NCBI GenBank assembly: GCA_947629245.1
Contig: CANRDC010000002.1
Coordinates: 1 to 64,000, forward strand
DNA from: an uncultured Oscillospiraceae bacterium
GTDB lineage: Bacteria > Bacillota > Clostridia > Oscillospirales > Oscillospiraceae
Direction: 5' to 3'
DNA: 64,000 bases
Shown here in pieces: positions 1 through 64,000 of the stretch (within the stretch, counting starts at the first letter, position 1; the number at the start of each line of letters is the position of its first letter). The translations under genes and the position numbers were made by a program. The notes beneath the pieces are model-generated. The model was not told the DNA's origin. It did not search any database and worked only from the letters and a program-made list of their open reading frames with translations.

Positions 1-870
1 TCCTTCTGCTGCAATGAGAGTCATATATTGTCTCTTAAAGTGACAGGAGGAGGAAAAATGGGAGGTTGGGGTAAAGGTGAAATTGTAAATGTTACTATAA
101 AGGATTACCTCACACGCTCAAAAACATTCAAACATATAACTAAACTGTGGTATGCACCTATTGAGTTTCCAGAAGCGCAACTACCTTTCGATCCTTGGAT
201 GGTAGGTGTATGGATTGGAGACGGATGTAGCGACGGTAAAAATAGCATAACAAAACCGGATCAACTCATACAGTCGGAAATAGCTCTTTGGGCAGAATCA
301 ATAGGTGCAACATGGAGGCTAACAAAAAGCAATAAGGAGAATGATACCATTTGTATTCAGTCAAATGAGCATGGATACCATAAAGTAACCAACCCGCTTA
401 AGAAAATCGCCATACTCTGCACGCACCCGGAAAAGAAATGTAAATACATTCCTTTAGAGTATCTACGAGCTTCAAGAAAGCAACGTCTTGAACTTCTAGC
501 CGGGCTTATAGATACAGATGGTTACAGCAACAACGGTCTTGGTTATGAGATAGCTACGAAATATGAAACTTTAGCTGACGGCATTATGCAACTATGTCGT
601 GGGCTAGGTTTTAGATGTACGAGAAGACTAGTACAAAAAGGTATCAAATCTCTTAATTTCGTTGGTTGGTATTGGAGAATACAAATCTCAGGAGACTTAA
701 CGCAGATACCGTGTCGAGGTCATAAAAAGATCACTTCTATGAAGAATAGAGTTGATCCCACAATGACTGGGTTTACACTTGAGGACATTGGTGAGCAAAA
801 GTATTATGGGTTTGAACTAGAAGGTCCTGACAAGCTGTTCTTGCTGTGGGACCATCTTGTAACACATAAT
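1..870 (+). mobile_element. Intein with LAGLIDADG homing endonuclease, C-terminal part, in helicase Walker A
   Basis: Two LAGLIDADG-type helices are visible: WMVGVWIGDG (around 196-225) and LLAGLIDTDG (around 493-522). They are the paired active-site helices of an intein homing endonuclease. The C-terminal splice junction is HLVTHN followed by T, the canonical His-Asn/nucleophile arrangement, ending at base 870. A block-B-like NESHIL lies at the window edge, so only about the first 70-100 intein residues are missing. Both endonuclease Asp positions are kept, so the element may still home. Confidence 0.88.
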
Positions 871-1935
871 ACGACTCTTCTTGTCAATTACTTACGTGCA
901 TATCCGACGCTCACAACATGCGTTATAGCACCTGGGGTCGATCTCGTCAAACAACTCTACGATGACATCACCGGAAAGTTCGGACTGCCCGGGCGCAGGG
1001 TCCACCTCGTCCACGGAGCGAAGAACATCAAGGGACCTGTTCTCCCGGGAGACGTGGTGGTATGCTCCGCCGACTCCCTCGGGAAGCTGGATAGCACCCA
1101 GTATGACCTCATGCTGGCAGATGAGCCCCACGAGCTTGTGACGAACGAGCGTATCACGGCGATAGACGCCTTTACAAGGGCGAGACGTATTGGATTCGGC
1201 GCCACCCTCACCGGCCGCTTTGACGGACGCGATAAGCTGATAGAAGGTCTATTCGGCCCAGTCATCGTTGAGCGTACCTACAAGGAAGCCGTAGCCGAGG
1301 GAGCCATCTGCCCATTGAATGTCCTCTTCCTGGACATCGAACTTATGCCTAGAAACTACTATAACAGGCTCCGGGCATATGACGGGATGTTCTTTAAGAA
1401 CGAGGAGATGTGTAACCTCATCAAACGCATCTGTGACGAGGTTGTACCTGCTGACTTCCAGACGCTTATATTTATCAAGCACGAGAAGCAGGCAGACCTC
1501 CTCCAGGACACCATAGGACGCGATACCTGCGTGGCGATGGCGAAGAAGCTCACCATGAAGGAGCGAGATGAAGTGACGGCCAAGCTGAAGAGTAACACCA
1601 TCAAGCGTTGCTTGTGCAGCAAGATCTACGTAAAAGGCGTAACCTTCAGCGACGTCCGCGTACTCATCAATGCAGAGGCAGGAGGCAACAACACCTCCTC
1701 CATCCAGAAACCGGGAAGACTAGCCGAGATACGCCCCGGGAAGAAGTGCGGGATTATCATCGACTTCTTCTTCCGTGAAGCGCCCGGCTACGAAGGAGTA
1801 GACGCTAAGGGAGCATGGCGCTCACTTATCGCTGACTCCAGGAATAGAAAGAAAGCGTATTCCGACAAGGGGTATGAGATAGCACATTGTGCAAGTATGG
1901 AAGAACTCAAAACGAAGTTTAATACCTTAATATGA
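1..1935 (+). CDS. SF2 DEAD/DEAH-type helicase carrying an intein (5' end outside window)
   Basis: The frame is open from base 1, so the true start lies upstream. Bases 1-870 encode the end of an intein and 871-1935 the C-extein, which is a superfamily 2 helicase. The C-extein resumes as TTLLVNYLRAY, the residues that follow the GKT of Walker A, so the intein sits inside the P-loop. Motif II reads DEPHE, motif III is GATLTGR, and motif VI is QKPGRLAEIRPGK near 1705-1745. The family includes phage UvsW-like and RAD25-like helicases that remodel replication and recombination intermediates. The gene overlaps the next by 4 bp (ATGA). The helicase call is secure; the exact subfamily is not. Confidence 0.85.
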   Translation, partial: SFCCNESHILSLKVTGGGKMGGWGKGEIVNVTIKDYLTRSKTFKHITKLWYAPIEFPEAQLPFDPWMVGVWIGDGCSDGKNSITKPDQLIQSEIALWAESIGATWRLTKSNKENDTICIQSNEHGYHKVTNPLKKIAILCTHPEKKCKYIPLEYLRASRKQRLELLAGLIDTDGYSNNGLGYEIATKYETLADGIMQLCRGLGFRCTRRLVQKGIKSLNFVGWYWRIQISGDLTQIPCRGHKKITSMKNRVDPTMTGFTLEDIGEQKYYGFELEGPDKLFLLWDHLVTHNTTLLVNYLRAYPTLTTCVIAPGVDLVKQLYDDITGKFGLPGRRVHLVHGAKNIKGPVLPGDVVVCSADSLGKLDSTQYDLMLADEPHELVTNERITAIDAFTRARRIGFGATLTGRFDGRDKLIEGLFGPVIVERTYKEAVAEGAICPLNVLFLDIELMPRNYYNRLRAYDGMFFKNEEMCNLIKRICDEVVPADFQTLIFIKHEKQADLLQDTIGRDTCVAMAKKLTMKERDEVTAKLKSNTIKRCLCSKIYVKGVTFSDVRVLINAEAGGNNTSSIQKPGRLAEIRPGKKCGIIIDFFFREAPGYEGVDAKGAWRSLIADSRNRKKAYSDKGYEIAHCASMEELKTKFNTLI

Positions 1936-2768
1936 ACACAGTATACATAGATGGCAAACTAGTACCACAAGATAATATCATTGCATATTTCTCGGATGAG
2001 GTTAAAGAGAAGTTCAACGAACGTGCCCTCAAGGCGCTCATAGCTCTTCTCACATGTGAAGTCTGTGAGAACCACGAGGGAACCATTAATGTCGACAACA
2101 AAGACGTCCTAGACATGCTTAAGATCCGTTGGGACGGCCTCACCGACGAAGACCGGGAACTCATCGAGAATGACCAGCTCCTGGCATGGGAGATGGAAAG
2201 TCCCGAAGGCGCCTACATCGTCTTCCCGGAACGCTGGAGCACCTATATGGCGCCTGTGGGGGAAATGATCATGCGTCTGGAAGGGCAATTCGGGTTTGAA
2301 AAGAAATGTATCTACTCCACCAACACGGATAGCGAGAATTGGTATCTGACAAGTGACGGCAAGACCCTGTGCTGCGACGTAGACCTCGTATTTATCCTGC
2401 CTTGGCTGGAGAAGCGGGTACGCCTCGCCGGGTTCGGGCGTTACGAGATCCATCACCAGAAGGACAAACGTCTCTGGGCGCCTGATCCGATGCTACACAT
2501 TGTTCTAAGTGTCAGCAAGTGCCAGCATGACGGCATATTCGACCTCATGGATCACGGGTTCATTGAGGATTACGTAGCCAGGCGCCGCAAGTTGATCAGT
2601 AACGACAAATGCATCGAAATCATTCAGAAGGAACTAAATTGCGACTTCGAGATGGCTTATCAAATGATGCGTACATTCTACGAGCAATTTGGCAATGCTG
2701 GCGAAGAAACCTGCGAATTGGTCTTGCATCCGAATATAAAACGTGATAGTTTCCTCGTAGTACCATGA
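1932..2768 (+). CDS. Unrecognised phage protein, 278 aa
   Basis: I recognise no family. The protein is acidic and soluble, with no signal peptide or membrane segment. A hydrophobic patch near residues 150-160 (VDLVFILPWL) is too short and charged at its edges to be a confident membrane helix. It starts inside the helicase stop codon (4-bp overlap) and its own stop overlaps the next start by 4 bp, so it belongs to the helicase operon. Codon use matches its neighbours. A replication-linked role is possible from context only. Confidence 0.75.
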   Translation: MNTVYIDGKLVPQDNIIAYFSDEVKEKFNERALKALIALLTCEVCENHEGTINVDNKDVLDMLKIRWDGLTDEDRELIENDQLLAWEMESPEGAYIVFPERWSTYMAPVGEMIMRLEGQFGFEKKCIYSTNTDSENWYLTSDGKTLCCDVDLVFILPWLEKRVRLAGFGRYEIHHQKDKRLWAPDPMLHIVLSVSKCQHDGIFDLMDHGFIEDYVARRRKLISNDKCIEIIQKELNCDFEMAYQMMRTFYEQFGNAGEETCELVLHPNIKRDSFLVVP

Positions 2769-3142
2769 ATATCGACAACATCTCATTGGAGCAATTTTAC
2801 CTGTTCTATAAGCTGGGAGCCGGATTAACCATTGTAGCAACATCTATCCTCGTGATAGCCATTGCCTACATCTGCATGATCCCCTTGTGGATCTCTCTAT
2901 TCGAGAACAAACTCCTGGCATCATCAAAATGCATTAAGAGCTTCATTGCTCTTGGAATCGTCGGCGTACTTTCAGCCGCTGCCTGCGCCGTCTTCCCGGG
3001 AAAGGGAGATATGCAGACATTCATCGCTATGAAGTACGGCGACCGTGTATTGGCCAGCAAGGAATTTGGCGAACTGTTTGACGCAGTGAAGACCAGAATC
3101 CAGCAGCAGGCCGAGGAACAAGTTTCTCATGTGACACAGTAA
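2765..3142 (+). CDS. Small membrane protein, two transmembrane segments
   Basis: 125 aa. Two hydrophobic stretches are clear, at about residues 17-46 and 59-77, followed by a charged C-terminal helix (about 85-125) rich in Gln, Glu and Lys. The start overlaps the upstream stop (ATGA). It is the last gene before a strong terminator at 3169-3203, so it ends the helicase transcription unit. Two helices with a charged tail is compatible with a holin or an inner-membrane accessory protein, but nothing specific identifies it. Confidence 0.72.
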   Translation: MNIDNISLEQFYLFYKLGAGLTIVATSILVIAIAYICMIPLWISLFENKLLASSKCIKSFIALGIVGVLSAAACAVFPGKGDMQTFIAMKYGDRVLASKEFGELFDAVKTRIQQQAEEQVSHVTQ

Positions 3143-3168
3143 ACAACACATCAGCATCCATACGCGCA

Positions 3169-3203
3169 GCCCAGGGGAGCTTCGGTTCCCCTGGGCGTTT
3201 CAT
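3169..3203 (+). terminator. Rho-independent terminator
   Basis: A 12-bp stem (gcccaggggagc at 3169-3180 with gttcccctgggc at 3185-3196, one G-U pair) closes a TTCG tetraloop and is followed by a T-rich stretch. It separates the helicase unit from the gene at 3209. Confidence 0.85.
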
Positions 3204-3208
3204 TTATT

Positions 3209-3706
3209 ATGGTAAATATAAGACACAGCTATACAGATGGAAGATTGACGTATCCGGCGGAATGGGACTACGAGGGTGGAGAAGATCGAGACACCGAAGG
3301 TGAGCTCACATTCAAACTCCAGGTAGAAACCATTGTCGGGAAACAATCTGAATTGGAGTACACCATCAAAAAGAACCTCGCTGAAGAGGTGAAGTTCTGG
3401 GACGCAACCTGCGGACCATTTGAATTGTACGTGGACGGCTACCGGGTAATGGCTACCACACCTGAAGGATCACTCGTCATCGTCGCAGACATCGAGCTGA
3501 CGGGACCGTGCTACTTCACGTGGAACTATTACAAGGACTTGAGGTACCCCGACGAGAAGCCGGACACAGAAGATGACATGATTGACCGGGAGATGGCAGG
3601 CTGTGAGATCGATGATCCTCAGATGTTCATCAAGCCCGGATGTATTGAAATTAAGGCACTTAAGGCACAATATGAAAAAGATTCCTATTCAACCGAAGAA
3701 TACTAA
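3209..3706 (+). CDS. Unrecognised protein, 165 aa
   Basis: No family is recognised. It is an acidic protein with alternating hydrophobic and charged residues typical of beta-rich folds and no membrane segment. The first ATG after the terminator is used. The stop is 4 bp before the ATG at 3711, so the two genes are probably co-transcribed. A longer reading of the downstream frame starting at 3582 inside this gene was not preferred. Confidence 0.7.
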   Translation: MVNIRHSYTDGRLTYPAEWDYEGGEDRDTEGELTFKLQVETIVGKQSELEYTIKKNLAEEVKFWDATCGPFELYVDGYRVMATTPEGSLVIVADIELTGPCYFTWNYYKDLRYPDEKPDTEDDMIDREMAGCEIDDPQMFIKPGCIEIKALKAQYEKDSYSTEEY

Positions 3707-3710
3707 TACC

Positions 3711-5387
3711 ATGAGCAGAGAACCAGAAGCAAAAGTAGAATCCATCCACGCGGATGAAGTGAAATGCATATTGAAGAACGCGGGCTTTGACTACGTCATC
3801 GGTAAGGACAACCCGAATCCACCAAAGCCCGACAACCTGAAAGAATGGGTTGAGGTTAAGATCCCGTTCTCCGGGTTCTATGAGTCCGTGTGGACACTAC
3901 AGATCGACAACATCCTGGACAGGGAGTGGGACGATGCCGACTACGAGCGAAAGAAGCTCGCCACGGATGATGTATGGAAGAGCCCTGCATTCCGGGAGCT
4001 CCGAGATAATCTCACAAACGAGGACCTGCGGAAGCTCCTGAATGGAACTCACTATGTAGAGTTCGATGTTCCGGTTGACACCGAAGGCATCTATAACGCC
4101 GTCATCGACCGGGTCGAGGAAGCGATCAAGGATGCTCTGAGCCGTCACTTTGATGACAAGGAGGACCTGGATATTACCCTCATCTTCAAGGACTGCATTC
4201 ACCCGAGGGAATATAACTTCTATAGTGATTCCCTGTATGTATGGATCCGGAAGGACATCATGGATGATCTCTGTGACGAACGTCTCTTTGAGATGGACTT
4301 CTATAAGAATTACGCGTGGTATTGGAGTACCTCCCATGATGGCTTCATTCCATTCCATGACTACGAGGACTTCTTCAACAAGGAAAGCTCCATCTGTCGC
4401 AATACGGTCATGCTTGCCCTTTGTGCCTTAGGACTTGAGGACCATGATCCGGAATTGACAGAAGCCTATCCTGAGAAAGAATGGAGACAGCATTGCAACC
4501 TCAGTGAAGTATCTGTCTCCAACCGGATCGACATCGATGCGGTGGATAATAGCGAGCTGTACTTCGACTATAGTAAAGCTAACTACTATTGCATCAGCAG
4601 GATGCCAATGAAGTCACTCCTGGATAGCATACCTTGTGATCCAACGTTCCACAATGAAAAACCTGCTACGGACATTCTGCTCCGTAACTGGGAGAAACTC
4701 ACTGATGAGCAAATAGCAGGAATCATCCACCGGGCAAAGATCGACCTCATCTGGGGAAGACCCAAAGTCTTCACCAGGTTCTGGAACATGGAGAAATTCC
4801 GTAAGGTAAATATACCGTTCGACGGATCCTGGGACAGCAGGTGGGACCAGCACATCGACGATGTCTGCGCCAACTTCAACCACGACAAGGTCATGAATGT
4901 GGACCCGGAGTTTAACAATAGGCTTACGGAGCATATTTCCTGTTCTCCTCAGTTCAAGTACTGGCTGTCTGAGGCCGGGAAGGATGACATGGTAGGCCTC
5001 CTGAATGGATCCTATCGGCTGAACATCCAGATCCCGGTCTACATGAAATGGGTGGCTGACTCCCAGTATACTGTATTCCAACAGTATCTGAAGAACAATA
5101 TGAAGCTGGACGTGGAGTTCCTCGATACGGCTGTGGACGGTATCAACGATCCAAAGCAGAAGAATGAACTCCTGGGCATTGTAAGTAGTGCAGATGCGAA
5201 GAAGCTGATGTTGCTGAGTAAGAATACCTACGCTGAGAAGGACGTTATCCCGTTCATGGACTGGATCAACGCACCTGAAACCATCGTAGACACAATCGAT
5301 TACGAAGCAGTCAAGTTCGGACTCAAGGTCAACAACTACCTTGAGTTTGAGAACATCAACATTGTTGGAGTAGAATGGGAGAAATAA
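3711..5387 (+). CDS. Unrecognised protein with internal domain duplication, 558 aa
   Basis: The ATG at 3711 is chosen because it follows the upstream stop by 4 bp. Two halves of the protein resemble each other. VEVKIPFSGFYESVW...LLNGTHYVEFDVPV (about residues 47-120) matches KVNIPFDGSWDSRWD...LLNGSYRLNIQIPV (about 364-445) in order and spacing, so the gene arose by duplication of a module of roughly 75-100 aa. The protein is acidic and rich in Asp, Trp and Tyr. No catalytic motif is visible and the function is unknown. It is 1 bp from the next gene. Confidence 0.75.
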   Translation: MSREPEAKVESIHADEVKCILKNAGFDYVIGKDNPNPPKPDNLKEWVEVKIPFSGFYESVWTLQIDNILDREWDDADYERKKLATDDVWKSPAFRELRDNLTNEDLRKLLNGTHYVEFDVPVDTEGIYNAVIDRVEEAIKDALSRHFDDKEDLDITLIFKDCIHPREYNFYSDSLYVWIRKDIMDDLCDERLFEMDFYKNYAWYWSTSHDGFIPFHDYEDFFNKESSICRNTVMLALCALGLEDHDPELTEAYPEKEWRQHCNLSEVSVSNRIDIDAVDNSELYFDYSKANYYCISRMPMKSLLDSIPCDPTFHNEKPATDILLRNWEKLTDEQIAGIIHRAKIDLIWGRPKVFTRFWNMEKFRKVNIPFDGSWDSRWDQHIDDVCANFNHDKVMNVDPEFNNRLTEHISCSPQFKYWLSEAGKDDMVGLLNGSYRLNIQIPVYMKWVADSQYTVFQQYLKNNMKLDVEFLDTAVDGINDPKQKNELLGIVSSADAKKLMLLSKNTYAEKDVIPFMDWINAPETIVDTIDYEAVKFGLKVNNYLEFENINIVGVEWEK

Positions 5388-5388
5388 T

Positions 5389-5815
5389 ATGCAGATATTC
5401 AATCCAGTATTAATCCTACCCGTCAAAGACAAAGATGGTTACAAACTGGCGGGGACGTTTATCGTCCCCTCCAATGCATTGTTCAAGCTGAATGAGCAGT
5501 ATGGGTCTGTAGCATGGGACGTCATGAGGCGTCTCATGCATACACCTCAACTTGTCTGTTGGCTAGGTGAACGAGATAACACATTTGAACTTGATTCCCG
5601 GATTGGGAGGATTGTTGACTTTGGTTCATGGGGTAACTCTGATGACGCATCAGGCATCACCTTTAATAATGGTGACACTGCTCATGTAGATCATACGAGA
5701 AGTACTCTGCATAAACCAGTTAACAGTCTTCTTGTTAATCATTCTTCCAAAACTTACGTCAACCTGAAAACTTGGTCAGACCGGGTAAGTGATGATCCTG
5801 ATAACGAGTATCGAT
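5389..5815 (+). CDS. 5' exon of an intron-split gene (unrecognised product)
   Basis: This is the N-terminal exon. Without splicing the frame would end at 5835. The proposed junction is after T5815: the exon end UCGAU pairs with GUCGA at 5841-5845, forming a P1 helix with the required terminal U-G pair. Joining 5389-5815 to 6406-6707 restores one open frame of 243 codons (242 aa), and the junction reads NEYR-SHPLPILTAAGNDEG. The spliced protein has no family I recognise. Its neighbours suggest it belongs to the operon starting at 3209. The exact splice bases are inferred; a U5825/G6400 junction also restores frame but has a poor P1. Confidence 0.7.
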
Positions 5816-6149
5816 ACGGTACCTTCAGGGAGTAATCCCTGTCGAACAAGAAAGTGAATTGCTGGAACACCTAAGGGTAGCCTAGCCTACCTATGGCAAT
5901 CAGCAGCCGAGCCTACAGAATTCCTAATAGGTAATGCTAAGGAAACTGTAGGAAGGTTCAACGACTATTCCTAACGGAAGTAGGGGGAAAGCTCTCCCGA
6001 AGTACTCCTACCTAGTAATAGGTAGATGATATAGTCTGTGCTGCATCGAAAGATGCAGGAAGCCCCACCCCGACACAGGTGGATAAGCCTGCTAGGAGTA
6101 GCGACCCTGGTAGAACAAGAACCATGGCAACTATGTTGACCAAGTGTGA

Positions 6150-6326
6150 GATATAGTGAAGGCAGACAAATGGTACCCATCAACACAATTATGCAGTAAT
6201 TGTGGATCCCGACAGAAACTAACCTTAACACAGCGGGTATACAAATGTCCTCATTGTGGGTTAGAAATGGATCGAGACCTCAATGCTGCTATAAATCTTT
6301 CTCACTACCCAGGGTCACTGGGTTAA
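6150..6326 (+). pseudogene. tnpB: TnpB (IS200/IS605 OrfB) C-terminal remnant inside the intron
   Basis: The frame opens after a stop at 6147-6149 (possible GTG at 6156) and ends at TAA 6324-6326. It encodes only the last part of TnpB: the WYPSTQLCSNCG half of the zinc ribbon, its partner YKCPHCG, and the RuvC-III signature MDRDLNAAINL with its catalytic Asp. The N-terminal about 300 residues with the other two RuvC acidic residues are absent, so it cannot be an active nuclease by itself. It is either decay of an intron-borne TnpB or a minimal leftover kept because the overlapping RNA is needed. Confidence 0.88.
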
Positions 6327-6384
6327 TGCTCGTGGAGGGAGTAGTACCTAACTTCGGTTAGTAGGCTCCCGGTGAAACGAGAAG
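6306..6384 (+). ncRNA. Omega-RNA-like / IS200-IS605 right-end structure, copy 1
   Basis: The blocks gctcgtggag (6328-6337) and cggtgaaacgagaag (6370-6384) bracket a hairpin with a TTCG tetraloop (ctaac...gttag near 6349-6362) and a ggaggg/ctccc helix. CTCG and CGAG can close the whole structure. A GTGGAG ... TGAAGCnnGAAG layout is what I know from tnpB 3' ends, where it forms the 3' part of the guide RNA scaffold. It overlaps the tnpB remnant stop. A related copy is at 13388-13487. Confidence 0.65.
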
Positions 6385-6405
6385 GTCAACTTAGACCATG
6401 ACAGG

Positions 6406-6707
6406 CTCATCCTCTACCAATTCTGACAGCAGCTGGGAATGATGAAGGAGGAGGAACCTACTATGGGTCGAACATGTTCATGGTAGGATTCTGGAGTTGG
6501 GCATTGTTAGAAGGAATGGATCTGGAAGATGAACAGCATCTCCGGGAAGTAGGGTATCAGGAGATCGAAGCTTTGTTCAAAGTTAGCCAAGCTCCGGGTA
6601 AAGAAAGTGAACCTGAGGACTACTTGATTAACTGTGAACAAGTTGCTGAAGACATGTCAGATCTTGTTATTCAAGATATGGCTTATGAGCCTCTAAAATT
6701 GCCTTAA
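6406..6707 (+). CDS. 3' exon of the intron-split gene
   Basis: The frame is open from 6402 (after a stop at 6399-6401) to TAA at 6705-6707. It begins SHPLPILTAAGNDEGG and continues through a Trp-rich stretch (GFWSWALLEGM) to an acidic helical tail. An ATG at 6474 could start a 77-aa protein, but the open frame upstream of it, in phase with the 5' exon, shows that the coding continues across the intron. The family is unrecognised. Confidence 0.7.
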
Positions 6708-6796
6708 AAAGGCCTTTTGAAGTTCTAGAGGATAAACTATACCTAAAAAGACTAAAAACGATTTCTAGACCCCTTCTAGACGTTTTTAGAGGTAAA

Positions 6797-6952
6797 ACCG
6801 GGAAAAGAGGTGAAGACAGATTTTGTCTGAAGTAGTCAGAGTCTGTCAGAGGTAGGCAGAGTCTGTCAGAACCGGGAAAAGGAAGACAGAGTTTGTTAGA
6901 GGAAGACAACGTTGGTCAAAATCTGCCAAAGTCTGACAGATGTTTTGGTCAC
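6797..6952. repeat. Iteron-like short repeats
   Basis: Degenerate copies of a roughly 16-bp unit occur at about 6812 (gaagacagattttgtctga), 6837 (cagagtctgtcagagg), 6856 (gcagagtctgtcaga), 6883 (gaagacagagtttgttaga), 6903 (aagacaacgttggtca) and 6931 (gtctgacaga). ACCGGGAAAAG occurs twice (about 6797 and 6870). Copies are spaced irregularly by about 17-25 bp. Confidence 0.65.
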
Positions 6953-6983
6953 TTGTTTTCATCTTTCAAAAAATGCCCTTCCT

Positions 6984-7007
6984 CGCGTGCGCGCTGCGCG
7001 CGCGCGT
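6984..7007. repeat. Alternating CG tract
   Basis: A run of alternating C and G (cgcgtgcgcgctgcgcgcgc and onward) lies in otherwise AT-rich intergenic DNA. Such alternating purine-pyrimidine DNA can adopt Z-DNA. A sister tract lies at 43536-43554 in another gene-free spot. Confidence 0.8.
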
Positions 7008-7051
7008 AATGTTCCGTAGGAACTAAGGTATATATTAATACAATGGGGGTA

Positions 7052-7088
7052 GATAGTTAGTCTCCCCCGTAGGGGGAGAGTAACTATC
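7052..7088. promoter_or_regulatory. Long near-perfect inverted repeat
   Basis: gatagttagtctccccc (7052-7068) and gggggagagtaactatc (7072-7088) pair over 17 bp with one mismatch and a 3-nt loop. No T-run follows, so it is not an obvious terminator. It may be an operator, an attenuator or an origin-associated hairpin. Confidence 0.75.
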
Positions 7089-7296
7089 GTAGGGGGTTAG
7101 ACGATTTTGACCTCAAACTAACTCTCAAAATTTCCCCTTCTACCAAAATTATTGTTATGTATTGTGATTCAGATGCTTGTGACTTTTACGTAAATATATG
7201 CACACTGTGCATCAACGAGTTACGACTTCTGCTTTCACCCGGCTTACCCTGTTTTTGGGTATGTCAGAAAAATGTAGGAAATCTACGTTTTTCTTC

Positions 7297-7324
7297 TTGC
7301 ATTGTTCAGGTCATCTGCTAAGAT
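7297..7324 (+). promoter_or_regulatory. Candidate sigma70-type promoter for the gene at 7393
   Basis: TTGCAT (7297-7302), 16 bp, TAAGAT (7319-7324). The leader to the ATG at 7393 would be about 60 nt and contains AAAGGA about 10 nt before the start, one of the few plausible Shine-Dalgarno sites in the window. Confidence 0.45.
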
Positions 7325-7392
7325 GACGTCGTCCTATGAAGGGACCATTATTCAAGAAAAACCAAATCATCGATTAGAAAGGAAAACATACT

Positions 7393-8727
7393 ATGTCGTT
7401 TCAATTATTAGGAGGAAGTGAAGGGCTCGCTCAACTGCAAACCATGGGCAGATCATTCGAGCAAACTCGTCGTATTCCCATGTTTGAGATCAAGGATCTC
7501 TATCCTAGTGTGATGCATGCGAACTCAACGAACTTCTCATGTGTCATTCTCCCGGCGTTTGATTATTCCCTGAATCCCGCCGACCCTGCATTCAAGGAGT
7601 CGTATGTCCCGTATAAGGACAAGAGCAAGTGGGATGCTAAGAATAGCAAGTATGGCTTCACACCGTGGTTCAATTCATTCCTTGCCTATAGATACTATGG
7701 TAAGGGAATGAGTACATTCATGTCCCCGAAGTCAGGCGGATATCCTGACCCGATTGTCGATCTGTGCGACTATGTCCAGAGCGCAGCCAAGATGGGGGAC
7801 AACACCTACAAGTATCTGATGACGCGTCACGCTCCGAAGTCAGGCGAGTTTACTGCTCTCCTGAATCCGAGCCCTGTCCACATTTTGAATATCTGGGGCA
7901 GCAATACCAATGTCCGCAGCAAGGACCAGGAGGTGAAGAACAGAATCCTGCTGTTGAACTCTGTTGCCTTTGATCACCTTACCAAACTCCTGCATACGGC
8001 AGGCATGACCGATGACCCGGATCCGAATTGGCCGAACTTCAGTTATGGTGATCCGACTGATCCGAATCGCGCTATCGTATGTACACCAATGGCATACAGC
8101 ACGACCATGTCCGGGTCTAACAGCACGGTCAGCTGTCAGGTGCTGAACCTGGGAGAGGTTGTGCCTCAAGGGAATGGTGTCCACCTGAGTGTTCGCCGGA
8201 TGCAGATTACCCCGGCTATGCTCCGGGGCCGCTATAACCTGTGTGACCTGGTCAATGTACTGCATGTCCCGACCTATGACGAGATCGTGGAATTACTGGT
8301 CGATGAAGGCCTTGTACCTTACGACCTTATCGAGAAGGTGTGCTCGGACAAGTGCGAGCACTTCCCTGCAAGGGCTAAGAAGGCGACGTACAGCATACCG
8401 ACAACTCAGCAGCAGCAGTTCCAGCAGCCTGCATCCATAGCACCTGCAGCAGCTGCGGCTCCCATGCCTCAGCCCACCAAGCAGGCTCCGTATGCTACCC
8501 TTACTCCTACACCTGCTCACCCGGCATCCATGGATGCCAAGCTTGGCAGCTATCCGGAGAATCCGAATGACCAGCTTCCCGGTCTGGAGATTCCTGCAGC
8601 TGGACGTACCCAGGAGGAGGAGAATGAGCTTGTCACGTTGCGCGGCAAGATTGAATCCAATCAAGCCAGCAAAGACGACTTCATGCGCTATACTGAGCTC
8701 ATGAAGAAGCCCCCCTTCCGTCAGTGA
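7393..8727 (+). CDS. Unrecognised protein upstream of recA-like gene; possible ssDNA-binding or replication protein
   Basis: 444 aa. The N-terminal 310 residues look like a compact, mixed alpha/beta domain (HILNIWGSNTN near 160). A long Gln/Pro/Ala-rich linker follows (QQQQFQQPASIAPAAAAAP, about 338-357), then a short charged tail. A folded domain with a low-complexity linker and a small C-terminal peptide is the layout of many single-stranded DNA-binding proteins, and the neighbour is a RecA/UvsX-like ATPase. I see no definite OB-fold signature, so this is inference. It has its own promoter candidate and a strong terminator at 8765-8795. Confidence 0.75.
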   Translation: MSFQLLGGSEGLAQLQTMGRSFEQTRRIPMFEIKDLYPSVMHANSTNFSCVILPAFDYSLNPADPAFKESYVPYKDKSKWDAKNSKYGFTPWFNSFLAYRYYGKGMSTFMSPKSGGYPDPIVDLCDYVQSAAKMGDNTYKYLMTRHAPKSGEFTALLNPSPVHILNIWGSNTNVRSKDQEVKNRILLLNSVAFDHLTKLLHTAGMTDDPDPNWPNFSYGDPTDPNRAIVCTPMAYSTTMSGSNSTVSCQVLNLGEVVPQGNGVHLSVRRMQITPAMLRGRYNLCDLVNVLHVPTYDEIVELLVDEGLVPYDLIEKVCSDKCEHFPARAKKATYSIPTTQQQQFQQPASIAPAAAAAPMPQPTKQAPYATLTPTPAHPASMDAKLGSYPENPNDQLPGLEIPAAGRTQEEENELVTLRGKIESNQASKDDFMRYTELMKKPPFRQ

Positions 8728-8764
8728 CCTGGCTGACGGTCGTTGCATATAGTCCATATTGTCA

Positions 8765-8795
8765 GCCCGGGGGTGAATGCCCCCGGGCGTTTCCC
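8765..8795 (+). terminator. Rho-independent terminator
   Basis: gcccggggg (8765-8773) pairs with cccccgggc (8780-8788) around a 6-nt loop, followed by gtttccc. It ends the 7393-8727 unit. Confidence 0.8.
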
Positions 8796-8817
8796 TAAGG
8801 ACAAATGATTTTGAATT

Positions 8818-10092
8818 ATGCCGAAGAAAAAGGTAGAAACTAAAGAAGTCACGGCAGCTGATGAAGCTGCTGAGAAGCCTGTATCGCCTGTGAACCTAAT
8901 GACGAAGTCCGCCATCCGAAACATGGACTTTGATATTTTCTCAGACGCTAACATGGCATTATTGGATAAGGCAAATAAGGTGGATGGATTCAAGAGCATG
9001 GCAGAAGTCGCCAACTCCTATCTCCCGGTACCATGGCTTGCATTACAGTATGTCATCGGCCGCCCGGGGATCCCTGTCAACTCTATTATCGAGTTCATGG
9101 GTATGGAAGGCGTAGGCAAGAGCTCATTGACGAATGCCATCATGGGGAACTTCCTGCTCCACAACATACCCTGTCTCTACATCAACTCCGAGCCGAAGAA
9201 GTTTGACCCGTCCTGGAGGATGCGTCTCTTCAACACAGACCCGCAGGTGGCGGCCAAGATCGACGCGGTGGCAACCTACGACTACTGTGCGACTCTGGAT
9301 GAGATGGACGAGATGGTGCGTAAATGGGTGGCAGGACGTCGTGAGATCATCCCGATGGATGTTCCTCTCGTCGTGTTCAATGACTCCATCACCAAGATGC
9401 TTAACCCGGATGAGGCAGAGGCAGCAGGATGGGTAGGTACGGACTACAAGGACGCCGTTGGTAAAGGTGTGCAGGCAATCAGCAAGAAGCCTGGCGTCAC
9501 CGCCAAGTGGATGCACGCGTGGTCTCGGTCTATCGCCCCATTCCTCAACAAGCTGAATGTGACCATCATCAATATAGCCGGGAACAACATCGACGTCAAT
9601 TCCAAGGCGGCAATGAATCCCTACATGTCGGAGATCGCAGCTGAGAAGGCCAACACGACTCGCATTGGCGGAACCGCCATGAACCAGTCGTCGGCCATCC
9701 AGTTCAAGCTGACGTACATCGGGAGCTACAAGAACTCCAAGAAGGAGAATTGCGGCAAGAGGATCAACATCAGCACCAAGAAGAATGGGACAGGTACTTC
9801 GGAGAGGCAGATCAATTATGTGATCCTCGATGAGGAAACCGCCAACTTCAAGGGACTGGATGTTCCCGGTAAGTACACAGCACCTGCCATCCTCATGGAT
9901 ACAGCTCTGTGTGATGTATTGATTCAGAAGGGCATCTTTGGGTTGTCCATTGATCGTCAGAGATATTCCTCACCGGATCTCGACCTCTTTAAGGTGAGAG
10001 CTGATGAGATTGTCCAGAAGATCCAGACAACACCTGAGTTGCTCCTGAAAGCAGCCAGTGAACTAGGAATCCAGGGTTATGGCCAAGTCTAA
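8818..10092 (+). CDS. RecA/UvsX-like recombinase ATPase
   Basis: 424 aa. Walker A is GMEGVGKSS (about residues 94-102), preceded by NSIIEFM as in RecA-fold ATPases. Walker B is LVVFNDSI (about 183-190). A conserved Gln/Asn-rich loop (TRIGGTAMNQSSAIQFKL, about 280-297) occupies the place of loop L2 and the following strand. The family forms filaments on ssDNA and drives strand exchange in recombination-dependent phage replication. The N-terminal 45 residues are charged and probably flexible. The ATG follows the 8765 terminator by about 20 bp with no Shine-Dalgarno. The gene overlaps the next by 14 bp. Confidence 0.85.
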   Translation: MPKKKVETKEVTAADEAAEKPVSPVNLMTKSAIRNMDFDIFSDANMALLDKANKVDGFKSMAEVANSYLPVPWLALQYVIGRPGIPVNSIIEFMGMEGVGKSSLTNAIMGNFLLHNIPCLYINSEPKKFDPSWRMRLFNTDPQVAAKIDAVATYDYCATLDEMDEMVRKWVAGRREIIPMDVPLVVFNDSITKMLNPDEAEAAGWVGTDYKDAVGKGVQAISKKPGVTAKWMHAWSRSIAPFLNKLNVTIINIAGNNIDVNSKAAMNPYMSEIAAEKANTTRIGGTAMNQSSAIQFKLTYIGSYKNSKKENCGKRINISTKKNGTGTSERQINYVILDEETANFKGLDVPGKYTAPAILMDTALCDVLIQKGIFGLSIDRQRYSSPDLDLFKVRADEIVQKIQTTPELLLKAASELGIQGYGQV

Positions 10093-10600
10093 CCGAATTC
10101 GTTCAACCGCTCCGAGCCAGGTCATTTCCTGGCTCGTGAAGCGGTATAAGCTCCCATTTGCGGGAGAGACGTATGTGGAGGACCTCCTCCAGCAGGGATC
10201 CGACGGATTCCCCTACGGGATGGAATCTGCGTATTTCATTGCCGACAGGTTCCCCGTCCGCCAGAACATCATCGCTCTTACCCCGGCATCCAAGCTGGTG
10301 AAGCTGGCGATTGATGCCTACATGGATGGGACACCCGATGGCTATGACGAGACTGTCTGGCTCATGATCTCGGACTCCTCCACGTCAGGATTGGACAATT
10401 CCCTGTTCCTTGTGTGCTGTGCATTCTATGCAGAGCCGGAGGACGTGCCGGGGATTGCAGCCATCCGCGACTGGTATAATGAGAGCATGACGCCTCCCAA
10501 CATCATTACAGGAGGGTGCTACATCAGGAAGCGAGACATTCCATCTAAACTAGTTGTGCAAGCATTGCAGTTATCGACCTATAATAGTAAGTATGCGTAA
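10079..10600 (+). CDS. Unrecognised protein between recA-like and recQ-like genes, 173 aa
   Basis: No family is recognised. It is soluble, with a basic N-terminus (MAKSNRIRST), an acidic middle and a Cys pair (FLVCCAFYAEP). It overlaps the recombinase by 14 bp and the RecQ-like gene by 8 bp, so the three are surely co-expressed and it may be a recombination accessory factor. That is context only. Confidence 0.72.
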   Translation: MAKSNRIRSTAPSQVISWLVKRYKLPFAGETYVEDLLQQGSDGFPYGMESAYFIADRFPVRQNIIALTPASKLVKLAIDAYMDGTPDGYDETVWLMISDSSTSGLDNSLFLVCCAFYAEPEDVPGIAAIRDWYNESMTPPNIITGGCYIRKRDIPSKLVVQALQLSTYNSKYA

Positions 10601-12251
10601 GTTTAAGAGCAATAAAGAGTTATTTGAAAAAGCACGGGCCAAGATACCGGAGGCCCTGAAGACAATGAATTATGAGGCGCTTCGTCCTGCCCAGGAGGAG
10701 TGCCTCAAAAGTATTCTGGCAGGAGAGGACACATTCGTCGTTATCCCAACCGGCGGAGGAAAGACACTCCTGGCAGCTATCCCGGCGCTGACACTTGATC
10801 TCCCGGTCATCGTATTCTCGCCGCTCATAGCCCTCATGGAGGATCAGGCCCAATCCCTCAACAAACGAGGTGTACGAGCTGGGGCGCTCAACTCCGCCCA
10901 AGGAGACGTAAGGAACTCACTGGAACTCCAGGCCTGGTGTGAGGGGGAGACAAAGGTGCTCCTTGTCGCCCCGGAAAGAATCACTAATCCTCAGTTCAAG
11001 GCAGCCATAGCAATGCGTAAGCCGGGGATGGTTGTACTGGATGAGGCACACTGTCTTTCCCAGTGGTCCTCTAACTTCCGTCCGGATTATGTGAAGGTGG
11101 GGAGTTTCATTGAGGAGATCAATCCTGATATTGTCCTCGCCATGACAGCTACTGCCACGAACACGATTGTGGACGACGTCACAAAGACGCTGGGTTGTGA
11201 GAAGATGACGTTGCAGAGGCACTACACGCCGCGGCTCAATCTCCACCTCCACTCCCGGCAATGTGACGACGTCGATAGTGTCCACCGTCAGATACTGGAG
11301 CTGGTAAGCGGAGATGTGCCGCCTACTATCATCTATTGCTCGACTGTGAAGCATGTGACGGAACTCACTGCCTACCTGACGGAGCGTGGAGTGGAATGTG
11401 CATTCTATCATGGGCAGATTACTGACGGCGCCCAGAAGTCAATCCAACAGGATAGCTTCATGAGCGGTCGCGTGAATGTCATTGTGGCAACTAATGCATT
11501 CGGAATGGGGATTGACAAGCCGGACATCCGGCAGATCATCCATGCAGATCTACCACTCTCCATAGCGGCAGTTTCCCAGGAAACCGGGAGAGCAGGACGA
11601 GATGGTGGAGATGCAGAATGCATTATGTTCGACCACCCGGATGCCCGGAATACGCAGGAGTGGCTGTGGAACATGAGCAACCCGAATTCGTATTCCATCC
11701 GGTTCGCGATGCAGTACCTGCGAGACACGGCGGACAGCAAGAACGAATCCCATGTAACGCTGAAGGAGATCTCCGACGCGTTAGGTGATTCCTCCGGCTC
11801 ATCGGCTGTGATGTATTTGACCGCCATTGGAGCTATCGAGCGACAGGATCCGAGTAAGATTGCTTCAGCTAGATTACTTAATGATAACGCGTATCTGACG
11901 AAGCAGCAGTACGCGATCTGGCAGGCTATTAAGGCAGTGGGGGTTGCGGATGCTGATGAGAATTACCAGTTCACGATCGACGCCGTGGCGAAACGTACGG
12001 GCATATCGGAGTCGTCCATCAAAACGGCGCTTCGCGGCATGGCCAAGGCTCATTCCATCTGGTACACAGCACCTCCCCGGAGTAAGACGTCAATCATTCT
12101 GCGAGATGTTACTGCTGAGGAGTTGCAGTTGGCGGATAACAGACGGGCCATGGAGTGGAACCAGCTGGAGCGGGTACGAGAGTATGTGGAACTTCCTGAC
12201 GCGAAGAAGCAGGATTTCCTGACAAACTATTTTCGTTACATTCCATGCTAA
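10593..12251 (+). CDS. RecQ-like superfamily 2 DNA helicase
   Basis: 552 aa from ATG 10593, chosen because the longer frame from 10554 runs far into the upstream gene. Helicase motifs are complete: PTGGGKT (about 51-57), DEAHCLSQW (about 149-157, with the RecQ aromatic loop), TATATN (motif III) and QETGRAGRDGG (motif VI, about 327-337). After the helicase core (about 1-350) comes a roughly 200-aa region with winged-helix-like content (VAKRTGISESSIKTALRGM). RecQ enzymes unwind 3'-tailed duplexes and branched DNA. No HRDC domain is evident, and the RQC zinc cysteines are not obvious. It is the last gene before a new promoter at 12257. Confidence 0.9.
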   Translation: MRKFKSNKELFEKARAKIPEALKTMNYEALRPAQEECLKSILAGEDTFVVIPTGGGKTLLAAIPALTLDLPVIVFSPLIALMEDQAQSLNKRGVRAGALNSAQGDVRNSLELQAWCEGETKVLLVAPERITNPQFKAAIAMRKPGMVVLDEAHCLSQWSSNFRPDYVKVGSFIEEINPDIVLAMTATATNTIVDDVTKTLGCEKMTLQRHYTPRLNLHLHSRQCDDVDSVHRQILELVSGDVPPTIIYCSTVKHVTELTAYLTERGVECAFYHGQITDGAQKSIQQDSFMSGRVNVIVATNAFGMGIDKPDIRQIIHADLPLSIAAVSQETGRAGRDGGDAECIMFDHPDARNTQEWLWNMSNPNSYSIRFAMQYLRDTADSKNESHVTLKEISDALGDSSGSSAVMYLTAIGAIERQDPSKIASARLLNDNAYLTKQQYAIWQAIKAVGVADADENYQFTIDAVAKRTGISESSIKTALRGMAKAHSIWYTAPPRSKTSIILRDVTAEELQLADNRRAMEWNQLERVREYVELPDAKKQDFLTNYFRYIPC

Positions 12252-12256
12252 TTTGC

Positions 12257-12284
12257 TTGCGCGCCAAGCATATTATGATATAGT
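12257..12284 (+). promoter_or_regulatory. Leaderless-type promoter for 12291
   Basis: TTGCGC (12257-12262), 16 bp, TATAGT (12279-12284), then exactly 6 nt to the ATG at 12291. Transcription should begin at or next to the start codon. Confidence 0.7.
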
Positions 12285-12290
12285 GTGCCT

Positions 12291-12734
12291 ATGGCTCTTA
12301 AGATGGATCCAGATTTTTTTAGGGAGGCTTCTCGTCTTCTGGCGAGTTTGCCACCCCTGGAAGAAAAGAAGATCATCATACCACAGGTGCAGACGTGCTG
12401 CTGTGGAAAAGAAGTCGATCTAACGAAGCTGGACGCTCTGAACACCGGAGTATTCGTCACCCTGAGTGATGTATGCAAAGGCTGCAAGGAGGGTAAGAGG
12501 TTTGATCAAACCCATGCAAGGCTGGTGTGCGTTAAGTGTAAGAAAGTGCTTATGCACATCCCGCCAGGCGTGGACAAGACAGGCTTCAGCTTCGAAGCTA
12601 ACAAGTCCTACCATTTGGAAGGCTGTCCTCAATGTAACGCTGCTTCCAAAAGGCAGAACTTTACTATTATAGAAAAAGCCCTGTGGAATCGAACACATGG
12701 CATCGCGCGAAATAAACCATTAGGATCCGCATAA
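12291..12734 (+). CDS. Cys-rich zinc-binding-like protein, 147 aa
   Basis: The start at ATG 12291 is set by the promoter 6 nt upstream. The middle holds several Cys pairs: TCCCGKEV, CKGCKEG, LVCVKCKK and GCPQCN, with a His near the last pair (SYHLEGCPQC). This looks like one or two zinc ribbons. The C-terminus is basic (KRQNFTIIEKALWNRTHG), suggesting nucleic-acid contact. It lies just upstream of the RNAP beta region, so a transcription role is possible. No named family is recognised. Confidence 0.72.
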   Translation: MALKMDPDFFREASRLLASLPPLEEKKIIIPQVQTCCCGKEVDLTKLDALNTGVFVTLSDVCKGCKEGKRFDQTHARLVCVKCKKVLMHIPPGVDKTGFSFEANKSYHLEGCPQCNAASKRQNFTIIEKALWNRTHGIARNKPLGSA

Positions 12735-12735
12735 T

Positions 12736-13380
12736 ATGGCAGAAAACACCATTGAACGCAAAGTGACGTGGGGGAGTGACTTTAAGCACCACCTCACGAC
12801 TAACATCATTGGGGCGCAGGTTCAGCCTGACCCCAATCCGGAGTTCCCTGGAAAAGCCTATGTCCGCTTTTCTGATCAGGCGAACTTTATGAATGAGCAA
12901 TCGCTCAGCACGACCACCCTCATGCGAGTCACGCCTGAGGCGTACAAGAGAATTGCTAAAGGTAGCTCCTCCGTATCGAAGGCTCTCCGAAATAAACTGA
13001 TCGGGCAGTCCCGCTACAACTTCATCATCGTTTCTCAGAAGATGAAGAACGAGGCAGGCAAGGAAGAGGATGTGGCCGTCAATGTCCACGCCTATCCGAA
13101 CCGCAACTACCGAGAGTCAGACTTCGCAGCTGAGCTACGCCGTCCTCTGGAACCGGAGGATGCCTTCATCCAGCTGCACCCGAATGGGGACATCGACATC
13201 CTCGCTTTCCCGGCACAGTTCTCGATTGGACTTCAGAAGTTCATCGAGGAGTTGGAGAAGCTGGACAAGGTTGATTCCCAGACGGAAATCAAGTTCCCCG
13301 GGCAGGAAGGTACAGTGACTGCTTCCGTCATAGCAATGTACGGCAGCACCATTACCCTCTCTTGCGTGGAGAATGCGTAA
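12736..13380 (+). CDS. Unrecognised protein, 214 aa
   Basis: It starts 1 bp after the previous stop and is clearly in the same operon. The protein is soluble and beta-rich in appearance, with a short coiled stretch FIEELEKLDKVDSQTEIKF near residues 170-190. No family is recognised. The intergenic DNA after its stop carries the second omega-RNA-like structure and then a terminator. Confidence 0.72.
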   Translation: MAENTIERKVTWGSDFKHHLTTNIIGAQVQPDPNPEFPGKAYVRFSDQANFMNEQSLSTTTLMRVTPEAYKRIAKGSSSVSKALRNKLIGQSRYNFIIVSQKMKNEAGKEEDVAVNVHAYPNRNYRESDFAAELRRPLEPEDAFIQLHPNGDIDILAFPAQFSIGLQKFIEELEKLDKVDSQTEIKFPGQEGTVTASVIAMYGSTITLSCVENA

Positions 13381-13387
13381 TCAAATC

Positions 13388-13487
13388 TTAGTACCTACGG
13401 GGCAGTAGGAAACTCCTGGCAACAGGAAACGCTCGTGGAGAAGGCGCATGCTGGTTCATGCACTTTCGGTGAAGCGAGAAGTACTAA
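13388..13487 (+). ncRNA. Stand-alone omega-RNA-like / IS200-IS605 right-end structure, copy 2
   Basis: TTAGTAC (13388-13394) and GTACTAA (13481-13487) close a roughly 100-nt structured segment. Inside are a cctg-gcaa-cagg hairpin (13415-13426), gctcgtggag (13431-13440), a gcatg...catgc hairpin, and cggtgaagcgagaag (13467-13481). The last two blocks match copy 1 at 6328-6384 in sequence and order, while the hairpin between them differs in sequence but not in form. No tnpB lies nearby. It may be a decayed insertion, a non-autonomous element or a retained guide-RNA-like transcript. Confidence 0.65.
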
Positions 13488-13514
13488 ATGGTACAAGTCC
13501 AGTTAAAACATATT

Positions 13515-13551
13515 AAAAGCCGCCTGCGTTTCCCAACGGAGGCGGCTTTCT
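13515..13551 (+). terminator. Rho-independent terminator
   Basis: A strong stem, gccgcctgcgtt (13519-13530) with aacggaggcggc (13535-13546), loop tccc, flanked by an A-run and T-run (aaaagc...gctttct). It could act in both directions. It ends the 12291 operon and whatever RNA covers 13388-13487. Confidence 0.85.
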
Positions 13552-13555
13552 AGTT

Positions 13556-14470
13556 ATGCATATGTATGATAAATCAAGAAAACCTAGGGTACACTTTAGT
13601 CTCGATGTACTCTGGGAGGCGGAAGAGACTGAACCGGCAATTCTTGTACCCGGACAAGCATTTGCCGTCTCAACTTTCCAAGACCGGACTATACTGAAAG
13701 ACCCGAACCCTGTCAAGGGAAAAGTCACAATAAAAGTATTTTGTTCTCTCCATCGAGGAGATGCTGTCTATACGGATGCCTCCGGGCAGCCTATCGACAT
13801 GCAGGATCTCGTCAGGGATGAGATGCTTGATTATACGAATATCCATATCAGCAAGAAGGGATTCGGCGTGACAGTATTATCTCCTGAGGATCAAGTTCCT
13901 GGGAGCTTTTCGAATTGCGGGAGACTCGTGCTTCCGTACACTCTGCGTGAACTTTATGAACGAGAGCAAAATTCACGCAAGGTGATGGGACCGGCATGTC
14001 ACATGTACATGGTACCATCCATCTTTGTCAAACTAACATCCAAGGCCAGCCCCCTGAAAGGCGACGTTGAGCTACTTGATGTCGAGCTGGGGGAGACGGC
14101 TATGTTCAGGAAGATACCTCTACCTGTCGTGCTCGGAGACTTTGAAACGTTCCACAAGCCAGCAGCCTGGCAGAGCCTTCTCTTGCAGCAGCACAACTCG
14201 CCGACACGCTGTCAGAAGCTCTACTTGCGTACGCTTCTTGGTTCCCTTACCGACCCGGTGACAGGAGCATCGAATATATACGAGTCGGGCAGGTACTACT
14301 TCGCATTGCCTGGTAAAACGCCGTCAGAGATTGTACCGCTGTCGGAGCGCGGAAGAATCATGATAGCGGACATACCGTACAAGCGTTATGACGTGCTGCA
14401 CGATATGGACCTTGGACGAAAGCGTGTCTTCAGTTGGGAGAAGCAGCTTATGTATCAGCATCGTTCTTGA
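13556..14470 (+). CDS. Unrecognised protein next to RNAP beta genes, 304 aa
   Basis: No family is recognised. It is soluble, with several Pro-rich beta-like segments (HYKR-type basic C-terminus KRVFSWEKQLMYQHRS). ATG 13556 or ATG 13562 could start it. It lies immediately upstream of the beta-subunit gene with a promoter between them, so it may be a structural or transcription-associated protein. The evidence is positional only. Confidence 0.72.
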   Translation: MHMYDKSRKPRVHFSLDVLWEAEETEPAILVPGQAFAVSTFQDRTILKDPNPVKGKVTIKVFCSLHRGDAVYTDASGQPIDMQDLVRDEMLDYTNIHISKKGFGVTVLSPEDQVPGSFSNCGRLVLPYTLRELYEREQNSRKVMGPACHMYMVPSIFVKLTSKASPLKGDVELLDVELGETAMFRKIPLPVVLGDFETFHKPAAWQSLLLQQHNSPTRCQKLYLRTLLGSLTDPVTGASNIYESGRYYFALPGKTPSEIVPLSERGRIMIADIPYKRYDVLHDMDLGRKRVFSWEKQLMYQHRS

Positions 14471-14494
14471 TTTTTGCTACTGCTCTGCTAGAAT
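14467..14494 (+). promoter_or_regulatory. Leaderless-type promoter for the RNAP beta gene
   Basis: TTGATT (14467-14472), 16 bp, TAGAAT (14489-14494), 6 nt, then the GTG start at 14501. The out-of-frame ATG at 14499 runs straight into a stop, so GTG is used. Confidence 0.65.
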
Positions 14495-14500
14495 AGGCAT

Positions 14501-15616
14501 GTGCCCAACGTAGTAGACGACGCAGACGCCCCGGATGGGGTAGAGCTTTACGACTTCGAGGATTTTGCCACGAGTCGTAAGCTCCTCTATAACGACGCCA
14601 AGGAAGCCCTTATCAAGCAATTTCCTAAGGAGCATAATGGCGTGCGTATGGAGCTCGCCGATGTCGATTATGTCGACCCGGAAGACTATTCAGTATCAGA
14701 GCAGAAGAAAGCATTACTCAACGACGATTACCTTGGCCGTCGTCTCCGTGGGACAGTGCGTCTCACGGATTCGGCGACCGGGGAGCTACTTGATGAGAGG
14801 AAGATGACCCTCATGAAGGTGCCCTACATTACCGAGCGCGGCACATTCATCCGCGAAGGCAACGAGTGGGGCACCATCTCCCAGCAGCGCCTCATGCCCG
14901 GCGCATACTCACGTTACCAGAAGAACGGGGACTTGGAGACGCAGTTTAACGTACGCCCCGGAACCGGCAAGGCATTCAGGGTGAACATGAGCCCTGCGAC
15001 CTCGCAGTACAAGTTTGACATAGCAGGATCGAACCTGCATCTGTATTCCCTGCTCCGTGACATAGGAGTATCGGACGACGAGATGAGAGCATCATGGGGG
15101 GATGACGTACTCGCCGTCAACAAGAAGGAATATGACCCCCGTGTATTTGAGAAAGCGTACAACAAGATTGTACCTGAATGGGACCGCAAGAACAACCCAG
15201 GACGCACCCGGGAAGAGAAGGCAGTGATGATCCGGAATGCACTGGATCGCTCCCAGATCTCTTCGAAGGTAGCCAAGCGGACACTCCCCAACCTCTTCAG
15301 CCAGGAGAAGGCAGCCTCCTGGAGACGACAAAGCGCTGTGCTCACCAAGGTAGCTTCGATGTCTAAGAATGACCTTGTGGACATCGGCACCTACCTCAAC
15401 AAGGCATTGGACAAGCACATCGACACTGATGCCGACAGGGACACCCTGGCCCAGCAGATCCGCAATGTCGTCACCACCGGACTCGCCGACGGAAGCGCTC
15501 AGGACCCACAGGATGATGCAGCTGCCCTTGTCCGCCAGATCCAGGCGAACCGCGTGTTCGGCAAGCTGGAGCAGAAAGTACTGACAGGAACCATTAACGG
15601 AATACCCAGACTCTAA
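14501..15616 (+). CDS. Phage RNA polymerase beta subunit, N-terminal part
   Basis: 371 aa, GTG start. Residues about 106-135 (VPYITERGTFIREGNEW then TISQQRLMPGAY) match the RpoB segment [21 protein letters not shown] that begins the beta1/beta2 lobes. Further on, SNLHLYSLLRDIGVSDDEM matches the RpoB helix before the lobe (ILRALNYTTEQIL). Bacterial beta is over 1,100 aa in one chain. Here the chain ends and a second gene continues the homology with a 1-bp stop/start overlap. Split beta chains are known from phiKZ-type jumbo phages that encode their own multisubunit RNAP. Confidence 0.82.
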   Translation: MPNVVDDADAPDGVELYDFEDFATSRKLLYNDAKEALIKQFPKEHNGVRMELADVDYVDPEDYSVSEQKKALLNDDYLGRRLRGTVRLTDSATGELLDERKMTLMKVPYITERGTFIREGNEWGTISQQRLMPGAYSRYQKNGDLETQFNVRPGTGKAFRVNMSPATSQYKFDIAGSNLHLYSLLRDIGVSDDEMRASWGDDVLAVNKKEYDPRVFEKAYNKIVPEWDRKNNPGRTREEKAVMIRNALDRSQISSKVAKRTLPNLFSQEKAASWRRQSAVLTKVASMSKNDLVDIGTYLNKALDKHIDTDADRDTLAQQIRNVVTTGLADGSAQDPQDDAAALVRQIQANRVFGKLEQKVLTGTINGIPRL

Positions 15617-16755
15617 TGGCGCAGAGAATCGACCTAGACAAAGTGAGAAGCCTCCTGCAGACACCAACTGCCGGAGCCAAGGAGGACCTGCGTAATGACC
15701 CGGTGCCTGAGTTCGAGCTCGATGACGACGGTGAGGAGTACATGCCGGTAGGCACGAAGGGATTGCTCGCCGCCTCACAGAAGCTCCTCGCCATTAATAG
15801 GGGACTTACCGAGCCGGATGAGCGCGACAGTATGAAGTTCCAGAAGGTGTACCGCATCAACTCGATGGTGCGTGAGGGGATCAAGATGGACGCCGGTAAG
15901 GTAGCCCGCATGGCGATGTACCGGGCAGCAAAGAGGAAGGACCTCAAGGGAATGGAGCCTGGGATCTTTAACCCGTATGTAGAGCGAGTGACTTCCGGCA
16001 ACCCGCTGACATCACCTCTTGAGGAGATCAACCCCATGCATCTGGTGGAAAACGCCAGGCGTATCTCCCGTATGGGCCCGGGTGGATTGAGGAGTTCGGA
16101 GTCGATCACAGAGGACGCGCAGTCTGTACATCCGTCTCAGTTTGGATTTATTTCTACGGTAGAAGGCCCCGAGTGCTGCACTGATAATCAATGGATTGCA
16201 GTAAAAGGAGGATGGAAAAAGATAAGTGAGGTCACTGTGGAGGATGAGATCTGCACAAAAGCTGGGGATCAGATTATTTTTGAAAAATCCACTAAGGTGA
16301 TTCACGAACCTTATGAGGGGTATGTCCTACACATTAAGAATGATTTTGTCGACATCGAGGTGACGCCTAATCACCGCATGATTGTACGCCCGGAAAGTGA
16401 GACTGAATGGCGTCTTATACCTGCAGAAGTTGTTTATGGAGCGTGCGTGTACGTACCTAGCGATAGTACGGACCCGACATATATTGATGCCACCCATTGG
16501 ACACGGAAGATGTATAAAGGGTATGTTCACTGCGTAAATATACCGCATCATGTGATATGCTTGTCTTTTGACAAAGAGCATTGCATCTGGACAGGTAATT
16601 CCGAGCGTGCAGGCATTGACGTCCGCGTAGCTTATGGAGCTAAATTAGGATCTGACGGCCGCCTCTACCAGAAGTTCTACGACAGACACACCAAACGCAA
16701 CCGCTGGCTATCAGCAGCGGATCTAGACGGACTCACTGTTAAACTACCGGATTAA
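15616..16755 (+). CDS. Phage RNA polymerase beta subunit, central part, with mini-intein
   Basis: 379 aa. Residues about 145-186 match the RpoB rif/fork region: NPMHLVENARRISRMGPGGL and then VHPSQFGFISTVEGPE, the equivalents of [20 protein letters not shown] and VHPTHYGRVCPIETPEGPN. An intein (residues 187-328) interrupts it, and the C-extein SERAGIDVRVAYG resumes where RpoB has NIGLINSLA. The chain then stops only 51 residues later, so the C-terminal half of beta must be encoded elsewhere, as must beta-prime. The start codon overlaps the upstream stop (TAATG). A fucosyltransferase gene follows 2 bp later. Confidence 0.85.
   Translation: MAQRIDLDKVRSLLQTPTAGAKEDLRNDPVPEFELDDDGEEYMPVGTKGLLAASQKLLAINRGLTEPDERDSMKFQKVYRINSMVREGIKMDAGKVARMAMYRAAKRKDLKGMEPGIFNPYVERVTSGNPLTSPLEEINPMHLVENARRISRMGPGGLRSSESITEDAQSVHPSQFGFISTVEGPECCTDNQWIAVKGGWKKISEVTVEDEICTKAGDQIIFEKSTKVIHEPYEGYVLHIKNDFVDIEVTPNHRMIVRPESETEWRLIPAEVVYGACVYVPSDSTDPTYIDATHWTRKMYKGYVHCVNIPHHVICLSFDKEHCIWTGNSERAGIDVRVAYGAKLGSDGRLYQKFYDRHTKRNRWLSAADLDGLTVKLPD
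16174..16599 (+). mobile_element. Mini-intein in RNAP beta at the TPEGP motif
   Basis: 142 residues. Block A starts with Cys (CCTDNQWIAVKGGWKKI). Block B is VTPNHRMIV with the conserved His. Blocks F/G read VHCVNIPHHVICLSF and end CIWTGN followed by Ser+1. There is no LAGLIDADG or HNH segment, so it is a splicing-only mini-intein. The penultimate His is replaced by Gly (TGN), seen in some other phage-type inteins. The insertion lies in one of the most conserved loops near the RNAP active centre. Confidence 0.88.
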
Positions 16756-16757
16756 CT

Positions 16758-18254
16758 ATGGTTGGTTTTATTTGTATGCAATTAGGTGGGCGATTAGGCA
16801 ACTGGATGTTCCGGATTGCGGCTGGGTTGGCGCACTGTAAGCGGCATGATCTTGTATTCCAAATCTCTTATTCTAAACTGAAGAAAGCTTGTTTATTTGA
16901 TAAGCTCGATTTCAAGGCATTCGGTGTTCAGGTTGGGGACGCAGATATTGTAACTAAAGGTCAATTCGTTCAAGACACTGATCCATTTGCGGCAAAGATT
17001 GATGCCGCATATACCCAGCATCTGATCGATGGTAACTTTATCAACGAAGAGAACTTTGCCGAGTACGAGCCGGAAGTGCGAAAGCTTTATGCAGGACTGA
17101 CCGCAGAGGAAAAGATACCAGGAAGTGTAGGAATTCATTGGAGGTTAGGAGATTATCTCAGTAACGTAGAGATATACAACAGATGGCACATGTCCTCGGC
17201 ATTTGTCATGAAAGCCTTAGAACACTGCAAGAACAGGGGAGATCTTTTTATTTATACGGACGACAGGGATAAGCTTGAGGACCAGATAGAAAAGCTGTTG
17301 CCCAGGTTGAACAAGATGTTCAGCAAGGTGCACATTTGTACAGGAGACGAGTGGGATACATTGCCGACACTGAAGCACATGACCTCATGCGAGGAGCTTG
17401 TTCTGAGTGCATCGACATTCAGCTGGTGGGGAGCTTATCTTGGCAAACCGAAAACAGTTGTTTATGCAGATACAGAGCGTCGGATTAAGTATGGTATGGA
17501 GCGATTTGTCAACAAGCGCATGCCTGTCGGGAAATCATGGATAGGAGTTCAAGATCCCTATGCTGGGGCGGCCATTGTATCAGAATCTTGCATCAGGCCT
17601 GCCGTAGTAGGCCTCTTCACCAACAGATACACCACATTCTTTCCCGGATGGTGGGAGTCCATTCAGACTCTTCTGTTTCCCTCTAAGAAAAAGGTGTGCT
17701 ACGTCTATACAGATGATGCGGATCTCAAGTATTGTGACCAGGATGATCCCAATTTTTTGAGAAAGCTGCCTATGCCTAAGGAACAATTTACGCCGAACAT
17801 TTTTAGGATGAAATGGGACTGTATCTTGGACGGTATTGAGCGTGCTGAGACAGATGGGTGTAACTTCGTCGTTTTTGTGCAAAGCAATGTGCGCCTGCTT
17901 AAACCATTAGGCACCGGCTTGCTCAATCTGGCATGTAACGCACAGAGTGGCAAGCTCGCTTTCATTGTGCAGCATGCTGCGAATGAAGCCGCCATACAGT
18001 GTGGCTTCATGGGAGGCTTCATCCCGGAGTTCAAAAAGTTTGCCAGTGCATGGCAGGACAAGTTGTATAATGCTGATTTCTGGACTACGGCCAGCATCAT
18101 GCGGTTATACGATGAATATAAGCTGAAGGAATTCATCGCGGAGAATTATGCGGATACCATGAGTATTTGGCGAGGATCGTACTTGGGACAATTTTATCTA
18201 ATGGATAAGTGGAATGGGATGCTGGTGCCCATGAATCAATGGATAAGAAAATGA
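16758..18254 (+). CDS. Fused glycosyltransferase: GT11 alpha-1,2-fucosyltransferase plus GT6 (ABO-like) domain
   Basis: 498 aa. The N-terminal half is GT11: GGRLGNWMFR (about 10-19), GIHWRLGDY (about 127-135) and STFSWWGAYLGK (about 218-229). These enzymes move fucose from GDP-fucose to O2 of galactose. From about residue 284 the protein resembles GT6, the ABO/alpha-1,3-galactosyltransferase family: VGLFTNRYTTFFPGWW, VCYVYTDD, then VQSNVRLLKPLG at about 371-382 where mammalian enzymes have the metal-binding DVD. Bacterial GT6 enzymes carry Asn there and work without metal, and this copy has SN. Together the halves could build an H-antigen and then an A/B-like glycan. Specificity is inferred. 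Confidence 0.82.
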   Translation: MVGFICMQLGGRLGNWMFRIAAGLAHCKRHDLVFQISYSKLKKACLFDKLDFKAFGVQVGDADIVTKGQFVQDTDPFAAKIDAAYTQHLIDGNFINEENFAEYEPEVRKLYAGLTAEEKIPGSVGIHWRLGDYLSNVEIYNRWHMSSAFVMKALEHCKNRGDLFIYTDDRDKLEDQIEKLLPRLNKMFSKVHICTGDEWDTLPTLKHMTSCEELVLSASTFSWWGAYLGKPKTVVYADTERRIKYGMERFVNKRMPVGKSWIGVQDPYAGAAIVSESCIRPAVVGLFTNRYTTFFPGWWESIQTLLFPSKKKVCYVYTDDADLKYCDQDDPNFLRKLPMPKEQFTPNIFRMKWDCILDGIERAETDGCNFVVFVQSNVRLLKPLGTGLLNLACNAQSGKLAFIVQHAANEAAIQCGFMGGFIPEFKKFASAWQDKLYNADFWTTASIMRLYDEYKLKEFIAENYADTMSIWRGSYLGQFYLMDKWNGMLVPMNQWIRK

Positions 18255-19249
18255 CTGAGTGCGAGATATTTATCGTTGTAGAATCCTGTGCGAGCTACGC
18301 TGATAGGCGCAAGGCTTGTCGGGCGACGTGGTGCCGACACGTCAAAGCTCCCATCAAGTACTTCTTTTTCATTGGTAATAATGATCCGCTTGGTTGTACA
18401 AGCATCAAAGAAGACGAACCGGACACAGTTATTCTTCCGTGTAAGGATGACTACATGTCATTGCCTAAAAAGACATTTTCCTGCTTTAAGTATGCATTAG
18501 AGAATTACGACTTCAAGTATCTCTTTAAGTGCGATGATGATACATTTGTTGTGCCTGAGAGGCTTCTGCATCTGAGTGAGCCGAAAGACATTGTATCCAA
18601 TAGCTGGCTTAATCAGCTATCCGGAGGCGCCGGTTACTTTTTGAGCAGAGACTGTGTACAGCGAGTTGTGAACGAGTGTCAGATTAAAATGCCTGCCGTA
18701 TGGGCAGAGGACCTGATGGTGCAGGAGATCCTTACAGAAAGATTCCATATGGAGATAAGGATGACACCCGAGTTCCACTGGGGCACCGACGGTGCATGGC
18801 CTGACCCGGATAATGCAAGGATAACAATTCATTATGCAGATTACGTTATCATGGAGGCGTGCGAGCATTTACTCTACGGATCCAATCTGGCTACATGCAA
18901 GGTCATGGTAGACGGCAAGAAGGACATCAAGAACTGTTGCTTCTATAAGTCAGACGTGACAGGACGCGTCATGTACGTCGTGAATAGCACGAAATACCGT
19001 GGTGTGTGTAGCTTAGACCATGCCGGGGCGCTTATTCTGGAGTATGACGAGGTCATCAAGGAAAAGGCAGACAATGGAGAGACGAAAAAGAGAAAGGAGC
19101 ATCATCTTATTCGACTCGTACCAACAGGGGATGGATATTGGGAGGATGATCGCTACGGACCGCTAGGAATTGTTACTCCGCTAGCTCCTGAAGTTTTTTT
19201 ACAAAATGACTTGCCTGCCAAGCAAGAAAGCGATATAGTCACGGCATGA
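18251..19249 (+). CDS. GT31-family glycosyltransferase (galactosyltransferase-like)
   Basis: 332 aa from ATG 18251, which overlaps the upstream stop (ATGA). The N-terminus has the family's RRKACRATWCR (compare RR-IR-TW). The metal-binding triad is FKCDDDTFV at about residues 91-99. LSGGAGYFLSRDCVQRVV (about 122-139) and AEDLMVQEIL (acidic catalytic region) follow in the expected order. GT31 includes beta-1,3-galactosyl- and N-acetylglucosaminyltransferases. The last about 110 residues are an extra charged domain I do not recognise. It is co-transcribed with the fused fucosyltransferase. Confidence 0.85.
   Translation: MTECEIFIVVESCASYADRRKACRATWCRHVKAPIKYFFFIGNNDPLGCTSIKEDEPDTVILPCKDDYMSLPKKTFSCFKYALENYDFKYLFKCDDDTFVVPERLLHLSEPKDIVSNSWLNQLSGGAGYFLSRDCVQRVVNECQIKMPAVWAEDLMVQEILTERFHMEIRMTPEFHWGTDGAWPDPDNARITIHYADYVIMEACEHLLYGSNLATCKVMVDGKKDIKNCCFYKSDVTGRVMYVVNSTKYRGVCSLDHAGALILEYDEVIKEKADNGETKKRKEHHLIRLVPTGDGYWEDDRYGPLGIVTPLAPEVFLQNDLPAKQESDIVTA
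19211..19239 (+). promoter_or_regulatory. Leaderless-type promoter for the lipoprotein gene
   Basis: TTGCCT (19211-19216), 17 bp, TATAGT (19234-19239), 6 nt, ATG 19246. It lies inside the end of the GT31 gene. Confidence 0.7.
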
Positions 19250-19701
19250 AAAAACTTATTTTTCTACTGGTGGCAAGCGTAGCCGCCCTGTCGATTGCTT
19301 CCTGTTCGATCCTTAACAACGAGCAGATCCAGCAATATGTTAGCCCGCAGAATGTAGCTTTGGTTACATTTTCAGCCCTCCTCAAATCCAAGCCCGAAGC
19401 CGCGCCAACCTGCGCTAAGCTGGAGGATGATCTACTGGATCTTGCGCAGACAGGTGTGCTGGACATTAACACTGCCTACAGCAAGATTGCCGAGAGCATT
19501 CAGGGATCTGATCTGAAAGAGAAGAAGGCCGTGCTTGTAACGATACGTGCTCTGTTCAACGAGTACGAGTATGTGTTCGACACGTCCAAGCTCGACTTCT
19601 CGTCATACTCATTGACTCTAAAACAATTTGCCGCAGGCATTGAGCAGGCTCTTACCATCTATGACGCCGACATGGCACAAATCCGAACCCTGAAACAATG
19701 A
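19246..19701 (+). CDS. Phage-encoded lipoprotein, 151 aa
   Basis: The N-terminus is a lipoprotein signal: MKK, a hydrophobic stretch LIFLLVASVAALS, then lipobox SIASC with Cys20 as the lipidation site. The mature part is alpha-helical and soluble. The start is fixed by the promoter 6 nt upstream. Phage lipoproteins include outer-membrane spanins and superinfection-exclusion proteins. It does not sit beside the endolysin, so exclusion or another envelope role is as likely as lysis. Confidence 0.82.
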   Translation: MKKLIFLLVASVAALSIASCSILNNEQIQQYVSPQNVALVTFSALLKSKPEAAPTCAKLEDDLLDLAQTGVLDINTAYSKIAESIQGSDLKEKKAVLVTIRALFNEYEYVFDTSKLDFSSYSLTLKQFAAGIEQALTIYDADMAQIRTLKQ

Positions 19702-20132
19702 TGTTTTTACGCAGACTATTTGAGAAGGTATTTTACCGTACAGCTAACACCGTAGCCACGGTTGTCCGGGACGCAGCTGATACAGTGGTGGACTACACAA
19801 AGTCTAATTCCCCCATTACCCCGGAGAAGTTGGAAGCTGCCAGGAAAGACGTCGAGGCTGTTTGGGACAAGGTGGAGAAGAAGGTCAAGAAGGACACTAA
19901 GAAGAGCAAGGAAAAACCTCGTAAGACCGAAGTCAAGGCAACCAAGAAGGCCAAGGACAAAGCGAAGACCTGCACGGAGAAGTGTCCGGCCAAGACATCC
20001 AAGCGAGCTCTTGAAGCTGCCATCAAGGCAGCTGATGAGTCTGCCAAGGAAGTCAAGAAGACCAAGATCAAACCGGCCAAGAAGCAAAAGAAGCAGACGA
20101 AACAGGAAAAGAAACAGACACCTAAGGCTTGA
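19698..20132 (+). CDS. Lysine-rich basic protein, 144 aa
   Basis: After a 50-residue N-terminal part, the chain is almost entirely Lys, Ala, Thr and Glu (KKVKKDTKKSKEKPRK, then KKTKIKPAKKQKKQTKQ at the end). It resembles histone-H1-like or DNA-condensing tails. It overlaps the lipoprotein stop by 4 bp, and ATG 19698 or 19701 may start it. It could be a virion DNA-packing protein or a membrane-proximal basic protein. Low complexity prevents a firmer call. Confidence 0.7.
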   Translation: MMFLRRLFEKVFYRTANTVATVVRDAADTVVDYTKSNSPITPEKLEAARKDVEAVWDKVEKKVKKDTKKSKEKPRKTEVKATKKAKDKAKTCTEKCPAKTSKRALEAAIKAADESAKEVKKTKIKPAKKQKKQTKQEKKQTPKA

Positions 20133-20158
20133 CCTATTCTTTTATTCTGTGTTATACT
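20129..20158 (+). promoter_or_regulatory. Candidate promoter for 20187
   Basis: TTGACC (20129-20134) and TATACT (20153-20158), 18-bp spacing, leaving a leader of about 22 nt before ATG 20187. Confidence 0.5.
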
Positions 20159-20186
20159 GGCTTTAGACAATAATCACTCTACAAAC

Positions 20187-20420
20187 ATGAACGAAGAACA
20201 AGCGATCAATCTTCTTACGGCGAAGTGCATCAAGGCTGCTGCTGCTGGCTATGTTCAGCAGATGCAGACCCACGACTTCAAAGACGACGTTGTGGCCACC
20301 TGCGCCCGGTATTACACCGATGGCACCCAGGGCACTCTCGTGAAGCGTGCGGCGAAGCAGCAGGCGATTGTGAATATGATCGGACAGCGCCTTCAGCAGA
20401 TCTGTCAGGCACAAGCGTAA
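20187..20420 (+). CDS. Small alpha-helical protein, 77 aa
   Basis: Short, soluble, probably all-helical (MNEEQAINLLTAKCIKAAA...). No family is recognised. It has its own promoter candidate. Its stop is about 30 bp before another promoter. Confidence 0.62.
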   Translation: MNEEQAINLLTAKCIKAAAAGYVQQMQTHDFKDDVVATCARYYTDGTQGTLVKRAAKQQAIVNMIGQRLQQICQAQA

Positions 20421-20448
20421 TTGCTGACAAGCTAAAAGCTTTTTTGGG

Positions 20449-20477
20449 TTGTCATACCATGGCTCTTGGTGTATATT
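20449..20477 (+). promoter_or_regulatory. Promoter for 20499
   Basis: TTGTCA (20449-20454), 17 bp, TATATT (20472-20477). The -10 overlaps the alternative TTG start at 20466, which argues for ATG 20499 as the real start. Confidence 0.6.
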
Positions 20478-20498
20478 GCGCCAAGAGCCGAACTTTGT

Positions 20499-21308
20499 AT
20501 GCAGAAAGAAGACATAGCGCGTTGGAAAGCGTTGTCCGACTCACAGCGCATTAAATACGCCTTATCTGCTTGCGGATATACGATAGAGCAGCTGGCGCGT
20601 TATCTTGGAGCAGGGCACAAGAAGATCCAATGGATCATGGAGAACACAGTGAGCGAGTCTGGCTCATATGCTCCGCAGGGCTATCGTTTAACAAAACGTG
20701 AACGATCTTACCTGCTCATGTTGTTTAAGGAGTTCAACGGAGACCTGGACAAACTGCCGGACCCAGCTCCAAGCTTAGTTGTCTACCCGGCCGACACTGT
20801 CCTTGATAGTATCAATACCTTTGCGCCTCATGCGGATAATCGATTTGCAGCTTTCATCAAGGGAAATGTTGTTGCGGCCCAGCTGGCGCACTATATCACA
20901 TTTGACATGCAGGCGGAGCCCGACATCTTCAAACGCACCCTCATCAACATAGAAAACAGGTATCCAACGAGTTCCGTCTATTATGGGGGAGTAGTCATAA
21001 GAAACTACAACACAAAGGATAAAGCCACATTAGGCATCACCTTGTCCCCGGATAACACCGGGTATGTCACATTGCATGTTAAGTGGAAGAAAGGATTTGA
21101 ATATCTGAAGGTTTATGATAACCTATCGGAGAACGCCCTTCGTCATATTGCGCGGCAGGCAGTACGTTGTCTGCGCCCAACCTATCGTTTTCGGTACGAC
21201 GCAACAAACTGTAAGATAACCAAACATGGCACAAAACGGAACCGCAATACCAAACGCAAACCTGGACTCCCCGGCAGCAGCAGCTTACAGAGCGCACAAG
21301 GCAGCTGA
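20499..21308 (+). CDS. Helix-turn-helix-containing protein, 269 aa
   Basis: ATG 20499 is chosen because the promoter -10 lies over the upstream alternative. Residues about 17-45 (SACGYTIEQLARYLGAG then KKIQWIMEN) fit a helix-turn-helix. The rest is a mixed alpha/beta domain with a basic tail. It could be a DNA-binding regulator or a terminase small-subunit-like protein, given the portal gene 590 bp downstream, but the homology is not certain. Its last 83 bases overlap the next gene in another frame. Confidence 0.65.
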   Translation: MQKEDIARWKALSDSQRIKYALSACGYTIEQLARYLGAGHKKIQWIMENTVSESGSYAPQGYRLTKRERSYLLMLFKEFNGDLDKLPDPAPSLVVYPADTVLDSINTFAPHADNRFAAFIKGNVVAAQLAHYITFDMQAEPDIFKRTLINIENRYPTSSVYYGGVVIRNYNTKDKATLGITLSPDNTGYVTLHVKWKKGFEYLKVYDNLSENALRHIARQAVRCLRPTYRFRYDATNCKITKHGTKRNRNTKRKPGLPGSSSLQSAQGS

Positions 21309-21735
21309 GGCCGCGTTTCTGGAAGGAGGACAGGTTATGAATCCGCAGGTGGTGGAGGAGCAGTCTCAGCCTGAAGAAGAACCGCAGACTGTCACCATCC
21401 CCAGACACACCCCGGTACGACCTGTTGAGGACACGAATACATTGGTTGTACGCATCCCCAAGGCGGAGCAGACGGTGACTATCACCATCAACACCAACAA
21501 GGGAGGCAAAGTACTCATCGGACTCAAAGTACTTTATGTTGAGGAATCAGAGACTGCATTCTCCCTCATCCTCTCAAAGGACACCAACATTAAACTCCCA
21601 CCACTTGAAGTATTCCAGCTCACCTTGCAGAATGGGGCGGTGCATGCCGTCTCTTTCCTTGGCGGCGAAGGAAATATAGGCGACTGCAAGTATTTGTGGT
21701 TGATTAAAACAGATATAGCCAAACTCAACGAATAA
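21226..21735 (+). CDS. Unrecognised protein, 169 aa, overlapping the previous gene
   Basis: It begins at ATG 21226, 83 bp inside the previous gene; ATG 21336 is an alternative. The N-terminus is Ala/Glu/Pro-rich and likely disordered (QPEEEPQTVTIPRH). The C-terminal about 95 residues look like a beta-sandwich (TVTITINTNKGGKVLIGLKV). That suggests a virion accessory protein. No family is recognised. Confidence 0.65.
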   Translation: MAQNGTAIPNANLDSPAAAAYRAHKAAEAAFLEGGQVMNPQVVEEQSQPEEEPQTVTIPRHTPVRPVEDTNTLVVRIPKAEQTVTITINTNKGGKVLIGLKVLYVEESETAFSLILSKDTNIKLPPLEVFQLTLQNGAVHAVSFLGGEGNIGDCKYLWLIKTDIAKLNE

Positions 21736-21739
21736 CATC

Positions 21740-21862
21740 ATGGAGAAAAACGGACGAGTCGACCCTGAATCTGAGAAAGCTAAAGAGCTGGAAAAGCAGG
21801 ATCAAATGATGAAGCAGGCCATGGCTAATACGGAGACGAAACCGGAGAAGCCTAAGGCTTGA
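21740..21862 (+). CDS. Micro-ORF, 40 aa, charged helix
   Basis: ATG 21740, 5 bp after the upstream stop, to TGA 21862. The product is a single charged helix (ESEKAKELEKQDQMMKQAM) ending EKPKA. The stop overlaps the -35 of the portal promoter. Its position, spacing and helical pattern support a real small gene, though its size makes this uncertain. Confidence 0.5.
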   Translation: MEKNGRVDPESEKAKELEKQDQMMKQAMANTETKPEKPKA

Positions 21863-21887
21863 TCCTGCCTTTTCTTTGCGGTATAAT
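21859..21887 (+). promoter_or_regulatory. Promoter for the portal gene
   Basis: TTGATC (21859-21864), 17 bp, consensus TATAAT (21882-21887), 7 nt, ATG 21895. It is the best sigma70-type match in the window and near-leaderless. Confidence 0.75.
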
Positions 21888-21894
21888 ATCCGCG

Positions 21895-23739
21895 ATGCCG
21901 AGGACGATATTAGACACATCAGTCTCTAATCCAGACAAGAGGAAATGGAATGATCCATTCCTCATGTACGCCCACAACTACATCCCGGATGATTGGTATT
22001 CGGCGTTGGAGTTCGCTATGTATGTGGCGACGCAGAATCCTTCCTACGTCCAGGCGCTGACCCGAATTGTTGCCCACTTCATCACCGACGTCGCCTTTGA
22101 GGAGAAGGGAGGCTACGACGAGCAGAATGAGTTTAAGGACTACCTGCTTACTACATTGGGACTCTTTGAGGCATTACGCCAGGCAGGCATGGAGATGGGG
22201 ATCTACGGCAACTCCTTCTTCCGCATCCATTACCCATTCCGCCGCTTCCTTGTAGACCGCCGTCACGGCTACCAGCAGATCAGGATCGACAGCTTTCCAG
22301 AGCACATGATCCACTACAACTACAAGGACATGACCTTCACCGTCCCGGACCCATCACCGGAGTTTGCCAAGACCCCGATGCCGGAGAGACCGAAGATCGA
22401 CCTTGAATTCATTGATCGTCGGAGTAACCACAAGGAAGGGATCCGCTTGCGCGCCTTGAATCCACGGCGCATGAGGCTCTCCATGAACTATATCTCCGGG
22501 CACATGGAGTATGTGTACAGCTTTGAGGAGTTCTTCACAGCAGCTATCAAGCGCGGCGACGAATTAAACCAAGTCATAGAGACACCGAGAGAAATGCTCG
22601 AAGCCATCTCGAAGGACATGGACTTCAAGTTCGGCGAAGGCAAGATCTTCCACTTCAAGTCCCCCTTCATCTCCGGCATCTCCAACAACGGCTGGGGCAT
22701 CCCGCCCATCCTCTTGCACTACACGACCTTGCACAACATGCAGACCCTGCGCTGCATTAACGAGGCAGTGGCCCGTGATTACATTTTACCTATCCGTATT
22801 CTCTCCCCCTCGCAATCCATTTCTGGAGGCGGCAGCGACGTCATGTCAGCTACCAACCTCCAGATCTGGAAGGGAGCCATGCAGAACATTGTCAACAAAA
22901 AGCGCCAGAAGCCCGACATGATCTTCACCGCCCCATTCCCGGTAGCATACCAGGAAGTTGGAGCAGGTGGAAGAGCATTGGCTCCTGTGGATCTCATCAA
23001 GGCAGAGACAGATAACCTCTTCGATTCCATGGGACTTCCGGCTGAGCTCTTTAAAGCGTCGCTGGCGGCACCTGAAGTCCCGACAGCATTGCGGCTTTTT
23101 GAGACAGCCAACATCCATATACCTCGATCTTTCAATCGCTTCGTGCAGTGGGTGGTGAACGAGATATGCGACTATGTGAGCACCAAGAGGCTCAAGGCGA
23201 AGCTGCTGGCACCTACCATTGCCGACGACATGGAGAAGAAGCATGTGCTGCTGCAACTCGCCGCCGGTGGAGAGATCTCCCGCGCTACGGCCTACAAGTA
23301 CATCCACGTGGACGACCCGGTGGAAGAGCAGAGACGCCGCGCCAAGGAAGACATCAAGATCCAGGAGATCAAGGAAGAGGAGAACCAGAAAGCCGAGCGC
23401 AAGGCTACTATGGGGTCCGGAGACCAGATTGTCAGCGCTATGGCAGAGGCTCAAGCTCAGGCAGAGGCAGGTCCTCCGCCGGATGCCGGTGGCGGTGGTG
23501 GCGGAGGTGGCGCTCCTGTTCAGCAGCCGAGTGGAGCCGAACTGACGCCGCTTGACATCCAGCAGCAGGCAGAAGAGCAGGCGCAGCAGCTAGCGCAGAT
23601 GGATAATTCAGGGCGCCGTCAGGCACTTATGACCCTGCGCGGAACGAACCCGACGCTTTACGCCCTGGTGAAGCAGAAGCTGGAAGAAATGAGAGCCCAG
23701 GGAGCCTCGCAAGGAAGAGCCCAAGCCACAGCACACTAA
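21895..23739 (+). CDS. Portal protein
   Basis: 614 aa from ATG 21895 (the frame is open further upstream, but the promoter overlaps that part). The N-terminal and central regions fit a phage portal: an early helical stretch with LIYV-type membrane-distal helices, MGIYGNSFFRIHYPF (about 99-113, the YGN motif common in portals), and EVPTALRLFETANIHIP near 397. After about residue 480 the chain becomes helical, then Gly/Gln-rich (GGGGGGGAPVQQPSG) and ends in a Gln/Ala-rich helix. The portal forms the dodecameric channel through which DNA is packaged. TerL lies 40 kb away rather than adjacent. Confidence 0.82.
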   Translation: MPRTILDTSVSNPDKRKWNDPFLMYAHNYIPDDWYSALEFAMYVATQNPSYVQALTRIVAHFITDVAFEEKGGYDEQNEFKDYLLTTLGLFEALRQAGMEMGIYGNSFFRIHYPFRRFLVDRRHGYQQIRIDSFPEHMIHYNYKDMTFTVPDPSPEFAKTPMPERPKIDLEFIDRRSNHKEGIRLRALNPRRMRLSMNYISGHMEYVYSFEEFFTAAIKRGDELNQVIETPREMLEAISKDMDFKFGEGKIFHFKSPFISGISNNGWGIPPILLHYTTLHNMQTLRCINEAVARDYILPIRILSPSQSISGGGSDVMSATNLQIWKGAMQNIVNKKRQKPDMIFTAPFPVAYQEVGAGGRALAPVDLIKAETDNLFDSMGLPAELFKASLAAPEVPTALRLFETANIHIPRSFNRFVQWVVNEICDYVSTKRLKAKLLAPTIADDMEKKHVLLQLAAGGEISRATAYKYIHVDDPVEEQRRRAKEDIKIQEIKEEENQKAERKATMGSGDQIVSAMAEAQAQAEAGPPPDAGGGGGGGGAPVQQPSGAELTPLDIQQQAEEQAQQLAQMDNSGRRQALMTLRGTNPTLYALVKQKLEEMRAQGASQGRAQATAH

Positions 23740-24059
23740 TGAGCATCGTAGCAACAGCAGTCGCCCAAGCCATCCTGAAGCAGGCCTCCTACGTATCCAT
23801 GGCCAAGGAGAGGAACTATACACCTCCAAGAGCTAAGGCCCCTGTCTTTAAGCAAGAGGACATCAGTGGACGAAAGCTTAAGGCTAAGCCAGAAGACGTT
23901 AAGGGCAACACGATCATCAACTGGGGTAAGAACCACCCTGAGCATTCCGGCTACTTGCCCTTGACGGAGAACCGACTTCTGGATTATCATAATACCATCT
24001 CCGGCACCGGACGCGGACGTCCGTACTGGGGAGAAAAGACCAACCCGTTTGAAGCATAA
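23739..24059 (+). CDS. Small protein after portal, 106 aa
   Basis: The start overlaps the portal stop (TAATG). The N-terminus is Ala-rich and helical (TAVAQAILKQASYVSMAKE), and the rest is basic and Pro/Gly-rich, probably extended. It is 1 bp from the next gene (also TAATG). Likely a virion structural protein, from position only. Confidence 0.7.
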   Translation: MSIVATAVAQAILKQASYVSMAKERNYTPPRAKAPVFKQEDISGRKLKAKPEDVKGNTIINWGKNHPEHSGYLPLTENRLLDYHNTISGTGRGRPYWGEKTNPFEA

Positions 24060-24907
24060 TGGAGAGCTTTAACTACGCAAAGCCAAGATGGCAAGACGCA
24101 TCTCGCCGGGAACTCACCTATGACGAGAACGGGAATCCTGTGCTTGAGATTACCGACTTCACCCGCGGGGGATCTAAGACAACACTCACTGGAGCTCAGG
24201 CGCTTAACTACGCTTTGCCCGAAGACTCTCCGTTACCGCCCAACACCTCAATCGTCGCCCCGGCCTACATCAGCCCGGATGATTACAGGGAGAGCATGGC
24301 GTATAAAGGCGGCCAGATGATACGGCGCATAGCGGACTCTGAAGAACCCACACTCGTAGGAAGAGTCTTCAATACCGGACCAGTCGCAGGATCACTGGCA
24401 GGAGCAGGCACAGGCTGGCTCCTCGGTAAGATTCTCGAATGGATCAATCCAGGAGACAAGGATATCAAGTGGAGCACCATCGGACTTCTTGGAGGCGGAT
24501 TGGGCGGTGGACTCGCTGGTTATTTCAAGAACAAGCTCTGGGAGGAGCAACAGAAGAAAAAGAAGCAACAGGCATTAGGCCTTCTGAAGCAATCTATGTT
24601 TAAGGACCCGAGAAACTTTATCTTAGAGCGCTTGCAGGGGGCGAATGACATTTCCCCTTACGAGAAAGCGCAACTGGCATCGCAAGTACGCCAGATGAAT
24701 ATCATGGAGGCAGAACGCCTCAAGGAGAAAGTGCGTGCCGCAGCAGGCTTCGGCGTAGGAGCCATCATTGCCCGGTTTATTTTCGGAGCAGGATGGGTAG
24801 GAACCACAGTAGGAGGACTTGCAGGAGCGCTGTTCAGCAAATTGGCACCAACAGGTAACAGACCGCCGACAGGTATATACGCACCCCCAGCATCAAGATA
24901 CTTTTAA
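24059..24907 (+). CDS. Membrane-active virion-type protein, 282 aa
   Basis: Three Gly/Ala-rich hydrophobic segments (about 108-132, 142-160, 228-258) are separated by a charged helix (EEQQKKKKQQALGLL). Gly-zipper-like hydrophobic stretches behind the portal gene are typical of internal or ejection proteins that cross the host membrane during DNA entry. The specific family is not recognised. It is translationally coupled to the upstream gene (TAATG). Confidence 0.68.
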   Translation: MESFNYAKPRWQDASRRELTYDENGNPVLEITDFTRGGSKTTLTGAQALNYALPEDSPLPPNTSIVAPAYISPDDYRESMAYKGGQMIRRIADSEEPTLVGRVFNTGPVAGSLAGAGTGWLLGKILEWINPGDKDIKWSTIGLLGGGLGGGLAGYFKNKLWEEQQKKKKQQALGLLKQSMFKDPRNFILERLQGANDISPYEKAQLASQVRQMNIMEAERLKEKVRAAAGFGVGAIIARFIFGAGWVGTTVGGLAGALFSKLAPTGNRPPTGIYAPPASRYF

Positions 24908-24913
24908 CGACTC

Positions 24914-25552
24914 ATGAACAATCAACAAGGATACAACAGCGGCGTACTGATCGCCTGCGCACAGAACAAATTAGCACCGTCGGAGTGCATCCGGATTATG
25001 GAAAAGCACGCGACGTTGCAGGAAGACCCTGTGGTCATTGACGAGCTCCTGAAGATGGGAGCTGCGATTATGCGGGAAGGAGGGTATGAAGAGGACGCTC
25101 AGATGTACGAGCTGATGCGCGGAACCCCCATGCAGAGCAAATTCGCCCGTGCTGTTTATGTTGATTCCGTATTGGAAACCCTTGGAGCCGCTGCCTATGA
25201 CGAGGCAAAGCAGTACCAGGTGAAGCAGGCTAACCCCATTATTGGCGGAGCTGCCAAACTTGTAGGCATGACCCCGGAAGCTTTACAGATGGCAGCTATT
25301 GTCTCGCTTGCAGCAGGTATGGGACTCGGCGGCGGTTACTGGGCGCTAAATCGTGACTCGAATACGGTTGATGATGAGACAGCTGTGAAGGAGGAGCAGG
25401 CTAAGTATTACAAGTCTCTGGCTAAAGATCTTCGTCGCCGTATGCGTGATAAGGGAGTCAAGCAAACCAAGACTCCTGAGGTTGTGAATAAACCTACTTC
25501 GGATATCCTTCCGTCGGCCGATACGATGGATACTGAGAGCGTTTATGCCTGA
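24914..25552 (+). CDS. Probable virion protein with one hydrophobic segment, 212 aa
   Basis: The N-terminal half is helical and soluble. Residues about 121-145 (AAIVSLAAGMGLGGGYWAL) are hydrophobic and Gly-rich like those of the neighbouring proteins. The tail is charged. It overlaps the next gene by 8 bp. Context suggests a portal-proximal or ejection protein. Confidence 0.66.
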   Translation: MNNQQGYNSGVLIACAQNKLAPSECIRIMEKHATLQEDPVVIDELLKMGAAIMREGGYEEDAQMYELMRGTPMQSKFARAVYVDSVLETLGAAAYDEAKQYQVKQANPIIGGAAKLVGMTPEALQMAAIVSLAAGMGLGGGYWALNRDSNTVDDETAVKEEQAKYYKSLAKDLRRRMRDKGVKQTKTPEVVNKPTSDILPSADTMDTESVYA

Positions 25553-26027
25553 TGAACCACTAGAGCTGCCTGAAGAAGAGACAGAGGAGATGCCGGTCTC
25601 TATCGGCGGAGGTGTGGCTAAGATCCCCGAGCTCAAGCCAGAGGATACTCAGGACGAGATGGAGGAGCTAGCTAAGCGCGAAAAGATCGACAACAACTTA
25701 TACGAGAATACAAAGGACGGCAGCCTGATTATCACCGGGAATGACGGAAGGGCGAAATGGAGTACAATGCCGCAGCGTGTGGGAATGCTCCAGAATGACA
25801 ACATGTATCGTACCGGTCCTCCTCAGGTGAAGATCTTCACTCTCCCGGATGACTTGGACGCTTACAACGCCTTTCTTAAGAAAGCAGGCAACACCGGAAT
25901 CAACCTTGATGGAGACCCGGAACTAGTCTTAGAGACTAACCACGAAGAATTTTGGCGGGGTAAGTTTTACGTACGCATCACTTACCGGAACCTATTTTAC
26001 AGACAACTTCAAAACATGGATCGATAA
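25545..26027 (+). CDS. Unrecognised protein, 160 aa
   Basis: The N-terminal 50 residues are acidic and likely disordered (EPLELPEEETEEMP). The rest is a small mixed domain. No family is recognised. The start overlaps the upstream gene by 8 bp and the stop overlaps the next ATG (TAATG), so it is part of the portal operon. Confidence 0.68.
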   Translation: MPDEPLELPEEETEEMPVSIGGGVAKIPELKPEDTQDEMEELAKREKIDNNLYENTKDGSLIITGNDGRAKWSTMPQRVGMLQNDNMYRTGPPQVKIFTLPDDLDAYNAFLKKAGNTGINLDGDPELVLETNHEEFWRGKFYVRITYRNLFYRQLQNMDR

Positions 26028-27418
26028 TGGCCCAGACAGATACAACATCAGACAGTGCAAAGATCATCAAGAACTACCTCATAGGCGGAGCTGCCTTAGG
26101 AGGAGGTGCTGCTCTTTTGACATCACTCATCAACTATATGAAGCATCTGAAGTCGAATGCTGAAGATTCTAGTGCAGATGATGATACTCTTTATGTCTAC
26201 AAGGATGCAGGAGTGCAGGAGAAGTCCGCTACGTGGGCTGCAACAGGTGTAGGTATAGCAGGTGGAACAGCAGCCGCTCTCGGTACCTATGCCCTCATCA
26301 ATAAGCTTTATACCATGTTCCGTGCTAAGGAAGCACAGGAAGAGCTTGATAAGGCTCAGCACGTGTTCCTCAATGCCCAGGGGTACAGGGACATCAATGA
26401 CAGGAAAAAGAAGAAAGCTGATGAGGCGCAGGATGTAGAAGATGGCGAACAGGAGAAGTCAGCTTCTGACGAGGGACGTCCGGCTTCTCTTCTTGAGAAC
26501 GTCACAGCTGCTCCTATAGCTTTGCCGTTGCTTCTTACTCTTGCTACAGGAATCGTGACTAACGAAGTGTTGAAGAGCAAGTACCCGACGCCGAAGCCGA
26601 AAGTGAAGCCTCCCAAGAGAATCGAAGTCGTGGATAAGCCAGCTGACGACCAGGACGAGTTTAAGTCTGCATCTGCCCAGGAATACATGGATGACGACGC
26701 AGGCGAGTTCCTCATCAGAATGGCGTTGGCTCAGCCCTGCCGCAACTCCGACCTCAACAACATCGTGAAAAACGCCGCCATGGGCGGACACATCGGTTTC
26801 AAGGACACCGTCATGACGGTAGGCTTTGGCCCGGCGCTCTCCATGGTAAAGGGTGCTTCTGTACAGATGCCGGATCCTTTGGCTGAGCATCTGGCGGTAT
26901 GCTGGCTCAACAAGTGCGCCCGTTTGAAGCACAACGTGCGTCTTGTAGCAGCCGGTGAGTTTGCAGAGCAGTATCCTGAGCTCTACAAGCAGGCCTGCAA
27001 CCTGCCTGAGCCCGTCAAGAAAGACCTCTACAAGATTGCAGGCATCCTTGGTGTGGCTATCCGCGCGGAGAGATCCCAGGAACTGGGAATCACAGCGGAC
27101 GAGAACAGCATCACCACGAAGCAGGCATCTGCCGGGCAAGAGGAGGACATCCTCGCGGAGCTACTCTCGGAAATCAATAAAAAAAAAGATGATGTAGCTG
27201 ATCCTACGGAGTCCGACCAAGCGGAGCCAGCTACAGAAGGCGATGAATATGAATCGACTGGGACTTCCGGAGAGGAAGCGGGTATAAGTGACCCTGATTC
27301 CCCATCCAGGCCAAGCCCAGAGAAAAAGCTCGACTTCGTGCGAGCAGGTAAAACCATGCGTCGATTCTCGAAAGGCGACGAGAACGACATCATAGATGAT
27401 ATATTATCAGCCAAGTAA
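26027..27418 (+). CDS. Large membrane-active virion-type protein, 463 aa
   Basis: Three hydrophobic stretches (about 15-38, 69-93 and 160-178; for example GGAALGGGAALLTSLI and GVGIAGGTAAALGTYAL) share the Gly/Ala-rich style of the two upstream proteins. Between them lie acidic segments containing repeated EKSA-type tetrapeptides (QEKSATW, QEKSASD, EFKSASA), which could be processing or interaction sites. The C-terminal 100 residues are acidic and Ser/Pro-rich. A role in genome ejection is inferred. Confidence 0.66.
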   Translation: MAQTDTTSDSAKIIKNYLIGGAALGGGAALLTSLINYMKHLKSNAEDSSADDDTLYVYKDAGVQEKSATWAATGVGIAGGTAAALGTYALINKLYTMFRAKEAQEELDKAQHVFLNAQGYRDINDRKKKKADEAQDVEDGEQEKSASDEGRPASLLENVTAAPIALPLLLTLATGIVTNEVLKSKYPTPKPKVKPPKRIEVVDKPADDQDEFKSASAQEYMDDDAGEFLIRMALAQPCRNSDLNNIVKNAAMGGHIGFKDTVMTVGFGPALSMVKGASVQMPDPLAEHLAVCWLNKCARLKHNVRLVAAGEFAEQYPELYKQACNLPEPVKKDLYKIAGILGVAIRAERSQELGITADENSITTKQASAGQEEDILAELLSEINKKKDDVADPTESDQAEPATEGDEYESTGTSGEEAGISDPDSPSRPSPEKKLDFVRAGKTMRRFSKGDENDIIDDILSAK

Positions 27419-27422
27419 CAGC

Positions 27423-27800
27423 ATGATTTGGAAAATCTATAATGGGACTCACCATGCAGCCGAAAATGGCGATGGTGAGTTTCACTTTCACTACACAACG
27501 TGGAGAGTATTACTCCGCGACGATGCAGGGGAGTTCTTCCCGTATGGACAACTGGATGCCGTCATCAGTGAGAATGTCAAAGCTATTCACCCGCAGCAGG
27601 TGATCATGCTGGTAAGCAAGAAGATCCACGACAACTTCGATCTTTTGGCCAGTCCCGACTCTGACTTCTTCGAGAAGCTTTTCGACCCGGAGCCTGAGAC
27701 TAAGACTTACTACGCCGAGACGAAGCTTTCTTCTTCCGAGCACGTCGCTTCGGTTGCACGGTCAATTCCCGATCCAGAAGAAAAGCGTACCAAGCAATAA
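27423..27800 (+). CDS. Unrecognised protein, 125 aa, convergent with ruvC
   Basis: ATG 27423 is used, 4 bp after the upstream stop. It is a soluble protein with an aromatic N-terminal half (HFHYTTWRVLLR) and an acidic tail. Its last 101 bases overlap the 3' end of the RuvC-like gene on the other strand. No family is recognised. Confidence 0.68.
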   Translation: MIWKIYNGTHHAAENGDGEFHFHYTTWRVLLRDDAGEFFPYGQLDAVISENVKAIHPQQVIMLVSKKIHDNFDLLASPDSDFFEKLFDPEPETKTYYAETKLSSSEHVASVARSIPDPEEKRTKQ

Positions 27801-28302
27801 GCGCTGCATCCACGCAGCCGTCGTGGGGGACGCGTCCGCGTTTTTGAATAAACGAGACCCCTGGGTAGATGTCTTTTGAGGCATTCAGAGAAATTGCCTT
27901 GGGGTCTCGTTTCTTTTGCGCTGCATCGAGATACACCATGTGCTCGGGTCTCCACACATTCTTCTGCCAGACGGTAGGAGCCACTTCAACGATAGGTGCG
28001 TTGATGAGCTTGAGAAGTGCGTAGGCTATCCCGGTATTGAACCCGAAGCCGAATGTAGACTTGGCGGAAGACAAACCGAGGCTGTGGACGTGCTCCAGCA
28101 CACTGAGCACGATATGGGTCTCGTATTTTTGCAGGAAGCTCCACATGGCGTGGACATTGAGCCCATCCTTTGCACTTGCGGGGAATGGGAAGAGGATGAG
28201 GTCATCGTCTTCAATGTAGCTGGGATCGTACTTTGTGGAAAGAAGTGCAAAAGCCCCATGACTTCCTGGGTCCACACCAAGGTAGTAGAATTTCTCTGCC
28301 AT
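27700..28302 (-). CDS. ruvC: RuvC-like Holliday-junction resolvase
   Basis: 200 aa on the minus strand, the only clear minus gene. The N-terminus YLGVDPGSHGAFALL carries the first catalytic Asp. VLEHVHSLGLSSAKSTFGFG supplies the Glu of the second motif and the conserved SS..S/T region. GCVDAALIAWYA near 158-169 gives the C-terminal acidic motif. RuvC-type enzymes cut Holliday junctions, and phages use them to resolve branched replication products before packaging. The C-terminal tail is very basic (PKRRARKKKASSRR). It has its own divergent promoter. Confidence 0.88.
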   Translation of the reverse strand: MAEKFYYLGVDPGSHGAFALLSTKYDPSYIEDDDLILFPFPASAKDGLNVHAMWSFLQKYETHIVLSVLEHVHSLGLSSAKSTFGFGFNTGIAYALLKLINAPIVEVAPTVWQKNVWRPEHMVYLDAAQKKRDPKAISLNASKDIYPGVSFIQKRGRVPHDGCVDAALIAWYAFLLDRELTVQPKRRARKKKASSRRSKS

Positions 28303-28308
28303 GTCGGA

Positions 28309-28355
28309 AAATTAACACGAATTTTCTTGCGGCGCAAGCAAAAAGATGCTACATT
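28309..28355. promoter_or_regulatory. Divergent promoter pair with abutting -35 boxes
   Basis: On +: TTGCGG (28327-28332), 17 bp, TACATT (28350-28355), 8 nt to ATG 28364. On -: TTGCGC (28337-28332), 17 bp, TAATTT (28314-28309), 6 nt to the ruvC ATG at 28302. The two -35 boxes form the palindrome ttgcggcgcaa, sharing base 28332, so polymerase can bind in only one direction at a time. Confidence 0.7.
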
Positions 28356-28363
28356 GCGTCCGT

Positions 28364-28921
28364 ATGAATATACCTGCACCTATCCTGTTCACGCCCCCGC
28401 TTCTTTACAGCAAGATATGGGACAAAGCGCTCGTCGGGATTGCCCACAGCATGTCCGACAGGTTGGGGACACTGCCTGTTTACGACTGGACAGAGATTTG
28501 CCAGCTGGAGGCCAAATACAACACGAGCTTCAAGAAGGAGCAGAAGAAATGGGACGCGTCATGGGAGGACATGCCTCTGATTCTCATGGTGCGCAAGGAT
28601 ACACCGTCACTTCCAAGGATCCCCGACATGGAAGACGCCATTGAAGGCACAGGCTACTACCGTGTTCCCGGTGAGGCTGAATGTGTTATATACGACGTAG
28701 CCAAAGCTGTAAAAATATACGCCGAGGGAGATTATATTCTCAAGAATGGAAAGCAACCTGAATCTATCCTGACCCTGCTGGACGATAAAGAGTATATGAC
28801 ACAGATACTCAAGAAGGTGGAGGATAATTTCGTCTGGCTCGACCTCGGCGAAAATACACCTGCCTGGATTTATAAATGCCCGCCGCGGTATATTATTAAC
28901 GCCGGTGAGCGTCACGATTAG
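28364..28921 (+). CDS. Unrecognised protein, 185 aa
   Basis: ATG 28364 is set by the promoter. It is a soluble protein with an N-terminal Pro-rich segment (NIPAPILFTPPLLYSKI) and a mixed alpha/beta body. No family is recognised. It is divergently transcribed from ruvC. Confidence 0.7.
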   Translation: MNIPAPILFTPPLLYSKIWDKALVGIAHSMSDRLGTLPVYDWTEICQLEAKYNTSFKKEQKKWDASWEDMPLILMVRKDTPSLPRIPDMEDAIEGTGYYRVPGEAECVIYDVAKAVKIYAEGDYILKNGKQPESILTLLDDKEYMTQILKKVEDNFVWLDLGENTPAWIYKCPPRYIINAGERHD

Positions 28922-28934
28922 AAACAGGTAAATC

Positions 28935-28963
28935 TTGCACGCCCGGAAAGTGGATGGTAAAAT
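28935..28963 (+). promoter_or_regulatory. Leaderless-type promoter for 28970
   Basis: TTGCAC (28935-28940), 17 bp, TAAAAT (28958-28963), 6 nt, ATG 28970. Confidence 0.7.
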
Positions 28964-28969
28964 AGTCGC

Positions 28970-29761
28970 ATGGCAAGCGACACAGAATTGACACTATACA
29001 AGGCGGTATTGGAAACTCTCTGTCAGCCAGAAGCTTTAACAGCTCTTGGCACTGCTGTATTCGGATTAGGAGCCTATTTTAACAAGCGTGTGAAAAAGCT
29101 AATTAAAGGAGTCATAACCGCTCTGTACAAATTTGCTGTGGGCGGGGAGGAAAAAGAGCAAGAAGGATCTGACGGTGAGCCTCATGTTCTGACAGCTCAG
29201 TTCTCGCAGGACACCACCAGGATTCAGGACTACCTGGAAGAACTGCAAGACAGGCTGGACTGCGCACGCGTATCCATCCTGCAATTCCACAATGGGGCGC
29301 GCTTCTCCCTCTCCAATCCGGTATTTAAATGCAGTACGTCGTTTGAAGCCATCTCTGAAGGATTTGCCCCATCGTCTCCTATGATGAGAGACATGTTGGT
29401 ATCCATCTACACCACCTTCATCAGCCCGCTCATGCTCTCAACCGCCCCACCATTGCCCGGTGTGAAAGAAGAGCCGCTTTGCAAGAACCCGAATGGCGGG
29501 TGCCCGATTGTAGATGTGCCGCTGCGTATCATTTCCTATCGCCGGGACGACTTGCGTCCAGGCCCATTGAGAATCGTCATGCATGACCTCGGCATGGAGA
29601 AGATGTATGCCATTCTGTTATCCGTTCCTGATAAAGGACCTGTGGGGGTACTGACTATTCAGTACCATGACGAAACGGATGCTGATAAAATGATGACTGA
29701 GAATGCTTGCGAGCTTTGTAAGACCAAGCAGTACATTCAGTCCATCCTGTACAGACCATAA
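28970..29761 (+). CDS. Membrane-anchored GAF-like domain protein, 263 aa
   Basis: A short hydrophobic segment (TALGTAVFGLGAYF, about 24-37) followed by Lys-rich residues suggests a membrane anchor. After an acidic linker, residues about 85-250 look like a GAF-type sensor fold: RVSILQFHNGARFS, then a conserved Glu-containing YE/FEAISEG stretch, a CPI segment and a C-terminal GVLTIQYHD strand. The cytosolic domain may sense a small ligand, or be a structural adaptation of the fold. The start is set by a promoter 6 nt upstream. The GAF call is by pattern, not by alignment. Confidence 0.6.
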   Translation: MASDTELTLYKAVLETLCQPEALTALGTAVFGLGAYFNKRVKKLIKGVITALYKFAVGGEEKEQEGSDGEPHVLTAQFSQDTTRIQDYLEELQDRLDCARVSILQFHNGARFSLSNPVFKCSTSFEAISEGFAPSSPMMRDMLVSIYTTFISPLMLSTAPPLPGVKEEPLCKNPNGGCPIVDVPLRIISYRRDDLRPGPLRIVMHDLGMEKMYAILLSVPDKGPVGVLTIQYHDETDADKMMTENACELCKTKQYIQSILYRP

Positions 29762-29773
29762 GGGCATATTGCT

Positions 29774-30706
29774 ATGGCGGGATATAACATGATCAGTTCT
29801 ATTGACTACGAGGCCATCACGCCGTGGGATGGGTGTAAAGCGATTATTTATTCACGGCCAAGAATAGTCAAACCAACACTATCTGATACAGAAGTGCTTG
29901 AGCTGGTGATCGAAGTGCCCAAGGACAAGCAACAGGTGGACCTCGGGCAAGTATTGGCAGCGGGGGGGCGTAAGGATCCATCTATTGATGGAGGTAAGAT
30001 CTACTATGGTGACGGCACTGAAGCCTTTGAGTTTGGAGGCATGGAGCCTGTTGATTCTAAAGCATTTACTCACAAGTACGACACGGCCGGTGAGTACACC
30101 ATATCTATTACCGGCAAGATAGGCTGGTTCCTGAATGCCTCTAGTATAGCTCCAGCGGCCACGGAAGTAAGGAAGTTTCTCAAGGAAATCCGCGTACCGG
30201 AAGGCAAGACATCTCCGATCTATGCTATGGGGGACATGTATGCCTTCAACCACGCTGAGAAGCTCACGACGGTATCAGGTAATGTGTTCGAGCACTTGGG
30301 CTCCATGGTTAAGCTGACGAGATGCTTCATCTATTGCAAGAGTCTCGTATCGATACCGGACGCCCTGTTTGCGCCGCTTACCAAGGTCAAGGACTTCACA
30401 TCCTGTTTCTACAACTGCACAAGCCTCTCTGCTATCCCGGAGAACCTCTTTTCCACCTGCACTTTAGTGACAAGCTTTAACAGCTGCTTTGCCTATTGCA
30501 AGAATCTGCAATCCATACCGGAAGCGATATTTTCAGCTTGTCCTAAAGCAGTAAACTTTTACGATTGCTTCCGCACGTGTCTAAGCGTAACAGGAAATGT
30601 TCCCAGACTCTGGGAGACGCATTCCAAGGCCACCAACCACAGTAGCTGCTTTGAAGGCTGCACAAAAGCTTCGAATTATGCGGACATACCTGAAAACTGG
30701 AAGTGA
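29774..30706 (+). CDS. PKD plus leucine-rich-repeat adhesin, 310 aa
   Basis: After about 40 residues comes a PKD-like domain (KIYYGDGTEAFEF then HKYDTAGEYTISITGKIGW). It is followed by BspA/DUF285-type leucine-rich repeats of about 25 residues with the pattern IPxxLFxxCTxVxxFxxCFxxC, and a conserved ending LWETHSKATNHSSCFEGC. The module recurs in five other genes of the window, which look like tail-fibre or tail-tip receptor-binding proteins. A G7 tract (29962-29968) lies in the AAGGRKD codons near the start. A one-base slip there would truncate the protein. Confidence 0.78.
   Translation: MAGYNMISSIDYEAITPWDGCKAIIYSRPRIVKPTLSDTEVLELVIEVPKDKQQVDLGQVLAAGGRKDPSIDGGKIYYGDGTEAFEFGGMEPVDSKAFTHKYDTAGEYTISITGKIGWFLNASSIAPAATEVRKFLKEIRVPEGKTSPIYAMGDMYAFNHAEKLTTVSGNVFEHLGSMVKLTRCFIYCKSLVSIPDALFAPLTKVKDFTSCFYNCTSLSAIPENLFSTCTLVTSFNSCFAYCKNLQSIPEAIFSACPKAVNFYDCFRTCLSVTGNVPRLWETHSKATNHSSCFEGCTKASNYADIPENWK
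29962..29968 (+). repeat. Poly-G tract (7 G) in LRR adhesin gene
   Basis: Seven consecutive G lie in codons for Ala-Gly-Gly-Arg of the 29774 gene. The present length keeps the frame open. Gain or loss of one G would close it. Confidence 0.6.
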
Positions 30707-30728
30707 CAAGCCACCATTAACACAGGGC

Positions 30729-30757
30729 TTGCAATCCTTTTCTGATGCTGTTAAACT
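30729..30757 (+). promoter_or_regulatory. Promoter for the abundant-looking structural gene
   Basis: TTGCAA (30729-30734), 17 bp, TAAACT (30752-30757), then a roughly 24-nt A/T-rich leader to ATG 30782. This gene, unlike many others here, has a leader. Confidence 0.6.
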
Positions 30758-30781
30758 AATCTAAAAGTAAACATTTTCACT

Positions 30782-32419
30782 ATGGCTAACACTACTAACT
30801 ACACCATGACAAGAAATCTTATAGACAACATGGATAATGTTGGCGCACTTTGTGCCATCATTCGCTCACTGCCCATTGGAGAAGGTGGCGGCTCGACACT
30901 GAAACCCATTACACCTGAAGATTATCCGGTTGATGGCGGCGCCGTTGCCGAAGAGGGAACCACCGTCACGAGCAAGATCTACGAGAGTAAGGAGGAAGGA
31001 GTTGATTACTTGATCAAGACCTCCGTCTCTGCTGCCGGAGCATCTCTTGAACCCAAAGGCGTAACACCCCAGCCCGGTAACGAGAGCGGAGCCGTACGCT
31101 ACGTCATCGACAGCTTCTGGGAGAGACCTTCCGAGGAAGTGACGAAATACGAAGTGCAGCCTGATGGAACTAAGGCTTGGATGAAGTCCAACGTCGACAC
31201 CCAGGGCGACAAGAAAGGCATGCGCATCCACCGCGAGATGCTCAAGCCCGGCAAGAAAGACATCAACGTCCTTGTGAAGTGGGAGAAAGCTACGGACGAA
31301 GTAGTTTCCACCGTTCGCATCCAGGCTGACTACTCCAACGTCAAACTCGCGGACTACGAGGTAACGGTCAGCGCTCTTGAGACGAGAGACGAAGGCAAGC
31401 TCGTCCTGAAGCTCGACAAAGCTCTTCCTGAATTCATGGAGTACACCATCGCCGGTACGGAGCCGGGAGGAAAAGCCCTCTCCGTGAAAGCCACGGCGGA
31501 CGGTCTTAAGAAAGACATCGTCGTAGCCGACAGCCCGGCAGACGGCGCCTACAAAGTGGCTTCCTTGACGGCTGAGCACCTGAGCGTCACCGGCCTTCCG
31601 CTGGTGTCCGCCGCAGCCCCTGAGACCACTTCCCTGGTGAAGGGCGCTAAGATGACCACGACTGCTACCCCCTCTGCTAAGGCGGGCATTGACTACGAAG
31701 TCACCGTCGACGTGACGAACGATAACGGCGAGCCCAAACTCGCTGCCACCGTCTCCGGTGCAGGTTCCGGTGATTCTAAAACTATGGGCTACTGGGTGGG
31801 CGTAGGATTTGAGGCCCCGGATGGCGCTACCAAGCTTGAGTTCAAGCGCAGCGATGCCGCCGACTTCAAGACCCAGGAAGCGCTCGACAAGTTCAGCGGC
31901 AAGCAAGGCTTCACCTCTTGGGGCAACGCCGTGACGAGCCCCTCCATCGGCTACACCATCAAGTGGGAGAAAGAAGATGGCACCGTCGTAGAGACGAACG
32001 AGTACAGCATCTCGCTCTCCGACCTCGGGTGCACCCCGCTTTCCGTGACCGCTACGGTCACCAAGACCGATGACAATAAAGTGAAAGTGACGCTGGACAA
32101 AGCCGCGCCCGTCAAAACCACTGTAACGGTTACGGACGAGACGGCTAGCCAGACCAAGACCTTCACAAGCGATGGCAAGGTCAAAGAGTTCACACTGGAC
32201 ACCGCGCTGGCGGATGAGTCCGAGCATACCATCAAAGTGGAAGGTACTCACATCACCGTCACCTCTTCTGACCTCAAGGTGAGTAAAGCCGCACCCGTTG
32301 CATTAGCAGCCGCTACCAAGATAGCAGCTACGCCGACAGCGACCGCTGCTAATACCACAGCTAAGAAGGCCACAGCTAAGAAAGCTTCTACTAAGAAGAC
32401 AACAACTCCCGAAGCATAA
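30782..32419 (+). CDS. Probable major structural protein with repeated beta-sandwich domains, 545 aa
   Basis: It has its own promoter and a strong terminator (32479-32514), with codons restricted to a few C- and G-ending ones, as in highly expressed genes. At least two Ig/fibronectin-like domains repeat: KLVLKLDKALPEFMEYTI (about 206-223) and KVKVTLDKAAPVKTTVTV (about 434-451), each followed by a strand ending in LSVTG/ITVTS. The C-terminus is an Ala/Lys/Thr tail (KKATAKKASTKKTTT). No capsid fold is recognised. It could be a head-decoration, tail-tube or other high-copy surface protein. Confidence 0.7.
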   Translation: MANTTNYTMTRNLIDNMDNVGALCAIIRSLPIGEGGGSTLKPITPEDYPVDGGAVAEEGTTVTSKIYESKEEGVDYLIKTSVSAAGASLEPKGVTPQPGNESGAVRYVIDSFWERPSEEVTKYEVQPDGTKAWMKSNVDTQGDKKGMRIHREMLKPGKKDINVLVKWEKATDEVVSTVRIQADYSNVKLADYEVTVSALETRDEGKLVLKLDKALPEFMEYTIAGTEPGGKALSVKATADGLKKDIVVADSPADGAYKVASLTAEHLSVTGLPLVSAAAPETTSLVKGAKMTTTATPSAKAGIDYEVTVDVTNDNGEPKLAATVSGAGSGDSKTMGYWVGVGFEAPDGATKLEFKRSDAADFKTQEALDKFSGKQGFTSWGNAVTSPSIGYTIKWEKEDGTVVETNEYSISLSDLGCTPLSVTATVTKTDDNKVKVTLDKAAPVKTTVTVTDETASQTKTFTSDGKVKEFTLDTALADESEHTIKVEGTHITVTSSDLKVSKAAPVALAAATKIAATPTATAANTTAKKATAKKASTKKTTTPEA

Positions 32420-32478
32420 CAACGCGAACAAACAGTAAGCCAGCATGAGGAAGACATGTTGGTTAATTTTCATGGTCA

Positions 32479-32514
32479 GGTGCGGATGTCTGCTAGCATC
32501 CGCACCATTTTTTT
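32479..32514 (+). terminator. Rho-independent terminator
   Basis: ggtgcggatg (32479-32488) pairs perfectly with catccgcacc (32497-32506) around an 8-nt loop, followed by seven T. Confidence 0.92.
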
Positions 32515-32570
32515 ACATATACTCCCATATTAAACTAGCAAATACCAATCGCCTGTGCTAGTATAAAGCT

Positions 32571-33164
32571 ATGCCGTACGCTGACGAAGCACCCAAGACC
32601 CAGAAAGTCGTAGCCAAGCTTCCCAAGCCCAAACACTGGGAAGAATATACTACGCGAGAAAGCGCCGTTTTCCAGCCCATCAGAGCCGTACTGCAAGTCA
32701 TCCTCGAGAAAGACGGCGACCCCGTGCCCTACGAACTCTACCTGCGCGCCCCAAACCCTGACGCCGCCATGTGGTGTGCTTACGAGGCATTCAAGGCTTG
32801 GGAGCACCCGGAGGAATACTTGCAAGACAAGGACACCGAAGAAGGCTTTCATCAGCGCATGGACCTCTTCCCACAGATATATGTGGAGCAGGACCCGCCG
32901 AGCATGGGATACAAGATCACGGAGGACGAATGGGAAGAGGCATTACGGGACGCCAAACGACTCTCCCGGCAACTGGCAGGCTACAGGCTACGCATTGCAG
33001 GCATGCCTGAAAACCCCACCCTCTTCCGCCTTGAACGCCCCGGATGGAAGGATGTGAACCGCCACCAGTTCGGGGGAGGCAAAAAGATCCTCATGCCAAG
33101 CGACGAAGCAATCAAAGCAATCCAGGCAAGAAAGAACTACATCGACAGTAAAGCAAGCAAATGA
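32571..33164 (+). CDS. Unrecognised protein, 197 aa
   Basis: ATG 32571 lies 6 nt after a TAGTAT -10 (32559-32564); the -35 at 32536 is weak. The protein is charged and soluble, starting with a basic Pro-containing segment (KVVAKLPKPKHWEEY). No family is recognised. It overlaps the next gene by 4 bp. Position just before the fibre genes suggests a baseplate or tail role. Confidence 0.7.
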   Translation: MPYADEAPKTQKVVAKLPKPKHWEEYTTRESAVFQPIRAVLQVILEKDGDPVPYELYLRAPNPDAAMWCAYEAFKAWEHPEEYLQDKDTEEGFHQRMDLFPQIYVEQDPPSMGYKITEDEWEEALRDAKRLSRQLAGYRLRIAGMPENPTLFRLERPGWKDVNRHQFGGGKKILMPSDEAIKAIQARKNYIDSKASK

Positions 33165-33388
33165 CCGAAGCCCTCGAATCCTCTCTCGACCACGCATGGT
33201 TCCGACTCCACGCGAAATACCCAAATGTCTCCAAGGTGTTCTACAGTCAGCGTGGAGACAAGCTGCTCCTTGGTATGGACATCAAAGGGCACTACACGCA
33301 GGCCCTGATACCCGTGCACAATTTCTCCGACAAGGAGAAAGCCTGGGACACCGTGGAATACTTTCTGACCACCTACTGCAATGCCTGA
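33161..33388 (+). CDS. Small protein, 75 aa
   Basis: It overlaps both neighbours (ATGA upstream, 8 bp downstream). It is a mixed alpha/beta sequence with no membrane segment. No family is recognised. Its place immediately before the phase-variable fibre gene suggests a chaperone or adaptor role, but nothing shows this. Confidence 0.62.
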   Translation: MTEALESSLDHAWFRLHAKYPNVSKVFYSQRGDKLLLGMDIKGHYTQALIPVHNFSDKEKAWDTVEYFLTTYCNA

Positions 33389-33575
33389 AAGCACCTGGCC
33401 AGGTACCGTAGGACCCAAGGATGTTCCCAACGAGCTGAAACATCTTCCCGGCTTCGTGGTGACGTCCTATGGCAATGAGGTGAACTGGCTTGATGAGGAT
33501 GACATGAAAAACCTCGATGAGATCCTGGCGGATCTTGACAACATCCTGGCAGGTCATCCTGGTGGGGGGGGGTAG
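33381..33575 (+). CDS. N-terminal module of a tail-fibre-like gene, closed off at a G9 tract
   Basis: 64 aa as sequenced. MPESTWPGTVGPKDV opens a short domain ending in a helix (MKNLDEILADLDNILAG) and then HPGGGG, where a run of nine G (33564-33572) leads into TAG. The +1 frame (from the base after this frame's) carries on the same Gly/Ser linker and the LRR adhesin up to 34878. With eight or eleven G the two would be one protein of about 498 aa. The 64-aa piece is thus probably the virion-attachment end of a switchable fibre. Confidence 0.68.
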   Translation: MPESTWPGTVGPKDVPNELKHLPGFVVTSYGNEVNWLDEDDMKNLDEILADLDNILAGHPGGGG

Positions 33576-34878
33576 TTCTGGCGGTGGAGGCGAATCCGGC
33601 GGCGGAAGTGAATCAGGAGGAGGGGAGGAACAAAAGCCGATAGATGAGGAGCCTGTTGAGGGCGGAGGTGAGATGTGGTTAACGATTGAGACCACTGAGG
33701 ATGATGAATTGGTTGATTTATGCCAGTGTTTAAGAGGGTCTTCTAGGAATAAAGAAGTTATTGGAGGCCGTATTGACTGGGGAGATTCTAGTAAAATTAT
33801 ATACTTTAAGAAGGGGAAGACTTATCCTGATGCTCAGTTTCAGCATAAGTATAAAACGCCTGGCGAGCATATAATAAAGATCGGAGGTAAGATTGTATGG
33901 AGTAAACAAGGTAGTAGGACTAGGCCTGCTAAGGATGCGAGAAGAGTGTTGAAGATAATCACCATCCCGGAAGGTCAGGAATCTCCTATTTATGACATTG
34001 GCTATTATGCTTTTTACTGGGCACGAAAGCTTACTACAATTCCAGGAAATTTATTTGAGCATTGTACAGCAGTGGATTATTTGTTTGGTACTTTTTGGGG
34101 ATGCAATCAACTCAGTACAATCCCGGAAAACTTATTTGCGAGTTGTTTAAAAATGCAAAGCGTTAGTGATGTTTTTTGTGACTGCGAGAGATTAGCCACG
34201 ATCCCAGACAAGTTATTCGAGAAATGTACAGGCTTAACGGCATTTGATCAAAATTTTGTGGGTTGTACTGGAATCATTAGCATACCGGAAAGTTTGTTTA
34301 CGAATTGCACACAATTAAGGTATATAAGGGGTAATTTTTATAATTGTACTGGGCTGACTACAATTCCAGAAAATTTATTTGAAAACTGCACAGAATTAGT
34401 TTCACTTGAGGGTAACTTTCAGGGATGTTCCAATCTAGCTACAATACCAAAAGATTTATTTAAGAATTGTACGAAAGTGACGGACTTCTCGACTTGTTTT
34501 AGTGAGTGTGCTAACAAAGAAATTCCCAGTGAGCTTTTTGCACGTTGTCCTGAGGTAACAGATTTTTATGGCTGTTTTAGAAGTAATAAAAAGCTTACTG
34601 CAATCCCAGCAAATTTGTTCTCGACTTGCACAGAAGTGACAACTTTCGAAAGTTGCTTTGAGAGCTGCCCAAACATTACTGCGATTCCAGAAAATTTATT
34701 TGCTAATTGTAAAAAAGTAACAACCTTTCGTTGGTGCTTTTGCGATTGCACGAATATAGTTAGTGCAGTTCCAAGACTATGGGATACTCATAAAGCAACA
34801 GTTACAGAGGCTACCCAATGCTTCAATGATTGCACTAAGGCCTCTAATTTCGGCGAGATACCTGAGGATTGGAAGTAA
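33517..34878 (+). CDS. PKD plus leucine-rich-repeat adhesin, C-terminal module of the phase-variable fibre
   Basis: The frame is open from 33517 (453 aa), but its first 20 residues are an out-of-frame reading of the upstream gene. As sequenced, translation could start at ATG 33673 (MWLTIETTEDDELVDL, matching MELLIETTSDGQVVDL at 35200). The linker GGGSSGGGGESGGG is followed by a PKD-like domain (GRIDWGDSSK ... HKYKTPGEHIIKIGGKI) and about ten LRRs of the IPENLFxxCTxxxxF type. AT-rich codons differ from the GC-richer neighbours, hinting at separate acquisition. Likely a receptor-binding tip. Confidence 0.75.
   Translation: MRSWRILTTSWQVILVGGGSSGGGGESGGGSESGGGEEQKPIDEEPVEGGGEMWLTIETTEDDELVDLCQCLRGSSRNKEVIGGRIDWGDSSKIIYFKKGKTYPDAQFQHKYKTPGEHIIKIGGKIVWSKQGSRTRPAKDARRVLKIITIPEGQESPIYDIGYYAFYWARKLTTIPGNLFEHCTAVDYLFGTFWGCNQLSTIPENLFASCLKMQSVSDVFCDCERLATIPDKLFEKCTGLTAFDQNFVGCTGIISIPESLFTNCTQLRYIRGNFYNCTGLTTIPENLFENCTELVSLEGNFQGCSNLATIPKDLFKNCTKVTDFSTCFSECANKEIPSELFARCPEVTDFYGCFRSNKKLTAIPANLFSTCTEVTTFESCFESCPNITAIPENLFANCKKVTTFRWCFCDCTNIVSAVPRLWDTHKATVTEATQCFNDCTKASNFGEIPEDWK
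33564..33572 (+). repeat. Poly-G tract (9 G) at fibre module junction
   Basis: Nine G followed by TAG in the 33381 frame. Eight or eleven G would join the 33381 frame to the LRR frame. It has the position and length of known slipped-strand phase-variation tracts. Confidence 0.8.
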
Positions 34879-34880
34879 TC

Positions 34881-34909
34881 TTGCTAGACAGTTAATTCTT
34901 TGCTATAAT
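34881..34909 (+). promoter_or_regulatory. Leaderless-type promoter for 34916
   Basis: TTGCTA (34881-34886), 17 bp, TATAAT (34904-34909), 6 nt, ATG 34916. The -35 begins just after the stop of the upstream adhesin. Confidence 0.75.
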
Positions 34910-34915
34910 GGCTGC

Positions 34916-35200
34916 ATGCCAATTAAAACGGATAAGCTCTTTGTCAACGAGAAGGAATTGATCCTCGTTAAGACCTCGGATGACATACCGGCAGGCGGAG
35001 GTACGCCTCTGTTGACACTGGAGGAGCATATGAAGCTGGCAAAGTATCTGCGCGACAGGCAGACCTGGATTGCCGTGGCAGATGCGGATGCGGGAGGAGG
35101 CACAGGGACGAATCCTGGAGGCACGACTGGCGGGACAACCGGTGGTGAAGGAGGAGGAGAAACTGATCCTGGAGATGACCCCATTGCTGGGGGGGGGTAA
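34916..35200 (+). CDS. N-terminal module of a second fibre-like gene, closed off at a G9 tract
   Basis: 94 aa from ATG 34916, set by the promoter. MPIKTDKLFVNEKEL resembles the MPI starts of the genes at 45614 and 46492. A helix (LTLEEHMKLAKYLRDR) and a Gly/Thr-rich linker follow, ending in DDPIAGGG and TAA directly after nine G (35189-35197). Ten G (or seven) would fuse it in frame to the LRR protein at 35200, which now starts on the ATG overlapping this stop (TAATG). The two proteins may be coupled, fused or separate depending on tract length. Confidence 0.72.
   Translation: MPIKTDKLFVNEKELILVKTSDDIPAGGGTPLLTLEEHMKLAKYLRDRQTWIAVADADAGGGTGTNPGGTTGGTTGGEGGGETDPGDDPIAGGG
35189..35197 (+). repeat. 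Poly-G tract (9 G) at second fibre module junction
   Basis: Nine G followed by TAATGG. Ten or seven G would read through into MELLIETTSD of the LRR gene. Confidence 0.8.
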
Positions 35201-36012
35201 TGGAGTTATTGATTGAGACTACGAGTGATGGGCAGGTTGTGGATCTCGGGAAGTGCTTGGGTGGAACTTCCAGGAATTCAGAAGTAGTTGGAGGGACAAT
35301 CGATTGGGGGGATGAGAGCAGCACTGTAAAGTTTACAAATGGGGAGTATACTACTAATACGAAGTTCAGGCATACCTACACTAATCAAGGGGAACACACA
35401 ATAAAGATTAGTGGGAAGATTGGATGGGGGTGCAGCTTTGTAAGCTCTGGGGATGCTACTTTAGCAAGTAATGATATAAGAAAAGTATTAAAAGAAATTA
35501 TTATCCCGGAAGGTAAAGTATCACCAATTTATGATATTGGAATTTATGCTTTTCATTATGCGGCTAAATTAACATCTATTCCATCAGGTCTATTCGACAA
35601 CTGCACTCAGGTGACGACTTTTAGTTATTGTTTCGATTACTGTACCTCCCTCACATCTATTCCATCAGGCCTATTCGACAACTGCACTCAGGTGACGAGT
35701 TTCAGTTCTTGTTTCTACTATTGCACCTTCCTCACCACTATTCCATCAGGCTTATTTGACCATTGCACTCAGGTGACGACTTTCCATTCTTGTTTCGCCG
35801 ACTGCACCTCCCTCGCCTCCATTCCATTAGGCTTATTCGACAACTGTACCCTGGTGACGAGTTTCTATATGTGTTTCTTTGAGTGCAGATCTATAATTAG
35901 TGAAGTTCCAAAGCTTTGGGAAACGCATTCGAATGCTGAATACACGCACCAGTGTTTCTACAGGTGCACCAGCGCCGTCAATTACTTCTTCATCCCAGAA
36001 GCCTGGCGATAG
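35200..36012 (+). CDS. PKD plus leucine-rich-repeat adhesin, 270 aa
   Basis: The PKD-like domain (GTIDWGDESSTVKF ... HTYTNQGEHTIKISGKIGW) comes first, then four LRRs encoded by near-identical 81-bp DNA repeats (35572-35895), then the conserved ending LWETHSNAEYTHQCFYRC. Variable residues between repeats concentrate at the exposed positions of TxFxxCFxxCT. The ATG overlaps the stop of the upstream module. Likely a receptor-binding tip. Confidence 0.78.
   Translation: MELLIETTSDGQVVDLGKCLGGTSRNSEVVGGTIDWGDESSTVKFTNGEYTTNTKFRHTYTNQGEHTIKISGKIGWGCSFVSSGDATLASNDIRKVLKEIIIPEGKVSPIYDIGIYAFHYAAKLTSIPSGLFDNCTQVTTFSYCFDYCTSLTSIPSGLFDNCTQVTSFSSCFYYCTFLTTIPSGLFDHCTQVTTFHSCFADCTSLASIPLGLFDNCTLVTSFYMCFFECRSIISEVPKLWETHSNAEYTHQCFYRCTSAVNYFFIPEAWR
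35572..35895 (+). repeat. Four 81-bp in-frame tandem repeats
   Basis: Units start at 35572, 35653, 35734 and 35815. Each encodes one 27-residue LRR. DNA identity is far higher than between LRRs of the neighbouring genes, and changes cluster in the codons after gtgacgas and after tgttts. This suggests recent expansion and potential copy-number change. Confidence 0.88.
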
Positions 36013-36035
36013 CCAGCCATACCCTTTCCATTGTT

Positions 36036-36896
36036 ATGCGAATAGAAAACATAGGATACCTGAATACATTGTTGTATAGCCTGCCGGACGGGCGCCTCGT
36101 AGCGGCCCCGATCATGCCGTCAGACACTGAATATAAATACTCAGCATCCAGATGCCGGGTAACAGCCAAGGGCGAGCTTATTAAGCACAAGAAGTACACC
36201 TACTTCATCAAGCCGCCCACCTATCATGAAATCACCAGCGCACAGTACAGAAAAGCAGCGCGAGCAAACAAGCGCTTCCTTGACAAGAAAGTATGCGGGC
36301 ATGGAAAGCCGGATGTGATCTGGCCTGTAGGCTCTACGCAATTCTGGACGTACTGGCTACTCTGTGCCGTCAAGCGCGGCGCCAAGGTCATCCGCTTCTT
36401 CTACGGCGGAGACCCATTCACCCATAAGGAATTGCATTTCAACTTCATGGGATTTCTCTTCGAGTTCGCCTGCATGAAGACGGACAACAAGATATTCCAC
36501 GAGATCAAGAACCGTCTCCAGTACAGTTTCCTCAAGCCTGACTGGGACGTCATAGGTGATCTTACCGAGTTCCCGGAAGACATCCAGATCCACATCTGGA
36601 CGGCGAATACGGAAGACATCAACAGCATGAATACGTACATCTGGGATCTGGATAACGGAGCATTGAGAAACTCCATAGCTATTATCAGCGAGACCCAGTC
36701 GTACTTGGACCTTCCGTTGTTCTGTCCTTACCGCGTCATCTATTGCTGGGAGGAAGAAGACATGGAAGGAGCCATCACAGAAATGGAGGTCGCCCCGAAG
36801 ATGGGACTCGACCCCCATGGATTTGAGAAACAGGAATGGAAGGTAAAGCTTCCTAAAGGCGCCTGCGACTTGTGGCGCCAAGGTACTGAAAAATAG
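36036..36896 (+). CDS. Unrecognised protein, 286 aa
   Basis: ATG 36036 is chosen; the frame extends upstream into the adhesin. It has a basic N-terminal third (YRKAARANKRFLDKKV) and a mixed alpha/beta remainder with many Trp and Phe. KVIRFFYGGDPF and AIISETQSYLDLPLFC could belong to an alpha/beta nucleotide-binding or phage-metabolic fold, but no family is assigned. Confidence 0.7.
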   Translation: MRIENIGYLNTLLYSLPDGRLVAAPIMPSDTEYKYSASRCRVTAKGELIKHKKYTYFIKPPTYHEITSAQYRKAARANKRFLDKKVCGHGKPDVIWPVGSTQFWTYWLLCAVKRGAKVIRFFYGGDPFTHKELHFNFMGFLFEFACMKTDNKIFHEIKNRLQYSFLKPDWDVIGDLTEFPEDIQIHIWTANTEDINSMNTYIWDLDNGALRNSIAIISETQSYLDLPLFCPYRVIYCWEEEDMEGAITEMEVAPKMGLDPHGFEKQEWKVKLPKGACDLWRQGTEK

Positions 36897-36908
36897 TACC
36901 GTACGTGC

Positions 36909-36988
36909 GCTATATATAATTGAGGGGTAGCCCGTTAATTACGACGGGCTCCGACCCTCATAACTCAATCTAGATTGAATTATATATT
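36909..36988. promoter_or_regulatory. Hairpin-rich control region upstream of 36995
   Basis: A TATATATAATTG element is followed by a nested hairpin (gaggggt-agcccgt ... acgggct-ccgaccctc) and then the palindrome tcaatctagattga with ATTATATATTG. A similar TATATAATTG-plus-hairpin arrangement precedes the gene at 40201, suggesting a shared regulatory design. Confidence 0.55.
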
Positions 36989-36994
36989 GTTATT

Positions 36995-38029
36995 ATGCAA
37001 AACAATACCAACGACAAGGCCCATAAGGGGACAAGCAATAAGGGTAATAACAACAACAACGACAACACATTCTGTGTGCCGCTGATAGCTGGAGTAGTTG
37101 ACATGCCGGTGTTTGGAGCGTCCAAGACATTCATGCACGTCATGTCGATTGCTGGATTGAAGCACATTCAGGAAGATGGCAGCAGCCGTCTGGAGATCCT
37201 GTATGTCTTCGGAGAACCGGAGCTCGAAAGAGCGCTCAACCGCCAACCAGGACATCGCTCTCTCCCGGCTCATTCGGAGGGGTCAGTGAAGATGTTCTCA
37301 TTCAAGAAGTTCAATCGCTTCAAGAGAGTGCAGCCTGTTGTGATCAACATGCAGCGCATTTATCGCGATGGAAAAGAGAAAGCCGACCTGCACCTGCGTG
37401 TAGGTGTGATCTGCGCGAACAAGCGTGGACGTTATCACGTTAATAACGATACAGTTACCAGCGCGGATAACTATGAAATCCACGTATGGAAAGTTCGCGA
37501 CACCAAGATGATTGATTCCATGAACGCATTCTGCCAGACTGAGATGTGGGTGCCGAAATCCTACATCGTGAAAGAGTCTGACGGCAATGGCGGAACAATC
37601 GATATCGAGGTGGATCACCCGATCGCACATGCCATCTCCACCGGGGAAGCCAGGATCGAATTCGGAGACGAATCCGATGAGCAGCTCGTAAAGGCCGCTA
37701 GCAAGCCCGTGAAGGCGTCTGCACCTGCCAAGAAGGTAGAGACAGCCAAGAAGGAGGAAACGGCCCCTGTGGACCGTTCTGGACTCGTTTTGGACGACAG
37801 GACGATCCAGATGGTGAACCAGGCATTGTTCCGCTACGGACTCAATGTCTCGGTGGACGTCCTGAGAAATCAGGTCGTGGTGCACCGGGTAGTGAAGAGC
37901 GCACAGCGTGCAAAGCGCAGTGAGCAACCGGCAGAGCCGGAGCTGGTGAATCGGGAATTGGAAGCTGAGATGGGCAACGTAGGAAGCCATCTCGGATCCA
38001 TCCTGGACAAGGCTGTGGCCGCCAGCTAA
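36995..38029 (+). CDS. Unrecognised two-domain protein, 344 aa
   Basis: The N-terminus is Asn-rich and disordered (NKGNNNNNDNTF). A globular domain spans about 28-225. A Lys/Ala linker (KASAPAKKVETAKKEE) leads to a small C-terminal helical domain. Layout and control (long leader hairpin, strong terminator) suggest an abundant protein, perhaps DNA-binding. No family is recognised. Confidence 0.7.
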   Translation: MQNNTNDKAHKGTSNKGNNNNNDNTFCVPLIAGVVDMPVFGASKTFMHVMSIAGLKHIQEDGSSRLEILYVFGEPELERALNRQPGHRSLPAHSEGSVKMFSFKKFNRFKRVQPVVINMQRIYRDGKEKADLHLRVGVICANKRGRYHVNNDTVTSADNYEIHVWKVRDTKMIDSMNAFCQTEMWVPKSYIVKESDGNGGTIDIEVDHPIAHAISTGEARIEFGDESDEQLVKAASKPVKASAPAKKVETAKKEETAPVDRSGLVLDDRTIQMVNQALFRYGLNVSVDVLRNQVVVHRVVKSAQRAKRSEQPAEPELVNRELEAEMGNVGSHLGSILDKAVAAS

Positions 38030-38041
38030 AAGAAAGCTAAC

Positions 38042-38076
38042 AGCGGCGAGGGAACAAACCCCTCGCCGCTTTTTTA
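38042..38076 (+). terminator. Rho-independent terminator
   Basis: agcggcgaggg (38042-38052) pairs with ccctcgccgct (38060-38070) and runs into a tract of seven T. Confidence 0.9.
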
Positions 38077-38084
38077 TCTAGCCT

Positions 38085-38795
38085 ATGGATATTGCTATCA
38101 ACAACCAGTTCAATCTCCGCTATCCGTTGACAGCGAGAGATCAAGTGAATGTACACTGCACACCCGTAAGGCGCAGAATGCCGAAGGACAAAAGGAAAGG
38201 TGAGAAGATCAAGGTCAACTTGTGTCTCGCCATCCCGGACGTTCGATTCCAGGTAGCGCTCAATGCGGTCAGGCAGGATTCAGAGGACTACGATGAGTTC
38301 TATGGCCTCACCTATGGTCCGGAAGAATATCGCCGCCCGTATGAAGAAGCCTACAGGGAGGCCTTCCTCCTGGGGTGCGGCGAGGCTGTGTTTGGCAGCA
38401 TGTACGCCCAGGAGCAGGCAGGATATGCCATCACACGCCCGGCATTCATGCCCACGATCTTCATGGTCAACGCCTGGTCGGAGATCTATGCCGAGGAAGA
38501 GGCATGGGATCGAACCAGTCATACTGAGAACGTGTGGTACATGAAATACAGCGACCTGGTATCGCAGATGCAGAATGTGAGCAAGGTGCCCATGACTGTA
38601 TCGTCAATTCAGGCAGGAATTGCCATGCTGACGCTCCAACGAGAGTTTGATTCCAAGGAGCACGAACAAGCCGTCAGATCCATGCTGAGAAAATACAGCT
38701 GGATAACCCGTGACGAGGCCATCCAGATCCTCGGGCGCTGGCGCCAAGCAAACTGGAACTTATTAACAATGAACAATATCGGAATATATGCTTAA
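38085..38795 (+). CDS. Unrecognised protein, 236 aa
   Basis: The first ATG after the terminator. It is soluble, with a Glu/Tyr-rich central part (YGPEEYRRPYEEAYREAF). No family is recognised. It overlaps the next gene by 8 bp. Confidence 0.7.
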   Translation: MDIAINNQFNLRYPLTARDQVNVHCTPVRRRMPKDKRKGEKIKVNLCLAIPDVRFQVALNAVRQDSEDYDEFYGLTYGPEEYRRPYEEAYREAFLLGCGEAVFGSMYAQEQAGYAITRPAFMPTIFMVNAWSEIYAEEEAWDRTSHTENVWYMKYSDLVSQMQNVSKVPMTVSSIQAGIAMLTLQREFDSKEHEQAVRSMLRKYSWITRDEAIQILGRWRQANWNLLTMNNIGIYA

Positions 38796-39630
38796 AGAAA
38801 TCATAGAGAACCCATTCATGTATGACACCCACGTCACCGTCACCAAGGAAGGACGTGCACTTTTCACACTGGACGACATGTGTGAAATCTCGAGCGATGT
38901 ATTCGGCCTCTCCAAGACAGGGGACGTGCCGCTTCACTTTGTCTTCTACGACAACATGATCTACGTAGCGGCCGTAGAATTGGCGGCAGCGACAGGACGC
39001 ACCACGACAGCCGCATGCAACTGCGCCATCAGCTACAACACGGAACACACGCGTAAGTTTGCCGTGGCCGCCACATATGACACACATGGTGTATGGCTCA
39101 GGGCGACAGGCAAAGGCAAATACAGGAGTTACGTAGCGAGAACTGTTGCATTCCTGGATCTCCCGACCGCATTCAAATTCGTGGAGCGGCAGCAGCACAG
39201 ATTCTTCTCGATTGCTGACCCGGAGAAAGATGCAGCGCCTAAGATCGTGCATGCATTAGTTGAGCACAACAAGAAGCAGCCGAATCCTGACAAGCCCATC
39301 TGGAGAACGCTTGCCTATGTTTCCCCGGATGGTATGTTCCTGGGGCTCAATCCGGGCAACAAGCCATGTCCGACTGAGAAGCAGGCAATACACCGCATCC
39401 TGGAATCCGGGTGGACACCGAATGACGGGCCCATTCACCTGTACCAGAACGATGTGGTGCCGAGGCGGGAGAAGCACGGGAAGAAGAAGCGCCAGATGCA
39501 GTTGGAGCAGCAACCCAAGCAGGTTGTTGAAAAACACGTGCCGCAGGTAATCAATAAGCCGGATCCTCGTCCGGAGGTGACGATTATTGTACCGCGTGGT
39601 ATAATCGTTCGTGTCCAGTATGAGTCCTGA
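38788..39630 (+). CDS. Unrecognised protein, 280 aa
   Basis: A globular N-terminal part (about 1-210) is followed by a basic, Gln-rich helix (KHGKKKRQMQLEQQPKQVV) and a short beta tail (EVTIIVPRGIIVRVQYES). No family is recognised. It is co-transcribed with 38085. The promoter of 39620 lies inside its 3' end. Confidence 0.7.
   Translation: MLKEIIENPFMYDTHVTVTKEGRALFTLDDMCEISSDVFGLSKTGDVPLHFVFYDNMIYVAAVELAAATGRTTTAACNCAISYNTEHTRKFAVAATYDTHGVWLRATGKGKYRSYVARTVAFLDLPTAFKFVERQQHRFFSIADPEKDAAPKIVHALVEHNKKQPNPDKPIWRTLAYVSPDGMFLGLNPGNKPCPTEKQAIHRILESGWTPNDGPIHLYQNDVVPRREKHGKKKRQMQLEQQPKQVVEKHVPQVINKPDPRPEVTIIVPRGIIVRVQYES
39577..39605 (+). promoter_or_regulatory. Promoter for 39620
   Basis: GTGACG (39577-39582), 17 bp, consensus TATAAT (39600-39605), 14 nt to ATG 39620. 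Confidence 0.55.
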
Positions 39631-40114
39631 TGAGTTTGCGAAAAGCATTGTCAAGAGATACGGCGAACCGTACACCACGAACGCCAGGTGCCTGAGCTAT
39701 CTCCACAAGAGGTGCAATGAGGCAGCTATTGTATACGAGCAATGGGGATGTGACGTAAGGGCTATGGATCTGCCGATGCGCCTTGTCTTTAACGAGGTGG
39801 TTGCCGCCAACACGAACCTGCTGCTGGACGCAGGACTGGAGGTGCCGGACGCAGCATCACACAAGCTCATGTCCCCGGTCCTGGACTTCCGCAGCCCTGA
39901 TTGTTTCACGGAGGACAACGAGGTATTGCAATACCATGCACAGCTCGAGAAGATCGTATGGGACAAATTGAAGGGGTACGGCAACGCAGACCAGAGCGGG
40001 GTCGACATCGTTATCGATCTGCCCATCTATTACGACGTCTGGCTCCAGATTGTGACAGGATGGGACAATCCTGAGACAATCGTCAAGGAGCAGCTCGAGG
40101 ATGGAATAGTATAG
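39620..40114 (+). CDS. Unrecognised protein, 164 aa
   Basis: ATG 39620 is preferred over a GTG at 39611. It is soluble and mostly helical, ending in an acidic segment (NPETIVKEQLEDGIV). No family is recognised. It overlaps the upstream stop by 11 bp. Confidence 0.68.
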   Translation: MSPDEFAKSIVKRYGEPYTTNARCLSYLHKRCNEAAIVYEQWGCDVRAMDLPMRLVFNEVVAANTNLLLDAGLEVPDAASHKLMSPVLDFRSPDCFTEDNEVLQYHAQLEKIVWDKLKGYGNADQSGVDIVIDLPIYYDVWLQIVTGWDNPETIVKEQLEDGIV

Positions 40115-40141
40115 CGAAAATCTAAGGTTAAATGGGTTATA

Positions 40142-40180
40142 TATAATTGTAGGGAGTTATGTTTACTCCCTACAATTATA
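40142..40180. promoter_or_regulatory. Perfect 16-bp inverted repeat in the leader of 40201
   Basis: tataattgtagggagt (40142-40157) and actccctacaattata (40165-40180) pair perfectly. The left arm begins with TATAAT. It could be an operator over a promoter or a leader hairpin. Confidence 0.75.
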
Positions 40181-40200
40181 ACCAAACCATAACACACACT

Positions 40201-40707
40201 ATGACTATTTCTGAAATACTTACGTTAGCAGTAGATGTCCATCTTCGCAGTGTAGAGTCCTACAACAAGGAACTCTCTGTCAATGAGAAGAATCGTCTGC
40301 TTCGCATCTGGAACAATCAGATTGGCTATTACAAGCTCCTTCCCAAGGGACGTCGCCCGATACGTTTTATTGTCCGAGAGAATCCGGATAACACAGGCGC
40401 CATGGGGATCTTTGAGATAGAGCTTACGAAACACGATGACATAACTGGCCTCTCGAGGGAGATGCTGCGTTATCTCACTGCTCGCGGAATCTCGAAACAG
40501 GGAATCCGTAGAATCCTCCATATGGATGCGCACAAGATCATCACAATGGTGGATCTGCTGGACGAATGTCCGAACAACAATGGCACAGCCATTAACCAGC
40601 GCATCTACGTCATCCTCGATATGCTCAATGCGATATTGGGGAATGACAGATGGAATGAGTATCTCGGGGCCACCATGACCGAGGAACTGGCAATAGCCGG
40701 TAAATAA
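40201..40707 (+). CDS. Unrecognised protein, 168 aa
   Basis: ATG 40201 is chosen because the longer frame from 40159 lies inside the leader hairpin. It is helical and soluble (LTLAVDVHLRSVESYNKEL). No family is recognised. It is the last gene before the structured-RNA array. Confidence 0.68.
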   Translation: MTISEILTLAVDVHLRSVESYNKELSVNEKNRLLRIWNNQIGYYKLLPKGRRPIRFIVRENPDNTGAMGIFEIELTKHDDITGLSREMLRYLTARGISKQGIRRILHMDAHKIITMVDLLDECPNNNGTAINQRIYVILDMLNAILGNDRWNEYLGATMTEELAIAGK

Positions 40708-40713
40708 AAATCT

Positions 40714-40785
40714 GATGGGCAGCCATGCATTATAATTGACATAAGCTTAGTAGGGGTGAGTTGCTCCTACGCATGGCTGCCCATC
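40714..40785. ncRNA. Structured element 1 of a four-element array
   Basis: A 15-bp perfect outer stem (gatgggcagccatgc / gcatggctgcccatc) encloses an inner hairpin gtagggg-tgagttg-ctcctac. The internal segment contains cataag. It shares core and right arm with element 4. Confidence 0.7.
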
Positions 40786-40795
40786 TATCACCTTT

Positions 40796-40861
40796 CATGA
40801 TCAGCCGTGGATTCTCACGGGCATATCGGAGAGCGAGTGGCTTTCCGCACGGCTGATCATG
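40796..40861. ncRNA. Structured element 2 of the array
   Basis: A 14-bp perfect outer stem (catgatcagccgtg / cacggctgatcatg) encloses the inner stem cggagagc / gctttccg with loop gagtg. The loop matches the gagtt of elements 1 and 4, while the outer stem differs with compensating changes. Confidence 0.7.
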
Positions 40862-40869
40862 TCTCACTG

Positions 40870-40944
40870 CTGGTGGATAGTTTCGCATGTCGGCATAAAG
40901 CCTGAGTTTGCTTCACGCTAACGAATGCGGAGCTATTGCACCAG
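40870..40944. ncRNA. Structured element 3 of the array
   Basis: The outer stem ctggtg-gatagtttcgcat pairs with atgcggagctattg-caccag over about 18 bp with wobble pairs. The inside holds ggcataaagcc and gagtttgc. It is the most divergent member. Confidence 0.62.
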
Positions 40945-40949
40945 AATTA

Positions 40950-41011
40950 CCGGGCAGTCATGCATAAGGCATAAGTTTGGGAGCGAGTTGCTCCTACGCA
41001 TGGCTGCCCGG
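40950..41011. ncRNA. Structured element 4 of the array
   Basis: A 14-bp outer stem (ccgggcagtcatgc / gcatggctgcccgg, one G-T) encloses the inner hairpin ggagc-gagtt-gctcc. The internal segment is ggcataag. Confidence 0.7.
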
Positions 41012-41044
41012 ATCATCTTCTGAACAACATACCATAATCAACCA

Positions 41045-41215
41045 ATGAACGCAATCAAAAACATACTAGTCGTTGCAGCAGTTATTGTTGCATTAGTCCT
41101 GTGCTTCCGTGCATTCGTATACGTAGCTGCCCTTGGCATAGCGCTTACAGGCGGGTACGCATTCTGTCACAGATTAGTCACAGATAAGAACAAGAACCAC
41201 CAACCCAATCACTAA
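41045..41215 (+). CDS. Small membrane protein, 56 aa
   Basis: MNAIKNILVVAAVIVALVL continues into a second hydrophobic stretch (VAALGIALTGGYAF), then a short basic tail (TDKNKNHQ). It is the first of several tiny membrane proteins between 41.0 and 42.8 kb. Confidence 0.62.
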   Translation: MNAIKNILVVAAVIVALVLCFRAFVYVAALGIALTGGYAFCHRLVTDKNKNHQPNH

Positions 41216-41220
41216 CAGCC

Positions 41221-41298
41221 ATGTCACAGTATTTACTCATAGGCATCTGCATCTACGGCGCCTATTTGATAGGCAAGTCGATGCTCAAGAAGCCATAA
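41221..41298 (+). CDS. Micro-ORF, 25 aa, membrane peptide
   Basis: ATG 41221 follows the previous stop by 5 bp. The peptide is one hydrophobic helix (YLLIGICIYGAYLIG) with a basic tail KSMLKKP. Confidence 0.45.
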   Translation: MSQYLLIGICIYGAYLIGKSMLKKP

Positions 41299-41313
41299 CC
41301 CACCCGAACCATC

Positions 41314-41340
41314 CTGCCGGGGCAGCCTCGCCCGGCAGGA
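41314..41340. promoter_or_regulatory. GC-rich hairpin
   Basis: cctgccggg (41314-41322) pairs with cccggcagg (41332-41340). No T-run follows. It could be a weak terminator or mRNA-stabilising hairpin between micro-ORFs. Confidence 0.55.
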
Positions 41341-41388
41341 ACCACCCAGAGGCAAAACAACAACCAACCCAAACAGACAATACATATT

Positions 41389-41655
41389 ATGATTACAACA
41401 CTCATTATATCAGCCATCATTGGTGGCACCGTAGGAATTGTAGCAGCCAACAACTGCGACCAGAACTGCAAACTGATGAAGAGCGCCAAGCGCACGAAGA
41501 AGTATGCAGCTGACTGTGCCGAAATAGTCGGAGAAGCATCCGTTAAGCTCAATGAGACCTCCAAGGAATATGCCAAAGACATTGTGGCTATTCTCAAAGA
41601 GGACTCAGAAGAGAAAAAAGAAATCCAGGAAGTCAAACAATCCGCCAAGGCATGA
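41389..41655 (+). CDS. Small membrane-anchored helical protein, 88 aa
   Basis: An N-terminal membrane segment (TTLIISAIIGGTVGIVAA) is followed by a long charged helix (KEYAKDIVAILKEDSEEKK). A single N-terminal anchor with a coiled tail is the shape of small phage membrane accessory proteins such as i-spanins. The lysis link is not shown. It overlaps the next gene by 4 bp. Confidence 0.66.
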   Translation: MITTLIISAIIGGTVGIVAANNCDQNCKLMKSAKRTKKYAADCAEIVGEASVKLNETSKEYAKDIVAILKEDSEEKKEIQEVKQSAKA

Positions 41656-42035
41656 ACGACCCGGAAAACAAACTGAAGGGAAATGCTTATGCCCGTGCCT
41701 GTAACAAGGTGCGGGCATATGCCCAAAGCCTTTCCTGGGACATACGTCTCAAACGACTTGATGGAATCGTAGAATTGGAGAAGTCTGAAGAGAGCGGGAT
41801 ATGCACACTCAAGTACACATCCCCCACAGCAGGATCACTTTCCCTTCTTCTTAACCCCATCTCCTCTCAGATTATCCTGAGAGATTCCAACAGGGAGGAA
41901 TATACATTCCCCATCTATTCTCAAGATAATCATACTGACTTCATCCGTGGAGGAGTAGAGCAGGCGCTCTATGCATTCTCCCAGAAAGCAGTGAAAAAAG
42001 CTGCCAGAAGTCCAAGAATGAACGTCTACATCTAA
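41652..42035 (+). CDS. Unrecognised protein, 127 aa
   Basis: Soluble, basic N-terminus, central beta-like strand pair (GSLSLLLNPISSQIILRD), basic C-terminus (KKAARSPRMNVYI). It overlaps the upstream gene by 4 bp. No family is recognised. Confidence 0.64.
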   Translation: MNDPENKLKGNAYARACNKVRAYAQSLSWDIRLKRLDGIVELEKSEESGICTLKYTSPTAGSLSLLLNPISSQIILRDSNREEYTFPIYSQDNHTDFIRGGVEQALYAFSQKAVKKAARSPRMNVYI

Positions 42036-42062
42036 ACACCTGAAATAGAGTACAAAGCGCAC

Positions 42063-42158
42063 ATGAACGGAACTATATCCATAGTCCTGGCATTACTATT
42101 TGTAGGTATAATTGTTACGTCTGCTGAACGCGCCGGAAAAAGAAAGCGTGGTAAGTAA
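42063..42158 (+). CDS. Micro-ORF, 31 aa, membrane peptide
   Basis: ATG 42063 to TAA 42158. The peptide is a single hydrophobic helix (ISIVLALLFVGIIVT) with a strongly basic tail (RAGKRKRGK), consistent with inward-facing topology. Confidence 0.48.
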   Translation: MNGTISIVLALLFVGIIVTSAERAGKRKRGK

Positions 42159-42269
42159 TTGGACGTAACTATGAGAAAATCAATGATTTAACATATCGTT
42201 GATTTTCTTTTTAGCTCCTACATCAAAATTAGCTTTACGATATTAACCAAACCTGATACATTACCGCCA

Positions 42270-42557
42270 ATGGAACGCATGTTCACACCAACTGCTGAAA
42301 CGCCTATGGAGAGACTCATTACCCTATCCCAAGGTCAGATCGTTTCAGTCATCTTTATGGTCTACATCTTCCTTCCCTTCCTATTTGCCATAGCTACGTC
42401 CTACTGTATCGATGGGAAGGAAATAACACACGACACTTTACTAGCAGCATCCGGTGCCTACTTTATCAGCTTCATCATCCTATCTATGACCTGGACAGCC
42501 GTAAGCCTTGGAGCCGATAACATTGATTACAAGTACCGCAACCATGAACACCACTAA
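42270..42557 (+). CDS. Small membrane protein, 95 aa, two segments
   Basis: Hydrophobic segments at about 25-48 (VSVIFMVYIFLPFLFAIAT) and 58-82. It overlaps the next gene by 14 bp. The pair of two-helix proteins could form a complex, as in toxin- or holin-like pairs. This is inference. Confidence 0.64.
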   Translation: MERMFTPTAETPMERLITLSQGQIVSVIFMVYIFLPFLFAIATSYCIDGKEITHDTLLAASGAYFISFIILSMTWTAVSLGADNIDYKYRNHEHH

Positions 42558-42786
42558 CCTCATTGTAACCACCATTCTGATAACCAATGCCGCCCTTGGG
42601 CTCTTTCAACTAGGCCTTATAGGGACAGCATTGATCCGTAACCTCCTTCTCCCGGAACAGACCGAGGAGAGCCGTAGGAGAATATCGCTTTACACAACCT
42701 ATGCCTTTGCCTTGGCAGCAGGCATGTTCGTTATATCCGCAGTAGGCTTGGGAATAGCCCTGAAGCTCTCCCTATTGCCCCAATAG
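42544..42786 (+). CDS. Small membrane protein, 80 aa, two segments
   Basis: ATG 42544 is chosen over the upstream in-frame start. Hydrophobic segments at about 6-33 and 52-77 are separated by a charged loop (PEQTEESRRR). It is coupled to 42270. Confidence 0.62.
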   Translation: MNTTNLIVTTILITNAALGLFQLGLIGTALIRNLLLPEQTEESRRRISLYTTYAFALAAGMFVISAVGLGIALKLSLLPQ

Positions 42787-42807
42787 GATAACTCAATTAC
42801 CCATTGT

Positions 42808-43428
42808 ATGCAAAAGAAAAAGAAACCAACATTTGACATCAATGCCCTCATCAACTACTTTCGCTTCATTGTACCTCAGGTAGGAACATGGATTGATGAG
42901 GAGCATTCAATGACCTATGAATACTCCTTGCACGATGAGAAGGAACGGGAAGAGAACATCCACAACACCAAGACCGTACAAGGCATATGTAAGATCACGG
43001 GATTCGTCAAGGACCCGTATAACGACGACGGGAAGGTAGAGATACCCAGGACACCCTTGGACCATTCCCTGCCATCCCGGGACAGGCAGATTATGCAGAT
43101 CACTTTGGAATATGACATATCCATTGAGCATAAGCCAAAGAAGGTCTATGGAACTTACACCCTGGCTACGGAGTCAACAAAGATGCTGGCACGTGTCCAG
43201 CTCTTTGCCTATATGCCCGGAGAGGACACGTCGACCTACAGGGGACTATTTTTGAAACCCTATGAGGCCTTCCTGAAGGATACCAACCTCAAGATGGAAT
43301 TAGGCAACTGGCTCCGGGATAAGAAAGCGGAGTACGATGCCCTGTATCTAGACATGATGAAGGGACCGGACGAGCTACGACTCCCGGTCGATCTAAATTA
43401 CTCCTATCCTGTCGCCGTGCAGCTATAA
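42808..43428 (+). CDS. Unrecognised protein, 206 aa
   Basis: A basic start (MQKKKKPTFD), then a globular, charged protein. No family is recognised. It is followed by a 180-bp gap with the second CG tract. Confidence 0.68.
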   Translation: MQKKKKPTFDINALINYFRFIVPQVGTWIDEEHSMTYEYSLHDEKEREENIHNTKTVQGICKITGFVKDPYNDDGKVEIPRTPLDHSLPSRDRQIMQITLEYDISIEHKPKKVYGTYTLATESTKMLARVQLFAYMPGEDTSTYRGLFLKPYEAFLKDTNLKMELGNWLRDKKAEYDALYLDMMKGPDELRLPVDLNYSYPVAVQL

Positions 43429-43535
43429 AATGAATACAAATTGCTATTTTATGGTGCCGGAAAATGAGGGAAATGGGGCCATTAACAAGAATACAATGCA
43501 ACTTATTGCAAATCAAATCGTAGTAATAAATCCCT

Positions 43536-43554
43536 CGCGCGTACGCGCGCGCGC
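43536..43554. repeat. Alternating CG tract, second copy
   Basis: cgcgcgtacgcgcgcgcgc lies between 42808-43428 and 43611. It is preceded by TCCCT and followed by AAATTTCCCC. The first copy at 6984-7007 has the same flanking C-rich and AATTTCCCC context. Confidence 0.8.
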
Positions 43555-43610
43555 AAAGGGGAATTGAGGAAATTTCCCCCTAAAACAACCTTCAACCGTA
43601 ACATATCAAA

Positions 43611-44711
43611 ATGAGTAATCAACCAACAGCCAGATTAGTGAATCTGGAGTCACAATTACACGACCTGTGCATAGGAATGTGCGATAAGCCTGAGGGAGCT
43701 GAGAGCGCATATTTCAAGAAGAAGACCCATGTGAACGGGACCATCACCTGGTTCCCGTACATCCCATTTTACATCCAGGGAAGCGGGTTATGTGACAGGA
43801 CGCACCCGATAGGAGCCTTGAGAGCCTCATCATTAGAGGGTGACATGGAAGTTGTGTTCTTCATATCGGACGAAACCGTGACCGACATTATCGAGCGGTT
43901 CCAGAACGGGGAAGCCGAGATTGATCAATACAATGCCGTGAAGTTCATGTTGTATCATCGCCTGGATGACGTCCTGACCTATGTAGCGTGCTTATTAGCG
44001 GCTACCAGCCAGAATGACAGAGTCATTGATCTGTGGAAATTGTCCGGCGACATGCTCTCGGTGAGCGATGTATACAACATGGGATTGAGCATCCTATCGG
44101 AAGAAAAGGAACGGCTTGAGAAGCTCACAGCTGACACATCCAAGCACAACAACTACATTATCAACGTGTGCCAGGACGTGAAGAAGTCCGGGATGTTTGC
44201 CGGGTGTGCCAACAACCTGTCAGATTACTGCCACAATGGCTTAGGCATTGAAGGCGGAGAGATCTCACTCCCGGATGAGGCGCCTGATGACTGGGGAGAA
44301 CCGGCAGGCGATTACGTAAGTCGATCTGTCTATACGGCTAAGAAAGATGACTATGACATCAGCATATCCTTTTATGCCGGTGCGAAGAAGGGAGATTCGT
44401 CCAAGCACTCTCTGGACTTTGCTGTCGGCTGGGAGGGCGTGATTCGTAAACTTGTGACAGAGAACGAAGAAGATGGAAAGGTCATCAAGATGCATCACGA
44501 CATCGGCAACATAGCCGACGTATGTGTGTACTCGCAGGATTTCAGCGAAGAGGAGCATAAGCCTATTGAAGATATCCTGACCGAGAACAATGTCTACTCG
44601 AAATTGAGCGGGTATGTGGACGAAGCTGCGGACTTCATTAAGGGGGTAGTAAGTGATCATAATCCCCTCCCGAACACCAAGGCAAATGCCACTATTTTTA
44701 AGTGCTCATAA
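43611..44711 (+). CDS. Unrecognised protein, 366 aa
   Basis: Soluble, mixed alpha/beta, with two acidic regions (SLPDEAPDDWGEPAG near 220). No family is recognised. It is monocistronic in appearance, with a perfect hairpin at 44731-44758 after its stop. Confidence 0.7.
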   Translation: MSNQPTARLVNLESQLHDLCIGMCDKPEGAESAYFKKKTHVNGTITWFPYIPFYIQGSGLCDRTHPIGALRASSLEGDMEVVFFISDETVTDIIERFQNGEAEIDQYNAVKFMLYHRLDDVLTYVACLLAATSQNDRVIDLWKLSGDMLSVSDVYNMGLSILSEEKERLEKLTADTSKHNNYIINVCQDVKKSGMFAGCANNLSDYCHNGLGIEGGEISLPDEAPDDWGEPAGDYVSRSVYTAKKDDYDISISFYAGAKKGDSSKHSLDFAVGWEGVIRKLVTENEEDGKVIKMHHDIGNIADVCVYSQDFSEEEHKPIEDILTENNVYSKLSGYVDEAADFIKGVVSDHNPLPNTKANATIFKCS

Positions 44712-44730
44712 ACCTATCTTCGAGGTACAG

Positions 44731-44758
44731 CGAACAATCCCCTTAAGGGGATTGTTCG
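44731..44758 (+). terminator. Perfect hairpin downstream of 43611 gene
   Basis: cgaacaatcccc and ggggattgttcg pair over 12 bp around TTAA. No clear T-run, so either a factor-assisted terminator or an operator for the gene at 44797. Confidence 0.6.
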
Positions 44759-44796
44759 TAGTTCCAAAAACATGCTAACAAAATACGATAACAATT

Positions 44797-45504
44797 ATGA
44801 TAAATACACTCCAATTTAACGATGCTATCACCCCCGTCTCGGAGGAGACTATGACGGAATTGGCAGATGCGCTCTACGATCTCCGCCAGATCGAGATAGG
44901 CAAGCGTCTGAACGAATGCATCACGTGGAAGGAGAAGGAAGCACGTGACCAATACTACCTGGATGATGACTTTGCCCTGCTTCCTCCGAAAGTAGCAGCA
45001 GGACACAACTTCACCTTCCCGGTACATCCCTTCTGTATTCGGAGGTCGTATTACCTGCTCCAGCTGCGCAACACGGACAAAGAATCAGGCTTTAACCTGG
45101 CTGAGGTAGACAAGACGGGGAACTACGTAACCGTCATGTCCGGCAGCTTCCATCCATCGGATGTAAAAAAAGGCAAGCCCGTCAACCTGAACTACAAATC
45201 ATACGTTGGGGAAGACGCCCTGCCGCTCAACATAGCCAGGAAAGGCATCATTACGAAAGCTGACGTCATACCTGGACAGGTCATGATTCTATTTGTCCAG
45301 CACTGGTACCAGATCCTGAGGGAAGGGGACTGGGCGCACCTGAGCAAGGACGTGTATCTTGCTGAGGAATACGACGAGAAAGACGGGCTGCACTATATGG
45401 AGACTGTCTTTCGCATAGGCAGGTGGGTAGGAGTAGACATGGAAAAGGACCGACATTGTTCGATCTGCAACTACCAGGAAGTGACACGCTACCCGCAATA
45501 CTAA
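44797..45504 (+). CDS. Unrecognised protein, 235 aa
   Basis: Soluble, with an N-terminal helical part and a beta-rich middle. The C-terminus has a possible metal site (HCSICNYQEVTRY). No family is recognised. It is followed by a strong terminator. Confidence 0.7.
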   Translation: MINTLQFNDAITPVSEETMTELADALYDLRQIEIGKRLNECITWKEKEARDQYYLDDDFALLPPKVAAGHNFTFPVHPFCIRRSYYLLQLRNTDKESGFNLAEVDKTGNYVTVMSGSFHPSDVKKGKPVNLNYKSYVGEDALPLNIARKGIITKADVIPGQVMILFVQHWYQILREGDWAHLSKDVYLAEEYDEKDGLHYMETVFRIGRWVGVDMEKDRHCSICNYQEVTRYPQY

Positions 45505-45548
45505 ACATTTCTGTTGGTGTACATTATTGGTTGTTATGGTGACGGCGT

Positions 45549-45590
45549 CCCTATCCCTCCTTATTGGAGGGATAGGGATTGCCTTTTTTT
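45549..45590 (+). terminator. Rho-independent terminator overlapping the next promoter
   Basis: ccctatccctcc (45549-45560) pairs with ggagggataggg (45566-45577), followed by attgcc and a run of eight T. The same T-rich stretch contains the -35 of the promoter at 45579. Confidence 0.85.
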
Positions 45591-45607
45591 TAGCTCCCGT
45601 GTATAAT
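45579..45607 (+). promoter_or_regulatory. Leaderless-type promoter for 45614
   Basis: TTGCCT (45579-45584), 17 bp, TATAAT (45602-45607), 6 nt, ATG 45614. Confidence 0.75.
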
Positions 45608-45613
45608 TGGGCC

Positions 45614-46477
45614 ATGCCCATCAGGACGGACAGGTATTATACGAGCTATACCGGGGAAACCATTGAGCCTACGCAAGATGCACCATATCGTCTCATCATC
45701 AATGCTGACAATCCTCGCATGGGAGGACGCACTATCTACATTCCGGATTGGATATCAGATTCTGTGGAAACAACTGATTATTCCTCGTACGGGTATTGTC
45801 TCGATCTGACCTATCATTTGGGAATGAAACCCGATGGGACATTCCCCATTGTCCCGGGAGTGTACACTCAACGTAAGCCTCGTATCAGTCGTATTGGTTT
45901 ATGGACGCCAACCACGCGTGGATCTGTTGTGTGGGGTGATACGAAAGCCTTGGCGATTGAGGTGCTGCGTGGGTCGAATTGGGAGACGGTAGGAGTGTCA
46001 GACAACGCATTGAAATATGCCGATAACATGTTGCTGGAGTGGACGTTCAATGGGGAGTATGATGATGTGGTTATTGATGGGGCTAACACTAGTGCAGACA
46101 ATGGGTTACTGGGAGCATTCTCTGATTCTAATGGACGTTCTATTATCCGGATACGCTTGTGTAATCCTGTCAATCATAGTTTCTTACCCTATAACTCCTT
46201 TCGTTTGTCCTGCGCATCCAGGGAACAGAATGATTCGTATTCCGGTGTGTTTACGATGGAAAATATGAGTCAAGAGCGTAGCACTCCATTGATACCTAGA
46301 GGATTTATTCAGGTGAGCGGGCAGCTGTCGCCCGATGACGGGCAATACGGCGAGATTGACCACCTGAGCACGCCCAAACTCACCAGCAAGCAATTAGAGA
46401 AGCTTTTCGCATTACTCAATGACGACACCGAGATCGAAGAGACTGTGACCATATCCACAGAGCTTCCATCCACCTAA
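45614..46477 (+). CDS. Tail-fibre-region protein, 287 aa
   Basis: ATG 45614 is chosen from the promoter; an upstream frame from 45527 lies in the terminator. It starts MPIRTDRYYTSYTGE, like the MPI starts at 34916 and 46492. The body is beta-rich (RISRIGLWTPTTRGSVVWG). Its C-terminus (TPKLTSKQLEKLFALLNDD) resembles an N-terminal segment of the 46492 protein (IPQLSALESSKLFDLLEDG). It probably assembles with that giant protein in the tail tip. No family is named. Confidence 0.7.
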   Translation: MPIRTDRYYTSYTGETIEPTQDAPYRLIINADNPRMGGRTIYIPDWISDSVETTDYSSYGYCLDLTYHLGMKPDGTFPIVPGVYTQRKPRISRIGLWTPTTRGSVVWGDTKALAIEVLRGSNWETVGVSDNALKYADNMLLEWTFNGEYDDVVIDGANTSADNGLLGAFSDSNGRSIIRIRLCNPVNHSFLPYNSFRLSCASREQNDSYSGVFTMENMSQERSTPLIPRGFIQVSGQLSPDDGQYGEIDHLSTPKLTSKQLEKLFALLNDDTEIEETVTISTELPST

Positions 46478-46491
46478 TGTAGAGACGCGTT

Positions 46492-49400
46492 ATGCCCATA
46501 GGAACCAAAGCAGACGAAGAGACGCACAACGGGGAGGGATTCTCCACAACCCTGGGGAAGAACACATTCCGCCATGAACTCACTGACCCGGCCAAGATCA
46601 ACCTGGAAGAGGGATTACGCATACCCCAGCTTTCGGCATTGGAATCCTCGAAGCTCTTTGATCTATTGGAGGATGGTGCAGTTGAGATTGTGGACCCGCC
46701 ATTGACGGACGCCACCATAGGCGACGAAGGGACAGAAGCGTTAGCCAATGTAGGCTGGATCAAGCTGGATGTCAGTGTACTGCCCAAGAAGGGGATGAAG
46801 CTGCGCACGATCTCGACCTATGCTAAATCCGTATCCAATGCACCTTCTAAATATCTGGCGCTCTATGCACTCAATGACTACGACCCCAAGACCTGCACCC
46901 TGCCGGAAGGAGGCAAGGACAAGGTCTTATTAGGTGTATCCACAACTACTCAAGTAGCGGAGAGTGAGCAGACAGATGGGCTTTACAAGTTCACGTGGAC
47001 ATTCAAGAACAAGATCTACGTGCCGGAGCTTACCACACTAGGCATCTATTTTGCCAGCACCGTACGCACCACAGATTGGCCCAATCCGAACCCTCAGGCA
47101 AAAGACTGCACCATGCCCGTGGTCGGCATATCCGACAAAGCGCGCATTGGAGAATCCGGCATATGGGGGCAGAATACAACGCCCGGCTTCTATCTGCCTG
47201 GCGTCAGCTATATTGAGATGCTGCCGCGCGTATCTTTCGGCGTGATAGGTGGAGCGGAATTGACGCATGACGTCCTGATCAATGAGGACGCTATGGAGCA
47301 CAGCAAGACAGCTGAGGTCGTATGTGTGTTCATTGAGCAAAATGCCATACCTGATGGCATCATCGGTGGAATATCCTTATCCGCCGCACCGGAGTACACT
47401 GAAGGCAAAAAGATTCGCGCCGTCGTTATGGCGGTGTCGATGCCGGAGATACCTGAGGGAGTACTTGTTAATCGAACCCTCTACTTATTGGAGGAAGGGT
47501 TGATCTCGTCGCCCATGGTGTCGACGAATTACGTGGAGATCAAGGAGAATGCACATCCGAAGTGGTGGATGTTTAACTTCGAGCCATTTGTTGTGCCGAA
47601 GGACGCAGCAGGAATCAGGATCACATTTATCGAGAGTGACACGGATGAGGCGCCCGTATTTGACGGGAATGACCTGCGTGAATTGCAGGCGGCGCCCACG
47701 ATGCCACTGTTGGTTAATAGTCTTGCCCATGAGAGTGTGGGTAGATTCACGGTAACAACGGATGGTACGCCTGACAACTTTACCACGGAATATGTTTGTC
47801 CTGCTGTACAATTTGCTATATACGATGAGTACCAGATGGCGGTGGAGCTCACCCCATGGGAAGACGTTCCCCCACCTCTCGCCCCAGAGGTCAGCGGGTT
47901 GGAATTGGTTGTAAAAATTGACAACAGCAATCTCCAGCTAAATTTGCAGAACATAATACAAGCTGTATCACCTGAAGATTTCGGGGTAAACGAGCCGATT
48001 CAGTTTTATGCAACGATTGACTGGGGAGATGACAGCGAGATTACGACAATCAAAAGTGATAAAAAGGGTATATTTAATCTGGATTATGATGAAAATGACC
48101 CTGCATCTGTTGAGGCAGCGCTGAAGAGGACGGCTTCACATAGTTACTTAGCAGAAGGAACCTATACAATTCGTATAGGCGGCATTATTCCTTGGAGAGC
48201 AGAGCATAGTCAGTTGGATTCGCACCCATATAGTTGCCTATGCACAAGTCTGGTAGAGATTCGTAAGGTGCCTATGGCGCAGTCGCCTGTACATCTTTGG
48301 ATAACGCAAAATAAAGAGTTTAAGGCAGGCTTATTCCAGAACTACACGCGACTAACTACAGTCGGCGAGAACATTTTTGAGAATGCTCAGGAGTCGTACT
48401 TTGATTTCGATCATGCATTCGCAAATACCGCCATCGCGACACTTCCGGCGCATATTTTCGACGTATTCTCTGCAGGGAACAACCGTCCGGCCAGTTTCGC
48501 GTATTGCTTCGAGAACTGCCGCAGTCTGATAACATTGCCTGACAGGTTGTTCTATTATTGCGACGGAAGCACTTCATTCTATCGATGCTTTGCCGGATGC
48601 ATCAAGCTTCAGGAAATACCGAGCGCCTTGTTCGAGAATTGCTGGACAGCTGATCAGTCAATTTATGCGCCCGAGAATCTTGAAAAAATCAGTCAGGACA
48701 CATCGCTCAAAATCTACAAAACCGGCTTCAACGAATGCTTCGACGGATGTACGTCACTTACCAGCATACCGGCTAACCTCTTCCCCGATAGCGGCAGTGA
48801 GGGAGGACCCTTCCAATTTTACTCCACCTTTGCCAACACCGGTATCACTTCCATTCCGGAAGAACTCTTCTCCAAAACACGCGGACACATTTTCAGGAGT
48901 TGCTTCACTAACTGCACGAACTTGGTAGATATACCGTCCACCTTGTTCGACTATTTACAATCAACTGAGCTAGAAGGCCTGCACACAGACGAGTTCGACT
49001 TTGCCTTCTGCTTCAAAGGCTGCACAGCCGTTGAGAGTCTTTTGCCTGAGGTCTGGACACGGTTTCCTAATGCGCAGCACACCATGTGCTACTGCGACTG
49101 TGAATTTGCCGTCAACTACGACGACGCTATCAAAGCAGAATGGGCATGCCCGCGTGTAAAGAAGCCGGGATTGGACGTAACGATCGAGCTTACAGAGGAC
49201 AACACAGAGATCGATTTGGGACCTGTACTCATCAAATACGCCAAGACTGTCAAGATTTCAGGCGTGATTGACTGGGGGGACAAGAATGTAGAGGACGAGA
49301 ATGACAACCTTGTAGGATTCAACGGGGACCCGGAACGCGCGGAGAAATGGAAGCACACCTATACGAAGGCTGGGAAATACGTTATCGGATTGAGCGGTAG

Positions 49401-51516
49401 GTTTACGTGGAATGGTGAGGCCGAGAATGAGGCATTCAAGAAGGCGCTGAAGTATGTAAAATTGAATGACAAGGCAGAGACATGCCCCGTATTCCACGCG
49501 AAGCAGGCATTTAAGAACTGTGTAAACTTGGTGGAGCTAACGAACAGATTCTTCGAGAACTGCGACACAATCACCGACATGTCTTACATGTTTTCGGGGT
49601 GTGAGAAGCTTCAGTTCAGTTTTTCGTTGGCCGAAGGCAACCACACGTTCAAAGCATTGGGAATGGTGACGACCTTCGACTACTGTTTTGAGGGAGTCAA
49701 AGGATGTGCTGATCCAAATTACCCGTTGCAAAACTTTGACCATCTTTTCGATCCATGCATTCGGGCGACGAGCTTTATTGGCTGCTTCAAGGGAGCCTAT
49801 GTAGGATTCACGACAGATATATTCGCGCATTGCACGAGCGCGCAGACATTTGAATCCTGTTTTGAGAATGCTACATTTATTTTCACCAACGCCAGCGATA
49901 CGCCCTCCTTTATTCCCAGAGATCTCTTCTCCAAGTGTATTGTTGCGTCCAATTTCACGAAATGCTTTGCTGGTATCACCATAAATGGCGGAGCGGAGGA
50001 GATACAGCCAGAAATCTACCTCCAGGAAGAACTGTTCTTACAGAACCAACATCTTGCCAACCTCACGAGTTGCTTTGAAAATGCGCAATTAAAACCGGGA
50101 TCCAACCTCCCTCAGCTCTGGAACACACATCATGATGTTATCCATGAGAATTGTTTTGCCGGATGCTTCACAGCAGGCAACTATGCGACAGCCGCTTATG
50201 CCGGATGGGCAGGATTTGAAGCGCCTGTCACCTTCATGGAGCTCCAGGTAGCAGTAGGCGAACCCATGATGTCGGAAAGCGGCGGCAATGAGATAGGAGG
50301 CGATGGAAGTGCGCCGCCTCATATATCGACCGGAGACGACCTGTCAGTGGATTTGGCTGATCTTATTCCATTACTGCAAGACAATCAACAGTACGAGTTT
50401 AACCACCCCGTAGAAGATTGGACTGAGTTTAAGCACACCTACTCCTGTATCTACGTGAACTATGGTGAAAGTGATGCTGACACGACCCTGCACGACACGC
50501 GTCTTGAGGAGGCTGAGGCACTGAAGCACACGTATGCCGAGAAAGGCTACTATGTCATCACCATAGGCGCCCTGAAAGGCGGCAGTGCGAACAACTTTGA
50601 TGTCGACTACGAAACGGAGGAGTGGAACAAGGGATTGCACCTGCAGAAGAGTGAAGTAGAGCATGGCGTCAAAGGGCGAATCACTCATATACGCATACCT
50701 CTCGGCGCAGATGCCAGCCCGGTCTGCGAATGCGAAAACGACGTCTTCCAGGATACGCCCGGTCTTTTGCGCGTAGAAGGACCTCTTCTTGGCAGCATTG
50801 AGCTCACATCTGGTGACTTGAGTGGTTTGTTCGCCAATCGTCCGTGGCTTACGACTGTAGGGGACGACCTTTTTGAAGGAGTAGGCGCGGATAATATCAT
50901 GAATATAACCGGCATGTTCCGGAATTGTTCGGCATTGGGCAACCTTGATCTGACGCAGTTGTTCAAGCCATTGAAGTATGTGACAGATGTCGCCTACTGT
51001 TTTGCCAGCTCGTCGATTGCGTCTGTACCTGAGGGAACATTTGCGGAGAACACGATGCTCAGTACTGTTGCAGGATGCTTTGCCAACTGCATGAACATCA
51101 CGGAGATCCCGGCAGGAATCTTCACGAAAGAAGCGAACTCTTATATTGACGACTTTACCGACTGTTTCCTTGGCTGCATGAATGTAAAGGGAGCTCTGCC
51201 GACATGGTGGGAGGATTGGCCGGAGGCTGATGGGGAGAACTGCTTCACAGGATGCTTCGAAACAACAAATTATGACGAGGCCGTAGAACATAACTGGGCT
51301 TTGGGCTTAGGTCGGATTGAATTGACCGTGGAGACGACGCAGCCCAACGAGACGGTCAACCTTGGCAAGTACTTGGGGAATATGATATCCGATGTTGAGG
51401 CCGGCTTGACTGGGTGGATCCAATATGAGGAGGACCAAGTGGTAGAGGTTATTCCGCCGGACCCAGATCCTGACCCAGATCCTGATCCTGATCCCGATCC
51501 AGACCCTGAACCGTAG
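46492..51516 (+). CDS. Giant multi-module PKD/LRR tail-fibre-like protein, 1674 aa
   Basis: The N-terminal about 460 residues are beta-rich and probably attach to the virion. Three PKD-plus-LRR modules follow. PKD cores: TIDWGDDSEITTIK (about 505), GVIDWGDKNVEDEN (about 924), and a third with a degenerate core near 1310-1360. LRRs have the IPANLF/FxxCFxxCT pattern, and each module ends with a short linker of the W-x-x-F/W type. The C-terminus is a (DP)n tail (DPDPDPDPDPEP) encoded by a hexanucleotide-like repeat, ending at TAG with the same frame continuing 16 codons beyond. Likely the main host-contact fibre. Confidence 0.78.
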   Translation: MPIGTKADEETHNGEGFSTTLGKNTFRHELTDPAKINLEEGLRIPQLSALESSKLFDLLEDGAVEIVDPPLTDATIGDEGTEALANVGWIKLDVSVLPKKGMKLRTISTYAKSVSNAPSKYLALYALNDYDPKTCTLPEGGKDKVLLGVSTTTQVAESEQTDGLYKFTWTFKNKIYVPELTTLGIYFASTVRTTDWPNPNPQAKDCTMPVVGISDKARIGESGIWGQNTTPGFYLPGVSYIEMLPRVSFGVIGGAELTHDVLINEDAMEHSKTAEVVCVFIEQNAIPDGIIGGISLSAAPEYTEGKKIRAVVMAVSMPEIPEGVLVNRTLYLLEEGLISSPMVSTNYVEIKENAHPKWWMFNFEPFVVPKDAAGIRITFIESDTDEAPVFDGNDLRELQAAPTMPLLVNSLAHESVGRFTVTTDGTPDNFTTEYVCPAVQFAIYDEYQMAVELTPWEDVPPPLAPEVSGLELVVKIDNSNLQLNLQNIIQAVSPEDFGVNEPIQFYATIDWGDDSEITTIKSDKKGIFNLDYDENDPASVEAALKRTASHSYLAEGTYTIRIGGIIPWRAEHSQLDSHPYSCLCTSLVEIRKVPMAQSPVHLWITQNKEFKAGLFQNYTRLTTVGENIFENAQESYFDFDHAFANTAIATLPAHIFDVFSAGNNRPASFAYCFENCRSLITLPDRLFYYCDGSTSFYRCFAGCIKLQEIPSALFENCWTADQSIYAPENLEKISQDTSLKIYKTGFNECFDGCTSLTSIPANLFPDSGSEGGPFQFYSTFANTGITSIPEELFSKTRGHIFRSCFTNCTNLVDIPSTLFDYLQSTELEGLHTDEFDFAFCFKGCTAVESLLPEVWTRFPNAQHTMCYCDCEFAVNYDDAIKAEWACPRVKKPGLDVTIELTEDNTEIDLGPVLIKYAKTVKISGVIDWGDKNVEDENDNLVGFNGDPERAEKWKHTYTKAGKYVIGLSGRFTWNGEAENEAFKKALKYVKLNDKAETCPVFHAKQAFKNCVNLVELTNRFFENCDTITDMSYMFSGCEKLQFSFSLAEGNHTFKALGMVTTFDYCFEGVKGCADPNYPLQNFDHLFDPCIRATSFIGCFKGAYVGFTTDIFAHCTSAQTFESCFENATFIFTNASDTPSFIPRDLFSKCIVASNFTKCFAGITINGGAEEIQPEIYLQEELFLQNQHLANLTSCFENAQLKPGSNLPQLWNTHHDVIHENCFAGCFTAGNYATAAYAGWAGFEAPVTFMELQVAVGEPMMSESGGNEIGGDGSAPPHISTGDDLSVDLADLIPLLQDNQQYEFNHPVEDWTEFKHTYSCIYVNYGESDADTTLHDTRLEEAEALKHTYAEKGYYVITIGALKGGSANNFDVDYETEEWNKGLHLQKSEVEHGVKGRITHIRIPLGADASPVCECENDVFQDTPGLLRVEGPLLGSIELTSGDLSGLFANRPWLTTVGDDLFEGVGADNIMNITGMFRNCSALGNLDLTQLFKPLKYVTDVAYCFASSSIASVPEGTFAENTMLSTVAGCFANCMNITEIPAGIFTKEANSYIDDFTDCFLGCMNVKGALPTWWEDWPEADGENCFTGCFETTNYDEAVEHNWALGLGRIELTVETTQPNETVNLGKYLGNMISDVEAGLTGWIQYEEDQVVEVIPPDPDPDPDPDPDPDPDPEP
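51463..51513 (+). repeat. Asp-Pro-encoding short tandem repeat
   Basis: Repeated gatcct/gaccca hexamers encode the DPDP tail of the giant fibre protein just before an amber stop. Such hexamers can change number without shifting frame. Confidence 0.8.
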
Positions 51517-51589
51517 CCAGAACCGGAATGTTTCTTGGGACCAATCCCGGACGAGTACCCACAATAAGAGCTTATGTGTAGTTCTCCCC

Positions 51590-51618
51590 TTGCCAATCCA
51601 TCTATGATCCTGTAAAAT
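51590..51618 (+). promoter_or_regulatory. Leaderless-type promoter for 51625
   Basis: TTGCCA (51590-51595), 17 bp, TAAAAT (51613-51618), 6 nt, ATG 51625. It is almost identical to the promoter at 54388. Confidence 0.75.
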
Positions 51619-51624
51619 AGACGC

Positions 51625-53604
51625 ATGTCAGATGTCCGGGAAGAGGAGAGAATGGCGGCGTTTCAGAACTTTATGTCGCAGTTCATGCCGACCTACAAGC
51701 TCACGCCATTGTCGCAATACAAGGCGCAGCAGGCGGCCAAGTTGGCGACCATTGCCGCACCAATAGATTTGGACGAGCCGGGCACCGAAGATCCGGAGGC
51801 CACACCGGCTCCGGACACACCGGAAGAACCACAGGAACCTGATGAACCCTACATAGTCCCGGCGACATACTATGCTTTCAACTCCGGCACCCAGGTTGAC
51901 GACCCTGTCTTCACCCACACCTACGCACAACCGGGGAAGCACACCATAAGAATACTCGGCCGCATTAAATGGGGGAATAACAAGGAGAAAGCGGATGAGC
52001 TCCTCAGCAAGGTCAAAGAGATATCCATACCGGAAGGAGCCAAGAGCGCCATCTATGATGTAGGAGAGAGTGCCTTTGAAGGATGTCAGGCAACATCACT
52101 CCCCGAGAAGTTCTTAGAAAACTGCACGAAGACCACGAAGTTCGTCAGGACATTTGCCAACAACAGCCAGCTTATATTTGTACCGGAAAACCTCTTCTCG
52201 GCATGCACGGCCGCCACTGACTTCACGGAATGCTTTATAGAGGACAAAGCCATCACCAGCAAGATCCCTGAATTGTGGACGCAGTTTGAGGATGCCACCG
52301 GGACCAAATGCTTTTCTCACTGCCATGAGGCGGAGAATTATGATGAGGCATGCGGCGCCGGATGGGCGGATTACATCTCGTACCTCATTGACCAGACGCA
52401 GACGGTGCTTTCCATCACCTATGAAGAGGAGTTGTACAACAAGAAGCCGATGATGATGCAGTATGACGAGACGACACATCAAGGCACACTCAAATGGGGC
52501 AGCTGGAAGGATACGAACTGGCTTATCCAGCGATTTAAGCCATGCATGTTGAAATCTGACGGCACATTTGACTACTATCTGAACAGGGAGGACTTCTCGA
52601 AGAAAGCTGATAGTGAAGAGAACAGCGACTACAGCAACACCGATTATGACGGCAACGCCATGGTGCAGATAGGCCAGATCTGGATCAAGGAAGAGAAGGT
52701 GGACAACAGCGAGGACAAATTCCGCATCAGTCTGGCACCCATTAAGATCGACGACAGCTACGATTGCTGGACGCACTATGATGTCGACAACAACCTGGTA
52801 GACTACATTTACGCCCCGATGTACATGGGGTCCATGCCTGGAGGCGATACAAAGTTCCGGTCGCTCTCAGGGCAGGCCTTAAGAGTCCACGACGCACCAA
52901 ATGACATACGCAGCTGGACATTGGGCATGGGCAAAGGCTACGAGGTGTGGACCTTATCGATGCAGCGACTGATCCAGTATGTACTCATGGCCCTATCCAG
53001 GACGGCGGACTGTCAGACAGCTTTCGGCAATGGTGTGGTGCGAGGCAATACTGCTGCCAAGGCAGCAGGCGGCGACGGGAACAGCATGTTTACCGGGTAC
53101 AACGACTACACCCACCACGTTACCGTTCTCGGCATGGAAGACCTGTGGGGCAATGTCCGCCGCATGACCATGGGCTACTTCCACGACAACGACCACAACA
53201 TCTACGTCAAGATGACGCCAGGAACGGCGGACGGATCTTCCGGCACCTATTACTCGCTTGACCCGGATGGGGCGAAGAACTTGAGAACATTCAACGAGAC
53301 AGGGTTCATCAGAACTATGGACCTCTACCCGCATTACGGCCTCTTCCCGCGGCACTGTACAGACGCCCATACGTGGTTTGATCGTGTCGTGTTTGCCAAC
53401 GGCGGCCTGAGATCCCTGTATTTCGGCGGCGGGTATAACATGGAGAACAAATCTAACTTGCAGCAGTGCGGTATGTTCAAGGCGGACGACTACGCGCAAT
53501 GGACTGACAGGGCGACTGACGTCGGCGGCATATTCATCTACATTCCGCCCAAGGATTCAACGGTGCTGCCGGAAGGGGGCGGAGTTCTGGAATTACATAT
53601 CTAA
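51625..53604 (+). CDS. PKD/LRR plus C-type-lectin-like receptor-binding protein, 659 aa
   Basis: The N-terminal 70 residues include a Pro/Glu-rich linker (APDTPEEPQEPDEPY). A partial PKD domain (HTYAQPGKHTIRILGRIKWG) and three or so LRRs reach about residue 245. The C-terminal about 400 residues resemble the C-type-lectin/formylglycine-generating-enzyme fold used by phage tropism proteins: GMEDLWGNVRRMTMGYF, GGLRSLYFGGGYN and the final strand VGGIFIYIPP stand where the family has its conserved Trp/Gly motifs. Such folds bind surface ligands in Mtd-type tropism determinants. No reverse transcriptase or template repeat is visible nearby. Confidence 0.72.
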   Translation: MSDVREEERMAAFQNFMSQFMPTYKLTPLSQYKAQQAAKLATIAAPIDLDEPGTEDPEATPAPDTPEEPQEPDEPYIVPATYYAFNSGTQVDDPVFTHTYAQPGKHTIRILGRIKWGNNKEKADELLSKVKEISIPEGAKSAIYDVGESAFEGCQATSLPEKFLENCTKTTKFVRTFANNSQLIFVPENLFSACTAATDFTECFIEDKAITSKIPELWTQFEDATGTKCFSHCHEAENYDEACGAGWADYISYLIDQTQTVLSITYEEELYNKKPMMMQYDETTHQGTLKWGSWKDTNWLIQRFKPCMLKSDGTFDYYLNREDFSKKADSEENSDYSNTDYDGNAMVQIGQIWIKEEKVDNSEDKFRISLAPIKIDDSYDCWTHYDVDNNLVDYIYAPMYMGSMPGGDTKFRSLSGQALRVHDAPNDIRSWTLGMGKGYEVWTLSMQRLIQYVLMALSRTADCQTAFGNGVVRGNTAAKAAGGDGNSMFTGYNDYTHHVTVLGMEDLWGNVRRMTMGYFHDNDHNIYVKMTPGTADGSSGTYYSLDPDGAKNLRTFNETGFIRTMDLYPHYGLFPRHCTDAHTWFDRVVFANGGLRSLYFGGGYNMENKSNLQQCGMFKADDYAQWTDRATDVGGIFIYIPPKDSTVLPEGGGVLELHI

Positions 53605-53610
53605 AGGATT

Positions 53611-54378
53611 ATGGCTAAGTGCGTAAATCTTGAAAGCAACTTTGGTGAGGGGACGGAATGCTCTATCGACTGGGGTGACAGCAGCCCTGTATTATATTAT
53701 AATGGGCGTGATACATACGGGGACAAATCTCCCTACCATGTCTACCCGGACGATGGAGATTACAAGATCACGATTCGTGGGAAGGTGAACTGGGTGCATG
53801 GGAGTAATGCAAATGGTCCAGTCATTAAATCCATCACCATCCCGGAAGGGGAGGATTCAGCAATAACCGGACTGGATCCTGGGTATTTAACACATAAGAA
53901 CACGGAGGTGGATTATCCTGTAGGCCCATTTGAAGGCCAGGAAGAGCTCACTTCTATTCCTAGCAATTTATTTAGTAACCTCGAAACACCTGCCACTTCT
54001 ACCTGGAGATGGTTTAAGGACTGTACGGCATTAGAAAGCATACCGGCGGAGTTATTCACGTGCGTAGACACTAAGGAAAACGAGGACGGTACGCGTACGG
54101 TCGACTTTGACGAGACATTCACCAACTGCACGACCATTGCATCCGTGCCGGAGAATTTGTTCAAGAGTGTGCTGGATAAGCACCCGGGTGACGAATGCAC
54201 CTGCACAATCAACCGGTGTTTCCAAGCGTGCACCGGGCTGGAGCATTTACCGGAATTGTGGACGGATGCGCAACTGGGGGAGAAGGCGACGGAGCATACA
54301 TTGTGTTTCAGTCAGGACAATACGGCAGAGAATTATAATGATTGTCCTATAGATTGGGGTGGTCCGAACCTCCCCTAA
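53611..54378 (+). CDS. PKD plus leucine-rich-repeat adhesin, 255 aa
   Basis: It starts 6 bp after the previous stop with a short lead (MAKCVNLESNFGEG), then CSIDWGDSSPVLYY and the PKD strand YKITIRGKVNW, then LRRs (LTSIPSNLFSNL; IPAELFTCV) and the module ending (LPELWTDAQLGEKATEH). There is no separate N-terminal attachment part, so it may assemble with the 51625 product. Confidence 0.75.
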   Translation: MAKCVNLESNFGEGTECSIDWGDSSPVLYYNGRDTYGDKSPYHVYPDDGDYKITIRGKVNWVHGSNANGPVIKSITIPEGEDSAITGLDPGYLTHKNTEVDYPVGPFEGQEELTSIPSNLFSNLETPATSTWRWFKDCTALESIPAELFTCVDTKENEDGTRTVDFDETFTNCTTIASVPENLFKSVLDKHPGDECTCTINRCFQACTGLEHLPELWTDAQLGEKATEHTLCFSQDNTAENYNDCPIDWGGPNLP

Positions 54379-54387
54379 TTTCTCCCC

Positions 54388-54416
54388 TTGCCAATACATC
54401 TATGATCCTGTAAAAT
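54388..54416 (+). promoter_or_regulatory. Leaderless-type promoter for 54423
   Basis: TTGCCA (54388-54393), 17 bp, TAAAAT (54411-54416), 6 nt, ATG 54423. About 45 bp here match the 51590 promoter region with three differences. Confidence 0.75.
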
Positions 54417-54422
54417 AAATGC

Positions 54423-55289
54423 ATGGCAGGCACCGTTACACGCGCAAATTCGACGGCAAGCGACCCGTGTTGGATCAACTCGGACATAGCAGTATTATTA
54501 AAGCGCATAGCGGACAAGAAGGATTACATTAAATCGTTCAAGGACCTGCCGGTAGATCACTTTGTATTGACACCCATTGATTGCAGCTATGGGCAATCTG
54601 CGGCGGAGAACATCATGAGGTATATCTTGGAGGCGGCATTAGACAGGCACACGCCGAGCTCATCTGCCAGCCTTTCCGGTAAGGATTTTGGATTCACCAT
54701 AGGGGGATCTGAACTCACCAGACAGGATACATTCGGGTTTAAGTTTGGCAAGAATACAAAGATCCACCTGGAAGAAGGAGACGAGATTACATTGATAGGG
54801 AATGTAAGAAGCAGCACATATAAGGCAGGATCCAGCTCTTCATATAATGTCGTATTTGTTGACAAATCCTACTGGTTGTTTGACGACCGCGCGTCCATAC
54901 CGGACGCAGCCGCATGGAAACAGGACGGCCATCCGGCATCCAACCCGCGCGTACCGTTGGATTACCCTGTACCGGCGATGGAGCTATGGTTCACCTACTC
55001 GCTACCCGGAACAAGCCATATTACATTCACAGCAGATAGTGAGACACTTGGCACAGTTACTGGCGTATATAAGGCCTTACATTCTCACACCTATAACACC
55101 GTATCATCCAGATGGACAGCCGCCATGAGCGGCAGGCATAACTTGAGATTTACCAACTTCTCTCGAGGCGGCAAGCTTGGTCACGCACACTGGTGTGGCG
55201 CCGTTATCCAATATCCGGCCTACAAAGGCATGACCGTGAGATGCAAGGTCACGAGTATAACATACAGGGACATCACCCAGACGGACTAA
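54423..55289 (+). CDS. Tail-region protein, 288 aa
   Basis: The N-terminal helical part (IAVLLKRIADKKDYIKSF) is followed by a beta-rich body containing several His/Trp residues near the C-terminus (HAHWCGAVIQYPAYKG). No family is recognised. Position after the adhesins suggests another fibre or tip component. Confidence 0.68.
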   Translation: MAGTVTRANSTASDPCWINSDIAVLLKRIADKKDYIKSFKDLPVDHFVLTPIDCSYGQSAAENIMRYILEAALDRHTPSSSASLSGKDFGFTIGGSELTRQDTFGFKFGKNTKIHLEEGDEITLIGNVRSSTYKAGSSSSYNVVFVDKSYWLFDDRASIPDAAAWKQDGHPASNPRVPLDYPVPAMELWFTYSLPGTSHITFTADSETLGTVTGVYKALHSHTYNTVSSRWTAAMSGRHNLRFTNFSRGGKLGHAHWCGAVIQYPAYKGMTVRCKVTSITYRDITQTD

Positions 55290-55303
55290 AAACTTACGTA
55301 AAA

Positions 55304-56464
55304 ATGACAGCAGAGGTTGACTTTACACACCACTTCAACTATACTAAATCCATGCCTACACGTGATGATTACATTGGGCAGAACAACCCTGCCATCTTCA
55401 AGTACGCAACGGACAACAACCTCATCCCGGACGACGTGCTGGACTCTCCGATGATCCAGGAGGAAGACTTGAAAGACCTTGCTAACACGGCATTTGCCAA
55501 TCCGTACGCTCGTACCTATCCCTGCCACACCAAGGCCGCCTGTGTCAACTCCGCTCTCTGGGACGCAGCGACACACCCGGGCAACGAGCTCGTGACGGCA
55601 AACATCAAGAAAATGGCGGCAGCACAGGGGATCCAGGCTGAGGTAGACAACATTTACAACCACTTCGCGGAAGCTTTCACCAAGGCAGCAGCAGCCAACG
55701 AGCCACAGGTGAAAGAAGCGGCCTATGCACTTACGCTTACTAAAGAAGATGGCACTGAGGACCATTTCTTTAACATTACTGAGGCACAGGACACCATCCG
55801 TTCGGCAGAGGAAGCCGACAGGCAATACAGGGCAGGAAACATTGCCGACCCCTACTTCCGCAAGATAGCTTCTTCCCTCGTAGGAGCTGCTGCAGAGCAA
55901 GGAGTACCTCAGGAAGAGCTGCCGCGCTCCGTGAGAGCATTTGGCACCACGAGAGTACCTGACCCCTACATGGCGGAATTGGCCGTACGTGACTTCTGCA
56001 AGAGGAGCAATGTAGCGCCTGAGCCCTATGTGCAGGAGGTATTGGCATTGCAGGCTATTATGGAGAAAGCGGCCGCTATGGATGAAGCCATCAATGGCGC
56101 CAGCTACATTGCCGACAAGATGTGCGAGCTCAACCTGAGCAATGGAATTCTTCCCGGAGTAGAGGACTCTCCTTATTCCCTCATCTTCCAGGGGCCGACC
56201 ATGGACGAATTTATGAAATATGCTGGGAGCACCGTTTACATCATGGACGTCCCTGTACCGGCCGAAGAAGTCATCAACATTCCTGCAACTACTATTGACA
56301 CTCAATTCGCCCCACAAGCGGGGCAGATGATTCATGCGGCTCAGGCGAAACTCCAGGAAGAGACAGCCGACGCCATGGACAAAGTGGCGGCGGCGGCGGA
56401 AGCCCTCTCCAAACTTTCTCCCGGAGCGGCCAGACAGCTTCTCTGGGTACTATCCCAACAGTAA
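55304..56464 (+). CDS. Unrecognised, probably structural protein, 386 aa
   Basis: ATG 55304 is used, 12 bp after the upstream stop; the frame further upstream overlaps the previous gene. It is strongly Ala/Glu-rich and helical (AVRDFCKRSNVAPEPYV; AKLQEETADAMDKVAAAAEAL), with no membrane segment. A long helical protein of this type could be a scaffold, virion-internal or tail-sheath-associated protein. None is identified. Confidence 0.7.
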   Translation: MTAEVDFTHHFNYTKSMPTRDDYIGQNNPAIFKYATDNNLIPDDVLDSPMIQEEDLKDLANTAFANPYARTYPCHTKAACVNSALWDAATHPGNELVTANIKKMAAAQGIQAEVDNIYNHFAEAFTKAAAANEPQVKEAAYALTLTKEDGTEDHFFNITEAQDTIRSAEEADRQYRAGNIADPYFRKIASSLVGAAAEQGVPQEELPRSVRAFGTTRVPDPYMAELAVRDFCKRSNVAPEPYVQEVLALQAIMEKAAAMDEAINGASYIADKMCELNLSNGILPGVEDSPYSLIFQGPTMDEFMKYAGSTVYIMDVPVPAEEVINIPATTIDTQFAPQAGQMIHAAQAKLQEETADAMDKVAAAAEALSKLSPGAARQLLWVLSQQ

Positions 56465-56473
56465 TTTAGCCTT

Positions 56474-58870
56474 ATGGCTGAACGACATGACATTGTAGCA
56501 ATCATTCCGGCAAAGAGTGCATCCAAACGATTGCCGGAAAAGAACATCAAATTATTCCGGGGGCTTCCACTCTTTGTATGGAGCGTCCTCTATGCCCACG
56601 AAGAGGGCGTGCAGCCGGTAGTACTCACCGACAGTGAACTTATTGCCCACATCGCCGCAGGATTCGGCGCACTTGTCTACCCCCAGACAGAGGACCAGTT
56701 TGAGAACCACACAGCCATACTCCCGGTATTGGACGACCTTAGCGTTAAGAAGTTTGGGCTTTTGCAGGCAACATCTCCGTTGCGGAAGAAAGGACTTTTG
56801 CAGGAGATGCTGGACATTGTGCCGGAAATGTGTCCGTCCTGCTACACGGCAGAGAGAGTAAAGCTATTGGGGCACTGTAACGGCAAGTTTTATGCTAACA
56901 AATTTGACAAGGGCGGAGACACTGTATTCCAGAGACATGATGGCAACATTATTGCCTGCACAGCGGATTATTTCAGGGAGCATGACTCTTACTTTATAGG
57001 CCCTGAAAGTTTCGTTATACCCAATGAGCTGCCGTACGCGGTAGATATTGACACCCAGGAGGACTTTGACACGGCCGAAGGGTTGGCATTGATCCAGCCG
57101 GAACTTCTTGTTCACCCCATCAAAACCATAGCAGTCGTCCAGAACCAGCGCATCATCAAGCGAGATTACTCCGAATTCATCGACGGCTGCGATCTTGTCG
57201 TGCGCAATGGAACGATGGACAACCTCAACATCGGAAGAACCGGGAAGCGTATTGACATTCACTTTGCCGTGGCATGGAGAACCTCATGGATCTACATAGA
57301 CCATCCGGAGGACAGACACCTGGACAAAGCTAATGAGGCGGCTATCTGTTTTCAGCATGATAGAGATGACGTCAATAGAAGTGTCTATAAGTACAGCTTT
57401 GGCTATACGGATCAATACAGGGGACCAGGAAAAGACGAAAGGGTAGGCGCATTCACGACGAAGTCCTTAGCCATCTGGCACATGCACTACGCATTCCCGG
57501 AGGCGACTATCTATAATCTGGGAACGCATAGCCCGACTTTACATTCTGACTTTGGCAAAATGGGGTTCAAGCCAATCAACCCGCACATATACAGCAAAGA
57601 GCAGGAGGTGCTGGATGATTTTGTCAAGAGAGGTATAGTGGTCGACATCCTGGAGGAAGATTGCAAGACGCCCGTAGGAAAATACTCCAAGATACCTACG
57701 GATGGAAAACCGTTGCCGGAACTTTTGTACGTACGCGGCAAAGACTGGGGCGCGCCTTACTATATTTACCCGGACACCATGAGGCTTGTAACCAAAGACT
57801 CATACGGCATGCGCTGGGCGACAGTAGAGAACTATGTGCCCGGGGAGCGACTTGTTGTATGTGATCGGGGAGACGTCAATAAGCGTATAATGTTCCTGTA
57901 TAACAAGGATGTGAAGTCCTATGATGCCGAGACAATTTATGCCTCCATATCTTACGATCACATCTTTGTCCTGGGAGAGAACTGCGCAGCAACTCATTTT
58001 GCCAGAAATTACTTGCAGCGTGAGAATGGTTATGGGCCATTCGAGTGGGCGCACATGCAGGATCTTGGCTCCGTGCTTGAACTGATCTACAAGAGAGGGG
58101 AGCACACAGCTGACATTGAGGACCTGTGCCGTACCAAGGCTCCTGATGGGAAATACGTCGTGTGGAACAAGAAGACAGGTCAGGTATTCATGCACCACCT
58201 CCCTGAGACATCTGAAGCCACGCCTTTGACCCAGGAGGAGATCGAGGAACTGCAAGCGAAGAATCAGAGGAGATGGGACAGGATGCTAGGCATCTTAGAT
58301 TCACCTGACGCCAAAGTGCTTTTTATTTACGCGGATTTCGGCAATGGGTATCGTACGAAGTTCCCACGGCTCGAAATGTTCCACAAGAAGATGCCGTTTG
58401 ACTTCCCGGCTGATCGTCTCCAGATCGCTATGAGGAACCTGAAGCAGCAGTTTAAGGCCGACATATCGTTCCTGTACGTGGAACCCGCGCAGGATGGAGA
58501 TCCGCCCAGGATTCTTTACAGGGACACGAACATACTGGCCTGCACACACACATGCCTTGTCAACAAAAAGACAGCTGAAATGGCAGATGATCTTTATAAG
58601 GCAATCATGCCCTATATTAATGCAGCTTTATGTTACGTAGGCGTGAGCAATATCGATGTCTTGCTGCATGTTCACCATAGAAGCTGGAAAGACAAGCTCA
58701 CCATCTATAAGCGCGAGAAGCGAGGGTATAAGGGTGATGCTGCATGGGACGACACCTTCACTGTCCTGGAGTATGAACCTGAAAAGATCTTGAGGCTGCA
58801 CTGGGACATCTGGGCAAGGACGGAAACATTCAAGAAGGATGGCGCCTTTTGGGAATTTACGGGCATGTAG
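56474..58870 (+). CDS. Fusion: CMP-sialic-acid-synthetase-like, sialyltransferase-like and DUF1796-like domains, 798 aa
   Basis: Domain 1 (about 1-215) is an acylneuraminate cytidylyltransferase: VAIIPAKSASKRLPEKNIK is the nucleotide-binding motif, and LLQATSPLRKKGLLQEML follows at the expected distance. Domain 2 (about 218-400) begins IAVVQNQRIIKRDYSEFIDG and DLVVRNGTMDNLNIGRTGKR, resembling the GT29-type sialyltransferase start (V..G.s.....G..ID..d.V.R.N). Domain 3 includes FVLGENCAATHFARNYL ... GPFEWAH (about 495-525), like the DUF1796 papain-like family. Together they could activate sialic or another nonulosonic acid and transfer it. Domains 2 and 3 are pattern matches only. Confidence 0.68.
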   Translation: MAERHDIVAIIPAKSASKRLPEKNIKLFRGLPLFVWSVLYAHEEGVQPVVLTDSELIAHIAAGFGALVYPQTEDQFENHTAILPVLDDLSVKKFGLLQATSPLRKKGLLQEMLDIVPEMCPSCYTAERVKLLGHCNGKFYANKFDKGGDTVFQRHDGNIIACTADYFREHDSYFIGPESFVIPNELPYAVDIDTQEDFDTAEGLALIQPELLVHPIKTIAVVQNQRIIKRDYSEFIDGCDLVVRNGTMDNLNIGRTGKRIDIHFAVAWRTSWIYIDHPEDRHLDKANEAAICFQHDRDDVNRSVYKYSFGYTDQYRGPGKDERVGAFTTKSLAIWHMHYAFPEATIYNLGTHSPTLHSDFGKMGFKPINPHIYSKEQEVLDDFVKRGIVVDILEEDCKTPVGKYSKIPTDGKPLPELLYVRGKDWGAPYYIYPDTMRLVTKDSYGMRWATVENYVPGERLVVCDRGDVNKRIMFLYNKDVKSYDAETIYASISYDHIFVLGENCAATHFARNYLQRENGYGPFEWAHMQDLGSVLELIYKRGEHTADIEDLCRTKAPDGKYVVWNKKTGQVFMHHLPETSEATPLTQEEIEELQAKNQRRWDRMLGILDSPDAKVLFIYADFGNGYRTKFPRLEMFHKKMPFDFPADRLQIAMRNLKQQFKADISFLYVEPAQDGDPPRILYRDTNILACTHTCLVNKKTAEMADDLYKAIMPYINAALCYVGVSNIDVLLHVHHRSWKDKLTIYKREKRGYKGDAAWDDTFTVLEYEPEKILRLHWDIWARTETFKKDGAFWEFTGM

Positions 58871-58880
58871 TCGTTTGTCT

Positions 58881-58909
58881 TTGACTTAGCGAACAGGTTG
58901 CGGTAGACT
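58881..58909 (+). promoter_or_regulatory. Leaderless-type promoter for the endolysin
   Basis: TTGACT (58881-58886), 17 bp, TAGACT (58904-58909), 6 nt, ATG 58916. Confidence 0.72.
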
Positions 58910-58915
58910 ACGGAC

Positions 58916-59452
58916 ATGGCTAAGATCATCATCGACATCGGACACGCGGACAAGACTGGCGCACGCAGTCTGGACGGAAAACACGAAGAGCATAACCTCT
59001 GCACCGGCATCGGAGCGCTGGTTATCGCCAAATTGACCCGTATGGGCCACGAGGTAATACGTCTGGACTTCCCCCACCTGAACAACCGGGATGACCTCAA
59101 CAAGACTATTTCTGAGGCCAACAAGATCTCGGGAGTGAAGCTGGGTGTATCGCTCCACATGGACGCAGCGGATTCTGCCTCTGCCAAGGGAGCGCACATC
59201 TGTTACCTCACCTCATCCGGCAAGACAGCGGCTTCCCACATCGTCCCGGAGCTCGCCAAACTTCTGCCCGGACGTGCAGAGCACATGGTGAAGCGGACGA
59301 ACCTGGCCGTCCTGAAGCAGACGAAAGCCCCGTGGATTCTTATCGAGTGTGGATTCATCACCAACCCGCATGATTGCGACATCGCCGTCAACCAGACCGG
59401 AACACTAGCCGAAGTTATTGCTAATGGTATAGACGCGGCTGTCAAAGCGTGA
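58916..59452 (+). CDS. N-acetylmuramoyl-L-alanine amidase endolysin (Amidase_3)
   Basis: 178 aa. IIIDIGHADKTG opens the zinc amidase with its first His. Glu in HEEHNLCTGIG, the second zinc His in VSLHMDAAD and the catalytic Glu in LIECGFITNP are all present. The enzyme cuts the bond between muramic acid and L-Ala in peptidoglycan and would lyse the host. No signal peptide or cell-wall-binding domain is present, so a holin is expected. The small membrane proteins at 41-43 kb are candidates. It has its own promoter, and its stop overlaps the next start (GTGA). Confidence 0.9.
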   Translation: MAKIIIDIGHADKTGARSLDGKHEEHNLCTGIGALVIAKLTRMGHEVIRLDFPHLNNRDDLNKTISEANKISGVKLGVSLHMDAADSASAKGAHICYLTSSGKTAASHIVPELAKLLPGRAEHMVKRTNLAVLKQTKAPWILIECGFITNPHDCDIAVNQTGTLAEVIANGIDAAVKA

Positions 59453-61026
59453 TCACGATCTACCCAATCGTATGCAAAAACCGAGATGTGCTCGTCGGAG
59501 TAAGGCGGGCATGTCAGCTTGGCTACAGTGTCGTCCCATATCCTGGAGTTACTATATCTAATTGTGGGACAAAGGGTATGTTCCAGATAGCTGACGGGCT
59601 AAGACAGTCAGCCATCAACCTTATTGAGAATACGCCGGTAGGAGAGGGTGGAACCAATGTGATTTTTGCCGAGGCGGACTTCTACCCGATGGTCAACAGC
59701 TGGGACCTGGAACGTGTCGTTAAGAGTGCGCCTGACGACTGGGACGTGCTGGAATTGTTTAAGAACAACAAGTCGCATACGGAAGAGCCCAAATCCACGC
59801 CCTATAGCATTGCGAATGAGGCCAAGGTCGAGTGGCATAGGATTACATCTGAATTTAATGACTTTGTCGGAACGCATGCATTGATGTTTCGCAACAGGAG
59901 GATAGCCACGAGATTTGCCGAAGCCATCAAGGGCGATAGCTTACCCATTGACAACCTGTTGGAGAAACTAAACAGAACCGACAGGCTCATCGTCTACAGA
60001 CCCACACATATCAACTTCTTCGTACCGTGGAACCCGGACGAACTGAATTTGCGCGACAGGCGCTTTCTTGTCGGTATGATGTCGTACCGGCGCATCAAGG
60101 ACGCATGCCGCCAGATTTACACCTTCATGGACCAGAGCTACACGAACTTTGTGATGCACGTGTTGCTCAAGGGCGTAGATGAATACGACTGGAAGGAAAG
60201 GCTTTGTCCTTCCTTTCGGCACTTTATCAACGAAGGCCGCCTGATCGTAGACGTTGTCCCCAATGACAACCAAATTGCCAACTTACTCCAGCTGCCCAAC
60301 GGCATCCCCGAGGAATCCTATGACCTCATTACCAAGGTAGATGACGACGACTGGTATGACCGGGATTACATGAAGCGGCTCAATGACACGCACCGCTCGC
60401 TGCCGGTTGACGTATCATCCAGCAGAACCTGGCTAGGCGGGAGCTTCCATTGCGAATCCGGCTTCCCGGTATTCTACGGGTCAAGAATCAGCAGCTTTGG
60501 AGGCAGCACTATGGTATTTACCAAGGAGCTGTTGGACATTATGAGGGGGTATGTTGAAAGCGACTACAGCAGGGACTACCTTCTGAACTGCGTCACCAGG
60601 GAAGACATGAAAGATGGAGTGCAGGATAATTACAAGTGGAGAGAGGACAACTTGCAATTCATGCTGAGCAACAATCTGGGCGTTGTAGACAGGACGTACA
60701 TCGAGGAATGTCCACTGGGAGTATGTGTCACACGATCCGGCATGTCCATGACCAGGGATGGCTATATTGGATCGCAGAGAAAGACTAACTATAAGGCTCT
60801 TACCTACGACCATGTCATCACGCTCACCACATCGCCAAAACGCTTTCGCATCTTTGGCGACAACATCTTCGCCATGAAACACCCTGACATTGATGTAGGG
60901 AACATACTCGACAAGGGAGAGGATTACTATATTGTCAGGTGGAAGAAGGATAACAAACTTGAAGCTTTGAGGCGCATGATCGACGGACGATGGTCGCCCG
61001 AACCAGTCAAGACTGCACATGAATAG
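59449..61026 (+). CDS. Two-domain glycosyltransferase (GT2-like), 525 aa
   Basis: A GTG start overlaps the amidase stop. The N-terminal about 200 residues (VIFAEADFYPMVNSWD and WDVLELFK) resemble GT25-like transferases. From about residue 205 a GT2-type domain follows: LVGMMSYRRIKDACRQIY, then the metal-binding KVDDDDWYDRDYMK at about 296-309, and HREDNL-type acceptor motifs (KWREDNLQFML). It overlaps the next glycosyltransferase by 8 bp. The sugar specificity is unknown. Confidence 0.75.
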   Translation: MITIYPIVCKNRDVLVGVRRACQLGYSVVPYPGVTISNCGTKGMFQIADGLRQSAINLIENTPVGEGGTNVIFAEADFYPMVNSWDLERVVKSAPDDWDVLELFKNNKSHTEEPKSTPYSIANEAKVEWHRITSEFNDFVGTHALMFRNRRIATRFAEAIKGDSLPIDNLLEKLNRTDRLIVYRPTHINFFVPWNPDELNLRDRRFLVGMMSYRRIKDACRQIYTFMDQSYTNFVMHVLLKGVDEYDWKERLCPSFRHFINEGRLIVDVVPNDNQIANLLQLPNGIPEESYDLITKVDDDDWYDRDYMKRLNDTHRSLPVDVSSSRTWLGGSFHCESGFPVFYGSRISSFGGSTMVFTKELLDIMRGYVESDYSRDYLLNCVTREDMKDGVQDNYKWREDNLQFMLSNNLGVVDRTYIEECPLGVCVTRSGMSMTRDGYIGSQRKTNYKALTYDHVITLTTSPKRFRIFGDNIFAMKHPDIDVGNILDKGEDYYIVRWKKDNKLEALRRMIDGRWSPEPVKTAHE

Positions 61027-61996
61027 GGAAAGCCCGAGGATAGCCATTATGATGTCCTCCTACGGGCGGATACCGGAGATGCTGCACCAAATCCGTGCCA
61101 TGGATGCGCAGTCCTACAAGAACACGCATCTGTTCGTGACAGTTAAGGGGATTACGGAGTACATGTATCTCCAACTGGTCGTCCCGAACGTGCGAGATTT
61201 GGCCAACGCAGGGAAATTGAGTCTATGTCTGACCGGCAACACCAATCAATTCATTAACTTGCTGGACACCATCAGGGGTTACGATCTGGACGAGTATGAC
61301 CTCTTCCTGAAGATTGACGACGACGACATCTATCACAGAGACTACGTCAAGTGCTGCGCTAATGCCATCCAGATCTGTGCTCCCGGCACATCGACGTATT
61401 ACGGAGGAACCCCTACTATTAAGACCATATCCCAGAAGAACGGGACGTGGGTGTTTAATGACACATTTAAGGCAAAACCATTTGATGGTTATGGGCATAT
61501 GATGGGCATGGGCTTGCCGATCATCAAGCATTTCTTTGAAGTTGAGCGCAAACCAACACTGCTTTTACAGGACACGGCGCTCATGCCATGGGAGGACGGT
61601 ATGTCCATAGGTTGGAGGGAAGATCGTTATTGCTTTGAGATGTTGAGGAGGTTAGGACCGTGTGTCAACATAGCCCCTGTGTGTGAGAAGCTTGGGATTG
61701 TTCCTTCGTATATAGGCGGGTACACAGTAACCAACAGTTGGACACGAAGTAGATCATATCGGGACAGTGAATTCTTGAAACGTGTAAAGTCATTTAAGAA
61801 CAACCCGCATCCGCCCAGAGAGTATTTTATCGAGCTTGAGGACACGCGCGTGCTGCGCATATTTGACGGATATTACAACTTGATAGGTAACGATGAAAAA
61901 CACCGATACATTTCATTCAAGAATGGAAAGCTTGAGATGAAGAACGGAAAGGTGTATAAAAGACAGGCCGACGGCCGCTATGCTGAAGTCAAATGA
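61019..61996 (+). CDS. GT2-family glycosyltransferase, 325 aa
   Basis: IAIMMSSYGRIPEMLHQI opens a GT-A fold. LFLKIDDDDIYHRDYV at about 98-113 is the DXD metal/nucleotide site. IGWREDRYCFEML (about 199-211) fits the acceptor-side acidic motif. The C-terminal 70 residues are basic (KRVKSFKNNPHPP). It is homologous in layout to the second half of the 59449 protein. It overlaps the split-terminase gene by 17 bp. Confidence 0.8.
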   Translation: MNRESPRIAIMMSSYGRIPEMLHQIRAMDAQSYKNTHLFVTVKGITEYMYLQLVVPNVRDLANAGKLSLCLTGNTNQFINLLDTIRGYDLDEYDLFLKIDDDDIYHRDYVKCCANAIQICAPGTSTYYGGTPTIKTISQKNGTWVFNDTFKAKPFDGYGHMMGMGLPIIKHFFEVERKPTLLLQDTALMPWEDGMSIGWREDRYCFEMLRRLGPCVNIAPVCEKLGIVPSYIGGYTVTNSWTRSRSYRDSEFLKRVKSFKNNPHPPREYFIELEDTRVLRIFDGYYNLIGNDEKHRYISFKNGKLEMKNGKVYKRQADGRYAEVK

Positions 61997-62339
61997 AATA
62001 GCCGAGGAACTCGACGTCTCCGACCAGAACATCAAGGTATTGTGCCCGGATGGTGAGTACCATTGCGTCCTCAAGTTATTCAGAACAATTCCCATGGCTG
62101 TATGGAGGCTCTCCACTATCACCGGGAGAACCATACGTGCCTCGAGGAAGCATCTATTAGTAGGCAAGTTCGGATTCCTGCACTACCTTTACGAATACGG
62201 CGTAGGTGACGAGGTATTGACCGAGGACGGCTACGAGAAGATCCTGAGCTGTAGGTCTGACGGCGAAGAAGAGCTCTATGATATGGAGGTGGACAGCGAG
62301 GACCACCTCTACTACACCGACGGCTTCGTATCCCACAAC
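61980..62339 (+). mobile_element. C-terminal fragment of an atypically split intein in TerL
   Basis: 120 residues. Block B is present (TIRASRKHLLVGKFG, conserved His). Blocks F/G read LYDMEVDSEDHLYYTDGFVSHN and end in His-Asn before Ser+1. Block A with the first nucleophile is absent. A split between blocks A and B leaves a very short N-intein (perhaps 25-60 aa) on the partner protein. This is the unusual split position described for phage-metagenome inteins, unlike the classical DnaE split. Confidence 0.85.
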
Positions 62340-63869
62340 TCCACCACCTTCGCTGCCCGGCAGATGATGTATGCCAATCTGATGACCGGGTATAGATCGC
62401 TTTATGTGGCGCCGCATCATACACATTTGGAGACCTATCAGAATAGGTACTCAGAAATGGAGGCGTTATGGAGAAAGCCATTAGGTCACCAATTAAAGGG
62501 ACATAAAGAATACGGGAGGTCTGTGGTTGAGATGATTTACTGTGGGGAAAATTCCTTGAATGCTCGCGGTAAGACAGTTGACGAGGTACTCATCGACGAG
62601 GTGCAGTCATTTGATCCGACCTTGTTGGAAGATGTTCTTTACACCCAGACGACGTCCAGAATGCCGACAACTATTTATGCCGGGACAGCCATGAGCATTG
62701 ACACCCTTCTGGAGGCGAAGTGGCAGGACTCATCGATGGGAGTATGGATGGTGAAATCACCTGACGGGAAGCATTGGCTTAACTTCTACGACGCTAACAC
62801 GCTCTTTGCCATATGTTCCGATGCCCGTGGTCCCATTTGCCCGTATACGAAGAAATTGCTCGATGTGACCAAGGGCTTCTTCGTGCACGGCAATATGAAG
62901 GCATATAACGAGGGGCGCATAGGAATCCACGTCCCGCAGTGCATTATTACTGACCTCACTAACAACCCCATCCAGTGGGGAAAGATCTACCAGAAGGTGA
63001 AGCGTACTGACCCCAACAAGGTCATGCAGGAGTGCTTTGGGATTGCTGTAGCCACAGGCGCCCGAGAAATCACCCAGCGAGACCTGCAGCGCATCTGCAC
63101 GCTTGATGCCGACGAGGACACCATCAAGGACAGGTGTAAGCGTGGGTACTATCGTTTGGTCGTCTCCGGCTGCGACTGGGGCGGATCTGACTACAACACA
63201 GCCACCAAAACCAAACAGTCCTACACGGTCCACTGCATCTTAGGCCTTGCCCCGGATGGTACGACAGACATCCTGCATTACTACCGCTATTCCGGGATGG
63301 ACTACGAGAGCATCGCCAACTCCATCATCCGTGACCACTACGAATACAAGGGGCAGCTCATTGCTACAGATTTCGGCGTAGGCGCGGTGTATAACATGCA
63401 GATACGAAAGAAGATCCCCTTTGACCAGCATTTCATCATGACCTATGTGGGGCCGAAGTCTGCACCGCTCGCCGAGCCAAAGGGACCACACCTGCCTAAC
63501 CAGCTCTCTTTGAACAAAACCGAAGCTATATCCGCTGTATTCTCTGACGTGAAGTTCCTGACCCCGCAGAAGATCCGCTGTCGAAAGTGGGAGGATATGA
63601 AGGACTACCTATTGGACTGGCTCAACCTATTCCGTGCCCCGGTTGAGAACGAATCCGGTGAAACCAAGTTCAAGTACATACGGGCTGCCACAAAGCCGGA
63701 CGATGCATTGCATGCGTTTACATTTGCCTACGTACTTATCAAATTCTTCATAGGCGAGCCGATAGTCAATGACCCGACACTGCAAGCGCGCCTGAGAGAG
63801 ATCATGGCACACCCGGATGAGATTAAGACACCGAGGATCGATATCTCCCAATACTTTGTATCAGGTTGA
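61980..63869 (+). CDS. terL: Terminase large subunit, C-terminal part, translated behind a C-intein (split intein)
   Basis: The frame begins at ATG 61980 inside a glycosyltransferase gene. A stop at 61938 closes it upstream, so there is no N-terminal terminase in this place. Residues 1-120 are an intein C-fragment. The extein starts STTFAARQMMYANLM, i.e. right after GK of Walker A. Walker B is VDEVLIDEVQ, and motif III is YAGTAMS. The nuclease has GCDWGGSDYNT, LIATDFGVGAVYN and KPDDALHAF with three acidic sites. The enzyme pumps and cuts DNA at packaging. The ATPase start must come from another gene joined by protein trans-splicing. Confidence 0.85.
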   Translation: MLKSNEIAEELDVSDQNIKVLCPDGEYHCVLKLFRTIPMAVWRLSTITGRTIRASRKHLLVGKFGFLHYLYEYGVGDEVLTEDGYEKILSCRSDGEEELYDMEVDSEDHLYYTDGFVSHNSTTFAARQMMYANLMTGYRSLYVAPHHTHLETYQNRYSEMEALWRKPLGHQLKGHKEYGRSVVEMIYCGENSLNARGKTVDEVLIDEVQSFDPTLLEDVLYTQTTSRMPTTIYAGTAMSIDTLLEAKWQDSSMGVWMVKSPDGKHWLNFYDANTLFAICSDARGPICPYTKKLLDVTKGFFVHGNMKAYNEGRIGIHVPQCIITDLTNNPIQWGKIYQKVKRTDPNKVMQECFGIAVATGAREITQRDLQRICTLDADEDTIKDRCKRGYYRLVVSGCDWGGSDYNTATKTKQSYTVHCILGLAPDGTTDILHYYRYSGMDYESIANSIIRDHYEYKGQLIATDFGVGAVYNMQIRKKIPFDQHFIMTYVGPKSAPLAEPKGPHLPNQLSLNKTEAISAVFSDVKFLTPQKIRCRKWEDMKDYLLDWLNLFRAPVENESGETKFKYIRAATKPDDALHAFTFAYVLIKFFIGEPIVNDPTLQARLREIMAHPDEIKTPRIDISQYFVSG

Positions 63870-64000
63870 TGAATAGTGTTTACCAGTGTTGGGTAGGGAG
63901 ACGTCCTATGCCTGCGGAAGAGCGAAAGTGGTCGTTGGGCATTAAATGGGCGGCACTGGATGCCGGGTACAGGTATAAGTTATTTGACAATACCGCCTGG
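63869..64000 (+). CDS. Start of a GT32-like glycosyltransferase (3' end outside window)
   Basis: ATG 63869 overlaps the terminase stop (TGATG). The 44 visible residues (VYQCWVGRRPMPAEERKW ... GYRYKLFDN) fit the start of OCH1/GT32-like capsular sugar transferases (YCWFG..PLP...W..GY.Y.LWD). Too little is present for certainty. Confidence 0.55.
   Translation, partial: MNSVYQCWVGRRPMPAEERKWSLGIKWAALDAGYRYKLFDNTAW

What the first reader, a model, noticed from the sequence alone, without database searches (positions are those of the whole stretch)
33381..34878. Poly-G tract of nine bases separates attachment module from LRR adhesin: predicted phase switch
The frame of the 64-aa module ends at TAG right after G9, while the adjacent frame continues the same Gly/Ser linker into the PKD/LRR protein. 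Eight or eleven G would fuse them into about 498 aa. Homopolymer G tracts of this length are classical slipped-strand switches. In a phage fibre this would give ON/OFF or long/short receptor-binding forms in a population.
Basis: partly seen in the sequence, partly recalled or inferred. Interest (0 to 1): 0.88.

Follow-up and report, generated by a model that had tools for sequence, protein, structure and literature searches.

The report
Poly-G switches in phage adhesin genes
A large, otherwise unknown bacterial virus carries two neighbouring attachment-protein genes, each cut in two at a run of nine Gs, which looks like a mutation-prone on/off switch for what the virus can stick to; no switching has been observed yet.

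Summary
G9 lies at 33564-33572, directly before TAG; a second G9 lies at 35189-35197, directly before TAATG, in the next adhesin cassette. They are the only G/C runs of 9 or more in the 136-kb contig. In both, the coding frame changes at the tract: a small module with Gly-rich end upstream, a PKD-like/LRR adhesin downstream. In cassette 1, 33 linker codons follow the tract with no ATG, GTG or TTG of their own. The tracts sit at different distances from the adhesin domain and in different registers, suggesting separate origins and arguing against one programmed frameshift. The domains are under purifying selection. The phage (C2 plus C12, exact 77-nt end overlap) holds 7 of the bin's 16 G/C runs of 8 or more: 2 coding, 4 in promoter-like spacers, 1 intergenic.

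Best reading: slipped-strand contingency loci deciding which adhesins are tethered to the virion. Length variation is unproven: no reads, and no close relative in 7 protein scans of viral contigs, 2 of genome contigs and three genome searches. Recoding, or separate translation of the adhesin, remains open.

The parts
33381..33575 (+). Cassette 1 N-terminal module, 64 aa, ends in Gly codons at the tract and TAG
   Evidence: ORF; codon log-odds +22.2 in this frame over 33381-33563; no PHROG match
33564..33572 (+). G9 tract 1
33573..33672 (+). Gly/Ser/Glu linker, open and coding-like in the adhesin frame; no ATG, GTG or TTG in that frame between the tract and the ATG at 33673
33673..34878 (+). 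Cassette 1 PKD-like plus LRR adhesin domain; its ATG is preceded by GGAGGTGAG
   Evidence: Pfam LRR_5 E 1.2e-20; phrog_9915 E 3.2e-89
34881..34909 (+). Promoter-like TTGCTA-17-TATAAT with TG before it, 6 nt upstream of module 2's ATG
   Evidence: the region as a whole has 10 promoter-like sites against 8.8 expected
34916..35200 (+). Cassette 2 N-terminal module plus Gly/Thr linker, 94 aa, ends at G9-TAA
   Evidence: codon log-odds +22.5; no PHROG match
35189..35197 (+). G9 tract 2, followed by TAATG
35200..36012 (+). Cassette 2 PKD-like plus LRR adhesin, 270 aa, with 81-nt LRR repeats (TRF 35572-35865)
   Evidence: phrog_9915 E 1e-29; LRR_5 below its cut-off
29774..30706 (+). Third paralogous adhesin, 310 aa, own N-terminus and adhesin domain in one unbroken frame; contains an in-frame G7 at 29962-29968

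Best explanation
Two adjacent tail-adhesin cassettes of a large, divergent tailed phage each carry a poly-G contingency tract where the N-terminal module or linker meets the PKD-like/LRR adhesin. Slipped-strand mispairing at the tract during phage DNA replication changes the register, so the adhesin is made either as the continuation of the module (tethered to the virion, ON) or not, the module ending at a stop (adhesin absent, or made only as a free protein from its own ATG; OFF). The sequenced consensus shows both in the split state, while the paralogue at 29774-30706 is unbroken and presumably always displayed. A population would then hold mixed adhesin sets. Shown: both tracts, both frame changes, coding potential, paralogy, purifying selection since the paralogues split, poly-G enrichment of the phage. 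Inferred: length variation, anchoring by the module, receptor binding, benefit against varying host surfaces.
For: Two G9 tracts at the same architectural junction in neighbouring cassettes and no other G/C run of 9 or more in C2. Frame change at each tract. Cassette 1 linker has no start codon of its own. Tracts lie at different distances from the homologous domain start (100 nt and 2 nt between) within unlike linkers, so probably separate origins. Gly runs elsewhere in this phage use GGG sparingly (52 of 581). Adhesin domains of cassettes 1 and 2 differ at dN 0.38 and dS 1.77 over their first 125 codons, ratio about 0.21, so the split copies are not old pseudogenes. The phage (C2+C12) holds 7 of 16 G/C runs of 8 or more and 5 of 10 of 9 or more in the bin. 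LRR relatives lie in annotated tail proteins of other phages (30 of 60 records listed), and a paralogue in this window joins LRR repeats to a phrog_5302 'tail protein' domain.
Against: No length variation seen. No homologous cassette found elsewhere; none of 10 distantly related phage LRR loci shows a G/C run of 7 or more at the adhesin (one of them, L100, is cut off upstream, and some are near-copies of each other). A synonymous shuffle with average Gly codon use gives 0.745 G runs of 9 or more per C2 gene set. Each adhesin has an ATG at the domain start (GGAGGTGAG-ATG; TAATG), fitting separate translation. A further LRR protein (53611-54378) begins 6 nt after an ordinary in-frame stop with no homopolymer, so stops at these borders are not peculiar to poly-G. 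Attachment function of the modules is untested. dN/dS averages over the time since duplication and does not date the split.
Confidence: 0.6

Rival explanations
1. Recoding: RNA polymerase slippage on the G run, or ribosomal frameshifting, makes a fixed fraction of continuous adhesin from an invariant G9, giving a constant ratio of short and long forms.
For: A G9 run is plausibly slippery; frames are maintained on both sides. PMC3711429 (passages) lists programmed frameshifting, phase variation and translational coupling as causes of such frame transitions.
Against: The adhesin frames lie in different registers relative to their modules, so no single fixed-direction ribosomal frameshift serves both. 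No unusually stable RNA structure: z -0.6 to -1.3 in four stretches (pseudoknots were not modelled). Transcriptional slippage, which can give both signs, is not excluded.
Confidence: 0.16
2. Two separate proteins: the module and the adhesin are independently translated, the adhesin by its own Shine-Dalgarno (cassette 1) or by stop-start coupling (cassette 2, TAATG), and assemble non-covalently, as two-protein tail fibres do.
For: ATG at the domain start in both, with GGAGGTGAG or TAATG context. A third LRR protein, 53611-54378, also starts just after a stop. Two-protein fibres are known (DT57C LtfA/LtfB, PMC4728585 passages).
Against: Leaves the 33 linker codons downstream of tract 1 and the long Gly/Thr tail of module 2 unexplained, and does not explain G9 at both junctions. 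The start column holds M or L in the aligned paralogues and M, L or I by eye in the 1674-aa protein, so the Met may be structural.
Confidence: 0.12
3. Decay or mosaic evolution: surplus adhesin copies are being broken by indels at a mutable run, without function for the tract.
For: Another adhesin border carries a plain in-frame stop (53602-53604), and an Asp-Pro repeat linker at 51460-51513 ends in TAG with no adhesin following; LRR repeats are duplicating.
Against: No other stop in 401 and 270 downstream codons; dN/dS about 0.21; GGG otherwise scarce in Gly runs; two separately placed G9s.
Confidence: 0.07
4. Assembly or base-calling artefact: true tracts have other lengths and the genes are simply continuous.
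For: One MAG assembly, no reads; homopolymers are error-prone.
Against: The exact 77-nt end overlap of C2 and C12 points to a short-read de Bruijn assembly (k=77 is recalled, not from a call), where nine-base runs are usually called well (recalled); the A9 at 27179-27187 does not break its ORF.
Confidence: 0.05

Closest known systems
Slipped-strand phase-variable loci of bacteria (poly-G genes of Campylobacter, PMC10877375 passages; intragenic G-tract of Bifidobacterium breve pilus clusters, PMC9187656, abstract and outline)
   Same: Poly-G run inside a coding region that sets the frame of a gene for surface structures or adhesion
   Different: Here in a phage genome, in two tandem adhesin genes, at the linker/domain junction, with the short form ending at once; variation not yet observed
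Phage adhesin switching by DNA inversion (Mu, P1 Cin; mentioned in passages and references of PMC6286511) and by diversity-generating retroelements (recalled)
   Same: Phage-coded variation of tail adhesins
   Different: No inverted repeats of 18 nt or more in 28800-37000; the proposed mechanism needs no recombinase. A reverse transcriptase was not searched for
Poly-G indels between isolates of phage MMNM (PMC11633184, one passage)
   Same: Poly-G length differences do arise between phage preparations
   Different: There an intergenic site and a non-virion hypothetical gene, not an adhesin switch
Polyglycine-bearing adhesins (T-even gp38: recalled, and search listing only) and two-protein fibres (DT57C LtfA/LtfB, PMC4728585 passages)
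   Same: Modular phage adhesins with Gly-rich parts or split between two proteins
   Different: No G-run frame junction known to me there; the domains here are PKD-like plus LRR
phrog_9915 / BspA-type LRR phage proteins
   Same: Sequence family match; Pfam LRR_5
   Different: 10 distantly related IMG/VR LRR loci examined, none with a G/C run of 7 or more at the adhesin

Membership tests
Homopolymer (slipped-strand) phase-variable locus | Long homopolymer within the coding region | tested here: met
   G9 at 33564-33572 and 35189-35197
Homopolymer (slipped-strand) phase-variable locus | Frame of the downstream coding part differs from the upstream part at the tract | tested here: met
   ORFs and codon log-odds, both cassettes
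Homopolymer (slipped-strand) phase-variable locus | Product is surface exposed or adhesive | tested here: inconclusive
   LRR_5/phrog_9915, tail-protein relatives and a paralogue with a tail-protein domain; no virion data
Homopolymer (slipped-strand) phase-variable locus | Tract length differs between members of a population or between relatives | not testable with these tools
   No reads; no homologous cassette in 7 protein scans of viral contigs, 2 of genome contigs, or 300, 394 and 398 genomes (only the own genome matched)
Homopolymer (slipped-strand) phase-variable locus | Reversible phenotype switching | not testable with these tools
   needs culture
Programmed ribosomal frameshift | One defined direction of shift at a slippery site | tested here: not met
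   Different registers in the two cassettes; taken one by one, each cassette remains possible
Programmed ribosomal frameshift | Stimulatory RNA structure (not always present) | tested here: inconclusive
   Four RNA folds z -0.6 to -1.3; pseudoknots not modelled
Invertible tail-fibre segment (Gin/Cin type) | Inverted repeats flanking alternative fibre ends | tested here: not met
   0 inverted repeats of 18 nt or more in 28800-37000; shorter or more distant repeats not searched
Diversity-generating retroelement | Reverse transcriptase with template/variable repeats | not tested
   No reverse transcriptase search was made

The most novel reading that the evidence does not exclude
The phage runs a genome-wide poly-G contingency system: coding tracts set which of several LRR adhesins are tethered to the virion, and poly-G spacers of variable length in its near-leaderless promoters set the expression of a family of small proteins with MNT...KQA-like starts, so that one phage lineage spreads over many receptor and expression states.
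Probability: 0.33. Interest if true: 0.88.

Novelty: new variant of a known kind. Interest (0 to 1): 0.68.

Why it matters
Poly-G phase variation is a bacterial device for, among other things, escaping phages. A phage that uses the same device on its own adhesins would meet host surface variation with a matching bet-hedge that needs no recombinase and leaves only a homopolymer as its mark, so it would be missed or 'corrected' in annotation. It gives a simple signature to look for in other phages (a homopolymer exactly where linker meets adhesin, in a split ORF) and is directly testable from metagenome reads. Ten literature searches, judged from capped listings and passages of a few papers, showed no phage adhesin switched by a homopolymer; they cover only open-licence PMC papers.

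Tried and rejected
Shared anchor motif: a 22-residue profile over both modules and the proteins at 45527 and 46492 looked strong when scored on its own members, but in leave-one-out the left-out member came at list index 121, 194, 10 and 36; dropped. Module 2 against the start of the 46492 protein: no alignment.

Relatives for length comparison: module 1, adhesin 2, portal, LRR profiles A1 and A2, TerL and DNA polymerase in viral contigs gave no close relative; A1 and A2 gave 3 and 7 distant LRR loci. Those 10 loci were read: runs of the lengths searched (G/C 7 or more, A/T 9 or more) occur in L034, L095 and L099 only, outside the LRR frame. TerL and A2 in genome contigs: nothing. Portal, A2 and TerL in 300, 394 and 398 genomes: own genome only. 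In the own genome 14 of 15 matches to adhesin 1 lie on C2 and one weak one on C32.

A DNA pattern of Gly-type codons plus G9-TA in viral contigs gave 58 stretches; the run was exactly 9 in 4 of 58 and 15 or longer in 54, many near an end of the stretch, so mostly artefact-like. Only frames and short peptides were looked at, and no comparable adhesin junction was recognised.

The promoter reading has a result against it: the pattern TTGC-GGGG-TATAAT matched 9 places in the bin, 4 in the phage and 5 on other contigs (reversed control 2). The promoter scan of 28800-37100 was not above shuffles as a whole (10 against 8.8). RNA structure at the tracts and inverted repeats: nothing. tRNAs: none in C2 or C12.

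Full report
What was checked. The window is bases 1-64000 of contig C2 (136,400 nt) in a 3.08-Mb, 146-contig bin. C2 is a tailed phage: TerL (phrog_675, E 1.2e-20), UvsX-like recombinase (phrog_97), a weak portal match (phrog_64, E 0.0044), and an RNA polymerase beta-type fragment (Rpb2_3). Its right end overlaps the left end of contig C12 (42,597 nt) by exactly 77 nt, and composition-corrected tetranucleotides agree (0.91-0.95, against 0.42-0.54 with three other contigs of the bin). C12 carries a beta'-type fragment with intein matches, a family A DNA polymerase with a UDG domain, a Toprim protein and an SMC-type ATPase. C2 and C12 are therefore taken as one phage of at least 178.9 kb. Whether its host is the binned bacterium is unknown; its composition differs from that of bin contigs C8, C31 and C57.

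The tracts. G9 at 33564-33572 is followed by TAG; G9 at 35189-35197 is followed by TAATG. They are the only G/C runs of 9 or more in C2. Upstream of each lies a small module whose frame runs into the G run (64 and 94 aa); downstream lies a PKD-like/LRR adhesin (453-aa ORF 33517-34878, and 270 aa 35200-36012). Codon log-odds give +22.2 and +22.5 for the module frames and +35.8 and +19.5 for the adhesin frames, with the other frames at -34 or lower. The linker 33573-33672 scores +6.8 in the adhesin frame, -49.9 in the module frame and -1.5 in the third. Between tract 1 and the adhesin's ATG at 33673 there is no ATG, GTG or TTG in the adhesin frame (only ATA at 33640). Upstream, that frame has ATG 33517 and TTG 33535 inside the module's coding region, and GTG 33562, whose last base is the first G of the tract. 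The Gly/Ser/Glu linker is thus best explained as read through from upstream.

Is it chance? GGG is 52 of 581 Gly codons in Gly pairs and runs (two tract-bearing runs excluded before the count; module 2 was not in that ORF set). Three GGG in a row occur in 2 of 73 Gly-triplet windows, expected 0.052, P 0.0013 (183 called ORFs plus module 2 added by hand, and the part of ORF 33517 before the tract dropped). Against this, a synonymous shuffle with genome-average codon use expects 0.745 runs of 9 or more in 125 C2 genes with 1 observed, and 2.63 of 8 or more with 1 observed, in a gene set that lacked module 2. Markov models expect 0.13-0.53 (C2) and 0.03-0.10 (C12) runs of 9 or more, against 2 and 3 observed. 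In the bin, 7 of 16 runs of 8 or more and 5 of 10 of 9 or more fall in the phage's 5.8% of sequence (P 1.6e-5 and 1.3e-4, counts).

Why not one known recoding device or decay. The adhesin frames lie in different registers relative to their modules, and 100 nt and 2 nt separate the tracts from the homologous domain start, within unlike linkers. The tracts therefore seem to have arisen separately, and no single-direction ribosomal frameshift would serve both. RNA folding around them is ordinary (z -0.6 to -1.3). Adhesin domains 1 and 2 differ at dN 0.38 and dS 1.77 over their first 125 codons (121 aligned; over the whole domain dS is saturated), so both have been kept functional since they parted, though this does not date the split. 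No inverted repeats of 18 nt or more occur in 28800-37000.

What the adhesins are. They match LRR_5 (E 1.2e-20 in cassette 1; below cut-off in cassette 2) and phrog_9915 (E 3.2e-89, 1e-29, and 7.8e-26 for the unbroken paralogue at 29774-30706). tblastn finds 60 phage records, all below 60% identity; the 30 listed include annotated tail proteins of Klebsiella and Escherichia phages. The protein at 51625-53604 joins the same LRR type to a phrog_5302 'tail protein' domain (E 4.4e-35). The LRR profile also matches solved LRR binding proteins such as variable lymphocyte receptors and repebodies (41 distinct sequences at E 0.01 or better), a likeness of repeat type. PKD-like is inferred: the 1674-aa protein at 46492 matches the adhesin profile and has a PF00801 match.

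Wider pattern in the phage. Of its 7 runs of 8 or more, 2 are the coding tracts, 4 lie in -35/-10 spacers 6-7 nt upstream of an ATG, and 1 (C12:7513) is intergenic with no promoter recognised. The spacers with G runs (6 or more) are C2:133620(-) 17 nt, C2:134328(-) 15, C12:1539(+) 24, C12:2969(-) 15, C12:7296(-) 16, C12:2125(-) 17. Four of these six genes share an MNT/MST start and a KQA-like motif, but the script itself asked for ATGA[AG][CT], so the shared first residues are partly selected. Similar sites without poly-G precede genes at C12:8121/8127 and C2:87556/87565 and module 2. The looser pattern TTGC-GGGG-TATAAT also matches 5 places on other bin contigs beside 4 in the phage. Varied spacer lengths are what transcriptional phase variation would look like, but a fixed preference of the phage's own RNA polymerase would look the same.

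Against the reading. No variation was seen and none could be looked for. An ordinary in-frame TAA at 53602-53604, with no homopolymer, stands 6 nt before the ATG of a further LRR protein, and an Asp-Pro repeat ends in TAG at 51514-51516 with no adhesin following. Each adhesin has its own plausible start, so free adhesins may be normal products. None of 10 distant phage LRR loci shows a G/C run of 7 or more at the adhesin (L100 is cut off upstream).

Literature. Ten searches over open-licence PMC papers, with capped listings, showed no homopolymer-switched phage adhesin. Seen in passages: PMC10877375, PMC11633184 (poly-G indels between isolates of phage MMNM, in an intergenic region and a non-virion gene), PMC4728585, PMC6286511, PMC3711429. 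Abstract and outline: PMC9187656. All others: search listings only.

Judgement. Slipped-strand contingency at two phage adhesin junctions is the best reading (0.6). It is a new variant of a known kind, novel in being phage-coded and paired, and decidable from reads.

Noticed in passing
G000 C2:133592-133620, C2:134311-134318, C12:1539-1574, 2107-2113, 2943-2969, 7269-7296 (L032, L010): Poly-G runs inside -35/-10 spacers of promoter-like sites 6-7 nt before an ATG; spacers 15-24 nt; four of the six downstream proteins share an MNT/MST start and a KQA-like motif.
   Followed up: partly
window 53602-53611 and 51460-51516: An in-frame TAA 6 nt before the ATG of a further LRR protein, and an Asp-Pro repeat (TRF period 12/6) that ends in TAG after the start of another PKD-like domain.
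   Followed up: partly
G000 C31 (L011 3678-3698, 7507-7515; L012 2467-2479), C57 (L013 8003-8013), C8 (L009 4559-4567): Bin contigs with G21 and G13 runs in acyltransferase-3 ORFs and C9 in a methyltransferase ORF, C11 near the end of a sugar-nucleotide enzyme-like ORF (by eye), and G9 before a 1092-aa ORF: likely host phase-variable surface genes.
   Followed up: partly
window 28-1935, 15616-16755, 61980-63869: Intein-like insertions in a helicase (Hom_end match), an RNA polymerase beta-type protein and TerL (the last two by eye), plus LAGLIDADG and intein matches in the C12 beta'-type protein.
   Followed up: no
window 51625-53604: LRR repeats fused to a phrog_5302 tail protein domain; a possible variable receptor-binding domain. 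No reverse transcriptase search was made.
   Followed up: no
window 56474-58870, 16758-19249, 59449-61996: Phage-coded cytidylyltransferase (CTP_transf_3) and several glycosyltransferase-like ORFs (by eye), suggesting sugar modification by the phage.
   Followed up: no
window 29962-29968: G7 in frame inside the unbroken paralogous adhesin.
   Followed up: no
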